DNA of 49,837 nucleotides from a virus. The stretch is from the IMG/VR virus record IMGVR_UViG_3300021335_001867, positions 1 through 49,837 of that record; one strand, 5' to 3'. Below, in pieces: positions 1 to 49,837 of this stretch (positions within the stretch are counted from its first letter, which is position 1; each line of letters starts with the position of its first letter). Made by a program: the position numbers and the translations under genes. The notes beneath the pieces are model-generated. The model did no database searches and was not told the origin of the DNA. It saw only the letters and a list, made by a program, of their open reading frames with translations.

Positions 1-375
1 AGTTTTATCTTTGTGCTGCGGAGTCCTTGTCATTGTTTCTGCATCTATCACACCCATCTCAACTAACTGATCAAAGCCTTCTTCAAACTCTTGGAATAGG
101 TCGTCTACTGTTACAACACCTCTTTCTACAATTTCCGGATTATATGTAGCTTCCCCTGATACAGGAATTAGGATATAATCATTCTTAGTTTTGCTCCAGC
201 TCTTGTAAACTTTCTGTTTCCATTGCGGATTAAAGATCTTTTTCTTTTCTCCTGCTTTCCACGGCTCTTCATATTCATCACCCCATTCATCTTCATGATC
301 ATAATCCCAGTCGCCCATTGGTTGGAAATCGCTAATAGGAGCTTCCTTAATCCTTTTAAATTCTTTGAATCTCAC
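1..375 (-). CDS. Acidic phage protein, N-terminal part (gene runs off the window)
   Basis: The frame is open from a GTG at 375 to the window edge, 125 codons with no stop. An AAGGAC ribosome binding site lies just upstream of the GTG. The visible part begins [13 protein letters not shown] and has a very acidic, tryptophan-rich stretch near residues 20-45 ([11 protein letters not shown]). There is no membrane segment or signal peptide. It reads away from the ALAS gene and has a TAAATA-type late promoter candidate 30 bases upstream, so late (virion or assembly) expression is likely. I do not recognise the family. Confidence 0.7.
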
Positions 376-400
376 AGCTTGTCCTTTTATTATTTCTTGT

Positions 401-416
401 TTACATATTTATGTAA
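401..416 (-). promoter_or_regulatory. Late-promoter-like ATAAATAT inside a 7-2-7 dyad
   Basis: The sequence TTACATA-tt-TATGTAA is a perfect dyad between two divergent genes. On the minus strand it reads ATAAATAT (412 to 405), like the T4 late consensus TATAAATA, placed for the gene starting at 375. It is also the only promoter-like signal close to the ALAS start at 425. Confidence 0.4.
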
Positions 417-424
417 ATAGCAGT

Positions 425-1618
425 ATGATAGATAAAAAGCCGTTTCATGATACAATAGAAGCATTAAAGCAACAAGGTAGATATCGTGTGTTTAACGATA
501 TTGTACGTGAACGAGGAGACTTCCCCCGTGCTATCTGGTATGGACCGTACGCTATTAAAACAGTTGTAAACTGGTGTAGCAACGACTATCTTGGCATGGG
601 GCAGAACAAAGTTGTAATAGATGCTATGCATACTGCACTTGATCAAACAGGCAGTGGTAGTGGAGGAACTCGTAACATTGGAGGCACTAGTCACTATCAT
701 GTTGCGTTAGAAAAACAATTAGCCATGCTCCATCGGAAGGAACGGGGGCTGTTGTTTACGTCCGCTTATGTCGCAAATGAATGGACGCTGATCGCCTTAA
801 CCAAAATCATACCCGACCTAGTATTCCTAAGTGATAGCAAGAATCACGCATCCCTTATCCAAGGGATCAGGCATAGTGGGGCTCCCAAACGGATTTGGCA
901 GCATAATGATATGGACGATCTGGAACGTGCATTAAAAGACTTCCCTACAGGCACGCCTTGCATCGTGTTCGAATCCGTGTATAGCATGGATGGAGATGTG
1001 TCACCAATGCACGACATTTGCGACCTTGCCGACCGCTATGGAGCCATAACTTACATAGATGAAGTACATGCTGTTGGTCTATATGGAAACACAGGTGCAG
1101 GTAAGTTAGAAGAATTAGGTTTACAAGATCGTGTTGATATTGTAAATGGTACATTAGGCAAAGCATTTGGAATGCAAGGAGGTTATATTGCTGCAGATGA
1201 AATTGTTTGTGATGCTGTGCGTTCTATTGCTAGTGGTTTCATATTTACAACTAGTCACAGTCCTGTGATATGTGCCGGAGCACTTGCCAGTATAAAGTAT
1301 GTAATGGATCATAATGATTTAAGGATAAAGCATCAAGCCCAATCACAGAAGCTCAAAAAACATTTACAGGCATTAGGATTTGAAATACATCCTGCAGCAA
1401 GTACACATATTGTACCTGTAATAGTAGGAGACGCTGTGAAATGTAAAGCAATGAGCGATGCTCTATTAAATGATCACAGCATTTATGTACAGCCTATAAA
1501 TTTCCCCACAGTAGAAGAAGGGACAGAACGTTTGCGGTTTACGCCTACACCTCTCCACACTGATAATATGATAAATGAGCTGGTAAATGCGTTAAGGACT
1601 TTGTCGTGGAAACCATAA
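425..1618 (+). CDS. hemA: 5-aminolevulinate synthase (C4 pathway)
   Basis: This PLP enzyme condenses glycine and succinyl-CoA to 5-aminolevulinate, the first committed step of heme synthesis in alphaproteobacteria. At 397 residues it is full length. Family blocks are collinear: [65 protein letters not shown], the PLP-lysine block GTLGKAFG (Lys246), SGFIFTTS, and the C-terminal VQPINFPTV and [10 protein letters not shown]. These match ALAS rather than BioF or Kbl. ATG 425 is chosen because the family begins near here; an in-frame upstream start at 365 would add an unrelated hydrophobic stretch. No clear Shine-Dalgarno is visible. The next gene starts inside its end (GTG 1606). Bases about 720-1070 are clearly GC-richer than the rest of the gene. 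Confidence 0.95.
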
Positions 1619-2472
1619 AAATAGACGAATATGCTAATAGGCCCTACTTACTTTCTAAGCATTCTTTTGCTTGGGAAAATCCTTCTTATAATGCGCTAAG
1701 ATTGATCCAAGATTTTTATGATGCAAATGAACATCAACTTTACTTTGGATATATTAAAAGTGACGAAATAGAATATGAACATTTAAGCGAAATTGAAAAT
1801 CAGGTAAAGTATTGGATTGATAACAAAATGTGGACGCCTTTTGAAAAAAATCCTGTTCATGCAGAAAATTTAGCAGAACTTGAAAAAAAAATGATAGCAA
1901 AACAAGTGTATCTTTTTGGTGAATATCAAAACAGTGGAAAAAAATGGAGATATCCTATGACAGTCCACTATAATCCAAGACAGGGTACATTTGTAGCTCA
2001 TCCTGGAGGAACTAGAACACGCATTTTATCCTTAATTGGTGCCGAAAAAACAAGAGTATGGTATCATACGATAGATAAAAATATTCAACCAAAAGGAGAA
2101 TTTCAACCTGTATCGGTTATAGATATAAGGAAAGTCAACAAAGATAACACTCATGATATGGTTATTGATTTTGTTCCTGATCATGGATCATTTATTCCAC
2201 ACATTGCCTACGACTTAGGTTTGAGACCTAAGTATCTTGTAAAATCTCAAAACAACATAGTATACAATCTGTCTAGATCTAATATATGTTCTAATACTAA
2301 AGAATTAAAAATTTTTAACACCTTTGTGGTTAGATTTAGAAAATACAAGAGCCGTACATGGATGTTAACAGTAACAAATTATTCAATAAAAAGCGAATTA
2401 AATTGCTTTTTTTCTTTGTGTAATGGAAAAAATTATAAAGACGACAACATGAGCTTAAGGTTATGCAATTAA
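1606..2472 (+). CDS. Unknown protein following ALAS
   Basis: This is a 288-residue protein that I do not recognise. The GTG start at 1606 overlaps the end of the ALAS gene by 13 bases and has AAGGA about 8 bases upstream, so the two are probably translationally coupled. The protein is soluble, rich in aromatic and charged residues, with a central stretch [25 protein letters not shown] and a C-terminal half rich in Lys and Asn. There is no signal peptide, Walker motif or metal-binding cluster. Codon use is strongly AT-rich, unlike the middle of the ALAS gene. Its place between ALAS and a DUF454 protein suggests a joint role, but nothing in the sequence states one. Confidence 0.75.
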
Positions 2473-2885
2473 ATTTTAAAAAATTATTTTGGTTTTCAGC
2501 AGGAATGTTTTTCCTAGCTGTCGCATTTATTGGAGTCTACTTGCCAGGATTGCCGTGGAGTACTCCTGCTGTAATTGCAGCATTTTGTTTTAGTAAGAGT
2601 AGCGATAGGATGCATCGCTGGTTGTATAATCATAAACTGTTTGGGCCTTTCCTTACTGGCTGGCAAGAGAAAAGGATATTTCCTACCAAGTTCAAATATT
2701 TTATGGTAGTTACAATGTGCAGCAGTTTAATCCTAATGTGGTTTACAACTGGTAATCTTACGGCGATCTATTGGACGGCAGGTTTTATGGTATTGGTAGT
2801 AATATGGGGATGGAGATATCCTGGCAGCGAAACAGAATGGCAACGCAGGAAAGATAATGGTCAAAAGATCGCTTGGCTTAATTGA
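2463..2885 (+). CDS. DUF454 (YbaN-like) inner-membrane protein
   Basis: The 140-residue protein matches the DUF454/YbaN family. It has an N-terminal membrane segment (about residues 8-30), the family signature GVYLPGLPWSTPAVIAAFCF followed by the SSDRMHRWLYNHKLFGPFLTGW block, and two more membrane segments near 80-115. The biochemical role of the family is unknown. The ATG at 2463 overlaps the preceding gene by 10 bases, completing a three-gene unit with ALAS. A bacterial housekeeping-type membrane protein is unusual cargo for a phage. The 3' end overlaps the convergent gene ending at 2861. Confidence 0.85.
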   Translation: MQLNFKKLFWFSAGMFFLAVAFIGVYLPGLPWSTPAVIAAFCFSKSSDRMHRWLYNHKLFGPFLTGWQEKRIFPTKFKYFMVVTMCSSLILMWFTTGNLTAIYWTAGFMVLVVIWGWRYPGSETEWQRRKDNGQKIAWLN

Positions 2886-3613
2886 GTTGCCCAATCTTTA
2901 TGTGATATAGGTCCAGCATGGGCAAAGTCCCTTGCTACATCATCTAAGCCAACATGTATATCTAAAAAGTCGTAATAGTAATTTATTTTTTTTTCAGCAT
3001 CAAATACACCAAAAAAGAAACATTTATCTTTAAACATTGTTTTAATATAATTTATTGCAAATTTTGCATATTGCAAGTGAGAGTTTGTTTCAGTCCATAC
3101 CTGCAGAAAATCAAAATCTCTTCGACTTTCTCTATTTTTTGATATTTGTAAAAGTTTTTCCTGATAAGGTGATATAGCCCATCCCCATCCTAAGTTTCTA
3201 TTTTTATTATCTTCTGACAACACTGTAAAACGGTGCAGATTTGGTACTTGGAGAATAACATATTTAGGTTTTAATTTGTGAAGTATTTCTAAATTATAAA
3301 GATGATAAAAGATAGAGGTTCCAGACTGCCCTAAATTAACAACAGGACATGCTGTTAATTCTTGTAATTGATATGACCAACATTCCTTGTCATCTAATCC
3401 TATGCCTTGGGTATAACTACATCCTAATGCTAATATAGATTCATTCCATTTTATCTCTTCAAACTCGTTGCACCTATAACCTTGTGAATTAAAGGTGTAG
3501 GTTATTTTATCTTGATTATATTTTTTTATTATTTCTGTTGTATGTCCTAAAAAATTATGATATATTCCAGGAAATTTTTGTTTAGTTGTCGCCTTTGCAA
3601 GAGTTATGCTCAT
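2861..3613 (-). CDS. SGNH/GDSL-hydrolase-like protein (paralogue 1)
   Basis: This 250-residue protein has the layout of SGNH hydrolases. Block I is LGCSYTQGIGL (putative nucleophile Ser66), a glycine block VVNLGQSGTS follows, and the C-terminus carries RDFAHAGPISHKDWA (Asp229, His232, His238). SGNH enzymes de-esterify acylated sugars or lipids, but some phage members may be structural. The gene at 39827-40633 shares the N-terminal FNSQGYRC / FNSKGFRC block, the GCS-T block and the HAGP-(x2)-H block, so the two are paralogues. The ATG at 3613 overlaps the HNH gene stop (ATGA). Substrate unknown. Confidence 0.7.
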   Translation of the reverse strand: MSITLAKATTKQKFPGIYHNFLGHTTEIIKKYNQDKITYTFNSQGYRCNEFEEIKWNESILALGCSYTQGIGLDDKECWSYQLQELTACPVVNLGQSGTSIFYHLYNLEILHKLKPKYVILQVPNLHRFTVLSEDNKNRNLGWGWAISPYQEKLLQISKNRESRRDFDFLQVWTETNSHLQYAKFAINYIKTMFKDKCFFFGVFDAEKKINYYYDFLDIHVGLDDVARDFAHAGPISHKDWATQLSQAIF

Positions 3614-4116
3614 AAATATTTCTCCCAGACTGGATGCTTTATATCAAATTCTAACTGTTTACGCTTCGCAACCAATTCCCAATAGTCAGGCTTAAACGGT
3701 AATTGCTTAGGTCTCTCTACCCTGTTACCTTTACGTTCATTGCAGAAGTGACAGGCAACCACAATGTTTTCCCAATTGGTCCTACCACCTTTGCTCAGAG
3801 GAATGACATGGTCCATTGTACATTGGCTATGGGCTAGTCTTTGTTCGCAATACTGGCAGGTGTATAAATCTCTTATACATATATTAGTTTTTGAAAATCT
3901 AGGTTTGCGTTTTGTCCGTAGGCGTTCTTTCAACATTATCACAGCAGGTACACGGGTTTCCCAACTGGGGCTCCTAACCACCCAATCATCATACCATTCT
4001 AATACCGTGCATTTATCTAAGAACAAATAAGTTATAGCATCCTTCCACTGTATTGCGCTCAGTGGAAGGTAGTTAAGTGGGAGTCCGTCTGTGCTTAAAA
4101 CTAGAACGTCGGTCAT
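3610..4116 (-). CDS. HNH endonuclease
   Basis: A 168-residue HNH nuclease. The C-terminal half has the zinc-type HNH core: CQYC, TMDHVIPLSKGGRTNWENIVVACHFCNERKG, with Asp-His as catalytic centre and two CxxC pairs. The N-terminus (VLVLSTDGLPLNYLPLSAIQWKDAI) matches the common free-standing bacterial and phage HNH family. ATG 4116, one base after the stop of the upstream gene, is preferred over an in-frame TTG at 4140. Possible roles are homing or DNA processing; context does not decide. Confidence 0.85.
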   Translation of the reverse strand: MTDVLVLSTDGLPLNYLPLSAIQWKDAITYLFLDKCTVLEWYDDWVVRSPSWETRVPAVIMLKERLRTKRKPRFSKTNICIRDLYTCQYCEQRLAHSQCTMDHVIPLSKGGRTNWENIVVACHFCNERKGNRVERPKQLPFKPDYWELVAKRKQLEFDIKHPVWEKYL

Positions 4117-4117
4117 A

Positions 4118-4555
4118 TCATGTTTCGATAGGTTTCTCAAATTGTGCTGGTTTTAAATTTGTGCCACTGCCAATAATGCAAGCGGCTATACCCATAGGAT
4201 TAGATAACATCTCGTCGGGTAACTTAAAAACAATGCTGTAGGATCCTGTTTGAGGGTTCATAAACATTGCCGTTTCGCCTGTTACAACTCGTGGAGGTAA
4301 TTGACCTTTTGGATCCATAGGAACTTGCATAATGCTTTTGTTACTGTGGATAAAAGGAATTTCCTGGTAAGGTGCCAACTTTGCCATAATAGCTGGTAAA
4401 GTTCCGCAATCCATTGCCATTGGCATCTTGTGTAATTGTAACTGTGGTGGTACCACACGTTGTGGTTGCTGTGTGCTCGGCTCTTCGGCGTGTAAGGATA
4501 CTGTTGTGAGCAATATCGCTAACCCGCTGAAAAGCGATATCAGGGTTAGCTTCAT
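4118..4555 (-). CDS. Secreted protein with signal peptide
   Basis: The 145-residue protein starts MKLTLISLFSGLAILLTTVSLHAEEP, a clear Sec signal peptide with a probable cleavage after HA. The mature part is proline- and glutamine-rich at first, with two cysteines (CGTLP near residue 51 and AACIIG near 126) that could pair in the periplasm. I do not recognise the family. A TATAGGAGT ribosome binding site and an AATAAATATT late-promoter-like box lie just upstream, next to the endolysin cluster, so an envelope or lysis-related late role is plausible. Confidence 0.75.
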   Translation of the reverse strand: MKLTLISLFSGLAILLTTVSLHAEEPSTQQPQRVVPPQLQLHKMPMAMDCGTLPAIMAKLAPYQEIPFIHSNKSIMQVPMDPKGQLPPRVVTGETAMFMNPQTGSYSIVFKLPDEMLSNPMGIAACIIGSGTNLKPAQFEKPIET

Positions 4556-4573
4556 TTTATACTCCTATAAACT

Positions 4574-4583
4574 AATATTTATT
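4574..4583 (-). promoter_or_regulatory. Late-promoter-like box AATAAATATT
   Basis: On the minus strand AATAAATATT lies about 20 bases before the ATG at 4555, with an AGGAGT ribosome binding site between. This resembles the T4-type late motif seen before several virion genes in this window. Confidence 0.4.
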
Positions 4584-4586
4584 CTA

Positions 4587-5153
4587 TTAAAAATATTGAT
4601 CGAACATCTGCGATCCGCAAAGCTTAAAGCTTTCTTCCCATAATTTGCTATGCTGGTTAGAAAAAACTAGATTTTCTGGAGGATCAGCGATTAACCAGCT
4701 ATGTTCTGCGCGATATGGCCACTTCCCATTTAATTCAGCTTCTATCTGTAAAGGACTCCATCCACTCATGCCTGCAAACAATCGCCAATGAGCAGGAGCA
4801 TCTCCATGTGCTAATTTTTCTAACATAAAATCATCGCTAGAAATCATTAGATTACCGCTTACTCTAGCAGTGTTATGAGTGGCCCAGTCATCAGTGTGAA
4901 GTAATACCAAGGCCTGTGAATTCACTGGACCTCCATGGAATACCGGAGGAACGTTTCCAGAAAACTGAATCTTTTTTTCATCACAAATATCTTGCACAGT
5001 GTAGCGACTAGGTTTATTTAAAATTAAACCTATAGAACCTTTTTCTAAACTATGCTGATAAATGTAAATTACTGATTTATGGAAGATAGTATCTTTTGGA
5101 GCGTTTGGATGTGCGATTAGAATTTTGCCTTGGAGATTTTTATAATCATACAT
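4587..5153 (-). CDS. AlgH/YqgE family protein (DUF179, UPF0301)
   Basis: At 188 residues it is the full length of the YqgE/AlgH family. Matching blocks are GKILIAHPN near the start, IGLILNKPS, VFHGGPVNSQALVLLHT, the SGNLMISSD block and FAGMSGWSPLQIEAEL. In bacteria the family is linked to transcriptional regulation in some species, but its biochemistry is unresolved. It sits between a secreted protein and the endolysin, overlapping the endolysin gene by 8 bases, so it is probably expressed with lysis or late genes. It may be host-derived cargo. Confidence 0.9.
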   Translation of the reverse strand: MYDYKNLQGKILIAHPNAPKDTIFHKSVIYIYQHSLEKGSIGLILNKPSRYTVQDICDEKKIQFSGNVPPVFHGGPVNSQALVLLHTDDWATHNTARVSGNLMISSDDFMLEKLAHGDAPAHWRLFAGMSGWSPLQIEAELNGKWPYRAEHSWLIADPPENLVFSNQHSKLWEESFKLCGSQMFDQYF

Positions 5154-6048
5154 TTTGAATTTGATCTAATTTGGCTAAGACATCAGTTGCATCTACATTT
5201 GATTTATTGTCTCCTACCCCTTGATATCTTGACATGTTAGTGTCAGGTTCAGGTAATCCTGCCCAAGTTCCAGCTAATAATTTAAGAAATTTAGCACTTG
5301 TAATCTGTCCGTTTAAAAATTTATCAAGTCTATGTTGATTTTTTAAATGGTATAGTGCAATTTCGTCTTGAGTTTCTTTATTAAAAACAGTTTTATCTGG
5401 GTCAAGGCCCATTTGGCGAACAAGTCCTCTAAGCGTTTCATAGATATACTGGTACCTTCCTGATGCCGAACCTCCGTATTTTTTAATCCTTCTTCGCATA
5501 TCTCTAAACAGTTCGTTTAAAGTCATACTTGTAATGTCTGGCCTAACTTTATTTGGATAAATTGCATCATACCTACCACTAGATTCTGGTTGAGCTATCA
5601 AATCAAGAACTTCTTTCTCTTTATCAAAACCGACTGATAAAGGTTTAGTTTTTTCTTTTTCTTTTTCCTTTTCCCAAGGAGTCTGAGGTACTACTGGTTT
5701 GTCTATCTTTTTATCAGGCTTACGATGTGTTCCTGTACCTATCATAAAAGGGTTAACCGGTACTTTAGGTTTCGCTATCCATTTTTCCATAGCTCTTATT
5801 GTGTTTTTACCAGCATCGCCGTCTACTCTTAATCCTGCATCCTTTTGGAATTTTTTAACGGCCATTGCTGTTTTCCTGCCGTATATCCCGTCAACTGGTC
5901 CAGCATCATAATTATTATCATTCAACCATTCTTGCAGTTCTTTTATTTCTTCTTTTGTACCTTTTCTAAAAAGACCCCCTCGCATTTTAGGATTTAGGTA
6001 CATAAATTGTGCTTCTTGGATTATGTCATGCAAATCAGAGAAATTCAT
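5146..6048 (-). CDS. Endolysin: peptidoglycan-binding domain plus lysozyme-like domain
   Basis: A 300-residue two-domain hydrolase. Residues about 28-90 are a PG_binding_1 domain (IKELQEWLNDNNYDAGPVDGIYGRKTAMAVKKFQ and following Gly-Asp-Ala-Gly turn). A lysine- and glutamate-rich linker (about 100-140) joins it to a lysozyme or transglycosylase-like domain beginning LIAQPESSGRYDAIYP, with Glu155 as candidate acid and a later SASGRYQYI block typical of goose/T4-like fold transglycosylases. There is no signal peptide, so export would need a holin, or the enzyme is virion-bound. The start ATG overlaps the stop of the small upstream gene. Confidence 0.8.
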   Translation of the reverse strand: MNFSDLHDIIQEAQFMYLNPKMRGGLFRKGTKEEIKELQEWLNDNNYDAGPVDGIYGRKTAMAVKKFQKDAGLRVDGDAGKNTIRAMEKWIAKPKVPVNPFMIGTGTHRKPDKKIDKPVVPQTPWEKEKEKEKTKPLSVGFDKEKEVLDLIAQPESSGRYDAIYPNKVRPDITSMTLNELFRDMRRRIKKYGGSASGRYQYIYETLRGLVRQMGLDPDKTVFNKETQDEIALYHLKNQHRLDKFLNGQITSAKFLKLLAGTWAGLPEPDTNMSRYQGVGDNKSNVDATDVLAKLDQIQNV

Positions 6049-6293
6049 GCTACGGTTCCTGATCCATAATCGGGTATCTCTCCCCCGTATTGTTTACCTC
6101 TAATTTTTTTTCCACCCATTGTAACTCGTCTATCGTTAATTAGATGCGATTTATTTCCCTCTCTTGCTCGCAGCCCTTGACTTTTACAGCTAGCTTCTGC
6201 ACTGGCTCCTATATTTTTCTTTGGACTCAGGCATAATTCTCTACTAGCCTTCCATTCTTCTTCAAGAGATTCATCTATATCATGTAAAAACAC
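6045..6293 (-). CDS. Small basic protein, unknown
   Basis: This 82-residue protein starts at GTG 6293, chosen because AAGGAG lies 6 bases upstream; an upstream TTG at 6341 lacks such a site. It has an acidic N-terminus (DIDESLEEEW), then a basic stretch with two cysteines and a glycine-rich end (MGGKKIRGKQYGGEIPDYGSG). The stop overlaps the endolysin ATG (ATGA), so translation is coupled. Function unknown. A TAAATATT box at 6316-6309 could be its late promoter. Confidence 0.55.
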   Translation of the reverse strand: MFLHDIDESLEEEWKASRELCLSPKKNIGASAEASCKSQGLRAREGNKSHLINDRRVTMGGKKIRGKQYGGEIPDYGSGTVA

Positions 6294-6308
6294 AACGCAC
6301 TCCTTTTT

Positions 6309-6316
6309 AATATTTA
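6309..6316 (-). promoter_or_regulatory. Late-promoter-like TAAATATT
   Basis: The minus-strand box TAAATATT lies about 15 bases upstream of GTG 6293, directly before the AAAAAGGAG ribosome binding site. It could drive the lysis cluster 6293 to 4118. Confidence 0.35.
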
Positions 6317-6327
6317 CCTTTTTTATA

Positions 6328-6355
6328 TTGACACAAGACAAAAAAATGCTACACT
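6328..6355 (+). promoter_or_regulatory. Sigma70-like promoter, TTGACA-16-TACACT
   Basis: TTGACA at 6328-6333 and TACACT at 6350-6355 with a 16-bp spacer stand before the plus-strand small-gene run starting at 6386. It overlaps the 5' region of the divergent lysis cluster. Confidence 0.6.
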
Positions 6356-6385
6356 TATAACATACTAAATATTATAAAGGAAGCT

Positions 6386-6577
6386 ATGTTAGAAGCCCTC
6401 GCAATTTATTTGTGTGTAACCTTTTTTGTTTACACACTTGATCCTAATCCTACACCAGAAGGTTATACAAATTATGATCCTTGTATTAGGTGCGGAGAAG
6501 ATTGGGAATTTTATCCTGCAAATAATAATCCCAAAGATTCAACAATGATTGTTCCTCAGACTATGACAAAGGAGTAG
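6386..6577 (+). CDS. Small membrane-anchored protein with CxxC
   Basis: A 63-residue protein with an N-terminal hydrophobic segment (LEALAIYLCVTFFVYTL), then a polar tail containing a CIRCGEDW motif. AAAGGAAG precedes the ATG at 6386. It is first in a plus-strand operon of small genes. Function unknown. Confidence 0.65.
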   Translation: MLEALAIYLCVTFFVYTLDPNPTPEGYTNYDPCIRCGEDWEFYPANNNPKDSTMIVPQTMTKE

Positions 6578-6578
6578 A

Positions 6579-6776
6579 ATGGAAGAGGTTTTTTTTCAAA
6601 TGATTGCTTATGGTGCTGGAACCATAGCTGGTGTAATCTTAACAAGATATCAAATTGCAATAAAACAAAACGAATTGTTAGATTTATTAATTGACCAAGG
6701 CTTTCTTAGAAGTAAAGTTAATAATGATGGTAATATTGTTCTCCTAAAATATCACGATAATAGACAAAATCAATAA
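6579..6776 (+). CDS. Small membrane protein, unknown
   Basis: A 65-residue protein starting one base after the previous stop, with AAGGAG in the end of that gene as ribosome binding site. A glycine-containing hydrophobic stretch (IAYGAGTIAGVILT) is followed by a charged C-terminus. Unknown function, but the placement and ribosome binding site support a real gene. Confidence 0.6.
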   Translation: MEEVFFQMIAYGAGTIAGVILTRYQIAIKQNELLDLLIDQGFLRSKVNNDGNIVLLKYHDNRQNQ

Positions 6777-6799
6777 ATACATTACCGCAAGAAAAAAAA

Positions 6800-6970
6800 A
6801 TGTTCAAAACTACTTTTGGATTCCTACTAGGATGTTTTATTACATATAACTACATTATACCAAACCCAGAGTACAAAGCATTATTAGATGATGCAAATGT
6901 TGTTTTACTTGAGTTAATCCAATCTGCAGAAAATCAATTAAAAGAGAATGTTAACAATAAATCAAATTAA
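6800..6970 (+). CDS. Small membrane protein, 56 aa
   Basis: ATG 6800 opens a 56-codon frame beginning MFKTTFGFLLGCFITYNYI, a short hydrophobic anchor, followed by a predicted amphipathic helix rich in Leu, Asp and Glu. The end overlaps the next gene start at 6948 by 23 bases in another frame. No function recognised; supported by operon position and tight packing. Confidence 0.5.
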   Translation: MFKTTFGFLLGCFITYNYIIPNPEYKALLDDANVVLLELIQSAENQLKENVNNKSN

Positions 6971-7217
6971 AGTTGGGCAAAGTTATGCGTGTAAATTTAG
7001 ATGCGAGACCATGCTCGATGACCAAAACCTTCCTGTCACTTCTGATACAAAGAATCTTAAAGGTCCAGGAACCTACGAATCTTTAGGAGTTATAAAAACT
7101 AGAGATGTAGATAACCAACTTGTGGAACTTATTGATAACGTCACAAAAAGACAGTTTACAATTCCATTCACTGATATTTGGGACATCGATGAAGTAGAGT
7201 GGATTGAGGAATCTTAA
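6948..7217 (+). CDS. Small soluble protein, unknown
   Basis: An 89-residue protein (MLTINQIKVGQSYACKF...). The pattern of beta-type segments with VGQSY and LGVIKTRDVDNQLVELID suggests a small beta-barrel-like fold, which is inference only. AAAGAG lies upstream. It is the last gene before a GC-rich non-coding block. Confidence 0.6.
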   Translation: MLTINQIKVGQSYACKFRCETMLDDQNLPVTSDTKNLKGPGTYESLGVIKTRDVDNQLVELIDNVTKRQFTIPFTDIWDIDEVEWIEES

Positions 7218-7330
7218 CGACCCCGGCGATCGGTCCATCATTCCTTCCGGTTAAAGGCTTATTGTTCTACGGCCGCCGATAGCCATTTCCCCACCCCCTG
7301 GGAAACTAGGGGGCCTCTCCAACTTTTTGG
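7218..7330 (+). ncRNA. GC-rich structured non-coding element
   Basis: This stretch is far more GC-rich than its surroundings and has no good reading frame. Visible pairings: GGC-g-ATCGG (7226-7234 area) with CCGAT-a-GCC (7276-7284 area), and CCCCCT (7294-7299) with AGGGGG (7308-7313), the latter followed by a T run about ten bases on. It could be the terminator region of the upstream operon, a small RNA or a cis-regulatory RNA. I cannot match it to a known family. Confidence 0.35.
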
Positions 7331-7358
7331 TTGACTTTTTTTAGATTGTATATATAAT
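7331..7358 (+). promoter_or_regulatory. Sigma70-like promoter, TTGACT-16-TATAAT
   Basis: TTGACT (7331-7336) and a consensus TATAAT (7353-7358) with a 16-bp spacer, directly upstream of the small gene at 7387 and tRNA-Arg. Confidence 0.7.
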
Positions 7359-7386
7359 TATGATTTAACACTAACAAAGAGGATCT

Positions 7387-7494
7387 ATGTGGAATCAAAT
7401 TAACGAGAGTTTGTGGATTGAAAAAACATTTTACGGCTCTTTGATTGTAATTTGGTGGGCAGTTGTAATTTTGTTTTTGCTTAAATTCTTTTAA
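7387..7494 (+). CDS. Tiny single-span membrane peptide, 35 aa
   Basis: ATG 7387 follows AAGAGGATCT and opens 35 codons. The peptide has a short polar head (MWNQINESLWIEK) and one strong membrane segment (LIVIWWAVVILFLLKFF). It has its own consensus promoter at 7331. Such peptides in phages often act on host membrane enzymes or exclude other phages, but that is general family knowledge and not shown here. Confidence 0.55.
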   Translation: MWNQINESLWIEKTFYGSLIVIWWAVVILFLLKFF

Positions 7495-7501
7495 ACTTAA
7501 T

Positions 7502-7576
7502 GTCCCGGTAGTTAAATGGATATAACAGTAGACTTCTAATCTTCTATTCTAGGTTCAATTCCTGGTCGGGACACCA
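7502..7576 (+). tRNA. tRNA-Arg (anticodon TCT)
   Basis: A full cloverleaf: acceptor GTCCCGG/TCGGGAC, D stem GTTA/TAAC, anticodon loop CTTCTAA with TCT, T arm CTAGG-TTCAATT-CCTGG, and an encoded CCA end. The anticodon stem has one T-T mismatch. It reads AGA, a codon common in this AT-rich genome. Confidence 0.93.
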
Positions 7577-7584
7577 TAAAAAAG

Positions 7585-7612
7585 TTGACATAATTAACAG
7601 TTGTGTTATACT
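7585..7612 (+). promoter_or_regulatory. Sigma70-like promoter, TTGACA-16-TATACT
   Basis: TTGACA (7585-7590) and TATACT (7607-7612), 16-bp spacer, 13 bases before tRNA-Leu. Confidence 0.7.
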
Positions 7613-7625
7613 TTTAGAACATTAA

Positions 7626-7712
7626 GCGACTGTGGTGAAATTGGTAAACACACTGGACTTAAAATCCAGCGGCAGAAATGCTTTGCCGGTTCGATTCCGG
7701 CCAGTCGCACCA
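7626..7712 (+). tRNA. tRNA-Leu (anticodon TAA)
   Basis: An 87-base class II tRNA: acceptor GCGACTG/CAGTCGC, anticodon stem CTGGA/TCCAG with loop CTTAAAA (TAA), long variable arm, T loop TTCGATT, encoded CCA. It reads TTA. Confidence 0.96.
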
Positions 7713-7733
7713 TATCAATCCAACGGAGATATC

Positions 7734-7862
7734 ATGCAAATCAAACCACGCAATTGGGTAGCTCAACAGTGTAGAGATTTAAATGGTCCGTTCCGTCCTA
7801 CTGTAGAACGAGACCGTTCAAAATACACCCGCAAACAAAAGCATAAAGAGCGATATGCTTAA
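7734..7862 (+). CDS. Small basic protein, 42 aa
   Basis: ATG 7734, preceded by CGGAGATATC, opens a 42-residue very basic peptide (MQIKPRNWVAQQCRDLNG...KYTRKQKHKERYA). A longer frame from 7632 runs through tRNA-Leu and is rejected as the start. The charge suggests nucleic-acid binding, which is inference only. The stop overlaps the next ATG at 7855. Confidence 0.6.
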   Translation: MQIKPRNWVAQQCRDLNGPFRPTVERDRSKYTRKQKHKERYA

Positions 7863-7986
7863 TTTCCTGCGAGGCGTATTTTACCTAAGTTTTTCCTTGA
7901 CTTTTATAGTAATAGCCATTATACTAATTGCTTTACTATTAGAAGTTTACATCTTTGAGGAGGTACTATGTCCCTGTCAACTGTGA
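7855..7986 (+). CDS. Tiny membrane protein, 43 aa
   Basis: ATG 7855 overlaps the end of the preceding gene and its stop lies inside the next one. The peptide is dominated by one or two hydrophobic segments (SFSLTFIVIAIILIALLLEVYIF), followed by a CPC end. The promoter at 7897 lies inside it. Nested placement makes it less certain than its neighbours. Confidence 0.4.
   Translation: MLNFLRGVFYLSFSLTFIVIAIILIALLLEVYIFEEVLCPCQL
7897..7925 (+). promoter_or_regulatory. Sigma70-like promoter, TTGACT-17-TATACT
   Basis: TTGACT (7897-7902) and TATACT (7920-7925), 17-bp spacer, upstream of the gene at 7968. The hexamers match the promoter array further along the window. Confidence 0.65.
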
Positions 7987-8273
7987 TTAAAGAAGCAAAC
8001 ATTTATCGTAAATTTTGCAGACAAATGCCTATCGATCCTAGACACGTTAGCATTAAAGATTCTATTGATCTTTTTCGCTATATTGATCGAGAACTAAGTC
8101 CAGAACACTTGTATCAAGACGGTGAACGCTCACCTAAAGAAGCTCAACGTCAAGCCGCAAAATTACGCAAGGCTGCACAGGTATTGCTAGACCGCGGCTA
8201 TAAAGCTCCAATTAACCTAGATTGCCTAAGGATTGATTATGCGAATAGATTTTCAAAAGGCGTATGCATCTAA
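7968..8273 (+). CDS. Small helical phage protein, unknown
   Basis: A 101-residue soluble protein starting behind a strong GAGGAG site. The sequence is helical and charged (SPKEAQRQAAKLRKAAQVLLDRGYK). Its end overlaps the next gene by 35 bases in a different frame. No family recognised. Confidence 0.7.
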   Translation: MSLSTVIKEANIYRKFCRQMPIDPRHVSIKDSIDLFRYIDRELSPEHLYQDGERSPKEAQRQAAKLRKAAQVLLDRGYKAPINLDCLRIDYANRFSKGVCI

Positions 8274-8553
8274 ATCCTACTATGATGATGACGGGAAACA
8301 ATGGCTAGTACAGTTTGGTAATGACTACCAACTCAGCATCATCCGTCATCGTGGTAGTATGGGATACCGTGAAGGATTATTTGAAATTGGTATGTTCGGT
8401 GATTGTGATAGCATGGTTGAACTGCCAGGTATCACTGCAGAAGGAGATACTGTAAAAGGGTTTCTCACACCCGAAGAGGTGAACTGCATCATCCTAAAAA
8501 TGCAATTCCTTACCGACTCAGCACCTGTATCAGTGTTCGGGTACACAAACTAA
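8239..8553 (+). CDS. Small soluble phage protein, unknown
   Basis: ATG 8239 is chosen because AAGGA lies 7 bases upstream; a TTG at 8233 is in frame but overlaps that spacing. The 104-residue product (MRIDFQKAYASKSYYDDDG...) looks like a mixed alpha/beta protein with LTPEEVNCIILKM near its end. tRNA-CAT follows 10 bases after its stop. Unknown function. Confidence 0.7.
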   Translation: MRIDFQKAYASKSYYDDDGKQWLVQFGNDYQLSIIRHRGSMGYREGLFEIGMFGDCDSMVELPGITAEGDTVKGFLTPEEVNCIILKMQFLTDSAPVSVFGYTN

Positions 8554-8563
8554 ATATTCTACT

Positions 8564-8640
8564 GGACCTCTAGCTCAATAGGTTAGAGCACACGACTCAT
8601 AATCGTTAGGTTCTCGGTTCAAGTCCGAGGGGGTCCACCA
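8564..8640 (+). tRNA. tRNA with CAT anticodon (Met, or Ile2 after lysidine modification)
   Basis: Cloverleaf: acceptor GGACCTC/GGGGTCC, D stem GCTC/GAGC, anticodon loop CTCATAA (CAT), T arm with TTCAAGT, encoded CCA. The body resembles both elongator tRNA-Met and tRNA-Ile2. The CGACTCATAATCG anticodon arm is reminiscent of bacterial Ile2, so identity is open. Confidence 0.93.
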
Positions 8641-8647
8641 CAAAAGG

Positions 8648-8655
8648 TAAATATA
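8648..8655 (+). promoter_or_regulatory. Late-promoter-like TAAATATA
   Basis: TAAATATA lies just after tRNA-CAT and 18 bases before the halogenase ATG, with AAAAAGGA between. Late-type control of the halogenase operon is possible. Confidence 0.35.
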
Positions 8656-8672
8656 CAAAAAGGAATTCTTTT

Positions 8673-10160
8673 ATGTATAAAAACTACCAATTAAAAAATA
8701 AAAAGTTTATTGTAATAGGAACCGGTACTAGTGGTCTAGTTACTGCTGCCTCATTGTCATTTTCATATCCTAATTGTGATATAGTCGTTGTCGACAAGGA
8801 TAAACCAGAGATTATCGGTGTAGGCGAAGGCACTACTCGTAATTTCCAATCAATGATGGAGATGTGTGGTTACACAATCTCAGATTGGTTTGAGCCATTA
8901 CAGGCTACTTTTAAAATAGGCGTAGATTTCCAAAATTTTGGTATGGATGGAACAGATGTTTGGCATCCATTTACCGCAAATTACAAAGAAATGGATGATT
9001 GGGCAATGCAAGAACTTCATCCATCAACATTTAGAGATTTAGTTTTTCCTGATTATTTACCTTGGGTAAGAAACCATAAACATCCAATTTTTACAGAACA
9101 ACACGGGTATGGCTTCCATATCGATGCACATTTATTAAATAAATTCCTATTTGAAAAACTTCAAAAGAGAAAAAATGTAGAGTTTATTTTTGATAGTATA
9201 GTTAAAGTTAATTATGGGGGTGACAACGGTGATGGTGATATTATTGATTTATCTCTAGCTAGTGGTGCCCAGGTATCTGCTGATTTATATTTTGATGGTA
9301 GTGGTTTTGCAGGCGTAGCATCAAAAAATAAAGATAAAGTTGATGTATTAGGTGATTTATTTGTAGACTCTGCGGCTGTGATACAAGTACCTTTTAATGA
9401 TACGGTCATTGCACCTTCAGTTACAGTGGCGTCAGCATGTGATCATGGATGGATATGGACTATTCCAACTAGAGAAAGAATCGGTAGTGGTTTAGTTTTT
9501 AACAAGAGTTGCACAACATTAGACGAAGCTAAAGACACTTTGTATAATTTTTGGCAACAAAGGGCTAACGTATCTATCGATAAAAATTCAATAAAAATTT
9601 TACAATGGCATCCGTTTTATCTAAAAAATCCTTGGCAAGGCAACAGTGTTTCTGTGGGATTATCAAGTAGTTTTGTAGAACCGCTCGAAGCGACTTCATT
9701 ACAAAATTTGAGTCTGATGGTTGGTCGTATTGTAGGTAATGTAGAAAATTATTTTGTTGGATCTCATGATTTTATAGGAGAAATTAATCAGTTCCATTAT
9801 GAAATTGTAGATGAATCGATTGATTTTATTCGAGTACATTATGAAACAAAGAGGACCGACACTCCGTTTTGGCAGTATGTAGCTAGGAATTATAAAGTTA
9901 CTAAGAGACAAAGATATTACGAAAACCTTTGTGACGACCCTAATGTAGATGCCGACCACACCACTCCTACTGATTTTTTATTCCAATATGTAAATTGGAG
10001 TCTATGGATGTGTCAACAGAAACACAAAAATATTGTGTATAAAGGTATGTATAGAGAAGGGTATTTAGATGCTGCGAAAGCTAAAGTTGATCATATGGAT
10101 CAAGACGAATTGTTTGATACACTATCTTTAGCAAATTATTATCTTGGCAAATTCAGATGA
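8673..10160 (+). CDS. Flavin-dependent halogenase (tryptophan halogenase family)
   Basis: A 495-residue enzyme with all landmarks of FADH2-dependent halogenases: dinucleotide-binding VIGTGTSG (16-21), GVGEGTTRN, the reactive lysine in ATFKIG (Lys81, at the position of PrnA Lys79), the family motif WIWTIP (260-265) and SSFVEPLEATSLQ with Glu339 at the position of PrnA Glu346. Such enzymes use FADH2, oxygen and halide to halogenate aromatic substrates. A cyanophage member, VirX1, is known to favour iodide. The enzyme needs reduced flavin from a partner; the flavoprotein at 37114-37947 is one candidate (inference). It is followed by a coupled DUF6445-like gene. Confidence 0.93.
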   Translation: MYKNYQLKNKKFIVIGTGTSGLVTAASLSFSYPNCDIVVVDKDKPEIIGVGEGTTRNFQSMMEMCGYTISDWFEPLQATFKIGVDFQNFGMDGTDVWHPFTANYKEMDDWAMQELHPSTFRDLVFPDYLPWVRNHKHPIFTEQHGYGFHIDAHLLNKFLFEKLQKRKNVEFIFDSIVKVNYGGDNGDGDIIDLSLASGAQVSADLYFDGSGFAGVASKNKDKVDVLGDLFVDSAAVIQVPFNDTVIAPSVTVASACDHGWIWTIPTRERIGSGLVFNKSCTTLDEAKDTLYNFWQQRANVSIDKNSIKILQWHPFYLKNPWQGNSVSVGLSSSFVEPLEATSLQNLSLMVGRIVGNVENYFVGSHDFIGEINQFHYEIVDESIDFIRVHYETKRTDTPFWQYVARNYKVTKRQRYYENLCDDPNVDADHTTPTDFLFQYVNWSLWMCQQKHKNIVYKGMYREGYLDAAKAKVDHMDQDELFDTLSLANYYLGKFR

Positions 10161-10756
10161 TGCCGATAAAACAAATTCCATGTTTTTCTAAACATGAAAT
10201 ATTTGATTTAAGCCATCAATATAAGGTTTCAGCGCAATTGTTCCAAGGAAAAAATATTGTAATAGTTGATGATATCTATCTACATCCTATAAGTGTAAGA
10301 AATTATATATTAAGCGTACCTAGTTTTCCTGATGTCACTGCATATCCAGGATGGCGATCGCACTCTAAAACATTGTCTCCTTTACCACAATTTATAGAAA
10401 AAAAAATTATTAAATTATACTATCCGGATATGGAAGATAAACTTGTTATTGATCAACAATTTGTAGGTGGAATACTTACAACAAAATCAATGACTAATGA
10501 TTATTCATTTAAAACTCATGTTGACGGCGTTGGTTTAGCTGGCATAATTTATTTCAACACTGATGAAGAATGTTCTGGTGGCACTCAATTCTATCCAAGC
10601 ACCGCAGCAACCGTTGCGAGTTTACAGATACCAATGAAATTTAATAGGATGGTTCTATATCCAATGGATGTGGTACATAGTGGTTGGATTTTGGAAAATT
10701 CATTTGATAATTATTACCGGATAACTCAAAACCTTTTCTTCAACAAAAAAATATGA
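10157..10756 (+). CDS. DUF6445-like protein, probable 2OG-Fe(II) oxygenase fold
   Basis: A 199-residue protein starting in an ATGATG overlap with the halogenase stop. The C-terminal half has the double-stranded beta-helix pattern: THVDGVGLAGIIYFN (His-x-Asp), GGTQFY, then MVLYPMDVVHSGW (distal His) and YRITQNLFF (Arg). Proteins of this type (DUF6445) often sit beside tryptophan-halogenase-like genes in bacteria, which fits the context. It may act on the same substrate as the halogenase. Metal ligands are visible, but activity is not proven. Confidence 0.75.
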   Translation: MMPIKQIPCFSKHEIFDLSHQYKVSAQLFQGKNIVIVDDIYLHPISVRNYILSVPSFPDVTAYPGWRSHSKTLSPLPQFIEKKIIKLYYPDMEDKLVIDQQFVGGILTTKSMTNDYSFKTHVDGVGLAGIIYFNTDEECSGGTQFYPSTAATVASLQIPMKFNRMVLYPMDVVHSGWILENSFDNYYRITQNLFFNKKI

Positions 10757-10914
10757 ATAATGACCATTTTATAATGATGATTGTATTAGCTTTAGGCTTC
10801 GGAATGTTTGGCTATTTATTAGGAGCAGATGCAAGAGAAAAAGAAGCGATTGCAAGAGAATATGCATTGCATTGTCCAATAACTGGAGATTTTAGTTGGA
10901 AAGACGAATGTTGA
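10753..10914 (+). CDS. Tiny membrane protein of the halogenase operon, 53 aa
   Basis: ATG 10753 overlaps the previous stop (ATGA). The peptide has one membrane segment (FIMMIVLALGFGMFGYLLGA), then a charged stretch, then HCPITGDFSWKDEC with two cysteines. The coupled start indicates co-expression with the halogenase and DUF6445 protein. Its 3' end overlaps the convergent oxygenase gene by 23 bases. Confidence 0.6.
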   Translation: MNNDHFIMMIVLALGFGMFGYLLGADAREKEAIAREYALHCPITGDFSWKDEC

Positions 10915-11488
10915 GTTCATCTAATGTTCCTTTATTTACTGCACCAGTTGGTACAATATTAATTGCCAAAGTATACCGATACTTTTCAGACTGTTCGGGC
11001 ATAGTAAAATGGGTCAACCAACTGGGAAATATGATTAGAGAATTTGGTTCAGGATCAAATGTGTATACAGGAATATTAGAATCTGAATCGACACTAAACC
11101 CGGTGGTCATTGCAGTCTGCCGAGGATCTTGGAAATAAGTTGGACTTACCTTTTCTACATAATATATTGCTGATAGAAAAGAATTTGGATGTACATGTAG
11201 ATGATGAAATTTTTTTTGTGAGCTTCTATTAGCCCATGCTAAACTAATTTCTAACTTATCACATTGAAAATTAAAATTATCCTTGTAATCGTCTAGGCAA
11301 TTTTTTATCCAGTCAAATAAATTTTTAAATTTAGCATTTTTTTCTAAATGTGTCTCAAGAGATTTATCTGCTTGGGTTTGACTGTCAACATAAATTAAAT
11401 CTTGAATATCTTGCGCTATGTTAAAGCTAGTTTCATGTTGGTAGACAGTTAATACTGTAGGAAAAATATTAGTTATTTTTTTATTCAT
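10892..11488 (-). CDS. 2OG-Fe(II) oxygenase superfamily protein
   Basis: A 198-residue protein with the oxygenase signature HHLHVHPNSFLSAIYYVE (His-x-His), a DPR block, PEPNSLIIFPSWLTHFTMP (distal His) and YRYTLAINI (Arg). It resembles the putative 2OG oxygenases common in T4-like marine phages. ATG 11488 is used; an in-frame TTG just upstream is less likely. It faces the halogenase operon tail to tail. Substrate unknown, probably a protein or small molecule. Confidence 0.8.
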   Translation of the reverse strand: MNKKITNIFPTVLTVYQHETSFNIAQDIQDLIYVDSQTQADKSLETHLEKNAKFKNLFDWIKNCLDDYKDNFNFQCDKLEISLAWANRSSQKKFHHLHVHPNSFLSAIYYVEKVSPTYFQDPRQTAMTTGFSVDSDSNIPVYTFDPEPNSLIIFPSWLTHFTMPEQSEKYRYTLAINIVPTGAVNKGTLDELNIRLSN

Positions 11489-11526
11489 CAAATACTTAAC
11501 ACATTAAAAATTTCTTTTAATAGTTC

Positions 11527-11554
11527 TTGACTTTTATAGCTCCTATGCTATACT
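11527..11554 (+). promoter_or_regulatory. Sigma70-like promoter, TTGACT-16-TATACT
   Basis: TTGACT (11527-11532) and TATACT (11549-11554), 16-bp spacer, 16 bases before the tRNA-like element. Same hexamers as the tRNA-Leu promoter. Confidence 0.7.
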
Positions 11555-11570
11555 TATAGATATTGAACAA

Positions 11571-11657
11571 GCGGGGCGTTCCTTCCAGCTGTCTTATAAG
11601 CAGTCAGCCAAACAGGGAGGCGGTGCTATAGAGGTTCAACTCCTCCGCCCCGTACCA
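11571..11657 (+). tRNA. tRNA-like element with non-canonical core (anticodon-like TAT)
   Basis: The ends are clearly tRNA-like: acceptor GCGGGGC pairs with GCCCCGT (one G-T), then A-CCA, and a T arm with loop TTCAACT. A hairpin GCTGT-CTTATAA-GCAGT would present TAT (Ile, ATA). However, only about ten bases separate acceptor and that hairpin, so no ordinary D arm fits, and an extra pairing CCTTCC (11581-11586) with GGGAGG is possible around it. It has its own promoter. It is either an aberrant tRNA, a processed tRNA mimic, or a folded RNA that borrows tRNA ends. Confidence 0.5.
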
Positions 11658-11679
11658 CTTAACCCTAACCACTATACAT

Positions 11680-12363
11680 ATGATATCTAAACGTGTACGA
11701 GATCGTTTTGTAGCACAACATGGCGAGCCGGCTAACCTAGATGAACTAGGGCAAGCCCTTGTTGCCCATATCAATAACCTTGGAGCAAGTTCAAAGGGTC
11801 GTGATAAGGGTCAGCGGGTACTAGGCTTAGTTTGGAATATCAGTTCAGGTGAACAGTGCAACAGTCATAATTCACCTGTGGGGGTACCATGTAGCTGGCA
11901 TGAACCTGAGAGGTTTCCTGCGTTTTATGGCAGGGTATGGCTAAGATTATCCAAGACGCCTGGATGGTCTGTCACTGATTACTTTGAGGGTACTTGTTGT
12001 CACCTAGGATCAGGTGGGGGTGGGTCATATGAAGGCCCATGGGACCAGCTATATACAACCTGGCATCAGCAGCATAGGCGCTGGCGTACAAGGATAAAGT
12101 TAGACTATCCTGAACCCATCCTTTACAGTTGGACTTTTACTATCTGGCTGCAGGATTGGCCTCTAATTGAAAAGCATTACAGTAAGTTAGACATGCTTGA
12201 CATGATCAAAGGAGTTAGGGTAGATTACCTTAAACGTAATCATACGTTTACCTATGAAGCAGAAGGCATAGATGCTGCTGATGGCAAATATATACAGCAG
12301 TATGCCGAGATTGACTACTCTTTTTGTAGAGATAAACTTTTAAACGAGATTTTTAATGACTGA
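11680..12363 (+). CDS. Unknown phage protein, 227 aa
   Basis: A soluble protein rich in tryptophan (for example WSVTDYFEGTCCHLGSGGGGSYEGPWDQLY and ILYSWTFTIWLQDWPLIEKHY). It contains paired cysteines and a glycine-rich loop. No family is recognised. It opens a plus-strand run of small genes and is GC-richer than the halogenase region. The start ATG at 11680 has no obvious ribosome binding site. Confidence 0.65.
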   Translation: MISKRVRDRFVAQHGEPANLDELGQALVAHINNLGASSKGRDKGQRVLGLVWNISSGEQCNSHNSPVGVPCSWHEPERFPAFYGRVWLRLSKTPGWSVTDYFEGTCCHLGSGGGGSYEGPWDQLYTTWHQQHRRWRTRIKLDYPEPILYSWTFTIWLQDWPLIEKHYSKLDMLDMIKGVRVDYLKRNHTFTYEAEGIDAADGKYIQQYAEIDYSFCRDKLLNEIFND

Positions 12364-12520
12364 AGAAACTATCCAAGAACTTGAATATATCCTACGTGAA
12401 CAGCAGAGTATGCTAAACGAGTTTGCTACTAATCTCGCACAGGTAAGTAGGCAGCTTAGAGAAGTAACTGACCTATTAGACGAGGTAAAATATGCGAGTG
12501 AACATCAGGCGACCGCCTAA
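12356..12520 (+). CDS. Small coiled-coil protein, 54 aa
   Basis: ATG 12356 overlaps the end of the preceding gene by 8 bases. The 54-residue peptide (MTEETIQELEYILREQQSMLNEF...) has a heptad pattern along most of its length, and its 3' end overlaps the next gene by 29 bases. Unknown role. Confidence 0.55.
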   Translation: MTEETIQELEYILREQQSMLNEFATNLAQVSRQLREVTDLLDEVKYASEHQATA

Positions 12521-12893
12521 GAATCCAGAACGCAATCAACGTGTAGATGTACTAGTTGAACCCCATGACGTATGGAGCTTAGACTGGACACTGGCACAGA
12601 TAATACACCCTGGCCTCGTCATGTTGAAGCAACAGAAGAATGGGGCTCCTTGGGTTGACCCTATGGATGTACCAGAGGAGCTGAGACCCACACCCGAAGA
12701 GCTGGCAAACTACGAAGAGGATCTACGTACTGACGAACTGTGGTTTGACCGTTTTGACTACATCTTAGATGAAATGATCTGGGCATTTGACCAGATAAAG
12801 CAAGATGTGAATATCCATTCTAAGTCGGATGCTGCAAGGATCAATAATGCTCTGCGTTTGTTTGGTAAATATTATCAAAGCTTATGGTGGTAA
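12492..12893 (+). CDS. Conserved T4-like phage protein, unknown function
   Basis: A 133-residue protein with the pattern VEPHDVWSLDWTLAQIIHPGLVMLKQQKNGAPWVDPMDVPEEL ... RFDYILDEMIWAFDQI, which recurs in hypothetical proteins of T4-like marine and enteric phages. No enzymatic motif is seen. It lies in a tightly overlapping small-gene operon. Confidence 0.75.
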   Translation: MRVNIRRPPKNPERNQRVDVLVEPHDVWSLDWTLAQIIHPGLVMLKQQKNGAPWVDPMDVPEELRPTPEELANYEEDLRTDELWFDRFDYILDEMIWAFDQIKQDVNIHSKSDAARINNALRLFGKYYQSLWW

Positions 12894-12919
12894 ATTTTAT
12901 GGACAAAGGAGGGTTGACC

Positions 12920-13063
12920 ATGATGTACATGTTTAATGATCTATTAAAGATAGATCCTAATGCTGAGGAACAGAAGGATAAAATTAAACTGATAGTGGCT
13001 GCAATTTTGGTCATTGCAATTGGTGTAGGAGGTCTTACACTGACACTATCACTTATGCTATAG
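12920..13063 (+). CDS. Small membrane protein, 47 aa
   Basis: ATG 12920 is chosen because AAAGGAGGG lies 9 bases upstream; ATG 12899 is in frame but lacks this. The peptide has a polar N-terminus and a C-terminal membrane segment (LIVAAILVIAIGVGGLTLTLSLML). It ends 6 bases before the next ATG. Confidence 0.6.
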   Translation: MMYMFNDLLKIDPNAEEQKDKIKLIVAAILVIAIGVGGLTLTLSLML

Positions 13064-13069
13064 AGGAGC

Positions 13070-13507
13070 ATGACTAGAACAGAAACGAAAGATCGATTCC
13101 ATCGGATGGCGAGTGAACTTATGCAGAATATGGATTTCACTCGCATCCATCACACTATGCAGGTGCTAGACTGGCGGTATCAAGGAGAACGGCAGTCTGA
13201 GGGTGATATCCGTATTTTTTGCCGCAGACTACTACACGAAACGATTGAACGTGTATTGGATTCGCCTACAGGAGAAGCATTCCTAAGCACAGGTGGTTTT
13301 GAAATCACCATTTATCACCCAGACCATTTAGACGAAGAACGTGCTGGTACATTAGATGTCAAGTTTGTAGTCGAACATGACATGATGATCTTTGACCAGA
13401 CTGAACAATCAAAAACAAATATACAAGAACAGATTGATGAAATCCTAACAAGATTAGACGTACTTGAAGACGAAGTTAATCGTTATATTGTAGACTACAG
13501 GAAATAA
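13070..13507 (+). CDS. Conserved phage protein, unknown function
   Basis: A 145-residue protein behind a GAGGAG site. The N-terminal half (MASELMQNMDFTRIHHTMQVLDWRY) is the type seen in T4-like phage hypothetical proteins, followed by a beta-rich FEITIYHPD and a C-terminal coiled coil (IQEQIDEILTRLDVLEDEV). Probably an early or middle-period protein; no activity can be assigned. Confidence 0.75.
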   Translation: MTRTETKDRFHRMASELMQNMDFTRIHHTMQVLDWRYQGERQSEGDIRIFCRRLLHETIERVLDSPTGEAFLSTGGFEITIYHPDHLDEERAGTLDVKFVVEHDMMIFDQTEQSKTNIQEQIDEILTRLDVLEDEVNRYIVDYRK

Positions 13508-13508
13508 T

Positions 13509-13580
13509 ATGACACAGTATTTAAATTGGTTCATTGTTGCTATCGTCGTGTTAGCACTTCTTGACCAGGTAGGAATATGA
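13509..13580 (+). CDS. Micropeptide with one membrane segment, 23 aa
   Basis: ATG 13509 starts right after the preceding stop. The 23-residue peptide (MTQYLNWFIVAIVVLALLDQVGI) is almost entirely one membrane span. Its stop overlaps the next ATG (ATGA at 13577), which supports translation. It may also be only a coupling leader. Confidence 0.4.
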   Translation: MTQYLNWFIVAIVVLALLDQVGI

Positions 13581-13774
13581 AATATTTTGTAGTCTGGGCG
13601 CAGGACTTTGGTTTAGAATATCTCCAGTATGACACAGCACAGCAAGCATTTGGTTTCCTTGAAACATTATTACTGGAAGGGATAGATGCGGACAAGATAA
13701 TGATATTCCGTGGCGACACGGTTGGTTATACAGTTGAAGAACACAAACACTATACAATTAAAGGAGAAGAATGA
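13577..13774 (+). CDS. Small phage protein, 65 aa
   Basis: The protein (MKYFVVWAQDFGLEYLQYDTAQQAFGFLE...) looks like a compact alpha/beta fold. Start and stop overlap both neighbours by 4 bases. An AGGA site precedes it inside the micropeptide frame. Unknown function. Confidence 0.65.
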   Translation: MKYFVVWAQDFGLEYLQYDTAQQAFGFLETLLLEGIDADKIMIFRGDTVGYTVEEHKHYTIKGEE

Positions 13775-14016
13775 AAGGTAGAACAGCACAACGCATCCGA
13801 CGTAAGGCAGCAGTTGAAAGACTAGAATACCAGCACACTCATTACAGTGATAAGGTTAGAGAGATTAAAGAAGCGCTCAAGACTGCTCGCAATCACAAGG
13901 ACAAGCAGGAAGAACAACTGCAGGAAGATCTGCTTAGGATCGCAGAAGACAAACTAGCTAAATGCAAGACTACGCTAGACAACACAAATAGACTGCTGAA
14001 GGCATCTGCTGCATAA
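13771..14016 (+). CDS. Basic coiled-coil protein, 81 aa
   Basis: An almost wholly helical, charged protein with a basic N-terminus (MKGRTAQRIRRKAAVERL) and long heptad stretch. AAAGGAG precedes the ATG. Nucleic-acid or protein scaffolding is possible, but nothing specific is recognisable. Confidence 0.65.
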   Translation: MKGRTAQRIRRKAAVERLEYQHTHYSDKVREIKEALKTARNHKDKQEEQLQEDLLRIAEDKLAKCKTTLDNTNRLLKASAA

Positions 14017-14020
14017 ATAT
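14013..14020 (+). promoter_or_regulatory. Late-promoter-like ATAAATAT
   Basis: ATAAATAT ends 20 bases before the ATG at 14041. The same box precedes 15303 and 21145 at similar distance, which supports a shared late-promoter function. Confidence 0.5.
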
Positions 14021-14040
14021 TCTAAACAAGGATTTAGATT

Positions 14041-15102
14041 ATGCAGGACATCAGACATTATATCAATGTCATAGACCAATTAAACGAAGAGGTACGTTGG
14101 CAAAAGAGCCTCTTCGATCATCTCTTCGTAGATGATATAAAAATATACGACTTCAATCCTGATACAGGACGTAACGAAGAAAAACGTTACCCCTACCTAA
14201 TACAGCCAAATCACAAGAAATTCTGGACACCCGTTGTTCCGGCTATGATGGAACGACTTGAAATGACTAAGCGTATGGCAGGTTGCCATGTGCTAGGCGT
14301 AGACAAGCTGAAGCAGCTTATACAATTAGAAGGCAAGCGTAGCCGCCAGATATCAGTGTTTACATCGGATGTTGAAGGCTATATCTCAGCATCAGGTATC
14401 TGGGGTGGAGGTGGTTTAGTGGCTATCTTAACAGGTACAGTTTCAGTAGGTGCAGCAGCAGATATAATGTCAGTAGTTGATCGTAAAGGACAACGCTTAA
14501 TAGATCTAGGTCCTGAGCCAGACTTCCAAGGAGAATTTCCTTACGATATCTATGACGAAAGACCTTACAATCTACTATGGAATGCACTTGTAGACATGCG
14601 TACTCCTATCATAGCAGAGCTTAAATCAACGGGTGTAGAACCCGATGTACCTCCAGACATAAGGCGTAACACACTAGGTAGCCGCATGCTGGTAGATGCA
14701 AACAGTTTCACAGGCGAACAAAAACAGCGAGCTATCAAACAATATATAGACGGTGTTGAAAAGACGATTGCACAGCATAAACCAGTGTTCCAGGAGATGT
14801 TCTTCCAGCATGTGGAAAGACAGAGCACAGCCTGGGAAGACCTCGTGGAAGATTATGATGAACTGGTAATGGGCAACTTCCGCATTGAAAAGCTTTACGT
14901 TATCGCAGAGCACATAGACGCAGATGACGGAGCTAAGCCAGGATGGCCACACGATTACTTCCCTGAGGATGGAGTATTCTGCTCACAACCACGTAAGCAG
15001 TGTGTCGCACTGGATTTTCCAGTAGAATTTGTAGACGAAAGAGATCTTCGAGATAGTCTCGAACGAGAAATGTTAAGCCGTAACCATAGGAGGGCTCAAT
15101 GA
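14041..15102 (+). CDS. Unknown phage protein, 353 aa, possibly ADP-ribosyltransferase-like
   Basis: I cannot name this protein firmly. The middle section (KRSRQISVFTSDVEGYISASGIWGGGGLVAILTGTVSVGAAADIMSV) is reminiscent of the Arg/Ser-Thr core seen in some ADP-ribosyltransferase-like phage proteins, but I see no convincing catalytic Glu motif, so this is weak inference. The N-terminal 70 residues are helical; the C-terminal part is acidic. A late-promoter-like box lies upstream, and a small coupled gene follows (ATGA). Confidence 0.6.
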   Translation: MQDIRHYINVIDQLNEEVRWQKSLFDHLFVDDIKIYDFNPDTGRNEEKRYPYLIQPNHKKFWTPVVPAMMERLEMTKRMAGCHVLGVDKLKQLIQLEGKRSRQISVFTSDVEGYISASGIWGGGGLVAILTGTVSVGAAADIMSVVDRKGQRLIDLGPEPDFQGEFPYDIYDERPYNLLWNALVDMRTPIIAELKSTGVEPDVPPDIRRNTLGSRMLVDANSFTGEQKQRAIKQYIDGVEKTIAQHKPVFQEMFFQHVERQSTAWEDLVEDYDELVMGNFRIEKLYVIAEHIDADDGAKPGWPHDYFPEDGVFCSQPRKQCVALDFPVEFVDERDLRDSLEREMLSRNHRRAQ

Positions 15103-15248
15103 CACAATCAAAGGAAGAATATAAAAAACTACATGACGATTATCTAAAACGGATCCAAGAAGCCAGAGAACGTGGCGACAGTGATACAGAAGCACAGCTT
15201 CAAGAAGAACTAAACTATATGGACGACGCTTTATTAAAAAAAGTTTAG
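15099..15248 (+). CDS. Small charged helical protein, 49 aa
   Basis: ATG 15099 overlaps the preceding stop (ATGA) with AGGAGGG just upstream. The 49-residue product is a single charged helix (MTQSKEEYKKLHDDYLKRIQEARERG...). Co-translated with the 353-residue protein. Confidence 0.6.
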   Translation: MTQSKEEYKKLHDDYLKRIQEARERGDSDTEAQLQEELNYMDDALLKKV

Positions 15249-15271
15249 CCTATTATCCTTGCATTTATCTG

Positions 15272-15279
15272 ATAAATAT
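15272..15279 (+). promoter_or_regulatory. Late-promoter-like ATAAATAT
   Basis: ATAAATAT ends 23 bases before the ATG of the giant virion gene at 15303, with AAGGAAC between. Confidence 0.5.
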
Positions 15280-15302
15280 CAATAAATTCAAGGAACAAAC
15301 TT

Positions 15303-18300
15303 ATGGCAAAAAAACTTTTCACAGACGATTACACGTTTCAAGTTGCAGCAAAACAACTAATACTAGCAGGTAGAGTTAAACTTGACAAACTTTTACTTGT
15401 AACCAATCTTACTACCAATCAAATCATTTATAATTTTGCTGATCCTAGCAAAGGCGTAAGTGAAGAGGTATACGATCAAGCCGCAGAATTAACGCAATAT
15501 ACGCTTAAAGCAGATCTTACAGGGCAAAACGACACAGATAAGCTACAAATATTTGTAGAAGGTTTAGCTACAGCAATCACCCCCTCAGAAGATTTAATGG
15601 ACGCTGTAGGTAAACTAAGAGTATCAACACCTGGTAACCTTATTGATACTGACTTTGAATACGGAACACAAAGCACCAAATGGGAAACCATTCAGAGTGT
15701 AAATAACCTTCCTACTATTTACAGTTCTAGTGGAGACTTACCTTTATCTGATGTGCTTGAAGTTTATGCATTAGACGGATCAAATCAAGTCCGAGTATCA
15801 ACAGATAGTCCACATAATTTAGCAATTGGTAATCCTATTACCGTTCAAGGTTTATCTATCTATCAAGCAGAAGGTAGTTTCCTAGTCACTGGCGTACCCG
15901 ATGGCTTTACATTCTTTTTTGAGATAGATATACCGTCAAACACTACAGGCGATATTAGTGGATCATACACAACAATAGTACCTGGTAAATTTTATGAAGG
16001 TAGTAATCTTAATACTGCTGATGAATCTCCAGGTATTTCAGATGGCGCTGAGCCTAGTAAACTTATAATAACCACTGCTGAAGCACATGGATTCAATACA
16101 GGCACAAAAGTTTACCTCAAAAACACAATCGGACCAAAAAAATTAAGTCTATTTAATCCAGATGATAATGCACCAGACGGAAGACCCAATGTCGATACAG
16201 TGCCATTTTTCATAACTGAGGCAACAATTGATGCATCAACTGATACTGGAAGACCAGGTGCTTTGGTAGGTCCAGTGGTTAGTTATGACTGGGAATGTAC
16301 CTATACCCGATATCTATTTCCGGCCGATGTTGATCCAGTATTAGATAGGATCAGCTGGCCTGGGCACAACCTATATGATGGAGCAACTTTATTGTTTAAC
16401 ACTCCTAGGAAAGGTGATACAGATGCAGGGTTAGTGGATGGGGAAATTTACTATGTAAAGATCATAGATGCTGATTATTTTCAAGTCGATACTGTTTATA
16501 GACGTAACCCATTCCAAGCTCGTCCGTTAACCCCATTAAATAACGTTTTTGGACAAGCAAGATTTGGATTAGTCTACATGGTATCAGGAAGCTTAGGAGG
16601 CCTAAGATATCCTAGTTGGAATATTATTAATAATCCAGTTATTCCTAAGAGTCCTGCAGCGTCACGAGGTTACTCAGAAAGCACCTCAAGGCAAATAACC
16701 TATTCTTTAACTCTTAGTTTGATAGACGAATTTGAAGTAGGAGCCATTGCACAAATTAGTGAAGCCCTAGTAACTTCATACGCCATATCAGGCACGACTA
16801 GTGCTACCAATTTACAAATTAGATTAAGAGGACAAAACGGCAATCCAGACATTACTATATGGGACGGAAGAGGCAGCTCAACGATTACTCCTACTGATGC
16901 AGATTATGCAACTTGTTTGTTTGTCACAGGTGGAGTAATCCAATTTATTCTTGATATAACTTCTTATTCATATTCTTCATTTGGAGTGTGGGTATGGAAT
17001 CCTAACGGAGTAAGAACCTACTGGAGACATTATGGTTTTAATTTAACTTTAAATACTGACGTTTATTATACAGTTCCAAACGCAGACGACTTTTACAGTG
17101 GTAAAGATTTAGTTAACCTTGAATACGGTCTTGGAGGTGTTGAACCACAGGCAGTCATTGCTTTTCAAAATCAATCTGCTGGTGACGTTTATGATAGCGT
17201 TGACAACTATTCTTATGTTATTGGCACACAAAATGAAAGAGATAGATTTGGAACTATTAATCCTAGGTCCAACTATGCAACAATAACAGACATTGATCCT
17301 ACCTTAGGAACTTTTACCCTATCTGATGCTGGATCTAACTATAGGGACACAGACGGTATATCTAAGCCCTACTATGCATTTATAAATTTTTTACCTAATA
17401 ATAGGAACACATTCTACATTCCAAGTCATGGGTTTACCAGTGGTGATACTGTTTCAATAGAAATTGATGCTAGTGATTATGCAAATGGACAACGCTTCCA
17501 ATATGCAGATAGTGCAGGTGCAGCAACACCTATTCCGACTCAAATTTTTGAAGCTCTTGTGATCACTATTGATCCGGATAATGCAAGATTCCAAGCAAAT
17601 GTTGCTCCATTTACTGATGATATTATAAGTTTTCCGCAGAATTTTAAAGTTACTTATAGACAAAATAATCAGTTTTATAATACGATTTATGTTTCTAATC
17701 ATAAGGTTACAGGAACAACACAGGCCACCTATAGTAAGAGAGGCACAAGTGGAGAAATTTTTAACATTACTGCAGAATTTGATAACAGTGCCTATATTTT
17801 TTCAAGTGTAAATTTAGGATCAGGCAATAAGAATCCTACATTAACACTCTATCGAGGACAAACTTACACATTTAATATTGACGCAGCAGGTCATCCATTT
17901 GAATTTTGGTACGTCAATTACAGTGGAGTATATACCAATGGTGTTACTGGGTCTCCTACTGATAGTGGTACCATAACCTTTGTTGTGCCCGGCGATGCGC
18001 CTAATGATTTACATTATCGTTGCCAAAATCATGTTAACATGACAGGAAATATAGCAGTCCTAGATCCTGGAGCAAATGTTGGAGGTTTGGTAACAGGAAC
18101 AGATTATTTGCTCGACCGTATAAATGATTCAAGATTACTAATCAATAGTTTAAACGTAGCAACGCAGAGCGGTTTAACTGATGCTGTAGGTGCTGGTAAC
18201 AATGCAGTTTTAACCGTATTTATTGATGTAGAAACTCCGTTACAGGCTGCTGGATTGAGCACTGTTGATGCTTGCAGTATAACAGACATACAATATAGAG

Positions 18301-21116
18301 GTGACTTTGGTGGCCGGAATGAATATGCTGTAGTTACTTTTACTTACGACCAGGACAAATTCCAAATTGGCGCAAACGCCCCTAGTGATACCAGTGTATT
18401 CTTATCAGACGAAAGTTTCACATTTAAAAATGTAACTCCAAATCTCTTCACCGATCCAGGCACAGGAAAAATAGGTTTTGAAGTATCCATATCTCCTACT
18501 ACACAGATTAACAGGGCCCCATCAGGAATGGTTAATTGGTGGGAAATTAGATTTGAAGTAATTGGAGATAGTGGATCTGTAACATTAAGCACTGGTGGTA
18601 CAGGTTGGCACGATTTCCAACTTGCTCCAAACAGAGGCGCTTACGATGGAATTTTTGATATTATTTCTGTGCCTAGCGCAACGAGTTTTGAACTACAAAG
18701 CGATTTCCAAATACCTTTAAGAGAATACCAATTTGTTCCTAGTGCTACAGCAACTGCAAGCACAATTAGCTTTACTGATCCGCATAATCTACGGAGAGGT
18801 GAGCGAATGTACTATACTCCTGCACAAGGCGATAATTCATTAATAGCTACCGATGATAATTATGTTTTTGTAATTCCTGTAAGTGAAACACAGATATCGC
18901 TTAGTGACAGCTATTTCAACGCAATTAACAACATTGTTAGTCCATTAGATAACAGTGGTACAGGAACTCATGCACTCAGTAGTGATTCAGTTATTAAGAA
19001 CACGAGAGGGTTAGGCAGTCTAGCTATCACTGCAGGCAGTAACACAATTATAGGCACTGGAACCAGTTTCTTGACAGATTTTAAACGGTTCGATAACCTG
19101 TTTATTGAAACTGGAGGACTGATACAAACATTTACTGTGAATCAGATTACGACTGATGAACTGATGACGGTATTTGAACCTGCCGGACAAACTGGTTCGG
19201 GTGTCAAATACTATTTCGAAACACAATTAATCCTTAGACCAGATGGTTATAGCCTGCATTTGAGTTTTGACGGTGGTGTTGATATCACAGCAGGAACATC
19301 TCCTAATTCAAGGATCGTTAGACAAACAAGAAAATATTTTAGATATCAGTCTGGTAAAGGTATCCAAAATTCAGTTGCGATCAACTTTAATCCTCCAAAA
19401 ATCATGCAGGAACTGATTGTTGCTAGTGGCAATATTGCACTGGTAACAACCCAAGAAGCTCATAATCTCAGGGTTGGTGAAGAAATTAAAATTGACGGGG
19501 CTGAAGTAGATGCTGGTAATAATGAGTATAACGGAATATTCAATGTGGCAAGTGTGCCAACTCCATTTACATTTACATATGAAATGGCTAATCCGCCGAT
19601 ACAGCTTAAATCCGCAGGCTTTCCCACTTATGTGCGTACAGGTTGGACAGACAGTTTTGTAAGGACTGGCATGTTTGATGATCAAAATGGCTTCTTCTGG
19701 GAATACGACGGAACAGCTATCAATGCGGTAAGAAGGAGTTCAACAAAACAGATAGCAGGTACTGTGAATACTGTGCGGGGCAGTCAGATCATCCAGGGAA
19801 CTGGCACTTCATTTACAACCCAACTAGAAGTAGGTGAGAAAGTTGTAATCCGTGGACAGAGCTATCGCATCGTTGAGATAGGATCTGACATACGGATGAC
19901 AGTGCAACCTCCCTATAGAGGATTAGCAGCAACCAAAGTCAAAGTAACAAAAACTGAAGACGTTCGCACTCCGCAATTGAGTTGGAACTTAGACAAGTGC
20001 GATGGTGAAGGACCAAGCGGATTCCTGCTTGACACTACTAAAATACAGATGGCATACTTTGATTATTCATGGTACGGTGCTGGTAAGATCCGCTATGGCT
20101 GGAAGGACCAGAACGGTCATGTAATGTATGCACACGAATACAAGCACAACAACAGGTTGAACGAATCATATTTCCGCTCAGGTAACCTGCCAGGTCGCTA
20201 TGAGATAGAAAATGGTCCTTCACCAACTACATCACCAACCCTGTTCCACTTTGGTACTTCAGTGATCATGGACGGTAGATTTGACGATGACAAAGCTTAT
20301 CTATTCACAGTGCAGAGTAGACCACACGCTTACACGTCAGGCGAGACTTTCACATTCCAACAGGCCACACAAACTTCAAGCACGTTTGAATTGGTAACGC
20401 TGAAAGGTTCTCGTGTATGGGTTTATGCATTTCCACTAGCACAAACTGAACTGGAGCAGATCACCACTGGGATGGAAGTCACCGCCGACACGGGAGAACT
20501 GCCGGAGTCAACCTATGTAACACAGATAGCCAATGGACAGGTGTATACCAACTATCCAGCTTCATCAAACCTACCCACACTGCCTACCATACAGCCAGGC
20601 ACTGTGTACACGTTTGGTGATCCTAATGGCGGTATTGACCTTACACGACCATTGCCACTGGTATCAGTAAGGCTAGCACCAAGTGTGGATTCAAGCTTAA
20701 CTGGTGCGGTAGGAGAACGTGAAATTATCAATCGCATGCAGCTGGGCTTGAAACAGGCAGGTGTCACAGCAAACGCTGATATCTCAGTGTTCCTAATCCT
20801 AAACGCACTGCCTTCAAGGATGAACTTTGAGAAAGTGCAGCAGCCAAGCCTATCAGAACTGATAGAGCATGTATCAGGTGACACACTGCTAGATGGTACT
20901 ACTATCCTAGCTACCAAAGCGTCAGCAGGATCACAAGAAATTGATCTTACCCAGCTGTTAGAAATGGGTAATTCAATACTGGGCGGTGACGGTATCTATC
21001 CAGCAGGACCAGACCTACTAACCATCGCAGTACAACCTGCTACCACACAGGGAGTATCAGCCCTAGCACCATTCACAGTGTCAGCTAAGATCAGTTGGTC
21101 AGAGTCACAGGCGTGA
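15303..21116 (+). CDS. Giant virion structural protein with cupredoxin-like domain
   Basis: At 1937 residues, this is the largest gene here. The N-terminus (MAKKLFTDDYTFQVAAKQLIL) and long beta-rich body fit virion proteins of T4-like marine phages, probably tail or fibre. A recurrent pattern of a His-Asn/Gly turn followed by a short strand occurs several times (PHNLAIGNP, HGFNTGTK, HGFTSGDT, HNLRRGER, HNLRVGEE), suggesting repeated small beta domains. Around residues 845-920 a cupredoxin-like unit has GHPFEFW and YRCQNHVNM, with a complete type-1-copper ligand set His864, Cys907, His910, Met913. A GTGTSF module occurs twice (residues 1251 and 1499). Bases after about 19700 are much GC-richer than the rest, which suggests a recombined C-terminal (receptor-binding) part. 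Confidence 0.85.
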   Translation: MAKKLFTDDYTFQVAAKQLILAGRVKLDKLLLVTNLTTNQIIYNFADPSKGVSEEVYDQAAELTQYTLKADLTGQNDTDKLQIFVEGLATAITPSEDLMDAVGKLRVSTPGNLIDTDFEYGTQSTKWETIQSVNNLPTIYSSSGDLPLSDVLEVYALDGSNQVRVSTDSPHNLAIGNPITVQGLSIYQAEGSFLVTGVPDGFTFFFEIDIPSNTTGDISGSYTTIVPGKFYEGSNLNTADESPGISDGAEPSKLIITTAEAHGFNTGTKVYLKNTIGPKKLSLFNPDDNAPDGRPNVDTVPFFITEATIDASTDTGRPGALVGPVVSYDWECTYTRYLFPADVDPVLDRISWPGHNLYDGATLLFNTPRKGDTDAGLVDGEIYYVKIIDADYFQVDTVYRRNPFQARPLTPLNNVFGQARFGLVYMVSGSLGGLRYPSWNIINNPVIPKSPAASRGYSESTSRQITYSLTLSLIDEFEVGAIAQISEALVTSYAISGTTSATNLQIRLRGQNGNPDITIWDGRGSSTITPTDADYATCLFVTGGVIQFILDITSYSYSSFGVWVWNPNGVRTYWRHYGFNLTLNTDVYYTVPNADDFYSGKDLVNLEYGLGGVEPQAVIAFQNQSAGDVYDSVDNYSYVIGTQNERDRFGTINPRSNYATITDIDPTLGTFTLSDAGSNYRDTDGISKPYYAFINFLPNNRNTFYIPSHGFTSGDTVSIEIDASDYANGQRFQYADSAGAATPIPTQIFEALVITIDPDNARFQANVAPFTDDIISFPQNFKVTYRQNNQFYNTIYVSNHKVTGTTQATYSKRGTSGEIFNITAEFDNSAYIFSSVNLGSGNKNPTLTLYRGQTYTFNIDAAGHPFEFWYVNYSGVYTNGVTGSPTDSGTITFVVPGDAPNDLHYRCQNHVNMTGNIAVLDPGANVGGLVTGTDYLLDRINDSRLLINSLNVATQSGLTDAVGAGNNAVLTVFIDVETPLQAAGLSTVDACSITDIQYRGDFGGRNEYAVVTFTYDQDKFQIGANAPSDTSVFLSDESFTFKNVTPNLFTDPGTGKIGFEVSISPTTQINRAPSGMVNWWEIRFEVIGDSGSVTLSTGGTGWHDFQLAPNRGAYDGIFDIISVPSATSFELQSDFQIPLREYQFVPSATATASTISFTDPHNLRRGERMYYTPAQGDNSLIATDDNYVFVIPVSETQISLSDSYFNAINNIVSPLDNSGTGTHALSSDSVIKNTRGLGSLAITAGSNTIIGTGTSFLTDFKRFDNLFIETGGLIQTFTVNQITTDELMTVFEPAGQTGSGVKYYFETQLILRPDGYSLHLSFDGGVDITAGTSPNSRIVRQTRKYFRYQSGKGIQNSVAINFNPPKIMQELIVASGNIALVTTQEAHNLRVGEEIKIDGAEVDAGNNEYNGIFNVASVPTPFTFTYEMANPPIQLKSAGFPTYVRTGWTDSFVRTGMFDDQNGFFWEYDGTAINAVRRSSTKQIAGTVNTVRGSQIIQGTGTSFTTQLEVGEKVVIRGQSYRIVEIGSDIRMTVQPPYRGLAATKVKVTKTEDVRTPQLSWNLDKCDGEGPSGFLLDTTKIQMAYFDYSWYGAGKIRYGWKDQNGHVMYAHEYKHNNRLNESYFRSGNLPGRYEIENGPSPTTSPTLFHFGTSVIMDGRFDDDKAYLFTVQSRPHAYTSGETFTFQQATQTSSTFELVTLKGSRVWVYAFPLAQTELEQITTGMEVTADTGELPESTYVTQIANGQVYTNYPASSNLPTLPTIQPGTVYTFGDPNGGIDLTRPLPLVSVRLAPSVDSSLTGAVGEREIINRMQLGLKQAGVTANADISVFLILNALPSRMNFEKVQQPSLSELIEHVSGDTLLDGTTILATKASAGSQEIDLTQLLEMGNSILGGDGIYPAGPDLLTIAVQPATTQGVSALAPFTVSAKISWSESQA

Positions 21117-21121
21117 TTAAG

Positions 21122-21129
21122 ATAAATAT
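21122..21129 (+). promoter_or_regulatory. Late-promoter-like ATAAATAT
   Basis: ATAAATAT ends 15 bases before the ATG at 21145 with AAAAGGAGT between. Confidence 0.5.
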
Positions 21130-21144
21130 TCAAAAGGAGTCGCA

Positions 21145-21420
21145 ATGAATGATGAAATCCCCACGTATGAACTTGATGAAGACACACAGAAACTTCTCCA
21201 GACCGTGTTAGAGTTAGCACTGATGAGTGCTAACCTACAGATTGATCAGAAGAACTCTCAGTCAGTAATGGACATAGTGTTTACCACTGCTCACAGATTC
21301 GGTATTGAATTTGAAGTTGTAAACCCTGAACCAGAACCTGAGAAACCCACAGACTCAATAGACATTTCAAATCTCCCTTTTGAAATACAAGTCAGCTTCC
21401 TAGACAAAGACACACCTTAA
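21145..21420 (+). CDS. Small acidic protein downstream of the giant virion gene
   Basis: A 91-residue acidic protein with a helical N-terminal half (DTQKLLQTVLELALMSANLQID) and a proline/glutamate tail (NPEPEPEKP). It has its own late-type box and a strong ribosome binding site. Possibly a chaperone or accessory of the virion protein; inference from position only. Confidence 0.65.
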   Translation: MNDEIPTYELDEDTQKLLQTVLELALMSANLQIDQKNSQSVMDIVFTTAHRFGIEFEVVNPEPEPEKPTDSIDISNLPFEIQVSFLDKDTP

Positions 21421-21443
21421 TCACACTGGGGGGTCTATACACG

Positions 21444-21511
21444 TAGGCCCCGCTGCTACTCATATACACCAAACTGACGACACGAAACAGCACACATAGG
21501 CCCCGCTGCTA
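21444..21511 (+). repeat. Exact 15-bp direct repeat TAGGCCCCGCTGCTA, two copies
   Basis: The 15-mer occurs at 21444-21458 and 21497-21511 in a gap between genes. A 12-base part of it recurs at 27035-27046, where it forms the right arm of a perfect hairpin. It may be a remnant of terminator or processing hairpins copied around the genome. Confidence 0.6.
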
Positions 21512-21548
21512 GGTGTTTAGCTCCAGCTAAATACTGAAAGGAGGAAAC

Positions 21549-21725
21549 ATGTACATCATACACGTGCCAGAACAGCCTGAGATAGAACCGAAACTAAGAT
21601 CAACACTTGAATCAGCAGAATACCTAAGAGATCAAATGAACACGCAAAACTGTACTGACAGTGCAGTTATTGATCTCATACACACTACAATTAGATTTAC
21701 TCGTAAAGGAAATGAAGATGAATAG
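21549..21725 (+). CDS. Small soluble protein, 58 aa
   Basis: ATG 21549 follows AAAGGAGGAAAC, an excellent ribosome binding site. The 58-residue protein (MYIIHVPEQPEIEPKLRSTLESAEYLRDQM...) is mostly helical. It overlaps the next gene by 8 bases. Unknown function. Confidence 0.6.
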   Translation: MYIIHVPEQPEIEPKLRSTLESAEYLRDQMNTQNCTDSAVIDLIHTTIRFTRKGNEDE

Positions 21726-21897
21726 AGACGCATTCACATATGCTTACGGATTCATAGCAGGAGTACTACTGGCACTATTCGTTATTACCATCTCTTACGT
21801 GGTGTGCGACTACTACTGTGATCGTATGCTTGATGATTTACTCCAAAAAGGTGCAGTCATAGTAGTGCCTAACGAAGTGATGAACAGTTCGCACTAA
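21718..21897 (+). CDS. Small membrane protein, 59 aa
   Basis: ATG 21718 has AAAGGA 7 bases upstream; an earlier in-frame start at 21661 has none. The protein (MNRDAFTYAYGFIAGVLLALFVITISYVVCDYYCDRM...) has one membrane span followed by a two-cysteine motif and a short acidic tail. It is the last gene before a 750-bp non-coding region. Confidence 0.6.
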   Translation: MNRDAFTYAYGFIAGVLLALFVITISYVVCDYYCDRMLDDLLQKGAVIVVPNEVMNSSH

Positions 21898-21911
21898 ACG
21901 ATACAGAACGG

Positions 21912-22000
21912 CACAGTTCGAACACAGTCGTTACTAGAACTGTGAGTACTGTTAAGGCTATGAGAGTAGTCCGAATAACACTGTGAGATAGAACTGTGAG
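21912..22000. repeat. Cluster of CACAGTTC / GAACTGTG repeats
   Basis: CACAGTTC (21912-21919), CACAGT (21923-21928), GAACTGTGAG (21937-21946), ACACTGTGAGATA (21978-21990) and GAACTGTGAG (21991-22000) form inverted and direct copies of one 8-mer within 90 bases. They lie just after a stop codon, in a region without genes, and look like protein-binding sites (operator or origin iterons). Confidence 0.55.
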
Positions 22001-22114
22001 ATATAATAGAGGCAGAGTATTTGAACAATGCCTGTCACCACCGTCCTCCACCATTTTTTTACATTCCGTTATAATTTTCTTTTTTCGTAAGAAAAACCAG
22101 ATTTAAATCGCATC

Positions 22115-22140
22115 AAAAGTTAGCCCATACTAACTTTTTT
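22115..22140 (+). terminator. Rho-independent terminator
   Basis: AAAAGTTAG (22115-22123) pairs with CTAACTTTT (22130-22138) around the loop CCCATA, and a T run follows. It would end plus-strand transcription from the 21549-21897 genes. Confidence 0.7.
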
Positions 22141-22270
22141 GGTTAGCATATACTAAATTTGCATATAACTATATGTGCATATATGCATATTTGTATATTT
22201 AATTATTTGTATATTTCCAATTTCTCATCACCATCTCGCCTCGTTCAGCTCTACTTACTAGTATATAGTG

Positions 22271-22305
22271 TATCAAAATGCATCATCGTATCAAAATGCA
22301 TCATC
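22271..22305. repeat. Tandem 17-bp repeat, period 18
   Basis: TATCAAAATGCATCATC occurs at 22271-22287 and 22289-22305, separated by one base. It directly abuts the four-copy repeat that starts at 22310. Confidence 0.85.
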
Positions 22306-22309
22306 AGAT

Positions 22310-22452
22310 TGAAACTAAATATTATGTTTTCCAAATCCGCCCTAGCACGATTCTTGCATACCGTTGAAACTAAATATTATGTTTTCCTAATTTGGATGAA
22401 ACTAAATATTATGTTTTCCAAATCCAACGGTTGAAACTAAATATTATGTTTT
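22310..22452. repeat. Four copies of a 21-bp TGAAACTAAATATTATG-type repeat
   Basis: Near-perfect copies start at 22310, 22365, 22397 and 22432 (spacings 55, 32, 35). Each contains TAAATATTATG, close to the late-promoter box. Copies 1 and 4 are followed at similar distance by a second shared block (CCTAGCACGATTCTTGCA and CCTAGCACGGTTCTTGCA). Uneven spacing, short non-unique spacers and no cas genes rule against CRISPR. It could be a replication origin, recombination site or a tandem promoter or recruiting element. Confidence 0.8.
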
Positions 22453-22492
22453 ATTAATCCCACCTAGCACGGTTCTTGCAATCCCCGAGCTG

Positions 22493-22556
22493 ACAAGAGA
22501 TCTTTAGAAAAAGATCTCTTGTGATATCAGTGAGATAGCTCTAAGTCACTGATATC
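22493..22556. other. Two adjacent perfect hairpins upstream of the promoter array
   Basis: ACAAGAGATCTTT (22493-22505) pairs with AAAGATCTCTTGT (22510-22522). Immediately next, GATATCAGTGA (22523-22533) pairs with TCACTGATATC (22546-22556). The second sequence family recurs before promoters at 23871 and 27889. They may insulate the array from upstream transcription, or be binding sites. Confidence 0.7.
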
Positions 22557-22573
22557 ATCCTGTATCATTTCCG

Positions 22574-22602
22574 TTGCGATTCTCATCCCGTGCTAGTATA
22601 CT
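22574..22602 (+). promoter_or_regulatory. Array promoter P1, TTGCGA-17-TATACT
   Basis: TTGCGA and TATACT with 17 bp between, followed by ATGAACAGTGAGCGACAC, the start of the leader shared through the array. It drives the genes at 22647 and 22823. Confidence 0.75.
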
Positions 22603-22646
22603 ATATGAACAGTGAGCGACACAGTCAACCAGTACAAGGAGGCAGG

Positions 22647-22826
22647 ATGGACGAGATTAAGAACGAGATACTGAACAGGCAGGAACGTGAGCTAGAACGG
22701 AATGCCAAACGAGCTCGCGTACAACGACTGGAGCAGGCGATACGAGAGTGGCCTGTGGAGCAGAAGGGTTTCGCAGGACTGAGGAGACTCCAACATCAAC
22801 TTAATGAACTAAAGGAGACACCATGA
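22647..22826 (+). CDS. Small charged helical protein, 59 aa
   Basis: ATG 22647 follows AAGGAGGCAGG. The protein (MDEIKNEILNRQERELERNAKRARVQ...) is one long charged helix with a coiled-coil pattern. Its stop overlaps the next ATG (ATGA). First gene of the promoter-cassette array; unknown role. Confidence 0.65.
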   Translation: MDEIKNEILNRQERELERNAKRARVQRLEQAIREWPVEQKGFAGLRRLQHQLNELKETP

Positions 22827-23053
22827 ACAGTTTCACCCGCTCAGCCCATCCATACTACACCGACCGCGACTTCTGCGCGAAGCTCCCAATGTATAAGACA
22901 GCCTGGAGTACGGTACACGAGACCTATGTAGGACTCCGTGCGGTATGGCGTGATCCTAACAATGTTCCTGTCATCTCAGCCCATGTGCTGGGCACTCCGA
23001 CGGAAGAGACACATCTGTTCCGTCCAACTGAGTTGATCAACTACGTCCTCTAA
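22823..23053 (+). CDS. Small phage protein, 76 aa
   Basis: Coupled to the gene before it by an ATGA overlap, with AAAGGAG upstream. A soluble protein rich in His, Tyr and Pro (MNSFTRSAHPYYTDRDFCAKLPMYK...). It ends 10 bases before promoter P2. Function unknown. Confidence 0.6.
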   Translation: MNSFTRSAHPYYTDRDFCAKLPMYKTAWSTVHETYVGLRAVWRDPNNVPVISAHVLGTPTEETHLFRPTELINYVL

Positions 23054-23062
23054 AAAAAAAGG

Positions 23063-23091
23063 TTGACTTCCGAAAGGGAGTCAGCTATACT
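23063..23091 (+). promoter_or_regulatory. Array promoter P2, TTGACT-17-TATACT
   Basis: Preceded by an A9 tract. GACTTCC in the -35 side pairs with GGGAGTC in the spacer. The leader reads CAGTGAGCGAGCAGCTC, with GAGC/GCTC dyad, then TTCCAAAACTCC and AGGAG before ATG 23146. Confidence 0.85.
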
Positions 23092-23145
23092 ATTAAAACA
23101 GTGAGCGAGCAGCTCTTCCTTCCAAAACTCCAACTAGGAGATCCA

Positions 23146-23466
23146 ATGCCAGAACTATCCAATACAGTTTACTCATTCTGCTCAGATCCCAGTCACGGTT
23201 GGCTAGCAGTTCCGCAGGCTGATCTCGCCCGTGTAGGTCTTTCCGCTGCAGACCTGTCAACATTCAGCTTTTGGGACTCAGAATACTTCTACTTAGAAGA
23301 GGACATGGACTATGCGATCTTCTGCCGTGCCTTTGAGCGCACCGTAGGACACGCTCCAAACGTGAGATTTATTCCCTCAACAAGAGGCAGACATTCAATC
23401 CGCCGCAAGAACCGCAACATCATTGGTTGTACAGACAGTTCAAAACTCATCTCTCTAATGGCATAA
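23146..23466 (+). CDS. Small phage protein, 106 aa
   Basis: ATG 23146 is chosen because AGGAGATCCA precedes it, as in the other cassettes. A longer in-frame version from 23101 would translate the leader itself. The protein has an acidic-aromatic middle (FWDSEYFYLEEDMDYAIF) and a basic C-terminus (RGRHSIRRKNRN). Unknown function. Confidence 0.65.
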   Translation: MPELSNTVYSFCSDPSHGWLAVPQADLARVGLSAADLSTFSFWDSEYFYLEEDMDYAIFCRAFERTVGHAPNVRFIPSTRGRHSIRRKNRNIIGCTDSSKLISLMA

Positions 23467-23467
23467 A

Positions 23468-23626
23468 ATGGTAGTAGAAGCAGTAGTAAGGATCACGTTG
23501 AAAGACGGATATGACCTTTCCGACCCAGATCGTGTAATAGATGTGCTTAATGAAATGGATTATGAGTTTCGGTCCGATGCGATCGAAGACACTGAAATCG
23601 TAGACTTCAATTGGGAGATAGACTGA
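23468..23626 (+). CDS. Small acidic protein, 52 aa
   Basis: ATG 23468 starts right after the previous stop. The 52 residues (MVVEAVVRITLKDGYDLSDPDRVIDVLNEMDYEF...) fit a beta-alpha-beta pattern. The stop overlaps the next ATG. Weak ribosome binding site, so translation is probably coupled. Confidence 0.55.
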   Translation: MVVEAVVRITLKDGYDLSDPDRVIDVLNEMDYEFRSDAIEDTEIVDFNWEID

Positions 23627-23805
23627 TGACATATATGGAAGCAGATCAGCGCCTAACCGCAATCCTAGACAAGAGGGTTAAAGAATGTACCGAAAACGAA
23701 GACTTACGGAACAGTCATTCCTACAGGCTAGGGGTGTTAATAAATATGATGTCTTGTGTACTAACCAACAGTCAATTACGGAAGTTTGAACAAGGAGTGC
23801 TCTAA
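23626..23805 (+). CDS. Small helical protein, 59 aa
   Basis: ATG 23626 overlaps the previous stop (TGATG) with GGGAG upstream; in-frame earlier starts are ignored. A helical protein with MEADQRLTAILDKRVKECTENEDLRN, a pattern seen in small early proteins of T4-like marine phages. Ends before a hairpin and promoter P3. Confidence 0.6.
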   Translation: MTYMEADQRLTAILDKRVKECTENEDLRNSHSYRLGVLINMMSCVLTNSQLRKFEQGVL

Positions 23806-23821
23806 AAAAGATCCTTAACAA

Positions 23822-23851
23822 GATCAGTGACTTACAGCTAAGTCACTGATC
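23822..23851 (+). terminator. Hairpin (13-bp stem) between cassettes
   Basis: GATCAGTGACTTA (23822-23834) pairs perfectly with TAAGTCACTGATC (23839-23851) around CAGC. A T-rich tract begins about 12 bases on, inside promoter P3. It probably reduces read-through into the next cassette. The same sequence family is seen at 22523 and about 27839. Confidence 0.6.
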
Positions 23852-23870
23852 CTACAGGGAATCATTTTTG

Positions 23871-23899
23871 TTGATTTTTTTGCCCCAATCAACTATACT
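23871..23899 (+). promoter_or_regulatory. Array promoter P3, TTGATT-17-TATACT
   Basis: TTGATT is the left arm and AATCAA in the spacer the right arm of a dyad spanning the -35 box. Leader CAGTGAGCGATTAGCTC keeps the GAGC/GCTC pairing. Drives the gene at 23955. Confidence 0.8.
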
Positions 23900-23954
23900 A
23901 TTTAGACAGTGAGCGATTAGCTCGTCCTTCCAAAAACTCCAACTAGGAGATCCA

Positions 23955-24161
23955 ATGTCAAGCATTCCATTCGTTAGCAGAGCACAGATGACTTTCCGCC
24001 CAAAAGCAGAGAAGCGCTCAAGGAACTTGGACGCAGACCTGCGCACGAGCCAAGTCTACCTACTAGAGGGCAGGACTGTTGAGGAGACTATGAAGTCAGC
24101 TCGTCTAAACAATCGCCGTTATGAGACAATCGGAGGCAAGAAATTTTTGGTAGTCAGCTAA
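23955..24161 (+). CDS. Small basic protein, 68 aa
   Basis: Starts behind the standard array site AGGAGATCCA. A basic protein with a helix-rich C-terminal half (SQVYLLEGRTVEETMKSARLNNRRYETIGGKKF) that could be a small DNA- or RNA-binding domain (inference). Stop is followed by the A-tract of P4. Confidence 0.6.
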   Translation: MSSIPFVSRAQMTFRPKAEKRSRNLDADLRTSQVYLLEGRTVEETMKSARLNNRRYETIGGKKFLVVS

Positions 24162-24168
24162 AAAAAGG

Positions 24169-24197
24169 TTGACTTTTTCCTGCTCGTTCGCTATACT
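24169..24197 (+). promoter_or_regulatory. Array promoter P4, TTGACT-17-TATACT
   Basis: The spacer contains GCTCGTTCGCT and the leader contains the exact inverse AGCGAACGAGC (24209-24219), so here the dyad brackets the -10 box and start site. Drives the gene at 24252. Confidence 0.85.
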
Positions 24198-24251
24198 ATT
24201 AAGACAATGAGCGAACGAGCTCCACTCCAGAAACTGCAACGAGAGTTGGCT

Positions 24252-24452
24252 ATGAAAAGAAAAAGTATCATTAAATCAACATATACTATCATCGGCTCTG
24301 CAGACGGAGAGGTAATTGATGTAACAGAAGTGAAAGGAATTAAACCAGCACGAGATATTTTAGCATCGTGGGAAAACTCAGGACGATACTCAAAAGTGAC
24401 CCTCAAGCCAAAAGATATATTGTTGAAGGAATTGAGAGGAATATTGATATGA
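24252..24452 (+). CDS. Small protein, 66 aa
   Basis: ATG 24252 follows GAGAG; an in-frame ATG at 24207 lies almost at the predicted transcription start and is not used. The protein (MKRKSIIKSTYTIIGSADGEVIDVTEVKGIKPARDILASW...) looks like a small beta-rich fold. It overlaps the next gene by 4 bases. Confidence 0.55.
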   Translation: MKRKSIIKSTYTIIGSADGEVIDVTEVKGIKPARDILASWENSGRYSKVTLKPKDILLKELRGILI

Positions 24453-24724
24453 CTGTAATTACAGTAAAGGCTGACACTGGGATGGAATTTACTGCAACCG
24501 AACAAGCGATTGTCAAAGTCATTGCAGACCTTCCTGACGGCAAGTATACTTTGACAATTAAAGGTGATGATCATCCAGCAGCAATGGCTGTCCTGACTTA
24601 CCGCCGAGCCGCAGCAAGGAGAGCATGGGCATATGTCGCCCAGGGTGCTTTCGTTGAGATACCTGACAGCGACTACTATCAGAATAAATGGTCAAGCATC
24701 GCTGACAGGCTTTCTGCAAATTAA
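24449..24724 (+). CDS. Small protein, 91 aa
   Basis: ATG 24449 overlaps the previous stop (ATGA) with AGAGGA upstream; the longer frame from 24368 is not used. The N-terminus is beta-type (MTVITVKADTGMEF...GKYTLTIKGDDHP), the C-terminus a helix with an Arg/Ala run. Unknown. Confidence 0.6.
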   Translation: MTVITVKADTGMEFTATEQAIVKVIADLPDGKYTLTIKGDDHPAAMAVLTYRRAAARRAWAYVAQGAFVEIPDSDYYQNKWSSIADRLSAN

Positions 24725-24737
24725 ATTAAAAAAAAGG

Positions 24738-24766
24738 TTGACACGAGGACTTGGTCCTGCTATACT
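24738..24766 (+). promoter_or_regulatory. Array promoter P5, TTGACA-17-TATACT
   Basis: Spacer dyad AGGAC-ttg-GTCCT. An A-tract lies upstream. Leader CAGTGAGCGAACAGCTC, TTCCAAAACTCC, AGGAG, ATG 24821. Confidence 0.85.
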
Positions 24767-24820
24767 ATTAAGACAGTGAGCGAACAGCTCTTCCTTCCAA
24801 AACTCCAACCAGGAGATCCA

Positions 24821-25027
24821 ATGTCAGATACACGAAAAGCCACTAACCGACTATTAGAACTAGTAGGCGACGGACTGCTAGATCAGTATCAGGTAATCCT
24901 GGCCTGTGTAAAGTATATGAGCGAGGACGATGTTGCAGACATGTGTCACCTAAACGAGTTTTTTGAGCAGGAGGACGAGGACCTGCTGGACGACTTCAAC
25001 TACGCAGGCAGTCGTCATCATTATTAA
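24821..25027 (+). CDS. Small acidic phage protein, 68 aa
   Basis: The protein (MSDTRKATNRLLELVGDGLLDQYQVILACVKYMSEDDVADMCHLNEFF) has a pattern that recurs in small hypothetical proteins of T4-like marine phages. A helical N-terminal domain is followed by a very acidic tail. Single gene of the P5 cassette. Confidence 0.7.
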   Translation: MSDTRKATNRLLELVGDGLLDQYQVILACVKYMSEDDVADMCHLNEFFEQEDEDLLDDFNYAGSRHHY

Positions 25028-25035
25028 AAAAAAGG

Positions 25036-25064
25036 TTGACACGAGGCGTTGAGCCTGCTATACT
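25036..25064 (+). promoter_or_regulatory. Array promoter P6, TTGACA-17-TATACT
   Basis: Spacer dyad AGGC-gttga-GCCT, upstream A-tract, leader CAGTGAGCGACAAGCTT. The ATG at 25120 follows AAGAGGGCACA. Confidence 0.85.
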
Positions 25065-25119
25065 ATTAAGACAGTGAGCGACAAGCTTGCATTTTTCCAA
25101 TCTACGCTAAGAGGGCACA

Positions 25120-25497
25120 ATGGCAACAAGAGCAAGAATTGCATACCGCTACACAGACGGATCATATGTTTCTGCTTATCATCATTGGGACGGCTATTTA
25201 GACGGCTTAGGACTACTGTTAACAGAACATTATACAGATCCTAAACTAATTGAGAAATGCATACAAAAAGGCAACGCTTCTACATGGAAGTCTGAACCTG
25301 AGCACAATGATTACTATCACAACGAGCGTTGTATGACGCATGCCGATACGAAGGCACTAATGGAAGACGCTTGGAACATGGATGAGGAATATCTTTATGT
25401 ATACTCAGAAAAACTGCAAGGTTGGAGTGTACGATTCCGCAACGGAGATATGACACGGATCTCAGCTGAAAGTATTTTGTCAGCAAGAGAAAAATAA
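25120..25497 (+). CDS. Conserved phage protein of the MATRARI type
   Basis: A 125-residue protein starting MATRARIAYRYTDGSYVSAYHHWDGYLDGLG. This N-terminal pattern (ATRARI, then a short substrate-like loop with H-x-DGY) is common in hypothetical proteins of many phages. Function unknown. Single-gene cassette of P6. Confidence 0.75.
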   Translation: MATRARIAYRYTDGSYVSAYHHWDGYLDGLGLLLTEHYTDPKLIEKCIQKGNASTWKSEPEHNDYYHNERCMTHADTKALMEDAWNMDEEYLYVYSEKLQGWSVRFRNGDMTRISAESILSAREK

Positions 25498-25500
25498 AGG

Positions 25501-25529
25501 TTGACAGCAGGGCCAGGCCCTGCTATACT
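25501..25529 (+). promoter_or_regulatory. Array promoter P7, spacer is a perfect palindrome
   Basis: TTGACA, then the whole 17-bp spacer is GCAGGGC-CAG-GCCCTGC, then TATACT. Leader TTGAGCGAGTCAGCTC. It drives the AAA ATPase at 25583. Confidence 0.88.
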
Positions 25530-25582
25530 ATTAAAACATTGAGCGAGTCAGCTCACTTTTCCAACTCTACAAGAGAACAAGC

Positions 25583-26584
25583 ATGTCAAACGTAAGAATA
25601 CTTGAAGGCACATACAAGATCCGCGGCAATGACACATCTGTTGCGGGTATGATATTCCCACTAGTAGACGACTTCCGATTTGGCGCTAACGGAGGCTTTG
25701 TCACAGTAGACGCGAGGAACATTCCAGGCTTTCCAGATCGCAACATCAAGATCCGTGTCCCTAACGACAAAGCTTACGAACTGACCGGAGATCATCAGAT
25801 CGCTGCTCCTAAAGAGACAGACGAACAGACTATCGAAAGACTGCGCGAACGATTTGACATGTTGGAGGATATGACGCGAGCATGCAAGAAGGGCGATGTA
25901 CGTGCAATGATCGTGTCAGGTCCTCCGGGAGTAGGCAAGTCACACGGTGTTGAGAAAGTACTTGCAAAGCATGATATGATCACAACGCTTGCGAATACTG
26001 CTCCTAAATACGTAATCGTAAAAGGCGCGATGAGTCCGCTGGGTCTATATATGAAACTGTACAACTATTCTGCTAAAGATAATGTTGTAGTTTTTGATGA
26101 CTGTGACAGCATCTTTCAAGATGAACTTAGTCTTAACATCTTAAAAGCTGCATTAGATAGCAAGAAGACACGTAAGATCTTTTGGAATACTGACAGTCGT
26201 GCGCTTCGTTCGGAAGGTATTCCAGATCAGTTCGAGTTTAAAGGCTCTGCAGTATTCATCACTAATCTAAAGTTTGAGAAAGTCAAAGGCAAATTGCGTG
26301 AGCACTTAGAAGCATTAGAGTCACGCTGTCACTACATCGACCTAACTATCGACACAGATAGAGAGAAGATGTTACGTATCAAGCAGATCGTATCAGACGG
26401 CATGCTCGACGAATATGCATTCGAAGGTGACGTGCAAGAGGAGATACTTGACTTTGTTACAATTAATAAAGATCGCTTGAGAGAACTCAGTCTTCGGACT
26501 GTGCTTAAGATTGCAGATCTTGCAAAAGCTTTTCCAGACAAATGGGAGAGCATGTCTGAGAATACAGTGATGCGTCGAGCCTAA
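25583..26584 (+). CDS. AAA family ATPase
   Basis: A 333-residue ATPase: Walker A GPPGVGKS (113-120), Walker B VVVFDDCD (168-175), a sensor-1-like FWNTDSRAL, and a downstream SRCHYID that may hold the arginine finger. The first 80 residues are a beta-rich domain of unknown role. Similar stand-alone AAA ATPases occur in T4-like marine phages. It is by far the longest gene in the promoter array and the only one with an evident enzymatic fold, possibly remodelling host or phage complexes early in infection (inference). Confidence 0.85.
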   Translation: MSNVRILEGTYKIRGNDTSVAGMIFPLVDDFRFGANGGFVTVDARNIPGFPDRNIKIRVPNDKAYELTGDHQIAAPKETDEQTIERLRERFDMLEDMTRACKKGDVRAMIVSGPPGVGKSHGVEKVLAKHDMITTLANTAPKYVIVKGAMSPLGLYMKLYNYSAKDNVVVFDDCDSIFQDELSLNILKAALDSKKTRKIFWNTDSRALRSEGIPDQFEFKGSAVFITNLKFEKVKGKLREHLEALESRCHYIDLTIDTDREKMLRIKQIVSDGMLDEYAFEGDVQEEILDFVTINKDRLRELSLRTVLKIADLAKAFPDKWESMSENTVMRRA

Positions 26585-26659
26585 GCCCTCGGGCTCCGCA
26601 TTGCACGGGCGGCAGTGCCCCTCAGCTGTCGCCCCAGAACAAAAAAAATAAAAAAAAGG

Positions 26660-26688
26660 TTGACGCGAGCACAAGGCTTTGCTATACT
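26660..26688 (+). promoter_or_regulatory. Array promoter P8, TTGACG-17-TATACT
   Basis: Upstream A-tract and the standard leader CAGTGAGCGACAAGCTC with AGGAG before ATG 26745. The spacer dyad is weak here (only scattered GC pairs). Confidence 0.82.
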
Positions 26689-26744
26689 ATTAATACAGTG
26701 AGCGACAAGCTCATCCTTCCAATCACTCCACATAGGAGATCACA

Positions 26745-27020
26745 ATGGCAGCAAGACGCAAGACAATCGACTTAGACACTTTCGTCAACTGGTGCAACGA
26801 CAGGCTCGCCAAGAGCAATTTCCAAGAACGAGACAGCACAGAAGGTGTTGGCTATCGCAAGGGCATTATGACAGCCGTTGAAGAGGCGCTGTTCAGTGCT
26901 AATCGCTACCAAGGCTATCGCGCCATCCGTCCACACGAAGTTGAAGTGAAAGACGGCTGGGGATACGACGATGCGACTGGTGAGTGGAACGATGACACTC
27001 GTCGCAAGTATTTCATCTAA
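26745..27020 (+). CDS. Small phage protein, 91 aa
   Basis: The protein (MAARRKTIDLDTFVNWCNDRLAKSNFQERDSTEGVGYRKGIMTAVEEALF...) has a helical N-terminal domain and an aromatic, acidic C-terminus (GWGYDDATGEWNDDTRRKYF). Followed by a perfect hairpin. Unknown function. Confidence 0.65.
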   Translation: MAARRKTIDLDTFVNWCNDRLAKSNFQERDSTEGVGYRKGIMTAVEEALFSANRYQGYRAIRPHEVEVKDGWGYDDATGEWNDDTRRKYFI

Positions 27021-27022
27021 CC

Positions 27023-27047
27023 ACAGCAGGGGCTTAGGCCCCGCTGT
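27023..27047 (+). terminator. GC-rich hairpin without T run
   Basis: ACAGC-a-GGGGC (27023-27033) pairs with GCCCCGCTGT (27038-27047) around TTAG. No T run follows, so it may be an RNA-stabilising or processing hairpin more than a terminator. Its right arm matches the 15-bp repeat at 21444 and 21497. Confidence 0.5.
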
Positions 27048-27082
27048 ATGTATACGTAACAATCCTAACCTAAAGGAGATTG

Positions 27083-27241
27083 ATGATCGACGACAAACGC
27101 ACCAGTGAAGATATCCGCAAGGAGATCAAGCAATTGAAAAAGCTTGTGAAGGTAAAGCAAGAACTGTTAGGCATCGTGCTGATGCAGGAAGAGCTAAGCC
27201 AGATCAAACTACAGAAGACTTTCGACGCGGCCGGTAACTAA
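27083..27241 (+). CDS. Small coiled-coil protein, 52 aa
   Basis: ATG 27083 follows AAAGGAGATTG. The 52-residue product (MIDDKRTSEDIRKEIKQLKKLVKVKQELLG...) is a charged heptad-type helix. It lies downstream of the P8 gene without its own promoter. Confidence 0.6.
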   Translation: MIDDKRTSEDIRKEIKQLKKLVKVKQELLGIVLMQEELSQIKLQKTFDAAGN

Positions 27242-27265
27242 TTAATTTAATCTAAGGAGCACGAC

Positions 27266-27448
27266 ATGGCACAGGTAACCAAGCGAGTACAATCACTTTC
27301 AAAGACAGTACAAGAAGTAGAAGAAGACATCTGCTGGCTGCAGCGACATGCAGTGAACGGCATCGTACCGCAGAAGGTACAGAAAGAACTGCAGGACCTG
27401 CAGCGGACACGAGCTAGCCTGATTGAACGACAAACAGAGCTGGCATAA
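27266..27448 (+). CDS. Small coiled-coil protein, 60 aa
   Basis: Behind AAGGAGCACGAC. A helical protein (MAQVTKRVQSLSKTVQEVEEDICWLQRHAV...) with heptads, similar in style to the gene before it. It ends 10 bases before tRNA-Pro, so gene and tRNAs are probably co-transcribed. Confidence 0.6.
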   Translation: MAQVTKRVQSLSKTVQEVEEDICWLQRHAVNGIVPQKVQKELQDLQRTRASLIERQTELA

Positions 27449-27458
27449 AGGATTCGTT

Positions 27459-27535
27459 CTGCGTGTAGTTCAGTCTGGTAGAACACTTGTTTTGGGAACA
27501 AGAGGTCGTTGGTTCGAGTCCAGCCACGCAGACCA
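27459..27535 (+). tRNA. tRNA-Pro (anticodon TGG)
   Basis: Acceptor CTGCGTG/CACGCAG with the C1-G72 pair typical of bacterial tRNA-Pro, anticodon arm CTTGT-TTTGGGA-ACAAG, T arm GTTGG-TTCGAGT-CCAGC, encoded CCA. Confidence 0.95.
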
Positions 27536-27538
27536 TTA

Positions 27539-27615
<77 letters not shown>

Positions 27616-27636
27616 CACTTCACGATGGGAATCACA

Positions 27637-27867
27637 ATGACAACGATACAGAAACGATACAATAAACTAAGACAGATGTCAATCCAGGAATTAGAAACAG
27701 AGCGATCTAGCCTGTATGAAGAGATGGAACGAGAAGAAGAAGATCCCTACGGAGGATGGGGGAGCTGTCTCCACGACAGCCTAAGCCTGGATGTGTCAAT
27801 TGTAGAAGAGGTGCTGGACGAAAAAAAGAAAGCCAACAAGATCAGTGACTTAGCCTTAATCTACTGA
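27637..27867 (+). CDS. Small acidic helical protein, 76 aa
   Basis: ATG 27637 is preferred over ATG 27625 because GGGAATCACA before it resembles the array translation starts. The protein (MTTIQKRYNKLRQMSIQELETERSSLYEEMEREEEDPYGG...) is acidic and helical. Its end is followed by an imperfect hairpin of the GATCAGTGACTTA family and promoter P9. Confidence 0.55.
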   Translation: MTTIQKRYNKLRQMSIQELETERSSLYEEMEREEEDPYGGWGSCLHDSLSLDVSIVEEVLDEKKKANKISDLALIY

Positions 27868-27888
27868 TATCGCAAGAGATCTTTTCTG

Positions 27889-27917
27889 TTGATTTTTTGG
27901 ACCGGATCAGATATACT
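27889..27917 (+). promoter_or_regulatory. Array promoter P9, TTGATT-17-TATACT
   Basis: A member of the subclass with TTGATT and a T-rich upstream tract after a hairpin. Spacer ends GGATCAGA, giving partial symmetry with TTGATT. The leader lacks the GAGC/GCTC dyad (CATAGTGAATGATACC). Drives the gene at 27961. Confidence 0.75.
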
Positions 27918-27960
27918 ATATTCATAGTGAATGATACCACAACGCCAACTAGGAGCGAAC

Positions 27961-28155
27961 ATGACACGAGAGCAAATCGAACAAGCAACACAGGCATTCC
28001 TTGCAAACGGCGGAGAGATCCAGAAGATGCCAGAGCGCAAATCCTACACCTGGGCAGACATCAGCACGATGCTGGAGCGGATACTAGATCAGGTAGACGG
28101 CATTGATGACGAAGTGGAAGCCGGAGGATATGATGAAGCTGCCGTAGGCGTATAA
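27961..28155 (+). CDS. Small phage protein, 64 aa
   Basis: ATG 27961 follows AGGAGCGAAC; the earlier in-frame start at 27931 is ignored. The protein (MTREQIEQATQAFLANGGEIQKMPE...) resembles small hypothetical proteins of T4-like phages and could be a short helix-turn-helix-type fold; this is weak inference. Confidence 0.6.
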   Translation: MTREQIEQATQAFLANGGEIQKMPERKSYTWADISTMLERILDQVDGIDDEVEAGGYDEAAVGV

Positions 28156-28159
28156 ATAT
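28151..28159 (+). promoter_or_regulatory. Late-promoter-like TATAAATAT
   Basis: TATAAATAT overlaps the stop region of the previous gene and ends 18 bases before ATG 28178, with AAAGGAG between. A late box inside the early array suggests that the glycine-zipper gene is controlled separately. Confidence 0.45.
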
Positions 28160-28177
28160 CACACAAAGGAGATCACT

Positions 28178-28621
28178 ATGAAAAAGTTCATCACCATTAT
28201 CGCAGCCGCAATCATCGCCACACCTGCTGTCGCACTCACGATTGATGGTAGTCCAAGGATTGAAGACCACTACAAGGATATCACCCGCAAGGTGCCGGTA
28301 ACTGAAACAGTCTGTACTGATCGCCAGGTGCCAGTCCACCGGGAATCATTCTCCACTGGTAAGGCAGTGATTGGTGGAATCATTGGTGGAATCATTGGTC
28401 ACAACCTAGGTGGTAAGAACAATCGCCATGTCACCGCATCATTTGGCACGCTCGCTGGCTCAGTGATCGGCGGATCAGAGAACGAAGTGCAAGGCTACCG
28501 GACGCAGACAAACTGCGAAAACCAGACTTCATACCACTCACAGACTGAAACAGTCTACAGCCACAGCACCATCACCTTCACAGAAAACGGCAAGACCTAC
28601 AGACTAAATTTCCAAAAATAA
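28178..28621 (+). CDS. Exported glycine-zipper protein (17-kDa-antigen-like)
   Basis: A 147-residue protein with signal peptide (MKKFITIIAAAIIATPAVA), a periplasmic part with two or more cysteines (VCTDRQVPV, TNCENQT), and a glycine-zipper core (GKAVIGGIIGGIIGHNLGG ... GTLAGSVIGG) like that of Rickettsia 17-kDa antigen or SlyB-type envelope proteins. No lipobox is present. It likely inserts in or bridges the outer membrane. Its late-type promoter box fits a role in lysis or superinfection control; both are inference. Confidence 0.8.
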   Translation: MKKFITIIAAAIIATPAVALTIDGSPRIEDHYKDITRKVPVTETVCTDRQVPVHRESFSTGKAVIGGIIGGIIGHNLGGKNNRHVTASFGTLAGSVIGGSENEVQGYRTQTNCENQTSYHSQTETVYSHSTITFTENGKTYRLNFQK

Positions 28622-28634
28622 TTTAAAAAAATGG

Positions 28635-28663
28635 TTGACCTTTTCGCTCAGCGATCGTATACT
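28635..28663 (+). promoter_or_regulatory. Array promoter P10, TTGACC-17-TATACT
   Basis: The spacer holds TTCGCTCA, whose inverse TGAGCGAA is in the leader (28674-28681), and an inner CGCT/AGCG dyad. Leader CTGAGCGAACAGCTCC, then CAGGAG before ATG 28719. Confidence 0.85.
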
Positions 28664-28718
28664 ATTTAGACACTGAGCGAACAGCTCCACTCCGCCCACT
28701 CCACACCAGGAGACGAAG

Positions 28719-28970
28719 ATGACAAAGAAAGAAAGACTACAATTACCAGCAGTGAAATTAGGTGCTACCGGACAACATTTAGATACGAGCCCATTAGCTA
28801 AGGCAAAGGCTTTTTCCAAGTTTGGCAAGCCCAGTGAAGGTGATGTTATTGACGGAATGATGTCGTTGAAGGATAGTACAGATTGGATGGAGTTTGTGCT
28901 CATTAGGCATCCAGAAGGCGATATGAGCTTGGGACTTTCTGGTAAACTACTCCTCCAACTGAGCCTCTAA
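28719..28970 (+). CDS. Small phage protein, 83 aa
   Basis: The protein (MTKKERLQLPAVKLGATGQHLDTSPLAKAKAFSKFGKPSEGDVI...) is mixed alpha/beta with a hydrophobic C-terminus. Single gene of the P10 cassette. Not recognised. Confidence 0.6.
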   Translation: MTKKERLQLPAVKLGATGQHLDTSPLAKAKAFSKFGKPSEGDVIDGMMSLKDSTDWMEFVLIRHPEGDMSLGLSGKLLLQLSL

Positions 28971-28988
28971 AAAAGATAAGAAAAATGG

Positions 28989-29017
28989 TTGACTTCTTCC
29001 AAGGAGTCAACTATACT
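28989..29017 (+). promoter_or_regulatory. Array promoter P11, TTGACT-17-TATACT
   Basis: TTGACT pairs with AGTCAA in the spacer (6-bp dyad around a 10-base centre). Leader CTGAGCGAACAGCTCC, TAGGAG, ATG 29072. Confidence 0.87.
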
Positions 29018-29071
29018 ATATAGACACTGAGCGAACAGCTCCACTCCGCCCACTCCACACTAGGAGATCAC

Positions 29072-29299
29072 ATGCCACAGTCAGTCTACCACATCCAATT
29101 ACAAGAGATCCAAGAAGAGATTGATCTGCTGAACGAAGCCTGCAGTAGGCCAGAAGAAGACGAGTTCCAGATCATGCGTTGGCGAGATCGTATCTTTGAT
29201 CTGGAGCAAGAGCAGATCTTAATTGAGCAGCGACAGGCAGAGCTGGATCAGATGGACGACGACTACGCCTTGTTTGAAGACTTCATCGAATTTGTTTAA
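29072..29299 (+). CDS. Small acidic coiled-coil protein, 75 aa
   Basis: MPQSVYHIQLQEIQEEIDLLNEACSRPEEDEF... then a second helix ending in an acidic tail (DQMDDDYALFEDF). Heptads are clear in both halves. First of two genes behind P11. Confidence 0.62.
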   Translation: MPQSVYHIQLQEIQEEIDLLNEACSRPEEDEFQIMRWRDRIFDLEQEQILIEQRQAELDQMDDDYALFEDFIEFV

Positions 29300-29318
29300 T
29301 CACTACCAAGGAGACATC

Positions 29319-29537
29319 ATGAGTGTAGCAGCCAACATGAACTTCATCTGGGGCGCCATTGCCAACAAGAGCCGCACAATGATCCAAACAGATCAAGGAC
29401 CAATGAAGATCTTTTCCATCCGCACCAAAGCAGGAGTGGATATGGAGATCATGGCCGTCAACAACCAAACCAACAACCACACCTTCATCACAGTCACTCC
29501 AGACAATTCCTGTGACATCAGATCACGACTTTTTTAA
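29319..29537 (+). CDS. Small phage protein, 72 aa
   Basis: ATG 29319 follows AAGGAGACATC. The protein (MSVAANMNFIWGAIANKSRTMIQTDQGPMKIFSIRTKAG...) appears beta-rich, a possible small barrel. The longer frame starting at 29223 runs in another frame through the previous gene and is rejected as the start. Confidence 0.6.
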   Translation: MSVAANMNFIWGAIANKSRTMIQTDQGPMKIFSIRTKAGVDMEIMAVNNQTNNHTFITVTPDNSCDIRSRLF

Positions 29538-29546
29538 AAAAAAAGG

Positions 29547-29575
29547 TTGACTGTTTCGCTCAGAGGTCGTATACT
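29547..29575 (+). promoter_or_regulatory. Array promoter P12, TTGACT-17-TATACT
   Basis: Spacer TTCGCTCAG and leader CTGAGCGA are inverse copies, as in P10. Leader CTGAGCGACAAGCTCC. Drives the gene at 29629. Confidence 0.85.
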
Positions 29576-29628
29576 GTATAGACACTGAGCGACAAGCTCC
29601 AATTGCAAACTTGCACCAGAGAGGTAGC

Positions 29629-29889
29629 ATGCAGGTAGAGAACTTCACAGTAGAGCAGATCAAAGAAATTGAGACCGCAGAGACTGTAGAAACTGCACGG
29701 ATCTTGATGCGGAACATTATTGATACCAGCTCAAAAGGCAAGCGACCAATCAAGCCAGCCAAGCGTCAGTATCTGCTGAATCAAACTGCACGGGCTCGTC
29801 GTGTTGTTGATGTTGCCGCAATAGCCTACAACATGTTGCTCGCAGGCGAAGGACTCCGCAGTTTAGACTCAACTTATTTCGCAAAATAA
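29629..29889 (+). CDS. Small basic helical protein, 86 aa
   Basis: ATG 29629 behind GAGAGGTAGC. A helical protein with acidic N-terminal third (EQIKEIETAETVETA) and a basic remainder (KAKRQYLLNQTARARRVV-like stretch), ending in a conserved-looking NMLLAGEGLRSLD. Possibly a small nucleic-acid-associated early protein. Confidence 0.6.
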   Translation: MQVENFTVEQIKEIETAETVETARILMRNIIDTSSKGKRPIKPAKRQYLLNQTARARRVVDVAAIAYNMLLAGEGLRSLDSTYFAK

Positions 29890-29902
29890 TTTAAAATAAT
29901 GG

Positions 29903-29931
29903 TTGACTTCTGAAAAGGAGTCAACTATACT
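29903..29931 (+). promoter_or_regulatory. Array promoter P13, TTGACT-17-TATACT
   Basis: TTGACT/AGTCAA dyad as in P11. The leader is a variant, CTGGGCGACACGCTC, where both arms have shifted in parallel (GCG/CGC instead of GAGC/GCTC). Drives the gene at 29986. Confidence 0.85.
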
Positions 29932-29985
29932 ATATTCATACTGGGCGACACGCTCACTTCCAATAACTCCAACAGAGAGTTCCAA

Positions 29986-30204
29986 ATGTTGCAAGCAATC
30001 CGATCAGCTTCAGGCCTAATCTCAGTCCTATTCTTCTTCATTGCAGTGGGCAGTGACAGTTGGCCAGCCACACTCTGTGCCGCAGCCATAGCGTTCTTGT
30101 TCGCAGTCGTAGAATACGAAGAAGCAAAAGAACTGGGCTTCTTCAACAGACCCACAGCGCAAAAGAAAATTTCCCTACAAAATCAACAGGTTGCACCTAA
30201 GTAA
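29986..30204 (+). CDS. Small membrane protein, 72 aa
   Basis: The protein has two hydrophobic segments (ISVLFFFIAV and ATLCAAAIAFLFAVVEY) joined by a short loop, then a polar C-terminus. Single gene of the P13 cassette. Might be an early membrane effector; not recognised. Confidence 0.6.
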   Translation: MLQAIRSASGLISVLFFFIAVGSDSWPATLCAAAIAFLFAVVEYEEAKELGFFNRPTAQKKISLQNQQVAPK

Positions 30205-30229
30205 TTGTAATTGCATAGGATCTTTTTTG

Positions 30230-30258
30230 TTGCTTTTTTTATGCTAGTAAACTATACT
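30230..30258 (+). promoter_or_regulatory. Array promoter P14, TTGCTT-17-TATACT
   Basis: Last member of the array, of the T-rich subclass. Its leader diverges and carries an intrinsic-terminator-like hairpin at 30270-30293. Drives the gene at 30315. Confidence 0.7.
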
Positions 30259-30269
30259 ATTAAAACATT

Positions 30270-30293
30270 GCAGCTTTACTTGCTGCGTTTTTT
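30270..30293 (+). terminator. Terminator-like hairpin in the P14 leader (possible attenuator)
   Basis: GCAGC (30270-30274) pairs with GCTGC (30282-30286) and is followed by GTTTTTT. It lies between promoter P14 and the ATG at 30315, so it may attenuate the gene. Confidence 0.5.
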
Positions 30294-30314
30294 AAATTGC
30301 ATTAGGAGTTTACT

Positions 30315-30566
30315 ATGCAAACTATTAAAGTACTTGTAAGCGGCACAAAAAGCTTTATGCAACATGCAATTGCACTGACAACTGGTTATAGTGTAAAGAG
30401 CAGACTGCATGAAGAAAGCATGAGTGAGGATGACGAATGGACAGAGTTTGCAGTATATGTGTTAGAAGGTACAAGAGAAGACATTGATGAAGTAGATATG
30501 CAACTGCAACAGATTGCAGCAATTGTTGATGAAGAACTATACGGAGGAGAACTAGGAGAGATTTAA
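30315..30566 (+). CDS. Small acidic protein, 83 aa
   Basis: Starts behind TTAGGAGTTTACT. The protein (MQTIKVLVSGTKSFMQHAIALTTGYSVKSRLHEES...) shows a beta-alpha-beta-beta pattern and an acidic C-terminus. Last gene of the array, followed by a strong terminator. Confidence 0.65.
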   Translation: MQTIKVLVSGTKSFMQHAIALTTGYSVKSRLHEESMSEDDEWTEFAVYVLEGTREDIDEVDMQLQQIAAIVDEELYGGELGEI

Positions 30567-30577
30567 TGTAACACAAA

Positions 30578-30606
30578 CATGCAGCTTTTAAAGCTGCATG
30601 TTTTTT
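30578..30606 (+). terminator. Rho-independent terminator
   Basis: CATGCAGCTTT pairs with AAAGCTGCATG through an almost loopless centre and is followed by TTTTTT. It closes the promoter array. Confidence 0.85.
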
Positions 30607-30628
30607 GCATACAACAAAGAGAGGAACA

Positions 30629-30826
30629 ATGCAACAAATAAAACACAGACCTCTGGACGTTCCTGGCTCACCTTATTGGTGCGGCAAGAAGGATAAGCAA
30701 GACGGATTAAAGTCACGTCCACACTACTATCCCAGCATGCTGGCAGGCAGTATGAAACGCTGGGGCACTGACAAGATGATGCAGATGGAGATAGAAGAGT
30801 ATGAGCTTGGATACAACGAAAACTAA
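30629..30826 (+). CDS. Small phage protein, 65 aa
   Basis: ATG 30629 follows AGAGAGGAAC; the in-frame earlier start is ignored. The protein (MQQIKHRPLDVPGSPYWCGKKDKQDGLKSRPHYYPSML...) is proline/tyrosine-rich with an acidic end. It overlaps the next gene by 26 bases in another frame. Confidence 0.55.
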   Translation: MQQIKHRPLDVPGSPYWCGKKDKQDGLKSRPHYYPSMLAGSMKRWGTDKMMQMEIEEYELGYNEN

Positions 30827-30995
30827 TAACCTATACCGTGTTCGCTATGCACACGGTACGAACGAATATGCGGATGAGATCATAGCACCCACAGAGCGAC
30901 ATGCAGCCCAGATCATCATACACTACATGCACACCAACAACTGGACTAGCGGACGGGTGCTGGGTGTACAACTACTAGAACGAGCATACTCATGA
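30801..30995 (+). CDS. Small phage protein, 64 aa
   Basis: ATG 30801 with AGAAGAG upstream. The protein (MSLDTTKTNNLYRVRYAHGTNEYADEIIAPTERHAAQIII...) fits a beta-alpha-beta sandwich of the type seen in many small phage proteins. It is coupled to the next gene by ATGA. Confidence 0.6.
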   Translation: MSLDTTKTNNLYRVRYAHGTNEYADEIIAPTERHAAQIIIHYMHTNNWTSGRVLGVQLLERAYS

Positions 30996-31168
30996 ACGTA
31001 TTCCAACGAGCAGAAACTGTCCAGTCGGCAGTGGAGCGGTACGAAAGATTGATGTGGGAGAAGGCAAGGATAGAACGAGAGATAATCGAAATGAAAATAA
31101 TTATCGATCGTCTCGGTGAAGAAGAGAAAAAAAATTTTTCTCGAGGGGTCGGGGCATATAAAATATAA
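30992..31168 (+). CDS. Small coiled-coil protein, 58 aa
   Basis: ATG 30992 overlaps the preceding stop. The peptide (MNVFQRAETVQSAVERYERLMWEKARIEREIIEMKIII...) is helical with heptads and a Gly-rich end. Last of the plus-strand run. Confidence 0.55.
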   Translation: MNVFQRAETVQSAVERYERLMWEKARIEREIIEMKIIIDRLGEEEKKNFSRGVGAYKI

Positions 31169-31262
31169 TTAATAATTACAAGCACTTAGCTTAATGCCCC
31201 ACCGATGCAAAATCACCACCCAGAATCTGTAAGTACTTCCCTAAAAATTTTCGCGCGACGGT

Positions 31263-31311
31263 AAAAAAAGGTCTGCAGGACCCATTTCGGAACACGTCGG
31301 GCTGCAGGCCT
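31263..31311 (-). terminator. Rho-independent terminator of the minus-strand gene
   Basis: Read on the minus strand, AGGCCTGCAG pairs with CTGCAGACCT (one G-T) across a 29-base loop and is followed by seven T. It lies 22 bases after the stop of the 31333-31740 gene. Confidence 0.6.
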
Positions 31312-31332
31312 CTTACTGCTCAGAGAGCAGGT

Positions 31333-31740
31333 TTACGGTAGTAACTGTATGGGTAATTGTGTTACTGTGGCCTGCACAAGGTCTCCCGCCAAATCAAAGT
31401 GTTCACTCATCATATTGAAAGGTTGGCGGTGTATACGTGAGTATGCTGAACGGCCAATTTCTGCGTAGTATCTACGGTTAACTCCACGGTGTCGTCTGTA
31501 TTCAGGAAACGCTCCATAGACTAGCAGAGCTGCGTCTCCTACTGTCTTACAGTCCAATGCTGTTTCAGCAGTTAAATAAAGCTCTGCGAAAGTCTTTCCC
31601 AGCGTAACATCAGGTTGATCAGTGTACTCTGCCATTACGGCTGTTGTGTACTGTTGCAGTTCCCATGGTAGACACAGTCCTTGCGTTTCAACTACTTCTT
31701 TTACCAATTGTTCAAATAGTGTTAAGTATTCTGCTTGCAT
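31333..31740 (-). CDS. Conserved hypothetical protein, 135 aa
   Basis: An isolated minus-strand gene. The protein is helical; a block with GDAALLVYGAFPEYRRHRGVNRRYYAEIGRSAYSRI resembles conserved hypothetical proteins of proteobacteria, so a bacterial origin is possible. TATAAATAC stands only 5 bases before the ATG, and there is no ribosome binding site, so the mRNA may be leaderless or the true start may lie further in. Function unknown. Confidence 0.65.
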   Translation of the reverse strand: MQAEYLTLFEQLVKEVVETQGLCLPWELQQYTTAVMAEYTDQPDVTLGKTFAELYLTAETALDCKTVGDAALLVYGAFPEYRRHRGVNRRYYAEIGRSAYSRIHRQPFNMMSEHFDLAGDLVQATVTQLPIQLLP

Positions 31741-31903
31741 ACATGTATTTATAGTGGGAGATCGAAATAAAAAAATCGTCTAAAATTGTTAACCATTACG
31801 CAAGAGGTGTTTTAACATGTTGCAAATGGTGTTGTGTAGTGGTTAGGAAAAAATTAAGCTAACAGCCTGCGGGCTTACCGCTTAACGCTTCGCGTCTTTT
31901 TTC

Positions 31904-31931
31904 TTGACTTTGCACGTGATCTTAGTATAAT
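31904..31931 (+). promoter_or_regulatory. Sigma70-like promoter, TTGACT-16-TATAAT
   Basis: TTGACT (31904-31909) and TATAAT (31926-31931) with a 16-bp spacer, upstream of the lipoprotein gene at 31968. The 227-base gap before that gene holds this promoter and small GC-rich hairpins (for example AGC-ctgcgg-GCT near 31865). Confidence 0.7.
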
Positions 31932-31967
31932 AATTATATCCAACTAACACACATTCATAAGGTATAT

Positions 31968-33287
31968 ATGAAAGCACTGATGTACACTGCTTTACTCGCA
32001 GTAGCTGCCTGCTCAGCAGGTAATGGTTCCGGTGATAAAATTGCTGACACGCCAATTCCTACACCGATTGTAGCGGAACACGCCAGCGAGCTGAAACTCA
32101 TTCGAGCAACTACAGCGTATTCTGATTGGAGTGTGATAAGGACCTATCCCATACACGTACACGAATTGGGCAGAGATGTACTGTTTGTGGTAGGAGATAT
32201 TGGAGGATTGAGAGATCCATTAGATCGTGCGAGCCTATTACAGTTTTGGGGTCTTGAAGGTGACGAACTGATCAACATGACTGACCGGATGAATCCCTCC
32301 CACCTCCGTGCAGAGATTCCAAGAGATGTACAGATTGCAGATTTTACTGGAGACGGACTAGACGATATATTCATTAACAATCACGGTACTGAACATACAG
32401 ATCCATTTACTGGAGAGCAGAATCAACTGTTGGTTCAAACTCTAACTGGAGGCTTTGAGAACTGGACTGATAGTTTGCCTCAGATTACAGACTTTGGTCA
32501 TGGCAGTTCATTTGGTGATTTAGACAGTGATGGTGACTTAGATATTTTTGTAAATAACCTTGGCGACGATGATCGGAATGTCAGCTACATTTTAGAAAAT
32601 AATGGAACAGGTGTGTTTACACAATCTAGTACAGTACAGTCGGATCAGTTTGTAAAATTAACTCATCCTGATTATGAATGGTTACCCGAAGCAGGAACTT
32701 TCTCACAAGTAATAGATATGGATGCGGACGGGGATGAAGACATTTTTTGTGGAAGCATAAGTGGTTCTTGGAAACCTGCTGATGGATTAGATCCTTTCAG
32801 TCTATGGTATGAGAATCGAGATGGTAAGTTTGTTGGGCGCCATACAGAACAGCTGAGATTTCCTTATACCAGTAACCATGTGTGGAAGTTTGAAAAATTT
32901 GATTTTGATCGAGACGGAGATTGGGATCTAATACAAAGTGGTCATAATAGATGGACTGGAGAGCTATATATACAGATGTATGAAAATCTCCGAGGAGGCG
33001 AATGGCAAAATGTCAGTAGCACAGTTTTTCCTAATCAAGGAGAAATACCAAGTATCGGAGTATTTACACTGCAGATTATTGATTTTGATCAAGATGGTGA
33101 CGAGGATATCGCCGTTAGGGGATCATTTGGTGTTGTGAATTTGGTAAATAATGGCGCTGTATTTTCCGTAGAACGCAGACAAATTTTTCCTAGAGGTAAA
33201 TATTTGGATTTAAATGCAGATGGTTTACTAGATGAAATATATTATAATGAAGATGATAGACACTTTTATGCTCGCATAAATGGATAA
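31968..33287 (+). CDS. Lipoprotein with FG-GAP/VCBS beta-propeller
   Basis: A 439-residue exported lipoprotein. The signal peptide ends in a lipobox (LAVAAC, Cys15). The body has six calcium-type loops DxDxDGxxD spaced about 60 residues: 125-133, 184-192, 250-258, 312-320, 372-380 and 414-422, the hallmark of FG-GAP/integrin-alpha-like propellers. The product should sit on the periplasmic or outer face of a membrane. It has its own early-type promoter. Carriage by a phage suggests surface masking or superinfection exclusion, though a host-adhesion role cannot be excluded. The next gene overlaps its end by 8 bases. Confidence 0.88.
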   Translation: MKALMYTALLAVAACSAGNGSGDKIADTPIPTPIVAEHASELKLIRATTAYSDWSVIRTYPIHVHELGRDVLFVVGDIGGLRDPLDRASLLQFWGLEGDELINMTDRMNPSHLRAEIPRDVQIADFTGDGLDDIFINNHGTEHTDPFTGEQNQLLVQTLTGGFENWTDSLPQITDFGHGSSFGDLDSDGDLDIFVNNLGDDDRNVSYILENNGTGVFTQSSTVQSDQFVKLTHPDYEWLPEAGTFSQVIDMDADGDEDIFCGSISGSWKPADGLDPFSLWYENRDGKFVGRHTEQLRFPYTSNHVWKFEKFDFDRDGDWDLIQSGHNRWTGELYIQMYENLRGGEWQNVSSTVFPNQGEIPSIGVFTLQIIDFDQDGDEDIAVRGSFGVVNLVNNGAVFSVERRQIFPRGKYLDLNADGLLDEIYYNEDDRHFYARING

Positions 33288-33780
33288 AGTTTTATACACT
33301 CCAAAGCGATTCCTAAGCCATACTCAATGCAAACGTTTAATTAAAAAAGACAGAGAATGGATAAAAGGATACAGTCTTAAAAACAATCAAGTATATAGGA
33401 CAGATTTAGTAAGCGTATTTAAAGATAGCGAGCTATCAGTTTTCTTGGGTAACAGGATGCAAAGCTTGCTTTCAAACCCTGTAGATAGATGTAGCGATAT
33501 ATTCCATTTATGTTGCTTTGTTCCAGAAACTTTTCAATCTTGGCATGCAGACAAAGAAGGTAATGTTGGCCTCACAGTGAGATCTAGGACTGTAATTATC
33601 AGTTTAACTTCTGCTCTTGGCACTGTAGTAGAAACCAAAAATTCTGCTCATGTGTTAGAAGCTGGATACGGTATTGAAATTCCAAGCACAGCTGAATATC
33701 AAATACAAGGACCAAGGAAGCTTGCAGGACGTAAAAATGATTTTTACGTTCTTATTGGATGGGGATTACATAAAACTTAA
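33280..33780 (+). CDS. Possible 2OG-Fe(II) oxygenase-like protein
   Basis: A 166-residue protein with SWHADKEGNVGLTVRSRTVIISLTS (His-x-Asp) and a later GIEIPSTAEYQIQGPRKLAGRKNDFYVLIGWG, where a distal ligand is not obvious. The pattern suggests the double-stranded beta-helix of 2OG oxygenases, but the second His is missing or displaced. It is translationally coupled to the lipoprotein (8-base overlap), perhaps modifying it. Its 3' end touches the convergent gene. Confidence 0.5.
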   Translation: MDKVLYTPKRFLSHTQCKRLIKKDREWIKGYSLKNNQVYRTDLVSVFKDSELSVFLGNRMQSLLSNPVDRCSDIFHLCCFVPETFQSWHADKEGNVGLTVRSRTVIISLTSALGTVVETKNSAHVLEAGYGIEIPSTAEYQIQGPRKLAGRKNDFYVLIGWGLHKT

Positions 33781-34283
33781 TTAGGTCGTTCTTGTTTAGG
33801 AGGAAGCAATCTTGTAGAGTCAATGTCGTACAGTTCAAACATATCTCCGCCTTGGGATTTATTCGTACCTAAACCACCTGACTGATCGCCTAGATCTCCT
33901 ATGCCTTCGTCATCCTCAGATGTTTGATTAAAGTTTCCTTCTACCCAAACTCCATTGCGTGCCTTCTGCATTGCTGCTTCTAGCTGTGCATGCTGTTCTT
34001 CTGTGTACGGTAATGAGTAAGCTCGAGGTTCAGTATCATTGTCGTGTATTACCCACATGAATAGTCTATCGTCAGAATTAGCATAACTCAAGAGTACAAA
34101 CTTTGATTGTAGATAACGTGTAGTAGGATATCCCAGTATGCTGCCATAAAAAGTATATAATCCAATTGCACAAGCAAGTGAAACAGGAATTATATAATAA
34201 AGATGTATGCTGCTTCTAGTGCTGATAATAGCGTATATGATCAGCAGCACAACAACTATTGCAATCAATAATAAATAGGTCAT
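33777..34283 (-). CDS. Membrane protein third in the TolQ/TolR-like unit
   Basis: A 168-residue protein with two N-terminal membrane segments (YLLLIAIVVVLLIIYAII and YYIIPVSLACAIGLYTFYG), then a soluble domain (SKFVLLSYANSDDRLFMWVIHDNDTEPRAYSLPYTEEQHAQLEAAMQKA) and a Gly/Gln-rich tail. Start touches the stop of the TolR-like gene, so they are coupled. Not recognised; probably an accessory of the motor pair. Confidence 0.65.
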   Translation of the reverse strand: MTYLLLIAIVVVLLIIYAIISTRSSIHLYYIIPVSLACAIGLYTFYGSILGYPTTRYLQSKFVLLSYANSDDRLFMWVIHDNDTEPRAYSLPYTEEQHAQLEAAMQKARNGVWVEGNFNQTSEDDEGIGDLGDQSGGLGTNKSQGGDMFELYDIDSTRLLPPKQERPN

Positions 34284-34939
34284 TAAAAGCCTCCTGAACG
34301 ACTACCGCTTGATGTTGTTGTTGCGCCTACCTGTGCTTGCACCAATCGTTTAGGTAGTCTGTTTATTTTAGTAGCAGTGCCTTCTGCATCAAGTGTAAAT
34401 TGAACAAATGTTTCTTCTTGTCCTTTTGCATCTAGAGTTTTACCATCTGAAAATATAATTTGGAACGGGTTTAATCTTAAAACTTCTATTTTTACTTCTG
34501 CAGGAATACGAGTTCCATATTGTTCAGAACCTATGCCTGGAGTAGTATAATAATGGGCATTGACTACATAGTCGCCTGGTTGCAGTGCTCTAAGGGTAAC
34601 TATTTCTCTGTTAAGATAGATCTTTTCTACCTCGCCATTTGGTAAAGTATAATAATCATTTCTTACACCTAAATCGTCTTTGTCTAGGTGTGCATGGCCT
34701 GCAACAGGGTTTATGTAGCTGACTTTGCCGTTAGGAGTTTCTACCCAAAGGTCAATATCTCCTTCGTGATCGTCCTGCCAGCTCATTACAATCATAATCT
34801 CTGCTTTGTATTCTATTTCAGATGTTTTGGCGGGATTATTAATCAGCAAGAAGCTGATTAGGAACAGCATCACAAAACCAAGTATTAAATTGAATAATAA
34901 ATCTATAAATGCAAGATTTGATACGTAACGTCTATCCAT
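34283..34939 (-). CDS. TolR/ExbD-like membrane protein with periplasmic domain
   Basis: A 218-residue protein. The N-terminal segment NLAFIDLLFNLILGFVMLFLISFLL has the single-span layout and in-membrane-edge Asp (Asp13) of ExbD/TolR/MotB-type subunits. The rest is an exported domain beginning IMIVMSWQDDHEGDIDLWVETPNGK, similar in style to DUF2135/YfaP-like beta domains, not the standard TolR fold. A Ser/Gly tail ends it. It overlaps the TolQ-like gene by 8 bases. Together they would form an ion-driven 5:2-type motor. Assignment rests on layout and operon, so moderate confidence. Confidence 0.7.
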   Translation of the reverse strand: MDRRYVSNLAFIDLLFNLILGFVMLFLISFLLINNPAKTSEIEYKAEIMIVMSWQDDHEGDIDLWVETPNGKVSYINPVAGHAHLDKDDLGVRNDYYTLPNGEVEKIYLNREIVTLRALQPGDYVVNAHYYTTPGIGSEQYGTRIPAEVKIEVLRLNPFQIIFSDGKTLDAKGQEETFVQFTLDAEGTATKINRLPKRLVQAQVGATTTSSGSRSGGF

Positions 34940-35408
34940 CTACGTGCTCATCCACTAACACCAGTTGTAACTTTAACAGCACACTCGCAATCAAGCCAAC
35001 CAGCGTAGTCCATAGAGCAGTTCCCATTCCTGTAGCCATCATACCCAGTGCTTCCTGTACACTTGAGGTATCTTCTACGTTCAAATCTATAAACACTGTG
35101 GTCAGCATGTAGATAAATCCTACCACAGTTCCTATCATTCCTAAGCTCAGCATGGTCTCACCGGCGAACCATTCTGGATTGGTGCTAAAAGTGTATCTGT
35201 CTTTATCACGGTCAAATCGGTGTAATCTGTAGCCTAGTCTCAGAGAGAATAAGAAATATAATCCTATAATAACCCAGCTAATCTTAGTAATGTCACTCTT
35301 GTACAAGCTGTCCAGGAATCCAAACGTCCAGCTGAGATACATCACTAATACACTTACACAGAATACCGTATACCATTTAAGTCTAGTTTGTACATGTTCA
35401 TTCATCAT
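34932..35408 (-). CDS. MotA/TolQ/ExbB-family proton-channel subunit
   Basis: A 158-residue protein with four hydrophobic segments. The family core is clear: TMLSLGMIGTVVGFIYMLTTVF, then an extra-membrane turn and GMMATGMGTALWTTLVGLIASVLLKLQ, matching the TM2/TM3 pore helices of TolQ/ExbB/MotA. It is shorter than host TolQ (about 230). It overlaps the polymerase gene stop (ATGATG) and the TolR-like gene. Acts in the inner membrane, using the proton or sodium gradient. Confidence 0.85.
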   Translation of the reverse strand: MMNEHVQTRLKWYTVFCVSVLVMYLSWTFGFLDSLYKSDITKISWVIIGLYFLFSLRLGYRLHRFDRDKDRYTFSTNPEWFAGETMLSLGMIGTVVGFIYMLTTVFIDLNVEDTSSVQEALGMMATGMGTALWTTLVGLIASVLLKLQLVLVDEHVDG

Positions 35409-37048
35409 TTATTTATCTCACCCCATTGTTTAAAAGTGTAACACTTGGTATCTACTGTATGTATATAGTCAGATCTGTCCTGTGTGCGGATGCGACCTTG
35501 ACCATATACGATATCATAATCTCTATATGCTACTGGTCTTTGCACAGTAACGTCTATGTATTCGCCATAGCCTGTGCCTAGTGTAAGGAATGTTACCCAG
35601 CGTCCGTTAGTACCACGGAATGCACGACCGTTAGCCACAATACCTGCAAACTCTACACGGTCAAGCCACTGCTGTCGTACACCGAGCCCGTCCGGAAATC
35701 CTTTGTGCCACCAGCCCGGTTCTGCAGGTACTTTCACCCTGTGTGCTTCACAGTTGTATACCCAGCGCCTATAACTGCCTTGGCAGTGCTTTAGACATGC
35801 TGCCCAGAACTTGCGTTTGTTATGTGCTTTCTGATATGCCAGTGCCCAAATAAGCCGGCCTAGGTTAACAGCATGCGCCCTGCACAATCCAAAGCCACTT
35901 AGTTCTTGTAATGCTGCAATAGCTTCCTGCTTGCGTGGGTGATCTCCTATCCGCTGCATAAATTCAAGTATCCTCGAATCGTTCTTCTTTGCAAACGCTC
36001 TGCGATACATGTCTGCTTCGTAGTTGTCTACGTCTATTATGTCGCTGATAATCTCAATAGCATCATCCTCAAACACTATTGTGTCCTGTACTGCTTCTCT
36101 GCTCCAATCGTGGAACATAGCAGCCTTCTGTCTACCCGATAGTGCTACTGGACGTATCAGTGCAGTAGCAAACACACAATCCTCCACGCTCTGCGGTTGT
36201 AGCGCACGGAATAGCCTACGCATCGCAGGAGACTCGCCTTGTGTAACACCCAGCACATCTCCCCTACACAACAGTTCACTGGTAGCAGGATCCGTGCGTG
36301 GATAGTCTGCAAGTGCTGTATCTGGATCTATCTCTAGCAGTTGCGACAGTCCACGATTAGCTAGGATATCTACCTTAAGGTGCTCTAGGTCTTCTACTTC
36401 ATATTTGTCCAGCAGTATTTGATTATCTGCTGATATAAGACTTTTGGGTAGCTGGCGTGTAAACATTACTACACCGCCACAGTGCTTGCTTATACAACGC
36501 TTCTTGCCCAAGAGCTTGCGTTCTATACGTTTGGCTTCCTTAGGATCCACACCCGCAGATTCATACGTAAATCCACGCTTTAAAGCTCCTGTAGCGCCCA
36601 AACGCTTTGCTGCTTCTCTACGTGCGCTCTTTTCTTTATATGTAACGTAGTTGCTTAAACGTGCAGTCTTACCAGGCCATTTTTTAAATATCCGCTGCAT
36701 AACTTCATTCTGCCTGTGATGCTCAAAGTCTATGTCAACATCAGGCAAGTCGTCACGCATTGGATTCATAAAACGTGCAACTGGTATACGCCACAGTACA
36801 GGATCGACATCTGTAATACCAAGTAGGTAACAGATGAGGCTAGAGCCTGCGCTGCCACGTGTCATGTGGGTAAGATCGTCTGTGAGATCTATTATATCAC
36901 ATATTTGGAGGAAGTAATCTGTGAAGCGTTGATTGAGGATTAGTTCGAATTCTTCTACTAGCCTTAGCTTGTATTCTTCGCCTTCGGGTATGGGTCTTTT
37001 AAAGCGACCCATGAGCCTTTCTATATTGTCTAAATCTGTGTTTGCCAT
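35405..37048 (-). CDS. DnaE-type DNA polymerase III alpha core, truncated
   Basis: A 547-residue C-family polymerase. Landmarks: TRGSAGSSLICYLLGITDVDP (DnaE GRGSAAGS block), LPDVDIDF (102-108) with catalytic Asp105 and Asp107, basic finger segment, and KVDILANRG with the third Asp (Asp227), followed by finger/thumb-like helices (GFGLCRAHAVNLGRLIWALAYQKAHNKRKFWAACL) and an OB-like end. The N-terminal PHP domain and much of the roughly 1160-residue host protein are absent. Either an active minimal polymerase or a modified factor. Another, smaller DnaE-like gene is at 45637. Sits between FNR-like and TolQ-like genes in one operon. Confidence 0.85.
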   Translation of the reverse strand: MANTDLDNIERLMGRFKRPIPEGEEYKLRLVEEFELILNQRFTDYFLQICDIIDLTDDLTHMTRGSAGSSLICYLLGITDVDPVLWRIPVARFMNPMRDDLPDVDIDFEHHRQNEVMQRIFKKWPGKTARLSNYVTYKEKSARREAAKRLGATGALKRGFTYESAGVDPKEAKRIERKLLGKKRCISKHCGGVVMFTRQLPKSLISADNQILLDKYEVEDLEHLKVDILANRGLSQLLEIDPDTALADYPRTDPATSELLCRGDVLGVTQGESPAMRRLFRALQPQSVEDCVFATALIRPVALSGRQKAAMFHDWSREAVQDTIVFEDDAIEIISDIIDVDNYEADMYRRAFAKKNDSRILEFMQRIGDHPRKQEAIAALQELSGFGLCRAHAVNLGRLIWALAYQKAHNKRKFWAACLKHCQGSYRRWVYNCEAHRVKVPAEPGWWHKGFPDGLGVRQQWLDRVEFAGIVANGRAFRGTNGRWVTFLTLGTGYGEYIDVTVQRPVAYRDYDIVYGQGRIRTQDRSDYIHTVDTKCYTFKQWGEINK

Positions 37049-37113
37049 TGTGCCTTTCTTTGCCTCTATGGCAAATATTTACACCCTAGTAGGTGTAAGG
37101 CACAATGATCTGA

Positions 37114-37947
37114 TTAGCCTACAAAGGCTTTCTCTACTACATAATCTCCAGGAGTTCCTGTATTACCTTCTGCAAATCCATTTGCGTCAAGTATACGTTT
37201 TAAGTCTTCATTAAACTCCATACTACCACAAAGCATTACACGATCTTGTTGAGGATCCATTTCTCCTAGTAATACCTTATCATTGATAAGTTCTGTAATA
37301 CGTTTCTGATATCCAATATATAATTCATCTCTAGTTACAATAGGAAATAGATTTAAATCGTATCCTGTTAGGTCTGCCCTATATGCTTTAAGCTCGTCTT
37401 GTTCTCTAACACTCCATGCTACATTAACCTCTGCGAAAACATTGAAAATATCCTTCTGTCTTACCAAACTCATAAAAGGTGCAATGCCTGTTCCTGTTGC
37501 AAGTAACCAAAGCCTGCGACCTGGCTTTAGGTTTTCTAATAACAGGGTGCCTGTTGCCTTAGCGCCTACTTCAACTGTATCACCAGGCTGGATATTTTTT
37601 AGCCTTGAAGTAAGTGCTCCATCAGGCACCTTGATCGAATAAAATTCTAAATAGTTATCTCCTGGAGAACTGGTAATTGAATATGCCCTGCGTACCTTAT
37701 CACCAAGTCCAATCATTACAAACTCACCTGCTTTAAATGTGTAGTCTACTGGTTTGTCTGTAACAAATCTAAACAGTGTATCAGTATAGTGCTGTACTTC
37801 TCTAACCATTACAACATGTTTATCGTTTTTTGGTTTTTCAGCAACTTGTTCTGCTTGCAGTACTAACAGTTCTGCTTGCCATTCTGCTTCTGATAAAGCA
37901 TGCCATCCTCTACAAAAATCTGGACTTCGTCCGCATCCACACGCCAT
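37114..37947 (-). CDS. Ferredoxin-NADP reductase-like flavoprotein with Cys-rich N-terminus
   Basis: A 277-residue protein. Residues 1-24 are a compact cysteine motif (CGCGRSPDFCRGWHALSEAEW) like a small metal- or cluster-binding module seen as a free peptide in other phages. From about 40 it is an FNR: FAD block RRAYSIT (86-92), NADP block ATGTGIAPF (150-158), CGSMEF near the C-terminus and a short VEKAFVG end. It moves electrons between NADPH and ferredoxin or flavodoxin. It could supply reductant for ribonucleotide reduction, oxygenases or the halogenase (inference). It lies directly after the helicase gene. Confidence 0.9.
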   Translation of the reverse strand: MACGCGRSPDFCRGWHALSEAEWQAELLVLQAEQVAEKPKNDKHVVMVREVQHYTDTLFRFVTDKPVDYTFKAGEFVMIGLGDKVRRAYSITSSPGDNYLEFYSIKVPDGALTSRLKNIQPGDTVEVGAKATGTLLLENLKPGRRLWLLATGTGIAPFMSLVRQKDIFNVFAEVNVAWSVREQDELKAYRADLTGYDLNLFPIVTRDELYIGYQKRITELINDKVLLGEMDPQQDRVMLCGSMEFNEDLKRILDANGFAEGNTGTPGDYVVEKAFVG

Positions 37948-37956
37948 AGTTCTCCT

Positions 37957-39384
37957 TTAGTCTGTTTCAGTGTTTAGGTTATTTAAGAATTCTTTAAGTT
38001 TAGTGCTGTCAGTTTTGGCTTTGATCTTACCTACTGTATCTCCTTCTGCGGGATCCTCTCTCACGGTTTCCTGTTGTGTTTGTGCAGTCCTTTTGATCTG
38101 ATCAAACACTGTGCTCTTACGTTTGTTAAATTCTTGATAGTCTTCATCTTCATTCATATCACGTATACGCAGATTATCAATATCAAACTCTAGATCTACT
38201 TTGCTACCAACACCGCTTGAGTTACGTGTTTTCATTAGCTGTATCTGATATCTACCACGCTCTCGCATTGCCCTGCTTGTAAAGATACCTATCACATTAT
38301 CTGCAGTTTGTATCTTACTAAGTCCTCCGGATATGTGCGAATGATCAAACTCTATCTCTTCCACGCTTGCTCTGTTCAACTGACTAGCTGTAACAAACAG
38401 TGTGTTAGTTTCCATTGCTAGGTTACGTAGTTCCTCACTTACGTACTTGTCCTTAACAAACAAGTTCTCTGCCGAAATACGTTTAGCAATAGGCATCATT
38501 AGATCTAAATAATCAACAAGTATTACTTCAATCTTGCGTCCTGTCTTAACCTCAAACTCTTTAATGTAACTACGTAGATCGTTTGCAGTCTTACCACTTG
38601 GCATGTATTTGACTTGGAAAGCACCAGACTTCTTACCTATCATCCTCACTTTCATTTCCACATCGTCTATGCTTTTAAATATCTCTCTGCTGGGTATGTC
38701 TGTAACCATACTGTCAAGCCTCATGCTTACAATATTCTCACTAAGCTCAAATGTTAAATACAACACATTCAGTCCTGCAAGTGCCCAGTTTACTCCTAGA
38801 TTGGCTAAGAACAAACTCTTACCTGCACCACTGCCTCCTGCAAATATATTAAGCTCTCCCCTGTTAAATCCTCCAAACAGTTTCTTATCTAGCGTAGCCC
38901 AGCCTGTACTAACCTGTCCGTTACGGCTTTTTATTTCTTCTAGCCTTGTACGTGGATCTCTCCAATAGTCTGTTCCTAGGTCTTTCTGTAAGCCTATCTG
39001 GACTGCCTGCTTAACTAGATCTTCTACAGGTCCATATTCTCCTTTCTCTAGTAAGTCTGCTGATTTGAGGATTGCATCTTCTAGTGCTTTGTGCCTGCTG
39101 AATGTTTCAAACTCCTGTAGTAACCAATCATAATGTTGCTCTTGTAGTTCTCCAGGATTTTTTAAATCACATTTTGCTGCCGCATTAATCATGTCAAACG
39201 TAGGCAATGCGTTATGCTCTGCTACATAATCCTTTAGGAATTCTGCAGCAGGTTGCAAACGCCTATCAAACGTTTTAGGTTCAAATACACCTTGACATCT
39301 TACATAGCTTTCAGCATCTGTAAGGAACATCTCAAGATATACTTTTTGTATATCGTAACCGTAGTCTACATTTTGTCTTGACAT
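37957..39384 (-). CDS. Replicative DNA helicase, T4 gp41/DnaB type
   Basis: At 475 residues it equals T4 gp41. The N-terminal helical domain is followed by a RecA-like core with Walker A GGSGAGKS (183-190), a Walker B VILVDYLDLM, and the DnaB-type Gln/Arg stretch TASQLNRASVEE ... HISGGLSKIQTADNVIGI. It unwinds DNA at the fork with the primase encoded at 42842-43822. The C-terminal tail is charged. It follows the phosphoribosyltransferase with no gap. Confidence 0.95.
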   Translation of the reverse strand: MSRQNVDYGYDIQKVYLEMFLTDAESYVRCQGVFEPKTFDRRLQPAAEFLKDYVAEHNALPTFDMINAAAKCDLKNPGELQEQHYDWLLQEFETFSRHKALEDAILKSADLLEKGEYGPVEDLVKQAVQIGLQKDLGTDYWRDPRTRLEEIKSRNGQVSTGWATLDKKLFGGFNRGELNIFAGGSGAGKSLFLANLGVNWALAGLNVLYLTFELSENIVSMRLDSMVTDIPSREIFKSIDDVEMKVRMIGKKSGAFQVKYMPSGKTANDLRSYIKEFEVKTGRKIEVILVDYLDLMMPIAKRISAENLFVKDKYVSEELRNLAMETNTLFVTASQLNRASVEEIEFDHSHISGGLSKIQTADNVIGIFTSRAMRERGRYQIQLMKTRNSSGVGSKVDLEFDIDNLRIRDMNEDEDYQEFNKRKSTVFDQIKRTAQTQQETVREDPAEGDTVGKIKAKTDSTKLKEFLNNLNTETD

Positions 39385-39783
39385 TTATTTTTTGGTTGGC
39401 ATTGTAAAAAGTGCATTTACTGCATTTTCAGTTGGCTTACGTGCAAACACACACCATTGCAGTACTTCTTCGTTTGGATAGTTTTCTGCTACATAATCTC
39501 GGAAGCTCTTGCCTGTTGTGTACACATCGTCTACTACAAGCACAGGGTCGTCTATGTTCTGTGTACCGTACTTATCTAGTGCCTTGCCTAGTGCTACGCC
39601 ACCTCTGGGTATACCTACGGCAGCTCTCCAGTTACGAGGCTCAAACTCTCGAATAATGTGTGCAAGTGCAACCCATTCATCTGGTGATATAGCATCACAC
39701 TCAATTTTCCATGTAAGTGGCAAGCCTGCATGGCTAATAAAATTTATCTTTTGGAATAAGTCTATGTTAATGTTTTTGTTCAT
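39385..39783 (-). CDS. Phosphoribosyltransferase family protein
   Basis: A 132-residue protein with the PRPP motif VLVVDDVYTTGKSF and an upstream AVGIPRGGVALG block, fitting type I PRTases. Likely nucleotide salvage, although the substrate cannot be read from the sequence. It is shorter than most host enzymes (about 180). First gene of the helicase operon behind the promoter at 39830. Such genes occur beside replication genes in T4-like marine phages. Confidence 0.85.
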   Translation of the reverse strand: MNKNINIDLFQKINFISHAGLPLTWKIECDAISPDEWVALAHIIREFEPRNWRAAVGIPRGGVALGKALDKYGTQNIDDPVLVVDDVYTTGKSFRDYVAENYPNEEVLQWCVFARKPTENAVNALFTMPTKK

Positions 39784-39801
39784 AAAACTCCTAATTAATT
39801 G

Positions 39802-39830
39802 ATAATACTATTTTTAATCTAAAATGTCAA
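39802..39830 (-). promoter_or_regulatory. Sigma70-like promoter, TTGACA-17-TATTAT
   Basis: On the minus strand TTGACA (39830-39825) and TATTAT (39807-39802), 17-bp spacer, 18 bases before ATG 39783 with TTAGGAG between. It would drive PRTase, helicase, FNR, polymerase and the motor genes. Confidence 0.75.
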
Positions 39831-40633
39831 TGATTTTGATTTAATTTAGTAATATCAGTACATACAATATTTGCAAAATCTTGGTGTCTTCTTGGTCCTG
39901 CATGCATACAATCTCTAGCTCGATCATATTTGTATCTTTTTGGGTTTTCACCTCCATATGCTTGGAAATAGAATGAGTCGTAGTGTAAAAATTCTGCGTT
40001 GTTTTGTATTGCAATTTGCTGCAAAGCCAATAAATTTTTTTCTCGTTGTAAAAAAATATTACTTTCGTTTCGTGAAAAAAATTCCCAAGCAGCCTGAAAG
40101 TCTCTTTTATCTAAATCCGAATGAGAGTTTATTTGACAGTACCCATATCCGTGCCCAGGTTTAGTACCTTTAAATTCCATTCTGCATGGATCAGGTTCTA
40201 CATATACAATATATCGAGGCTGTATTATTGGAATCCAATAATAACCTACTCTAAAGCATGTCTCATTAGCACCGCCCCCTATTCCTAGATTAAAATTTTT
40301 TAAGTGTAAACGGCTAGAAACCACAGAAGCAAATGTCATATGTTCTGGCAAACCTATACCAAGTGTATGGCTACATCCCAACCATACTATAGAATTTGGT
40401 TCTTTTTCTAATTCAGGGCATCTAAATCCTTTACTGTTAAATTTATATTCAATTGAGTTTTCGCTCCAATTGTTTTTTGCGATGAATTTTCTATTTTTAT
40501 AGTGTATTCTATTCGCTCTAAAATTTTCTTCATCATCTGTCGGCACCCATTTTACAGTTTTGTTAAAATAGCAATCGTATCCTAAAAAATCTAATTCATT
40601 TGGTTGTTCAGTAGTGTAAATGTTATCTTCCAT
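39827..40633 (-). CDS. SGNH/GDSL-hydrolase-like protein (paralogue 2)
   Basis: ATG 40633 is used: ACAGGA stands upstream and it overlaps the carbamoyltransferase end by 11 bases. The 268-residue protein has the GCSHTLGIGL block (Ser88), a GIGGGANETC block, and DCMHAGPRRHQDFA at the C-terminus (Asp241, His244, His250). It shares these and the FNSKGFRC segment with the protein at 2861-3613. Likely acts on acyl or sugar esters. The pairing with a carbamoyltransferase suggests glycan or metabolite tailoring (inference). Confidence 0.72.
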   Translation of the reverse strand: MEDNIYTTEQPNELDFLGYDCYFNKTVKWVPTDDEENFRANRIHYKNRKFIAKNNWSENSIEYKFNSKGFRCPELEKEPNSIVWLGCSHTLGIGLPEHMTFASVVSSRLHLKNFNLGIGGGANETCFRVGYYWIPIIQPRYIVYVEPDPCRMEFKGTKPGHGYGYCQINSHSDLDKRDFQAAWEFFSRNESNIFLQREKNLLALQQIAIQNNAEFLHYDSFYFQAYGGENPKRYKYDRARDCMHAGPRRHQDFANIVCTDITKLNQNH

Positions 40634-42164
40634 TATTTTTTCCTGTAAAAACTTTAACCTCATAGGTTTTTTCAAATTCTTTTGCATCTGTTAATGTATT
40701 TACTATGGGTTTGCCTTTTATATTGAGACTTGTGTTCAACAGCATAGGACAGCCAGTTAGTTCGTACCATTTTTCCAACAGCGCTCTAAAACCAGGGTGA
40801 TCCTGCTTTGTAACTGTTTGAACTCTGCTGGTTCCGTCTGCGTGGACAATTGCAGGGTATCGTTCAGGATCCTTACAATGTGCGGTGTACTGCATATAAC
40901 GTCCGAAGGGCGGCTCAAATAAACTGGATGCGTGTTCTGCAAGGACTGCAGGTGCGAAGGGACGGAACTTCTGTCTACGTTTAATGGCATTGACTTTATC
41001 TTTAATATCCATACGCTGAGGGTCAGCAAGAAGGCTGCGAGCGCCAAGGCTACGAGGACCGAACTCGGCTCTTCCTGACGCAACCCCTGCAATACCCGTT
41101 TGCATAAGTTCTTTAACGATTTCATCTACTGGATACTCTCCTCCTATATCGTAACCTAGATAAGGTCCAGGCCATTCTATGTGTGTGCCTCTATGTGCAA
41201 GCACTGCACCTATGCAACTGCCTGCATCGCCTGGATTAGGCATTATCCATATGTTATCTGCGCCATTCCAGTGTTCAACTATCTTGCTGTTAGCACTGCA
41301 ATTCAAAGCACAGCCGCCCATAAACACTAGGTTACTGCTAGCGTATGTCCTAGCTACAGCCTTACTTATCCTAGTTAATATGTGCTCATATGCCCATTGT
41401 GTTCCTGCTGCTATGTCATATGCCCATTGCGTAAATTCTTGCTTATCATCTACGATATTAAATGCAATCTTAGTAGGCTCCCACCACATGCATCCTCTAT
41501 GTAGATTGTGCTTTAGCTGGAAGTTAGGAAGACGATTAAAGATATTTAAATGGTTAGGAAACTGTTCCCAAAAATCGTTTAATATAGTTTCGCCATACTT
41601 ACCAGCATCACCATATGCTGCCATTCCCATAAGTATGTATTCTTCTTCATTTGGCTTCAATCCAATACGTTGTGTCATTGCACTGTACCAAATGCCAATA
41701 CTGTTAGGATAGTTCCAAGTTCGTTTACAAGTAAGTTTATCATATTCACCTTCCCATACGCTTAGTGTATTCCACTCTCCTATTGCATCTATGACCAGAA
41801 CTGTTGCATGTTCGAATCCGCTAGTATAGTATCCAGCTGCCGCATGTGAATGATGATGACCTACCGTTGATATAGGCGCTGTTAATCCAAAAGATTTTAA
41901 ATATTTTTTTATACGATTCTTGTTTAATAAATCTGTTTGTCCAGCATACCATTGTCTTGTAGTTTTTAGAAAAGGTTTTTCGTACCATATAATCCTGTTA
42001 GGTTCTCCCCATTGAAATGCATAATCGATAATATCTTGATTTAAATGAGCATCATTTTTAATACCGCTAAATCTTTCTGTATGGCTAGCAAATTCAATTT
42101 TGTCATTAATATGAACTGATATAGCTGCGTCATGACTGTTTGCGCTTATTCCCCAAGTAATCAT
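40623..42164 (-). CDS. Carbamoyltransferase, NodU/CmcH family
   Basis: A 513-residue enzyme with the family landmarks: ITWGISANSHDAAISV at the start, GHHHSHAAAGYYTSGF (metal histidines), LVIDAIGEW, GGCALNCSANSKI (the glycine/asparagine carbamoyl-adenylate site), EFGPRSLGARSLLADP and the C-terminal RPFAPAVL block. It transfers carbamoyl from carbamoyl phosphate via carbamoyl-AMP to a hydroxyl group, as in Nod factors or cephamycins. Related genes are common in T4-like marine phages; the acceptor is unknown. ATG 42164 is preferred over a TTG at 42176. Confidence 0.92.
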   Translation of the reverse strand: MITWGISANSHDAAISVHINDKIEFASHTERFSGIKNDAHLNQDIIDYAFQWGEPNRIIWYEKPFLKTTRQWYAGQTDLLNKNRIKKYLKSFGLTAPISTVGHHHSHAAAGYYTSGFEHATVLVIDAIGEWNTLSVWEGEYDKLTCKRTWNYPNSIGIWYSAMTQRIGLKPNEEEYILMGMAAYGDAGKYGETILNDFWEQFPNHLNIFNRLPNFQLKHNLHRGCMWWEPTKIAFNIVDDKQEFTQWAYDIAAGTQWAYEHILTRISKAVARTYASSNLVFMGGCALNCSANSKIVEHWNGADNIWIMPNPGDAGSCIGAVLAHRGTHIEWPGPYLGYDIGGEYPVDEIVKELMQTGIAGVASGRAEFGPRSLGARSLLADPQRMDIKDKVNAIKRRQKFRPFAPAVLAEHASSLFEPPFGRYMQYTAHCKDPERYPAIVHADGTSRVQTVTKQDHPGFRALLEKWYELTGCPMLLNTSLNIKGKPIVNTLTDAKEFEKTYEVKVFTGKNNGR

Positions 42165-42187
42165 AAAATTTTCCAATAAATATTTGT

Positions 42188-42715
42188 ATGCAACTAAAAT
42201 ATCTTATCTCTAAAACTTATTTAAAAGAAATTGAATACCAGCATAATACATCCGAATGGGGCATGGCAGGGTTTAACCATGTACCTTATATAATAGATTT
42301 AGCAAACAGTATTAAAGCAAAAAATATTCTAGATTATGGTAGCGGTTGTGGTAAAACTGCTAATGAACTAAGAAAAAATAATTTTACTGTATTAGAATAT
42401 GAACCTGGTATTGAATCTAAGAGAAATAATTTAAATTTAATTAATGTTAACAATTTTAAAACAGATTTAATTATTTGCACAGATGTGTTAGAACATATAG
42501 AAAGAAAAAAATTAATTAATGTTTTAAATCATTTAAAATCTATAAATTGTATGTATTACTATGTAACAATAGGAACAGGTCCTGCATATAGAATTTTATC
42601 AAATGGCGCCAATGCTCATTTGATACAAGAAGACGAGCATTGGTGGTACAATACCTTAAGTAAAATTTTTAAGATACACACTGGCAATAAATGGACATAT
42701 GTATTAACAAAATAA
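42188..42715 (+). CDS. SAM-dependent methyltransferase
   Basis: A 175-residue class I methyltransferase: NILDYGSGCGKTANELRK (SAM site), YEPG (acidic end of strand 2), DLIICTDVLEHIE (motif with DVLEH). The only plus-strand gene in a long minus block, divergent from the carbamoyltransferase with an AATAAATATTT box in the 23-base gap that could serve both directions. Very AT-rich. Target may be a small molecule or sugar. No clear ribosome binding site. Confidence 0.8.
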   Translation: MQLKYLISKTYLKEIEYQHNTSEWGMAGFNHVPYIIDLANSIKAKNILDYGSGCGKTANELRKNNFTVLEYEPGIESKRNNLNLINVNNFKTDLIICTDVLEHIERKKLINVLNHLKSINCMYYYVTIGTGPAYRILSNGANAHLIQEDEHWWYNTLSKIFKIHTGNKWTYVLTK

Positions 42716-42719
42716 ATTA

Positions 42720-42854
42720 TTAATTGTATATGAACGGATCTCTTTTTCTTAATTCTTTTAGTCTTTTGCGAAATTCAATTTCTTCTTTAATCCAACAGTA
42801 AGGATATGTAATCCAATACCAAATTTTTTTTAAGTTTGCTTTTACCTTATCCAT
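42720..42854 (-). CDS. Small basic protein, 44 aa
   Basis: ATG 42854 overlaps the end of the primase gene and follows AGGAGTTAAAAA. The peptide (MDKVKANLKKIWYWITYPYCWIKEEIEFRKRLKELRKRDPF) has an aromatic segment and a basic tail ending in a KRDPFIY-type motif seen in small T4-like phage proteins. Role unknown; coupled to primase. Confidence 0.6.
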   Translation of the reverse strand: MDKVKANLKKIWYWITYPYCWIKEEIEFRKRLKELRKRDPFIYN

Positions 42855-43822
42855 TTTTTAACTCCTAGTTTTATTTTTAAACTGGATTCTTCTTTAGCTT
42901 TTACTATAGAATATAACGTTAGTAATCTACCGTATTTATCTACTGCTTCTGATACATCATTAATACTGTTTTCCCAAGATGGAAAACTCACGCACCAATT
43001 TAAATCAATTGCTTGAGTTATTAATTTTTTTCCTGCTTTGTCTCTATCAGGAATTACTATAATTTCTTTTTTTAAAGATTGTAATAATAAAATTTGAGAA
43101 TTTGATAACTCTGACCCTAGTACACTAACGCCATTGATATGTAATGCATCAATCGGTCCTTCACATAAAATTATAAAATTATTATTAATAGATTGTTTAT
43201 CTAAATTAAAAATATAACCAGGTTGTGATTGTGTCAAGTATTTAGGTTTTGCATCAGTAACAGTCCTTGCAGTATAACCTACAATTTTATCGTTGTAATA
43301 AAAAGGAATAATTAATCTTGAAGAATAACCAGTTTTAGGAGTCCAATAAAAATTTGTATCATTTAAGTTTAAATTACGTTTGCAAAGATATTCTAGTACT
43401 GGTATAGATTTTGTAGGTGCTGAATTAAAATCATTAATACATGTTGATTCTTCTGGTAACTCTATGTTTTTAAATACAGGTATTTCAATAGATGTTTTGT
43501 ATACTTTATTGTTGTCAATTTGTTTCAGTAAATCTAATGCTAATTGTTGTATAATGTTATCCGGTACTCCAAGCCATTGTAAAAATTTTTTAAATTTTAA
43601 AGATAAGCTTCTTCCGGATTGCCAACTACATTTAAACCCGCAATTAAAGCAATGATAACTTATACTGTCTTCTGCATTGATAATTAATCCACCACGACTC
43701 CTAGTGTCCGCTGCGTGACCATTATGAATGCAACACGGAGCATTAAATGATGTCCATCCACTTGGTGTCGTTTTTCTTTTAGGTGGTAAGAAGGTAGAAA
43801 CTACATTAGATACTATTGACAT
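42842..43822 (-). CDS. DNA primase, T4 gp61/DnaG type
   Basis: A 326-residue primase. The N-terminal zinc domain has CCIHNGH and CFNCGF; the TOPRIM core shows FIILCEGPIDALHI (catalytic Glu) and IVIPDRDKAGKK (Asp-x-Asp). Length matches T4 gp61 (342). It makes RNA primers with the gp41-type helicase. A consensus promoter ends only 6 bases before the ATG, so its message may be almost leaderless. It overlaps the small gene ending at 42720. Confidence 0.93.
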   Translation of the reverse strand: MSIVSNVVSTFLPPKRKTTPSGWTSFNAPCCIHNGHAADTRSRGGLIINAEDSISYHCFNCGFKCSWQSGRSLSLKFKKFLQWLGVPDNIIQQLALDLLKQIDNNKVYKTSIEIPVFKNIELPEESTCINDFNSAPTKSIPVLEYLCKRNLNLNDTNFYWTPKTGYSSRLIIPFYYNDKIVGYTARTVTDAKPKYLTQSQPGYIFNLDKQSINNNFIILCEGPIDALHINGVSVLGSELSNSQILLLQSLKKEIIVIPDRDKAGKKLITQAIDLNWCVSFPSWENSINDVSEAVDKYGRLLTLYSIVKAKEESSLKIKLGVKKWIR

Positions 43823-43828
43823 AGCACT

Positions 43829-43857
43829 ATTATAACACAGATTATTTTTAAAATCAA
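43829..43857 (-). promoter_or_regulatory. Sigma70-like promoter, TTGATT-17-TATAAT, for primase
   Basis: On the minus strand TTGATT (43857-43852) and TATAAT (43834-43829), spacer 17 bp. Only AGTGCT separates the -10 box from the primase ATG at 43822. Confidence 0.6.
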
Positions 43858-44618
43858 TTTCTAATTAATATTTTTTGGATTGTATCTGTAGGAGAATTTG
43901 TTGTTTTAAATCTTAAAAAATTAAAGACGCCATTGAAATTATATACTACTGGTTCAATTTCTGTGCCGACAAATGTAATTGTATGCAGGTTTGACCAATT
44001 AGTAGATTCGTCTGTGTTATTTTCTAAAGTAGCTTGTAAAACTACATCTCCAATATAATTTTCGGTATAGATTGCTATAGTATGCAATGCTTCATTGCCA
44101 TTTATTGCAGGCTGGGCAGATATACTTTCACTATACCACTCGCTATTATTCTCAGTAAAAACAGTAACCTCAATAGAATCTACTGGTCCTGGAAATGCAT
44201 AATCATCAATAAACAAAGTTGCATTGTTATCAAAATTACTATCGGCATATGTTAAATGGTTATCGCCTTCTAAATCTGTAAGATATATATTGTATCGCAA
44301 GTATTGTCTTTGGATATCTAGTAAATCATTTTCTGTAATAACAATTTCAAATTTACCTTTAACACCATCTTGTATAGTTCCTACTCTTCTTATAACTTGT
44401 CGTTTTTCTTCATCAAATGCTACAAAGGTAGGCATGTAATCAGTAATATCTATTGGTTTTTGGTCTGCATTTAGTAGTTGGAATTGTACTTTATTTCCAA
44501 TACCTCGATATGCTTTGAGTTGTCTTGTATACACTGGCATGTACTCCGTATTGTATCCACTGTCAGTTGAAATAATTATAAATGTATTGTTTAATAAATA
44601 TCTGGGTAAATATTGCAT
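43854..44618 (-). CDS. Virion structural protein, baseplate/tail type
   Basis: A 254-residue beta-rich protein. The N-terminal part (MPVYTRQLKAYRGIGNKVQFQLLNADQKPIDITDY) followed by FVAFDEEKRQVIRR is a pattern of T4-like marine phage structural proteins, similar to BppU-like Ig domains. The second half (VDSIEVTVFTENNSEWYSESISAQPAINGNEALHTIAIYT) is a further beta domain. ATG 44618 gives the full pattern; an AATAAATAA box stands just upstream. It is placed amid replication genes, which is unusual for a virion gene. Confidence 0.75.
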   Translation of the reverse strand: MQYLPRYLLNNTFIIISTDSGYNTEYMPVYTRQLKAYRGIGNKVQFQLLNADQKPIDITDYMPTFVAFDEEKRQVIRRVGTIQDGVKGKFEIVITENDLLDIQRQYLRYNIYLTDLEGDNHLTYADSNFDNNATLFIDDYAFPGPVDSIEVTVFTENNSEWYSESISAQPAINGNEALHTIAIYTENYIGDVVLQATLENNTDESTNWSNLHTITFVGTEIEPVVYNFNGVFNFLRFKTTNSPTDTIQKILIRN

Positions 44619-44651
44619 AATATTATTTATTAGGAAAGAAGCATTGAATAA

Positions 44652-45026
44652 ATGTTAAGAAAAGAAATAGAAGAAAATTATCCTTTCATATCATTAATAC
44701 AATACGGCGGTAAAGAATATGTAGGAATTGTTGTTAATCAAGATCAACATATTACAACTATATTAGATTATTCGATATTGAAAAATTTAGCAGACAAAAA
44801 ATATTTCCTTGAACTAGGAGAAACTTGGTGGATGGAAAGTAATAGGATGATACCGATTACGATATTTTTACGTTCAGATATTGAATGTTTGCGTTATTGT
44901 CTTAAAAATATGAATAGTAAAGATGTAAATATTGTGTTAGGGCCAACAGTTAATTTAGGTAACCTACATTTGAAAAGAATCAAGCGTAAAAGTATTCAGA
45001 TGGTTCGTAAGCCAAAAAAATCATAA
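44652..45026 (+). CDS. Conserved T4-like phage protein, unknown function
   Basis: A 124-residue plus-strand gene. Text such as PFISLIQYGGKEYVGIVVNQDQHITTILDY and RSDIECLRYCLKNMNSKDVNIVLGP resembles short hypothetical proteins of marine T4-like phages. Basic C-terminus. It converges with the sulfotransferase gene (6-base overlap). Confidence 0.75.
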   Translation: MLRKEIEENYPFISLIQYGGKEYVGIVVNQDQHITTILDYSILKNLADKKYFLELGETWWMESNRMIPITIFLRSDIECLRYCLKNMNSKDVNIVLGPTVNLGNLHLKRIKRKSIQMVRKPKKS

Positions 45027-45644
45027 AAAATTTTTAAAAGTTGTATAATCTACTGCATACATTTTCTTTAACATTGTCTTCTCTTCTTCTGTTACTTGTA
45101 CATCTTTTATCGCAAAAGAATTCTTCCAATAAACAACCGGTATATCAGCACATTCAGATATTTTTTCTATCAAAGGTATAAACTCTGTATTAATATTTTT
45201 TGTATTAATTACATGTGTATACAAGTCTGTATTGATACCATAAGAAGAAGCTAATGGTTTTGTATGGTTTTTAATGTCTCTGCTTTTTTCTTTTATGTCA
45301 TCTATATTTTTTAAAAAATACGAAAAGTTAGGAATTGTACTACGCATATTATCTTTGTTGCGTTGACAAACCCTGTCTTTATAACAACTAACAAACCTTT
45401 CTATTGGATCTCTAATAATTGCAACCCTTACAGGGTAAGATTTTATCACTTCTGTTTGCATCTTGCTAATAGAAGTTACATGCCAGTTATTTCTAGGAAG
45501 TTGTTTTGTATCTTTCCGATATCTAAATTCTCCTAAAAAAGGGTATCCCATTATTGTAATACAGGTGCTACTTCCGCACTTGTTAGCTACACTCACTAAA
45601 ATTTTATTATCATTTTTATAAGTTATGCAATACGTATCATTCAT
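45021..45644 (-). CDS. Sulfotransferase family protein (1)
   Basis: A 207-residue protein with the sulfotransferase 3'-phosphate motif VRVAIIRDPIERFVSCYKDRV and an N-terminal VANKCGSSTCITIM segment that fits the 5'-phosphosulfate loop. Such enzymes use PAPS to sulfate sugars, lipids or proteins. The ATG overlaps the stop of the DnaE-like gene. A second sulfotransferase is at 46732-47262. Confidence 0.75.
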   Translation of the reverse strand: MNDTYCITYKNDNKILVSVANKCGSSTCITIMGYPFLGEFRYRKDTKQLPRNNWHVTSISKMQTEVIKSYPVRVAIIRDPIERFVSCYKDRVCQRNKDNMRSTIPNFSYFLKNIDDIKEKSRDIKNHTKPLASSYGINTDLYTHVINTKNINTEFIPLIEKISECADIPVVYWKNSFAIKDVQVTEEEKTMLKKMYAVDYTTFKNFL

Positions 45645-46200
45645 TTTTAATTAATTCGCAAATTAGATTCATATGTACAATGACAGCTACTGCATATGAG
45701 ATTGCGTGAGCTTTTTTAAAAAAATATGCATCATTTTTTGGTTTTTTCCATACTTCGGATAATATGGTATTCCATTCTTCGTTTAATAGATATCTCTTTG
45801 CTGGTCTAATTATAGCAAGTACAGCAGCAAGTTGTTCTACATCTTTAGGTTTAAGTTTTACACAAATTTCCGAATGTCCTGACAAATGGAATAATTGATC
45901 TACAAATTCTTTGTGTTCTAATAGTTCCCACAAAGGTTCTTGTTCCATAAGTTGTAATAGATGTTCTTCATTTTTTATATCTTTATAGATTCCTACATTC
46001 AATAAGTCTATCTTAAAATAACCGCGCTCATCTGCTTCTTTATAATCTATGGTTGCTAAATTGTCTATTGGGTTTACAGGAATTTCGGTGACGTAGATTC
46101 CTGTATTATGCTTTTTTCCGTTCTCTAATTTAGCTATTCGGTGATCAATTAAACTTAAAACTTTATCTCTATCTGCAAAATCTATATCTATATCAGGCAT
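45637..46200 (-). CDS. Small DnaE/PolC-active-site-like protein
   Basis: A 187-residue protein that starts MPDIDIDFADRDK, identical in style to the DnaE catalytic block, and carries the third acidic motif YFKIDLLNVG (Asp65). A C-terminal FFKKAHAISYAVAVIVHM matches the DnaE His-Ala/Ser finger block. So it keeps Asp3, Asp5 and Asp65 in a sixth of the usual length. Similar short proteins occur in T4-like marine phages. Whether it polymerises, edits or only binds DNA is unknown. Starts 4 bases after the deformylase stop. Confidence 0.8.
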   Translation of the reverse strand: MPDIDIDFADRDKVLSLIDHRIAKLENGKKHNTGIYVTEIPVNPIDNLATIDYKEADERGYFKIDLLNVGIYKDIKNEEHLLQLMEQEPLWELLEHKEFVDQLFHLSGHSEICVKLKPKDVEQLAAVLAIIRPAKRYLLNEEWNTILSEVWKKPKNDAYFFKKAHAISYAVAVIVHMNLICELIKNE

Positions 46201-46203
46201 GAT

Positions 46204-46728
46204 TTACTCACAACATTCGCAAAAACCGTTACCGTGTAAATTTTTATTCATCTTATAAGCTTTCTTTTTAGCCATCTTCCATACTAATGGAGAAACACGA
46301 TCTTTAAATGTTACTCCTTGTAAATGATCCCATTCGTGCAGAAAAACTTTTACACTATAATCTTTTAAGTGTGTTCTTTTCATTTCTAAATTTTCATCAT
46401 AATATTCGACTAAAATTTCTTTTGGTCGTTTTACTTGAGCAAATACATTTGGAAAACTTAAACAACCTTCAAGATCAATTACAATTTCTTCTGTATGTTG
46501 CAAAACAGTTGGATTGATTAGTAACGAACTATTTTCTTTACTATCTCCCATTACAAATAATTGTGCATCTAGTCCAACTTGATTTGCAGACAAACCAATA
46601 CCATTATTAGTTAACATAAATTCTACCATTTCATTTTTTAATTCTACTGGATCAAAAGTTATGTTATCAATATCAACATCTGCTACCTTTTTAGAAAGGA
46701 ATTCATCTGGATAATATACTAATTTCAT
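46204..46728 (-). CDS. def: Peptide deformylase
   Basis: A 174-residue full-length deformylase: GIGLSANQVG (43-52), EGCLSFP with metal ligand Cys89, HEWDHLQG with His131, Glu132 and His135. It removes the formyl group from new protein N-termini. Phage deformylases are typical of marine myoviruses and are often linked to photosystem or general protein turnover; the host here need not be photosynthetic. A cysteine-rich end (GNGFCECCE) is an extra feature. Start ATG 46728 lies 3 bases from the next gene. Confidence 0.95.
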   Translation of the reverse strand: MKLVYYPDEFLSKKVADVDIDNITFDPVELKNEMVEFMLTNNGIGLSANQVGLDAQLFVMGDSKENSSLLINPTVLQHTEEIVIDLEGCLSFPNVFAQVKRPKEILVEYYDENLEMKRTHLKDYSVKVFLHEWDHLQGVTFKDRVSPLVWKMAKKKAYKMNKNLHGNGFCECCE

Positions 46729-46731
46729 GTT

Positions 46732-47262
46732 TTATTTCTCATAGTTAAAATATTCAAAATCTTTCTTTAATCTTAAATAAACAAATTCTTTTAAATCATC
46801 TGTGTAATAATCCTCATAATCATCATATGTGCTTTTTGTTAAATGCGGAAATTCCGCATTTATATTAAAATGTTCTTTAATTTCATTTTCTAAATTTTCA
46901 AATCTAAAAATTTTGTCAACTAGACATTCATTTCTATCGTTTAAAATATAATCTACTTGATTATTCCATGTACCTTTAGCTCTACCAATATTATAGCCTG
47001 TGCGTACAAATTCTTCAAAATCGATTTGATACTTATTCATTCTTTTTGTCCAATTATAAAAACTTATTACTCTAGTGTAAGGATTTCTACACACACAAAA
47101 CTTCCAAGAGTTTTCTCCTAAATAATCTATAGCTGGCTGATGTTGGTTTAAAACTCGTTCCATATTTGTTCCAGGACCTACAAAACATTCTATTTTATTC
47201 TTAGCTAAAAACTTATAAACACTAGTTCCTCCATTCTTTTTAATATGAATAAATCTAATCAC
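46732..47262 (-). CDS. Sulfotransferase family protein (2)
   Basis: A 176-residue protein with RFIHIKKNGGTSVYKFL (PAPS 5'-phosphosulfate loop) and SWKFCVCRNPYTRVISFYNW (3'-phosphate site), the two defining sulfotransferase motifs. The C-terminus is acidic and aromatic. Start overlaps the zinc-finger gene stop (ATGA). Two divergent sulfotransferases in one small region suggest two acceptors, such as host lipopolysaccharide. Confidence 0.85.
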   Translation of the reverse strand: MIRFIHIKKNGGTSVYKFLAKNKIECFVGPGTNMERVLNQHQPAIDYLGENSWKFCVCRNPYTRVISFYNWTKRMNKYQIDFEEFVRTGYNIGRAKGTWNNQVDYILNDRNECLVDKIFRFENLENEIKEHFNINAEFPHLTKSTYDDYEDYYTDDLKEFVYLRLKKDFEYFNYEK

Positions 47263-47951
47263 AATTTACTTTCTTTAACAATTTGTTTTACTAATTCTAA
47301 ATCTTTTGCTTGTCTTTTGAATTTCATTGCCCAATGTTCTGGATCAACTATATGATATATCATCTTTAATTGTTCCTCATTAAACTTGTTCAATAATTGT
47401 TTTCCGCTATTGCTGTTTAAAACAATCCAAGGAGAAATTTTTCCATCTTTAATATGAAACACAGCTCTATTTATACTGACCAAATTAAAATAGTGATTCC
47501 ATACAGCAGGTGGATTATCCTGTGCCCATTCTGTCATAGTAAGGACACTACGCTCAAGTGCTGTAGTAACATCTTCTTTTTTAATAAGATCTATTGCATA
47601 CTTTTCATACAATTCTTCTTTGCACCATTGCTCTAGCTTTACACCACTTGTAACAACGTAATTAACATATTTTTCTGGATATAATGGTTTAACATTATTA
47701 AGGAAGCTACCAAATTTTACAAAACTGTTATAATAAGGACTTTTGCAAAATTCTTCATACGTCTTATCTTTCTTAGAGCCCATGCTACATTTGTAAAATT
47801 GATTGAATGCATAAAATCCTAATTGAACTCTTTTTTCATTTTTTTGTAAAGCTCTCCGTTTCTTCTCACACATATGAGCAAGAAGAGTTTTTTCTCTTGT
47901 ATAACCGGTGTTACAAAAACAGCACACATATGGTTTTTCTACAGTAGTCAA
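47259..47951 (-). CDS. Conserved T4-like phage protein with zinc-finger N-terminus
   Basis: A 230-residue protein. Residues about 9-28 form a C2H2-like finger (CCFCNTGYTREKTLLAHMC), then KKRRALQKNEKRVQLGFYAFNQFY and a helical body ending with WAMKFKRQAKDLELVKQIV. The pattern recurs as a hypothetical protein near uvsW and polymerase genes in marine T4-like phages. TTG 47951 is the only start that keeps the finger; ribosome binding site weak. Probably DNA-associated. Confidence 0.75.
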   Translation of the reverse strand: MTTVEKPYVCCFCNTGYTREKTLLAHMCEKKRRALQKNEKRVQLGFYAFNQFYKCSMGSKKDKTYEEFCKSPYYNSFVKFGSFLNNVKPLYPEKYVNYVVTSGVKLEQWCKEELYEKYAIDLIKKEDVTTALERSVLTMTEWAQDNPPAVWNHYFNLVSINRAVFHIKDGKISPWIVLNSNSGKQLLNKFNEEQLKMIYHIVDPEHWAMKFKRQAKDLELVKQIVKESKL

Positions 47952-47969
47952 TATATGTTCTCAATTAAA

Positions 47970-48425
47970 TCATAATTTTACTTTTTCAAATCCATGATCT
48001 TTAATAAGCTCTTCGAGATCTTTTTTAGTATTTAATTTTATAAAAGTATCTATATCTGAATTTTTCATTGTAGGAAAAATTTGTTTAAGGAATTTGTTAG
48101 CCGTTGCATCGCTTTTATTATCTCTTTGTTTTAAACCTTGCCACTTATGAAATTCTATTTTTCCTGTGCTACCACATAAACACAATAATTGCCATTGTAA
48201 TTCAGGATGCTTTGTAACTAGCATATAATTTTTGTTGTAATATTCATTTGTTTTTAGAACTGCAAGTTCTTGCTTTTCTCTTTTACCAGCTACATTTGAT
48301 GCATATCTGTTGAGCAGCCAAAATGATACGCTTTTCTTTTGTTCTGAATCTAATTCTTTCCAAATAGATTTTGCGTTCATATCTATAGCTGCTAAAATAT
48401 CTTTAACAGGTATTTTGTTAGTCAT
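47970..48425 (-). CDS. Conserved T4-like phage protein, unknown
   Basis: A 151-residue protein starting MTNKIPVKDILAAIDMNAKSIWKELDSEQKK; ATG 48425 preferred over TTG 48431. Helical, with SFWLLNRYASNVAG and QWQLLCLCGSTGKIEFHKWQGLKQRD. It is a recurrent neighbour of uvsW in marine T4-like phages. Possibly a replication or recombination accessory; I cannot name it. Confidence 0.7.
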   Translation of the reverse strand: MTNKIPVKDILAAIDMNAKSIWKELDSEQKKSVSFWLLNRYASNVAGKREKQELAVLKTNEYYNKNYMLVTKHPELQWQLLCLCGSTGKIEFHKWQGLKQRDNKSDATANKFLKQIFPTMKNSDIDTFIKLNTKKDLEELIKDHGFEKVKL

Positions 48426-48436
48426 AACCAATTATA

Positions 48437-48943
48437 TTATATAAGATTGCAAAAATCAATCACTTCTGTCTGTCTTGATACATCTTTTACAAAAAAAGCA
48501 CATAAAGGATTTTCATCTTCTATTAGAGGAACAGAAAGTAATTGACCATTTTTCATCTTAGGAAAGTACCACTTAACATCATTATAAAAATTTGTAACTT
48601 TAATAAGACCATACTCTGCTTTATAACTTTTTAATGGATTAAATAAAAAAGCCTCAAATCCTCTGTCATTTAAACTTGTTAAAGGTAAAACTTCTAAATC
48701 TTTGCCAGTTCTACTATCACCTACAGCAATATGCCAATCAACTGGCATTAAAATTTCATTACCGTTAATCTCTAACACTATCGCCGGACTACTAAAAGAT
48801 TCTAAAAAGATTAACGGAATAAAAAAGAAATCAGGATCCGATGGGTCACTATTATCTAGTACACTAAATCTAAAATCTTCTTCAATTTCATCTGGTAAAT
48901 TATTAAGATCATAAGTTTTGTTTTCTAATGTAAGTATTCTCAT
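48437..48943 (-). CDS. Conserved phage protein next to UvsW
   Basis: A 168-residue protein (MRILTLENKTYDLNNLPDEIEEDFRFSVLDNSDPSDPDFFFIPLIFLESF...). Beta-rich N-terminal half with FIPLIFLESFSSPAIVLEI and MPVDWHIAVGD. Its ATG overlaps the UvsW stop (ATGA), so it is co-translated with the helicase and may work with it. Not assigned to a named family. Confidence 0.7.
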   Translation of the reverse strand: MRILTLENKTYDLNNLPDEIEEDFRFSVLDNSDPSDPDFFFIPLIFLESFSSPAIVLEINGNEILMPVDWHIAVGDSRTGKDLEVLPLTSLNDRGFEAFLFNPLKSYKAEYGLIKVTNFYNDVKWYFPKMKNGQLLSVPLIEDENPLCAFFVKDVSRQTEVIDFCNLI

Positions 48944-49837
48944 TGCCAGTCAACCTTTTCTATTGTAAATGGATATTGAGCATCTCGATAAAATTTCTTA
49001 CGCTCTGTTAAATGTCTTTTTGCAAATTTGCAAGTACTAGTAAAATCCCAGATCTGTACAAAGTCTTTATCCTTTGCTTTACGAACTCCTCGTCCAATTG
49101 ATTGTATTACCCGTACAAAACTTTTGCCAGGCTCAATTAAAACAAGATTAAAAATACGAGGAATATTGATACCCACAGCAGCGACCCCGTAAGTTGCAAT
49201 GATAACCATATTGTCTGCATCTTGAATTTCATCATAAGCTGATTTCCTGTCTTTTAATTTTACATCACCTTTTATAAAAATTGAGTTCTCTATACGTTCA
49301 TGCAACAGTTCTCCTGCTGAAATACGATCAATTAATATAAGTGTGTTGCCAGATTCTCTAATCTTATTTAACATCTTAGCAATGTAATCTACACGGTTTT
49401 CTTCAGTTACAAGGTATTTTAATTCGCTTTGATAATCTCTATGTGCAACTGTATCAATAAGCTGTACAATGTTTACATGACAGTTAGACAGTACACCCTT
49501 GTCCTGTAATTCTTTCGCAGTAATTTTCCCAATAACAGGTCCTATGCTTGCATGCAGTGCTTCGAATTCAAAACGTTCTTTGGGTACTGTACCTGTTAGT
49601 CCCCAGCGTATCGGAGCATTACGTAGGTTACGTGTAAGCAAGTTCTTTAAGACCTCGGCCTTTGCCTGATGCACTTCGTCAATTATTATTGTGCTTACGC
49701 CGTCTAAGAACTCTGCAAGTGTTAGTACTGCTGTACCATCCTTGCTTTTCTTATCTAGTATGTTGAGACTTTGCCAAGTACATATGGTATGCGTTTTGGA
49801 TAGGTCTTTCCTATCGCCAAAGTATACGCCGCACTCC
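48940..49837 (-). CDS. uvsW: UvsW-type DNA/RNA helicase, C-terminal part (runs off the window)
   Basis: The frame is open from the window edge to 48940. The visible part has the superfamily 2 Walker B IIIDEVHQAK (about 49678-49660), motif III-type RWGLTGTVP, motif V ATYGVAAVGINIP and motif VI VIQSIGRGVRK. UvsW remodels recombination intermediates and R-loops and, in T4, switches replication from origin to recombination mode. The upstream motif I lies beyond the window. Confidence 0.93.
   Translation of the reverse strand, partial: ECGVYFGDRKDLSKTHTICTWQSLNILDKKSKDGTAVLTLAEFLDGVSTIIIDEVHQAKAEVLKNLLTRNLRNAPIRWGLTGTVPKERFEFEALHASIGPVIGKITAKELQDKGVLSNCHVNIVQLIDTVAHRDYQSELKYLVTEENRVDYIAKMLNKIRESGNTLILIDRISAGELLHERIENSIFIKGDVKLKDRKSAYDEIQDADNMVIIATYGVAAVGINIPRIFNLVLIEPGKSFVRVIQSIGRGVRKAKDKDFVQIWDFTSTCKFAKRHLTERKKFYRDAQYPFTIEKVDWQ

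What the first reader, a model, noticed from the sequence alone, without database searches (positions are those of the whole stretch)
8673..11488. Halogenase, DUF6445-like protein, micro-membrane protein and 2OG oxygenase module
The halogenase keeps the reactive Lys81, Glu339 and WIWTIP motif, so it is likely active. It is translationally coupled to a DUF6445-like protein with oxygenase-type ligands and to a 53-residue membrane peptide with two cysteines. A second 2OG oxygenase faces them. This is more than a lone auxiliary gene: it resembles a small tailoring pathway. The marine cyanophage halogenase VirX1 is known to iodinate a range of substrates. The tiny membrane peptide is new to me in this context.
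Basis: partly seen in the sequence, partly recalled or inferred. Interest (0 to 1): 0.65.

Follow-up and report, generated by a model that had tools for sequence, protein, structure and literature searches.

The report
Phage halogenase coupled to DUF6445 oxygenase
An aquatic phage carries a probably active halogen-attaching enzyme whose gene overlaps that of an iron/2-oxoglutarate hydroxylase-type enzyme of unknown function; similar gene pairs occur in other marine phages, and related pairs in bacteria, but the tiny membrane protein behind them is an unrelated passenger found in other phages.

Summary
Window 8673-10160 encodes a variant-A flavin-dependent halogenase (PF04820, 224 bits). Lys81 and Glu339 are invariant in 54 aligned relatives, and its predicted fold matches tryptophan halogenases (Z about 40). 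It overlaps by ATGA a DUF6445-family protein whose metal ligands are intact (H121xD123, H174; R188 nearly invariant) and whose predicted fold is prolyl/lysyl hydroxylase-like (Z about 15). A second ATGA joins a 53-aa membrane protein. A PF13759 2OG oxygenase converges from the other strand.

The module reading is partly right. Halogenase-to-DUF6445 overlaps recur in other viral contigs (L064 has the identical 4-nt overlap plus a 2OG oxygenase), often in islands with carbamoyltransferases. In Sphingomonadales 10 of 11 high-scoring DUF6445 genes lie within 10 kb of a halogenase (chance about 3% each), although the phage protein is in a separate, long-branch viral clade.

The peptide is not part of it: its CPxTGxxxWKxEC family occurs in unrelated phages without a halogenase nearby, and was absent from all other halogenase loci examined. 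VirX1 is a distant relative (22%), so iodination cannot be inferred.

Most likely this is a two-enzyme halogenation/hydroxylation tailoring pair of unknown substrate.

The parts
8673..10160 (+). flavin-dependent halogenase (PF04820, variant A type), 495 aa, K81 and E339 intact; AGGA ribosome-binding-like sequence upstream
   Evidence: PF04820 E 3.7e-66; phrog_2928 E 2e-90
10157..10160 (+). ATGA stop/start overlap, halogenase to DUF6445-like gene
   Evidence: sequence; the same 4-nt overlap in L064 (4914-4917)
10157..10756 (+). DUF6445-family protein (PF20043), Fe(II)/2OG-oxygenase fold of the prolyl/lysyl-hydroxylase type; ligands H121, D123, H174, with R188
   Evidence: (PF20043 36.7 bits, cutoff 24)
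10753..10914 (+). 53-aa single-span membrane protein with C-terminal CPxTGxxxWKxEC motif; ATGA-coupled but judged a passenger, not part of the module
10892..11488 (-). 2OG-Fe(II) oxygenase (PF13759 / phrog_81), H98xH100...H160, R171; convergent with the + strand operon
   Evidence: (68.3 bits, cutoff 27)
37114..37947 (-). bacterial FPR-type ferredoxin-NADP(H) reductase; a possible but unproven phage-borne source of reduced flavin
   Evidence: (2bgi E 1.7e-53)
40623..42176 (-). NodU/Nol-type carbamoyltransferase, the family that accompanies DUF6445-like genes in 50 of 80 other viral loci, here about 30 kb away

Best explanation
The locus is a two-gene tailoring pair in a phage genome that carries several other modification enzymes. 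SHOWN by sequence or model: a variant-A flavin-dependent halogenase with both catalytic residues, joined by an ATGA overlap to a DUF6445-family protein with an intact HxD...H...R site and a prolyl/lysyl-hydroxylase-like predicted fold; a second 2OG oxygenase converges on them. INFERRED: the halogenase uses FADH2 (from a host flavin reductase, or possibly the phage's own FPR-type reductase 27 kb away), O2 and halide to form HOX, passed to Lys81, which halogenates an electron-rich aromatic group held near Glu339; the DUF6445 enzyme hydroxylates the same or a neighbouring group using Fe(II), O2 and 2OG, and is made together with the halogenase so that both act on one substrate. The substrate is unknown; a protein or peptide side chain, or a surface- or glycan-linked group, is favoured over free tryptophan. 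The membrane peptide is an unrelated passenger gene.
For: Families: PF04820 224 bits, PF20043 36.7 bits, PF13759 68 bits. K81 and E339 invariant in 54. Halogenase model mean pLDDT 82, Z 38-40 to SttH, Xcc4156, AbeH, PrnA and BrvH. DUF6445 model pLDDT 89, Z 14-15 to OGFOD1, mimivirus lysyl hydroxylase, LH3, PHD2 and P. putida P4H, which mostly act on protein residues. Halogenase/DUF6445 overlaps in L064, L072, L103, L097, L056, all in the halogenase clade of P0001 (100/99). Island co-occurrence in S-SSM7 and L018. DUF6445 within about 7 kb in 35 of 80 halogenase loci, halogenase within about 7 kb in 39 of 80 DUF6445 loci. In Sphingomonadales 10 of 11 high-scoring PF20043 genes lie within 10 kb of a halogenase, four within 180 bp; in Gammaproteobacteria 2 of 3; in Moorena the gap is 15 bp.
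Against: No activity or substrate is known for any phage halogenase/DUF6445 pair. P0002 scores higher against the bacterial DUF6445 paralogues that are NOT near halogenases (53.6 bits) than against those that are (30.9); in the tree it falls in a separate viral clade on a long branch, so the bacterial linkage supports the idea only indirectly. Within phages direct overlap occurs in about three lineages only; most co-occurrences are at island scale. No flavin reductase adjoins the pair. The third oxygenase is on the other strand and need not belong.
Confidence: 0.5

Rival explanations
1. A lone auxiliary halogenase in a variable, oxygenase-rich region: DUF6445, the peptide and the 2OG oxygenase are independent cargo that happens to be packed next to it.
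For: Marine phages are rich in 2OG oxygenases (PMC3037559); the four-gene order is not conserved; P0002 is closer to bacterial paralogues not linked to halogenases; the peptide is clearly a passenger.
Against: The same halogenase-to-DUF6445 overlap recurs in about three other viral lineages, and independent linkage in bacteria is far above chance.
Confidence: 0.3
2. The pair modifies virion proteins (for example tail-fibre residues): the 2OG enzyme hydroxylates and the halogenase halogenates residues of an adhesin. (A special case of the best explanation.)
For: DUF6445 fold is closest to protein prolyl/lysyl hydroxylases; glycine/cysteine-rich fibre-like proteins lie in the same fetched locus as the DUF6445 gene in 33 of 80 viral loci and next to the island in L113 and L120.
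Against: No such fibre gene is present in this window; marine phage islands of this kind also hold sugar genes, so the neighbourhood is not specific.
Confidence: 0.2
3. The pair decorates a surface saccharide or lipid (carbamoylation, hydroxylation, halogenation) to change the host envelope during infection.
For: NodU-type carbamoyltransferases in 50 of 80 DUF6445 viral loci; cytidylyltransferase, PfkB kinase, HAD phosphatase and cupin genes in the L120, L064 and S-SSM7 islands; the window has a carbamoyltransferase, a methyltransferase and a sulfotransferase elsewhere.
Against: Flavin-dependent halogenases act on electron-rich aromatics (established enzymology), not on sugars; in this window the sugar-type genes are 30 kb away.
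Confidence: 0.15
4. A VirX1-like broad-range iodinating halogenase providing a small halogenated metabolite (antibiotic or signal).
For: Same superfamily and fold; VirX1 (6qgm) Z 33.6; VirX1 prefers iodide (PMC8407142).
Against: 22% identity, different clade; closer structures are SttH, Xcc4156 and BrvH; no other natural-product genes next to it.
Confidence: 0.1

Closest known systems
Synechococcus phage S-SSM7 / S-SSM6a halogenase (phrog_2928, T4-like GC 212) and its island
   Same: Closest halogenase in annotated phages (31%, 89% covered); the island also has 2OG oxygenases (the gene just upstream, labelled 'denV', looks like the phrog_274 family that also matches 2OG oxygenases) and two DUF6445-like genes labelled 'minor coat protein'.
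   Different: There halogenase and DUF6445 genes are several kb apart in a carbamoyltransferase/heptose cluster; here they overlap and stand in a short run between tRNA genes and a convergent oxygenase.
Pelagibacter phage HTVC008M gp078-gp079
   Same: A 2OG oxygenase (best-scoring relative of P0004 among the fetched loci) overlapping a halogenase by 17 nt.
   Different: The oxygenase is upstream on the same strand; no DUF6445 gene; halogenase about 24-25% identical.
Viral contig L064 (IMGVR_UViG_3300047562_003298)
   Same: Halogenase then DUF6445 with the identical 4-nt overlap, followed by a PF13759-type oxygenase.
   Different: Tandem halogenases, carbamoyltransferase upstream, all genes on one strand, no peptide.
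VirX1 (cyanophage Syn10, PDB 6qgm)
   Same: Phage-borne variant-A halogenase, same fold.
   Different: 22% identity, outside the clade, different gene neighbours.
Bacterial PF20043/PF04820 neighbourhoods (Sphingomonadales, e.g. L246; Moorena L197)
   Same: Halogenase next to DUF6445, in L246 overlapping by 1 nt in the same order.
   Different: DUF6445 there belongs to another clade; in L246 a TonB-dependent receptor is nearby.

Membership tests
Variant-A flavin-dependent halogenase (PF04820) | family profile match over the whole length | tested here: met
   224.3 bits against cutoff 21, residues 12-450
Variant-A flavin-dependent halogenase (PF04820) | FAD-binding GxGxxG, catalytic Lys, catalytic Glu, WxWxIP motif | tested here: met
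   G16, G18, G21, K81, W260-P265, E339; K81 and E339 invariant in 54
Variant-A flavin-dependent halogenase (PF04820) | fold | tested here: met
   model pLDDT 82, Z 35-40 to solved tryptophan halogenases
Variant-A flavin-dependent halogenase (PF04820) | partner flavin reductase | tested here: inconclusive
   none adjacent; an FPR-type ferredoxin-NADP reductase at 37114-37947 could serve, and host reductases are possible
Variant-A flavin-dependent halogenase (PF04820) | halogenating activity and halide preference | not testable with these tools
   needs an assay
VirX1-type viral halogenase | close sequence relationship to VirX1 | tested here: not met
   22% identity; P0001 in a 34-row clade (100/100) without VirX1; the placing of long branches is uncertain
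VirX1-type viral halogenase | preference for iodide | not testable with these tools
   needs an assay
DUF6445 (PF20043) | profile score above the curated cut-off | tested here: met
   36.7 bits against cutoff 24, in two stretches
DUF6445 (PF20043) | belongs to the bacterial subfamily linked to halogenases | tested here: not met
   30.9 bits against that profile, 53.6 against the unlinked paralogues; separate viral clade
Fe(II)/2OG oxygenase superfamily (P4H/PLOD type), for P0002 | HxD...H metal site and 2OG-binding Arg | tested here: met
   H121, D123, H174 invariant, R188 at least 90%
Fe(II)/2OG oxygenase superfamily (P4H/PLOD type), for P0002 | double-stranded beta-helix fold | tested here: met
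   predicted model; Z 15.2 OGFOD1, 14.9 mimivirus lysyl hydroxylase, 14.4 PHD2
2OG-FeII_Oxy_5 (PF13759), for P0004 | profile match and conserved HxH...H, Arg | tested here: met
   68.3 bits against cutoff 27; H98, H100, H160 invariant, R171 nearly
   homologues only in L012, L024, L025/L028 and L027, no halogenase there; no homologue (best E 0.35) in the other halogenase loci fetched

The most novel reading that the evidence does not exclude
DUF6445 proteins are dedicated partners of flavin-dependent halogenases in both bacteria and marine phages: a two-enzyme halogenase/hydroxylase system, so far undescribed, that modifies a shared macromolecular substrate such as a peptide, surface protein or phage fibre. 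This would give a function to an uncharacterised domain and a substrate class to phage halogenases.
Probability: 0.25. Interest if true: 0.65.

Novelty: new variant of a known kind. Interest (0 to 1): 0.42.

Why it matters
Phage halogenases are common (20 of 153 cyanophages surveyed in PMC10452541) but their natural substrates are unknown. A recurrent, translationally coupled 2OG enzyme gives a concrete handle: co-express the two and look for a product that is both halogenated and hydroxylated. The link between PF20043 and PF04820 in bacterial genomes, for which no paper was found in the searched library (DUF6445 occurs in none), offers a first functional hypothesis for DUF6445.

Tried and rejected
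Peptide as module member: rejected. VirX1 orthology: rejected. Nucleotide-level relatives of the first 25 kb of the window in phage records: none. Close relatives of P0003 and P0004 in viral contigs by peptide patterns: none. My first tail-motif scan was one base wrong and its zero is void; the corrected pattern found five stretches. PHROG labels 'minor coat protein' (phrog_1644) and 'DNA endonuclease V' (phrog_274) for 2OG-type proteins judged annotation errors, since the predicted P0002 fold is an oxygenase. Direct transfer of the bacterial DUF6445-halogenase linkage to P0002: weakened; a first run with wrong-strand reading frames was discarded. FPR as a conserved halogenase partner: no homologue in the other viral loci. 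Cyanobacterial order of Moorena: DUF6445 in 1 of 80 genomes only, so no second test there. An extra tRNA at about 11565-11656: looks tRNA-like but not called by ARAGORN or Rfam. Promoter and terminator scan: no more sites than chance.

Full report
OBSERVATION. The window is a 49,837-bp IMG/VR virus record. Both forward junctions are ATGA stop/start overlaps, the usual sign of translational coupling. The convergent gene overlaps the peptide's end by 23 nt. tRNA-Arg, -Leu and -Met genes lie just upstream.

HALOGENASE. PF04820 matches over nearly the whole protein (224 bits), as does phrog_2928. K81, E339 and FAD-binding glycines are invariant in alignments of 9, 41 and 54 sequences. An AlphaFold2 model from 41 sequences (pLDDT 82, pTM 0.87) aligns over about 458 residues to solved tryptophan or indole halogenases, best SttH Z 40.1, Xcc4156 39.6, AbeH 39.6, BrvH 38.1; VirX1 33.6. 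In the maximum-likelihood tree P0001 is a long branch inside a well-supported clade of marine viral halogenases that includes S-SSM7 and every viral halogenase that was found directly overlapping a DUF6445 gene downstream of it; VirX1 lies elsewhere. So an intact enzyme of a known family is well supported; the halide and substrate are not known.

DUF6445-LIKE PROTEIN. PF20043 36.7 bits, with a weak hit to the 2OG-FeII_Oxy_3 family. Across 55 sequences H121, D123 and H174 are invariant and R188 nearly so, the HxD...H...R signature of Fe(II)/2OG oxygenases. A model from 51 sequences (pLDDT 89, pTM 0.86) matches OGFOD1 (Z 15.2), mimivirus lysyl hydroxylase (14.9), LH3 (14.5), PHD2 (14.4) and P. 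putida prolyl hydroxylase (14.3). By fold it works like a side-chain hydroxylase; the substrate is not shown.

PEPTIDE. tblastn found one related frame in a spring phage (MW202675, E 3e-4) that shares the tail AIARxYAxxCPxTGxxxWKxEC. A scan of IMG/VR with that tail as a DNA pattern gave five stretches, four with a matching small membrane protein (L024, L025, L027, L028; L025 and L028 identical; alignment: both cysteines and CPxTGxxxWKxEC invariant). None has a halogenase, DUF6445 or PF13759 gene in the DNA held around it (some of these loci are short), and no other halogenase locus has the peptide. It is a small phage membrane-protein family that happens to be coupled here.

GENE NEIGHBOURHOODS IN VIRUSES. 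Scans with alignments fetched 80 loci anchored on DUF6445-like genes and 80 on halogenases (both lists were truncated, so counts describe the best matches only, and some contigs are in both). A DUF6445-like gene lies in the fetched locus (about 7 kb each side) in 35 of 80 halogenase loci, a PF13759-type oxygenase in 41 of 80 (13 directly overlapping or abutting); conversely a halogenase lies near DUF6445 in 39 of 80. Direct halogenase-to-DUF6445 overlaps occur in L064, L072, L103/L112, L097/L113 and L056/L120, that is about three lineages; L064 has the identical 4-nt overlap and then a PF13759-type oxygenase. Given island-scale clustering, direct overlap inside viruses is only modestly above expectation; I did not put a probability on it. 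The islands often also contain NodU-type carbamoyltransferases (50 of 80 DUF6445 loci) and glycine/cysteine-rich fibre-like proteins (33 of 80). The named-phage counterparts are S-SSM7 and HTVC008M. This phage has its own carbamoyltransferase at 40623-42176.

BACTERIA. In 60 Sphingomonadales genomes PF20043 splits into a high-scoring group (190-271 bits, 11 genes) and a low-scoring group (below 60 bits); the split was made after seeing the scores. Ten of the 11 high-scoring genes lie within 10 kb of a PF04820 gene, four within 180 bp, in one case halogenase-DUF6445 with 1-nt overlap (L246). On average 2.8% of these genomes (at most 6.4%) lies within 10 kb of a halogenase, so the binomial chance is about 1e-11 or less (the genes are related, so this overstates independence). 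The low-scoring genes in the same genomes are unlinked (0 of 4). In Gammaproteobacteria 2 of 3 higher-scoring genes are linked (233 bp and 4.7 kb), 0 of 3 low-scoring. Moorena has halogenase-DUF6445 with a 15-bp gap. Caveat: P0002 resembles the unlinked paralogues more (53.6 against 30.9 bits) and sits in a separate viral clade. The association therefore seems to have arisen, or persisted, in more than one DUF6445 clade, but it does not prove that P0002 serves a halogenase.

MECHANISM. From established enzymology of the family: reduced FAD, O2 and halide give HOX, relayed to Lys81 and delivered to an aromatic carbon activated by Glu339. P0002 would hydroxylate with Fe(II), O2 and 2OG. Coupled translation suggests matched amounts and a shared substrate (inference). 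Because OGFOD1, lysyl hydroxylases and P. putida P4H act on proteins, and because viral islands adjoin fibre or envelope-sugar genes, a macromolecular substrate is favoured over free tryptophan (inference, weak). The FPR-type reductase in this phage might reduce flavin, but is not conserved in the other loci.

LITERATURE. Cyanophage halogenases and 2OG oxygenases are known (PMC2984593, PMC3037559, PMC10452541), and VirX1 is described as the first viral halogenase characterised (PMC8407142). No held paper mentions DUF6445, and none found describes a halogenase/DUF6445 pair. The library lacks most subscription papers.

VERDICT. A genuine, probably active halogenase/oxygenase pair; a new arrangement within a known kind of phage gene cargo. 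The peptide and the VirX1 analogy fall away. The DUF6445-halogenase association is the part worth following.

Noticed in passing
window 365-1618 (+), likely start at 425: 5-aminolevulinate synthase (Shemin pathway; TIGR01821 560 bits, cutoff 339), followed by a 288-aa ORF without Pfam match and a DUF454 protein (2463-2885). Phage AlaS is known (PMC11480375); suggests an alphaproteobacterial host.
   Followed up: partly
window 37114-37947 (-): Ferredoxin-NADP(H) reductase of the Rhodobacter FPR type between DnaB helicase and DNA polymerase genes.
   Followed up: partly
window 40623-42715 and 45021-45644: NodU-type carbamoyltransferase (-), a divergent methyltransferase (+) and a sulfotransferase (-): more modification enzymes in the same phage.
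   Followed up: partly
window 37957-39384 (-): DnaB-like helicase is closest (51.5%) to Pseudomonas jumbo phages of the PA5oct type (about 285 kb), so the 49.8-kb record may be a fragment of a much larger phage.
   Followed up: no
window 35405-37048 and 45637-46200 (-): DNA polymerase matches are split over separate ORFs about 9 kb apart; an HNH endonuclease sits at 3610-4140.
   Followed up: no
window 34932-35408 (-): Weak MotA/ExbB/ZorA-like membrane protein (PF01618 28 bits; NCBIfam ZorA 27 bits, far below cut-off).
   Followed up: no
window 31968-33287 (+): FG-GAP repeat protein (PF13517 75 bits), no significant PHROG match.
   Followed up: no
window 11527-11656 (+): TTGACT-16-TATACT promoter-like site followed by a tRNA-like stretch (7-bp acceptor-like stem, T-arm-like element, ACCA end) not called by ARAGORN or Rfam.
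   Followed up: partly
L064, L116, L138, L141, L168 and others: Many viral contigs carry two tandem, overlapping halogenases.
   Followed up: no
L029-L108 (80 DUF6445 viral loci): DUF6445-like genes travel with NodU-type carbamoyltransferases (50 of 80) and glycine/cysteine-rich fibre-like proteins (33 of 80); unexplained.
   Followed up: partly
L220-L239 (Sphingomonadales): Short DUF6445 paralogues in tandem arrays of three (for example G060:C2, G051:C1, G057:C6, G034:C1).
   Followed up: no

What the first reader, a model, noticed from the sequence alone, without database searches (positions are those of the whole stretch)
23063..29931. Dyad symmetry in promoter spacers and in the 5' leader, with changing sequence
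In many of the cassettes the -35/spacer region forms an inverted repeat whose sequence differs from copy to copy: TTGACT/AGTCAA (P11, P13), TTGATT/AATCAA (P3), AGGAC/GTCCT (P5), and in P7 the whole 17-bp spacer is GCAGGGC-CAG-GCCCTGC. P4, P10 and P12 instead pair the spacer with the leader (GCTCGTTCGCT with AGCGAACGAGC; TTCGCTCA with TGAGCGAA). The leader has its own GAGC...GCTC pairing, and in P13 both arms have changed together. Symmetry kept while sequence varies argues for selection on structure: extruded hairpins, as for hairpin promoters used by some phage RNA polymerases, or a 5' RNA stem-loop that protects the message. P1, P8 and P14 lack a clear spacer dyad.
Basis: partly seen in the sequence, partly recalled or inferred. 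Interest (0 to 1): 0.75.

Follow-up and report, generated by a model that had tools for sequence, protein, structure and literature searches.

The report
RNA hairpins overprinted on phage promoters
In a group of uncultivated phages, the start signals of many small early genes also spell a snap-back hairpin whose letters change from copy to copy while the pairing is kept; the evidence says it works as RNA, as the tail-end hairpin of the gene before, written on top of the next gene's promoter.

Summary
Spacer dyads in the window exceed shuffled spacers (z -6.6) and column-permuted promoters (z -6.9). Across relatives the pairing is kept while both arms change: 52 promoters, z -13; 204 further promoters from 49 loci, z -12; a downstream control shows no excess. 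Similar promoters of other viruses show little of it.

Three results point to RNA rather than DNA hairpins. (1) Stem imperfections are G.T on the coding strand, not A.C: 34 to 11, then 46 to 4 in new loci (expected about half), so the pairing that is kept is that of the sense RNA. (2) The hairpin has no fixed register to the promoter: -35 or -10 may lie in a stem, in a loop or outside. (3) It is anchored to the upstream gene: 35 of 48 strong hairpins start 0-19 nt after that gene's stop codon, and they are concentrated where promoter and stop codon abut. Window exceptions P1, P3, P8, P9 and P14 have a separate hairpin upstream.

A promoter's own transcript lacks its spacer, so this is a 3' element of read-through RNA. 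Only 1 of 58 has a U-rich tail, so it is mostly not an intrinsic terminator. The separate 5' leader stem-loop also covaries. Exact function is inferred, not shown.

The parts
22522..22557 (+). Separate hairpin upstream of P1 (TGATATCAGTGA..TAAGTCACTGATATCA); P1 has no spacer dyad
22574..22602 (+). P1 promoter TTGCGA-17-TATACT
23063..23091 (+). P2 promoter; spacer hairpin TTGACTTCC-GAAA-GGGAGTCAG at 23063-23084 (T.G wobble on the + strand), starting 9 nt after the upstream stop codon
23103..23115 (+). P2 5' leader stem-loop GAGC-gagca-GCTC (example of the conserved leader stem)
23804..23869 (+). Composite hairpin upstream of P3, followed by a U-tract overlapping the P3 -35
23871..23899 (+). P3 promoter TTGATT-17-TATACT, weak long-loop dyad TTGATT/AATCAA
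24152..24174 (+). Terminator-like hairpin AGTCAGC/GGTTGACT formed by the end of the upstream gene and the P4 -35, followed by TTTT
24169..24197 (+). P4 promoter
24182..24220 (+). P4 spacer-leader hairpin GCTCGTTCGCT/AGCGAACGAGC, 11 bp, 17-nt loop holding most of the -10 and the start region
24738..24766 (+). P5 promoter; spacer hairpin AGGAC-ttg-GTCCT at 24746-24758
25036..25064 (+). P6 promoter; spacer hairpin AGGC-gttga-GCCT at 25044-25056
25501..25529 (+). P7 promoter; spacer hairpin GCAGGGC-cag-GCCCTGC at 25507-25523
26607..26634 (+). Separate hairpin GGGCGGCAG..CTGTCGCCC upstream of P8
26660..26688 (+). P8 promoter; weak spacer hairpin with G.T pairs at 26665-26682
27023..27047 (+). Promoterless intergenic hairpin CAGC(A)GGGGC-ttag-GCCCCGCTG of the same kind
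27889..27917 (+). P9 promoter, with a degenerate upstream hairpin plus U-tract; weak wobble-rich spacer dyad
28635..28663 (+). P10 promoter; spacer TTCGCTCAG (28643-28651) pairs with leader CTGAGCGAA (28673-28681)
28989..29017 (+). P11 promoter; hairpin TTGACTTCT-tcca-AGGAGTCAA at 28989-29010 with T.G wobble
29547..29575 (+). P12 promoter; spacer TCGCTCAG (29556-29563) pairs with leader CTGAGCGA (29585-29592)
29903..29931 (+). P13 promoter; hairpin TTGACTTCT-gaaa-AGGAGTCAA at 29903-29924 with T.G wobble
29942..29956 (+). P13 leader stem-loop with both arms changed, TGGGCG-aca-CGCTCA
30230..30258 (+). P14 promoter TTGCTT-17-TATACT, upstream hairpin plus U-tract instead of a strong spacer dyad
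30269..30287 (+). P14 leader hairpin TGCAGC..GCTGCG followed by TTTTTT (attenuator-like)

Best explanation
Two RNA stem-loops meet at each cassette boundary. The 'spacer dyad' is the 3' hairpin of the gene BEFORE the promoter. Transcription reading out of that gene crosses the next promoter, and the resulting RNA folds within about 20 nt of the stop codon. The intergenic gap is almost entirely filled by the next gene's sigma-70 promoter, so the hairpin is written on top of it, wherever it fits: -35 in a stem or loop, the spacer alone, spacer plus -10, or spacer plus leader. Where the gap is longer the hairpin tends to sit upstream, sometimes as an ordinary U-tract terminator. Most likely job (inferred): to define and protect the 3' end of the upstream message and separate it from the next unit, by blocking 3'-to-5' exonucleases after release or cleavage in the A/U-rich -10/start region. 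The GAGC..GCTC leader is a second, independent stem-loop at the 5' end of the newly started message, plausibly protective. Shown: pairing selected, sense strand, anchoring to the upstream stop codon, lack of a U-tract, leader covariation. Inferred: read-through transcription, transcription start sites, and the 3' protection/insulation role.
For: Pairing kept while sequence changes: window z -6.6/-6.9; same genus, 22 promoters, -35 to +30, z -8.6; other relatives, 52 promoters, z -13.1 with control region z +0.8; 204 promoters from new loci, z -12.3. Hairpins that include the -10: 10 sequences, 100% paired, 4 pairs with both-sided changes, covariation 0.413 vs shuffled 0.122; in register-slid versions at most 0.129. 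Sense RNA: G.T vs A.C inside stems 34:11 (p 5e-4) and 46:4 (p 3e-8). Upstream-gene anchoring: stems of at least 8 Watson-Crick pairs in 37 abutting vs 4 distant promoters, against 85 and 78 without (p 4e-6); 35 of 48 strong hairpins start 0-19 nt after the stop codon, 77% within -5..+30 vs 31% under uniform placement; hairpin position tracks the stop codon, Spearman -0.46, p 9e-4. Exceptions P1, P3, P8, P9, P14 have separate upstream hairpins. A relative has lost the -10 yet keeps a 12-bp hairpin there (L217). Little of it in clade B (z -1.7) or 90 other viral promoters (z -2.3).
Against: No transcript data, so read-through and 3' ends are unobserved. Only 58 of 187 promoters lying within 60 nt of the upstream stop codon carry a stem of at least 8 Watson-Crick pairs overlapping the promoter, so it is common but not obligatory. 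With a simple energy cut-off (-6.5) the link to the upstream gene was significant in the discovery set but not in the new loci (p 0.45); it held there for strong hairpins (-10, p 0.009) and for the stem-count measure chosen afterwards. Promoters are related, so p-values are optimistic. Spacer-leader hairpins (P4, P10, P12) disrupt the leader stem in read-through RNA and fit a 3'-protection role less neatly. The antisense strand also folds better than null, though less.
Confidence: 0.6

Rival explanations
1. Promoter-embedded intrinsic terminators: the hairpin stops upstream transcription and the -10 (TATACTATT) serves as a poor U-tract, so terminator and promoter are fused.
For: The position just after the stop codon is that of a terminator; boundaries with longer gaps include real U-tract terminators; P7, L042_2156 and L217 score just above zero on the d'Aubenton-Carafa scale as I applied it; the P4 -35 forms a terminator-like hairpin with TTTT.
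Against: Tails are no more U-rich than the same positions in hairpin-less promoters (T score 2.32 vs 2.22, p 0.23); only 1 of 58 has at least 5 T in 8. Most of the scored promoter dyads are well below zero.
Confidence: 0.2
2. DNA-level hairpin promoters: cruciforms extrude under supercoiling and help a polymerase bind or melt the site, as for N4 virion RNA polymerase.
For: The dyads overlap promoters, and some stems are 5-7 bp with 3-4-nt loops.
Against: A cruciform needs both strands, but imperfections pair only on the + strand (46 G.T vs 4 A.C). No fixed register. Dependence on the upstream gene. Full sigma-70 hexamers are kept. No N4-type polymerase was found, but that search was not informative.
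Confidence: 0.07
3. The dyads are operators for a dimeric phage regulator bound between -35 and -10.
For: A subset of relatives shares an ACAGTATAGC..GCTATACTGT-like palindrome.
Against: No common arm sequence in the window or across relatives; variable register; in the shared subset, arm changes are matched by partner changes, and two promoters have G.U at one pair.
Confidence: 0.05
4. Antisense terminators: on the - strand the dyad is followed by the U-run complementary to the A-tract upstream of the -35, stopping leftward transcription from the replication genes.
For: P2 and P11 read as hairpin plus U-run on the - strand; genes right of 33.8 kb run leftward.
Against: P5-P7 have 8-10 nt between stem and U-run; many relatives carry TTAGGGG, not an A-tract, at that place; G.T imperfections break the - strand stem.
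Confidence: 0.04
5. Mutational by-product: template-switch errors keep making quasi-palindromes, with no function.
For: Such errors are known in phages (from memory; no call) and would make dyads of any sequence.
Against: They predict neither G.T over A.C (46:4) nor anchoring to stop codons nor restriction to these phages.
Confidence: 0.04

Closest known systems
Rho-independent (intrinsic) terminators
   Same: Stable sense-strand RNA hairpin just after a stop codon, arms free to vary
   Different: No U-tract in nearly all cases; overprinted on the next gene's -35/spacer/-10
Protective 3'/intercistronic mRNA hairpins and CUUCGG-type intergenic hairpins of T4-like phages (from memory)
   Same: Variable-sequence, stable-loop hairpins between genes; one relative uses GCAC-UUCG-GUGC (L042_2156), P2 and P13 use GAAA
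   Different: Here they systematically overlap functional-looking sigma-70 promoters
phAPEC8 promoter plus 5' stem-loop elements (called PeSTEM, from memory; no paper found)
   Same: Repeated early promoters followed by a leader stem-loop whose arms vary, like the GAGC..GCTC leader
   Different: No spacer hairpins seen in the phAPEC8 promoters examined; the leader stem is a separate feature from the spacer dyad
ESAS elements of Cluster K mycobacteriophages (PMC3203893)
   Same: Imperfect 17-bp inverted repeats in front of many small genes
   Different: ESAS arms follow a consensus within each subcluster; here arms are free and only pairing is kept
N4 virion RNA polymerase hairpin promoters (from memory)
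   Same: Hairpins at promoters
   Different: Register not fixed, sigma-70 hexamers kept, strand asymmetry, dependence on the upstream gene

Membership tests
Intrinsic terminator | Stable RNA hairpin on the transcribed strand | tested here: met
Intrinsic terminator | U-rich tract directly after the hairpin | tested here: not met
   1 of 58 has at least 5 T in 8; T score same as control
Intrinsic terminator | Releases RNA polymerase | not testable with these tools
   needs in vitro transcription or Term-seq
N4-type hairpin promoter | Hairpin at a fixed position relative to the start site | tested here: not met
   Hairpin start ranges from -26 to +9 relative to the -35
N4-type hairpin promoter | Virion RNA polymerase encoded | tested here: inconclusive
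   1937-aa ORF is a tail/structural protein; PF00940 search silent, its controls silent too, records are fragments
Regulator operator | Shared arm sequence at fixed spacing | tested here: not met
Variable-arm 5' leader stem-loop downstream of an early promoter (phAPEC8 type) | Stem close to the predicted 5' end, arms covarying | tested here: met
   start site inferred from -10 position only
Variable-arm 5' leader stem-loop downstream of an early promoter (phAPEC8 type) | Stabilises the message | not testable with these tools
   needs RNA half-life measurements
ESAS (Cluster K mycobacteriophages) | Consensus 17-bp inverted-repeat arms next to a 13-bp start-associated sequence | tested here: not met
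   Arms differ from copy to copy; the SAS motif itself was not searched for; definition

The most novel reading that the evidence does not exclude
These phages use a U-tract-independent boundary element, a 3' RNA hairpin fused to a sigma-70 promoter, that ends or trims the upstream message and starts the next within the same roughly 30 bp; in the spacer-leader form, read-through RNA and newly started RNA fold differently, so the cell could treat them differently.
Probability: 0.3. Interest if true: 0.75.

Novelty: new variant of a known kind. Interest (0 to 1): 0.58.

Why it matters
It shows one short DNA stretch under two independent codes at once, a protein-read promoter and an RNA hairpin for the neighbouring gene, with the RNA code recoverable from covariation and G.U asymmetry. 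It explains how tightly packed phage early genes could keep separate transcription units, and gives a compact part design that can be tested in a laboratory strain. The tests used (G.T against A.C, anchoring to the stop codon) can separate RNA from DNA explanations for other promoter palindromes.

Tried and rejected
DNA cruciform/hairpin promoter, operator, antisense terminator, mutational by-product and U-tract terminator readings were each tested and rejected or down-weighted. A rule-based terminator scan gave too few hits to test mutual exclusion (0 of 27 dyads vs 6 of 57 others). Choosing the longest rather than the nearest upstream ORF blurred the distance test, replaced. Comparing each boundary with random genomic windows gave only a modest excess. 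In the first pair count on alignment A2 the bracket string was one column off; corrected. Paper searches for PeSTEM, for promoter-terminator overlap and for stem-loops at phage early promoters found nothing equivalent. Rfam found only the tRNAs. PA5oct, the closest isolate by helicase, shows no such promoters near its ATPase gene.
Full report
WHAT WAS CHECKED. The window is a 49.8-kb virus fragment with DNA polymerase, primase and DnaB-like helicase genes; its helicase is closest, among isolates, to PA5oct-type Pseudomonas phages (51%). Between 22.5 and 30.6 kb, small genes are arranged in cassettes behind 14 promoters of the form TTGACN-17-TATACT with a leader ACANTGAGCGA..GCTC.

IS IT MORE THAN CHANCE. 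In the window, -35 plus spacer folds far better than shuffled spacers (z -6.6, 0/1000) or promoters with columns permuted among themselves (z -6.9); the - strand also does, but less (z -3.5 and -4.5). P2, P11 and P13 are related copies, so this is not 14 independent events. Adding the same genus (L036, L012, L218; 22 distinct promoters) gives z -5.6 for the spacer, -4.3 for the leader and -8.6 for the whole -35 to +30 region.

RELATIVES. The AAA ATPase at 25583-26584 led to 55 loci. In the 67-86% identical group the leader differs, but dyads are even stronger and often include the -10: ACAGTATAGC..GCTATACTGT, ACAGTATACG..CGTATACTGT, ACACTATAGC..GCTATAGTGT with -10 TATAGT. Ten such hairpins are 100% paired with 11 both-sided changes; the same alignment slid by 1-3 columns loses the signal. 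For 52 distinct promoters z is -13.1 (+) and -10.2 (-), with a downstream control at +0.8. A second search gave 204 promoters unlike the first set, from 49 loci: z -12.3 (+), -9.7 (-), control +3.0. The more distant clade B (54 promoters, z -1.7) and 90 other viral promoters of the same consensus (z -2.3; at least two of its five strongest dyads, L167 and L185, look like this clade) show little.

RNA OR DNA. Treating G.T and A.C as equal imperfections when finding stems, G.T predominates 34:11 (stems of at least 7 Watson-Crick pairs) and 46:4 in the new loci (at least 8), while control windows are near 1:1. G.T on the + strand pairs in sense RNA; its complement A.C does not. So sense RNA is what is conserved. 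A promoter's own transcript begins after its -10, so the spacer hairpin can exist only in RNA reading through from upstream.

WHAT IT IS ATTACHED TO. The hairpin is not at a fixed place in the promoter: the -35 may be in the loop (TTAGGGGTT-gac-AACCCCTAA), or the spacer, the spacer plus -10, or the spacer plus leader may be used. It is attached to the end of the upstream gene: 35 of 48 strong hairpins start 0-19 nt after the stop codon; position relative to the -35 shifts with the gap (Spearman -0.46); 37 of 41 hairpins of at least 8 pairs are at promoters within 30 nt of a stop codon, against 85 of 163 without (p 4e-6). The simple energy threshold of -6.5, significant in the discovery set, did not replicate (p 0.45), though -10 did (p 0.009); the stem-count measure was chosen after that, so it should be read as supportive rather than pre-registered. 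In the window, P1, P3, P8, P9 and P14, the ones with no or weak spacer dyad, have a separate hairpin upstream, in several cases with a U-tract running into the -35. In L217 the promoter upstream of the P6 gene has lost its -10, yet a 12-bp hairpin remains; in the window a promoterless hairpin of the same look lies at 27023-27047.

WHAT IT DOES. Tails after the hairpins are not U-rich (1 of 58), so most cannot be ordinary terminators, although P7 and a few others are borderline and P4 has an additional terminator-like fold using its -35. The best-supported reading is a 3' hairpin of the upstream message, protecting or defining its end and separating it from the next unit, overprinted on the promoter for lack of room. 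This functional step is inference.

THE LEADER. The 5' leader stem-loop is a second element: core pairs form in 15 of 15 distinct sequences with compensatory changes; other forms are TGGGCG/CGCTCA (P13), GTAAGC/GCTTAC (L218) and GCAGC/GCTGC (P14). phAPEC8 early promoters carry a similar variable leader stem. In P4, P10, P12, L036_8532 and perhaps L012_5557 the spacer pairs with the leader's 5' arm, so read-through and new transcripts would fold differently.

LIMITS. No RNA data; promoters and start sites are predicted from sequence; upstream genes come from simple ORF calls; sequences are related, so p-values are optimistic; about two thirds of abutting promoters lack a strong hairpin.

Noticed in passing
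window P2, P3, P5, P8, P10, P11 leaders; L012 cassettes: The Shine-Dalgarno sequence GGAG is paired with an upstream CUCC across a loop of about 5 nt (CTCC-n5-GGAG) in most cassettes, a possible translational control element.
   Followed up: no
window 24169-24724, 28635-28970, 29547-29889 vs L036: Cassettes behind P4, P10 and P12 are present in the window and absent from the relative L036; breakpoints fall at promoters, suggesting cassette gain and loss by recombination between promoter repeats.
   Followed up: partly
window 30269-30290; L036 8894-8925: P14 leader hairpin GCAGC..GCTGC is followed by six T, an attenuator-like arrangement, and its arms differ in length in the relative.
   Followed up: no
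L217 (IMGVR_UViG_3300025853_002401) about 300-345: The promoter before the P6 gene has lost its -10; a 12-bp hairpin TGGTCGCTTAGT/ACTAAGCGACCA stands in its place.
   Followed up: partly
window 8673-10160 and 40623-42176: Tryptophan halogenase-like and Nol-like carbamoyltransferase genes, likely auxiliary metabolic or DNA/glycan-modifying functions.
   Followed up: no
L036 1900-2340: AT-rich tandem TTTGTATATTT-like stretch and four copies of GAACTGAATATTATGTTTTCC just upstream of the first cassette.
   Followed up: no
clade A contigs, downstream of the ATPase: Several relatives have a hairpin or terminator after the ATPase gene with very different arms (CCCGGG.., GAACCTCGC..GCGGGGTTTTT).
   Followed up: partly
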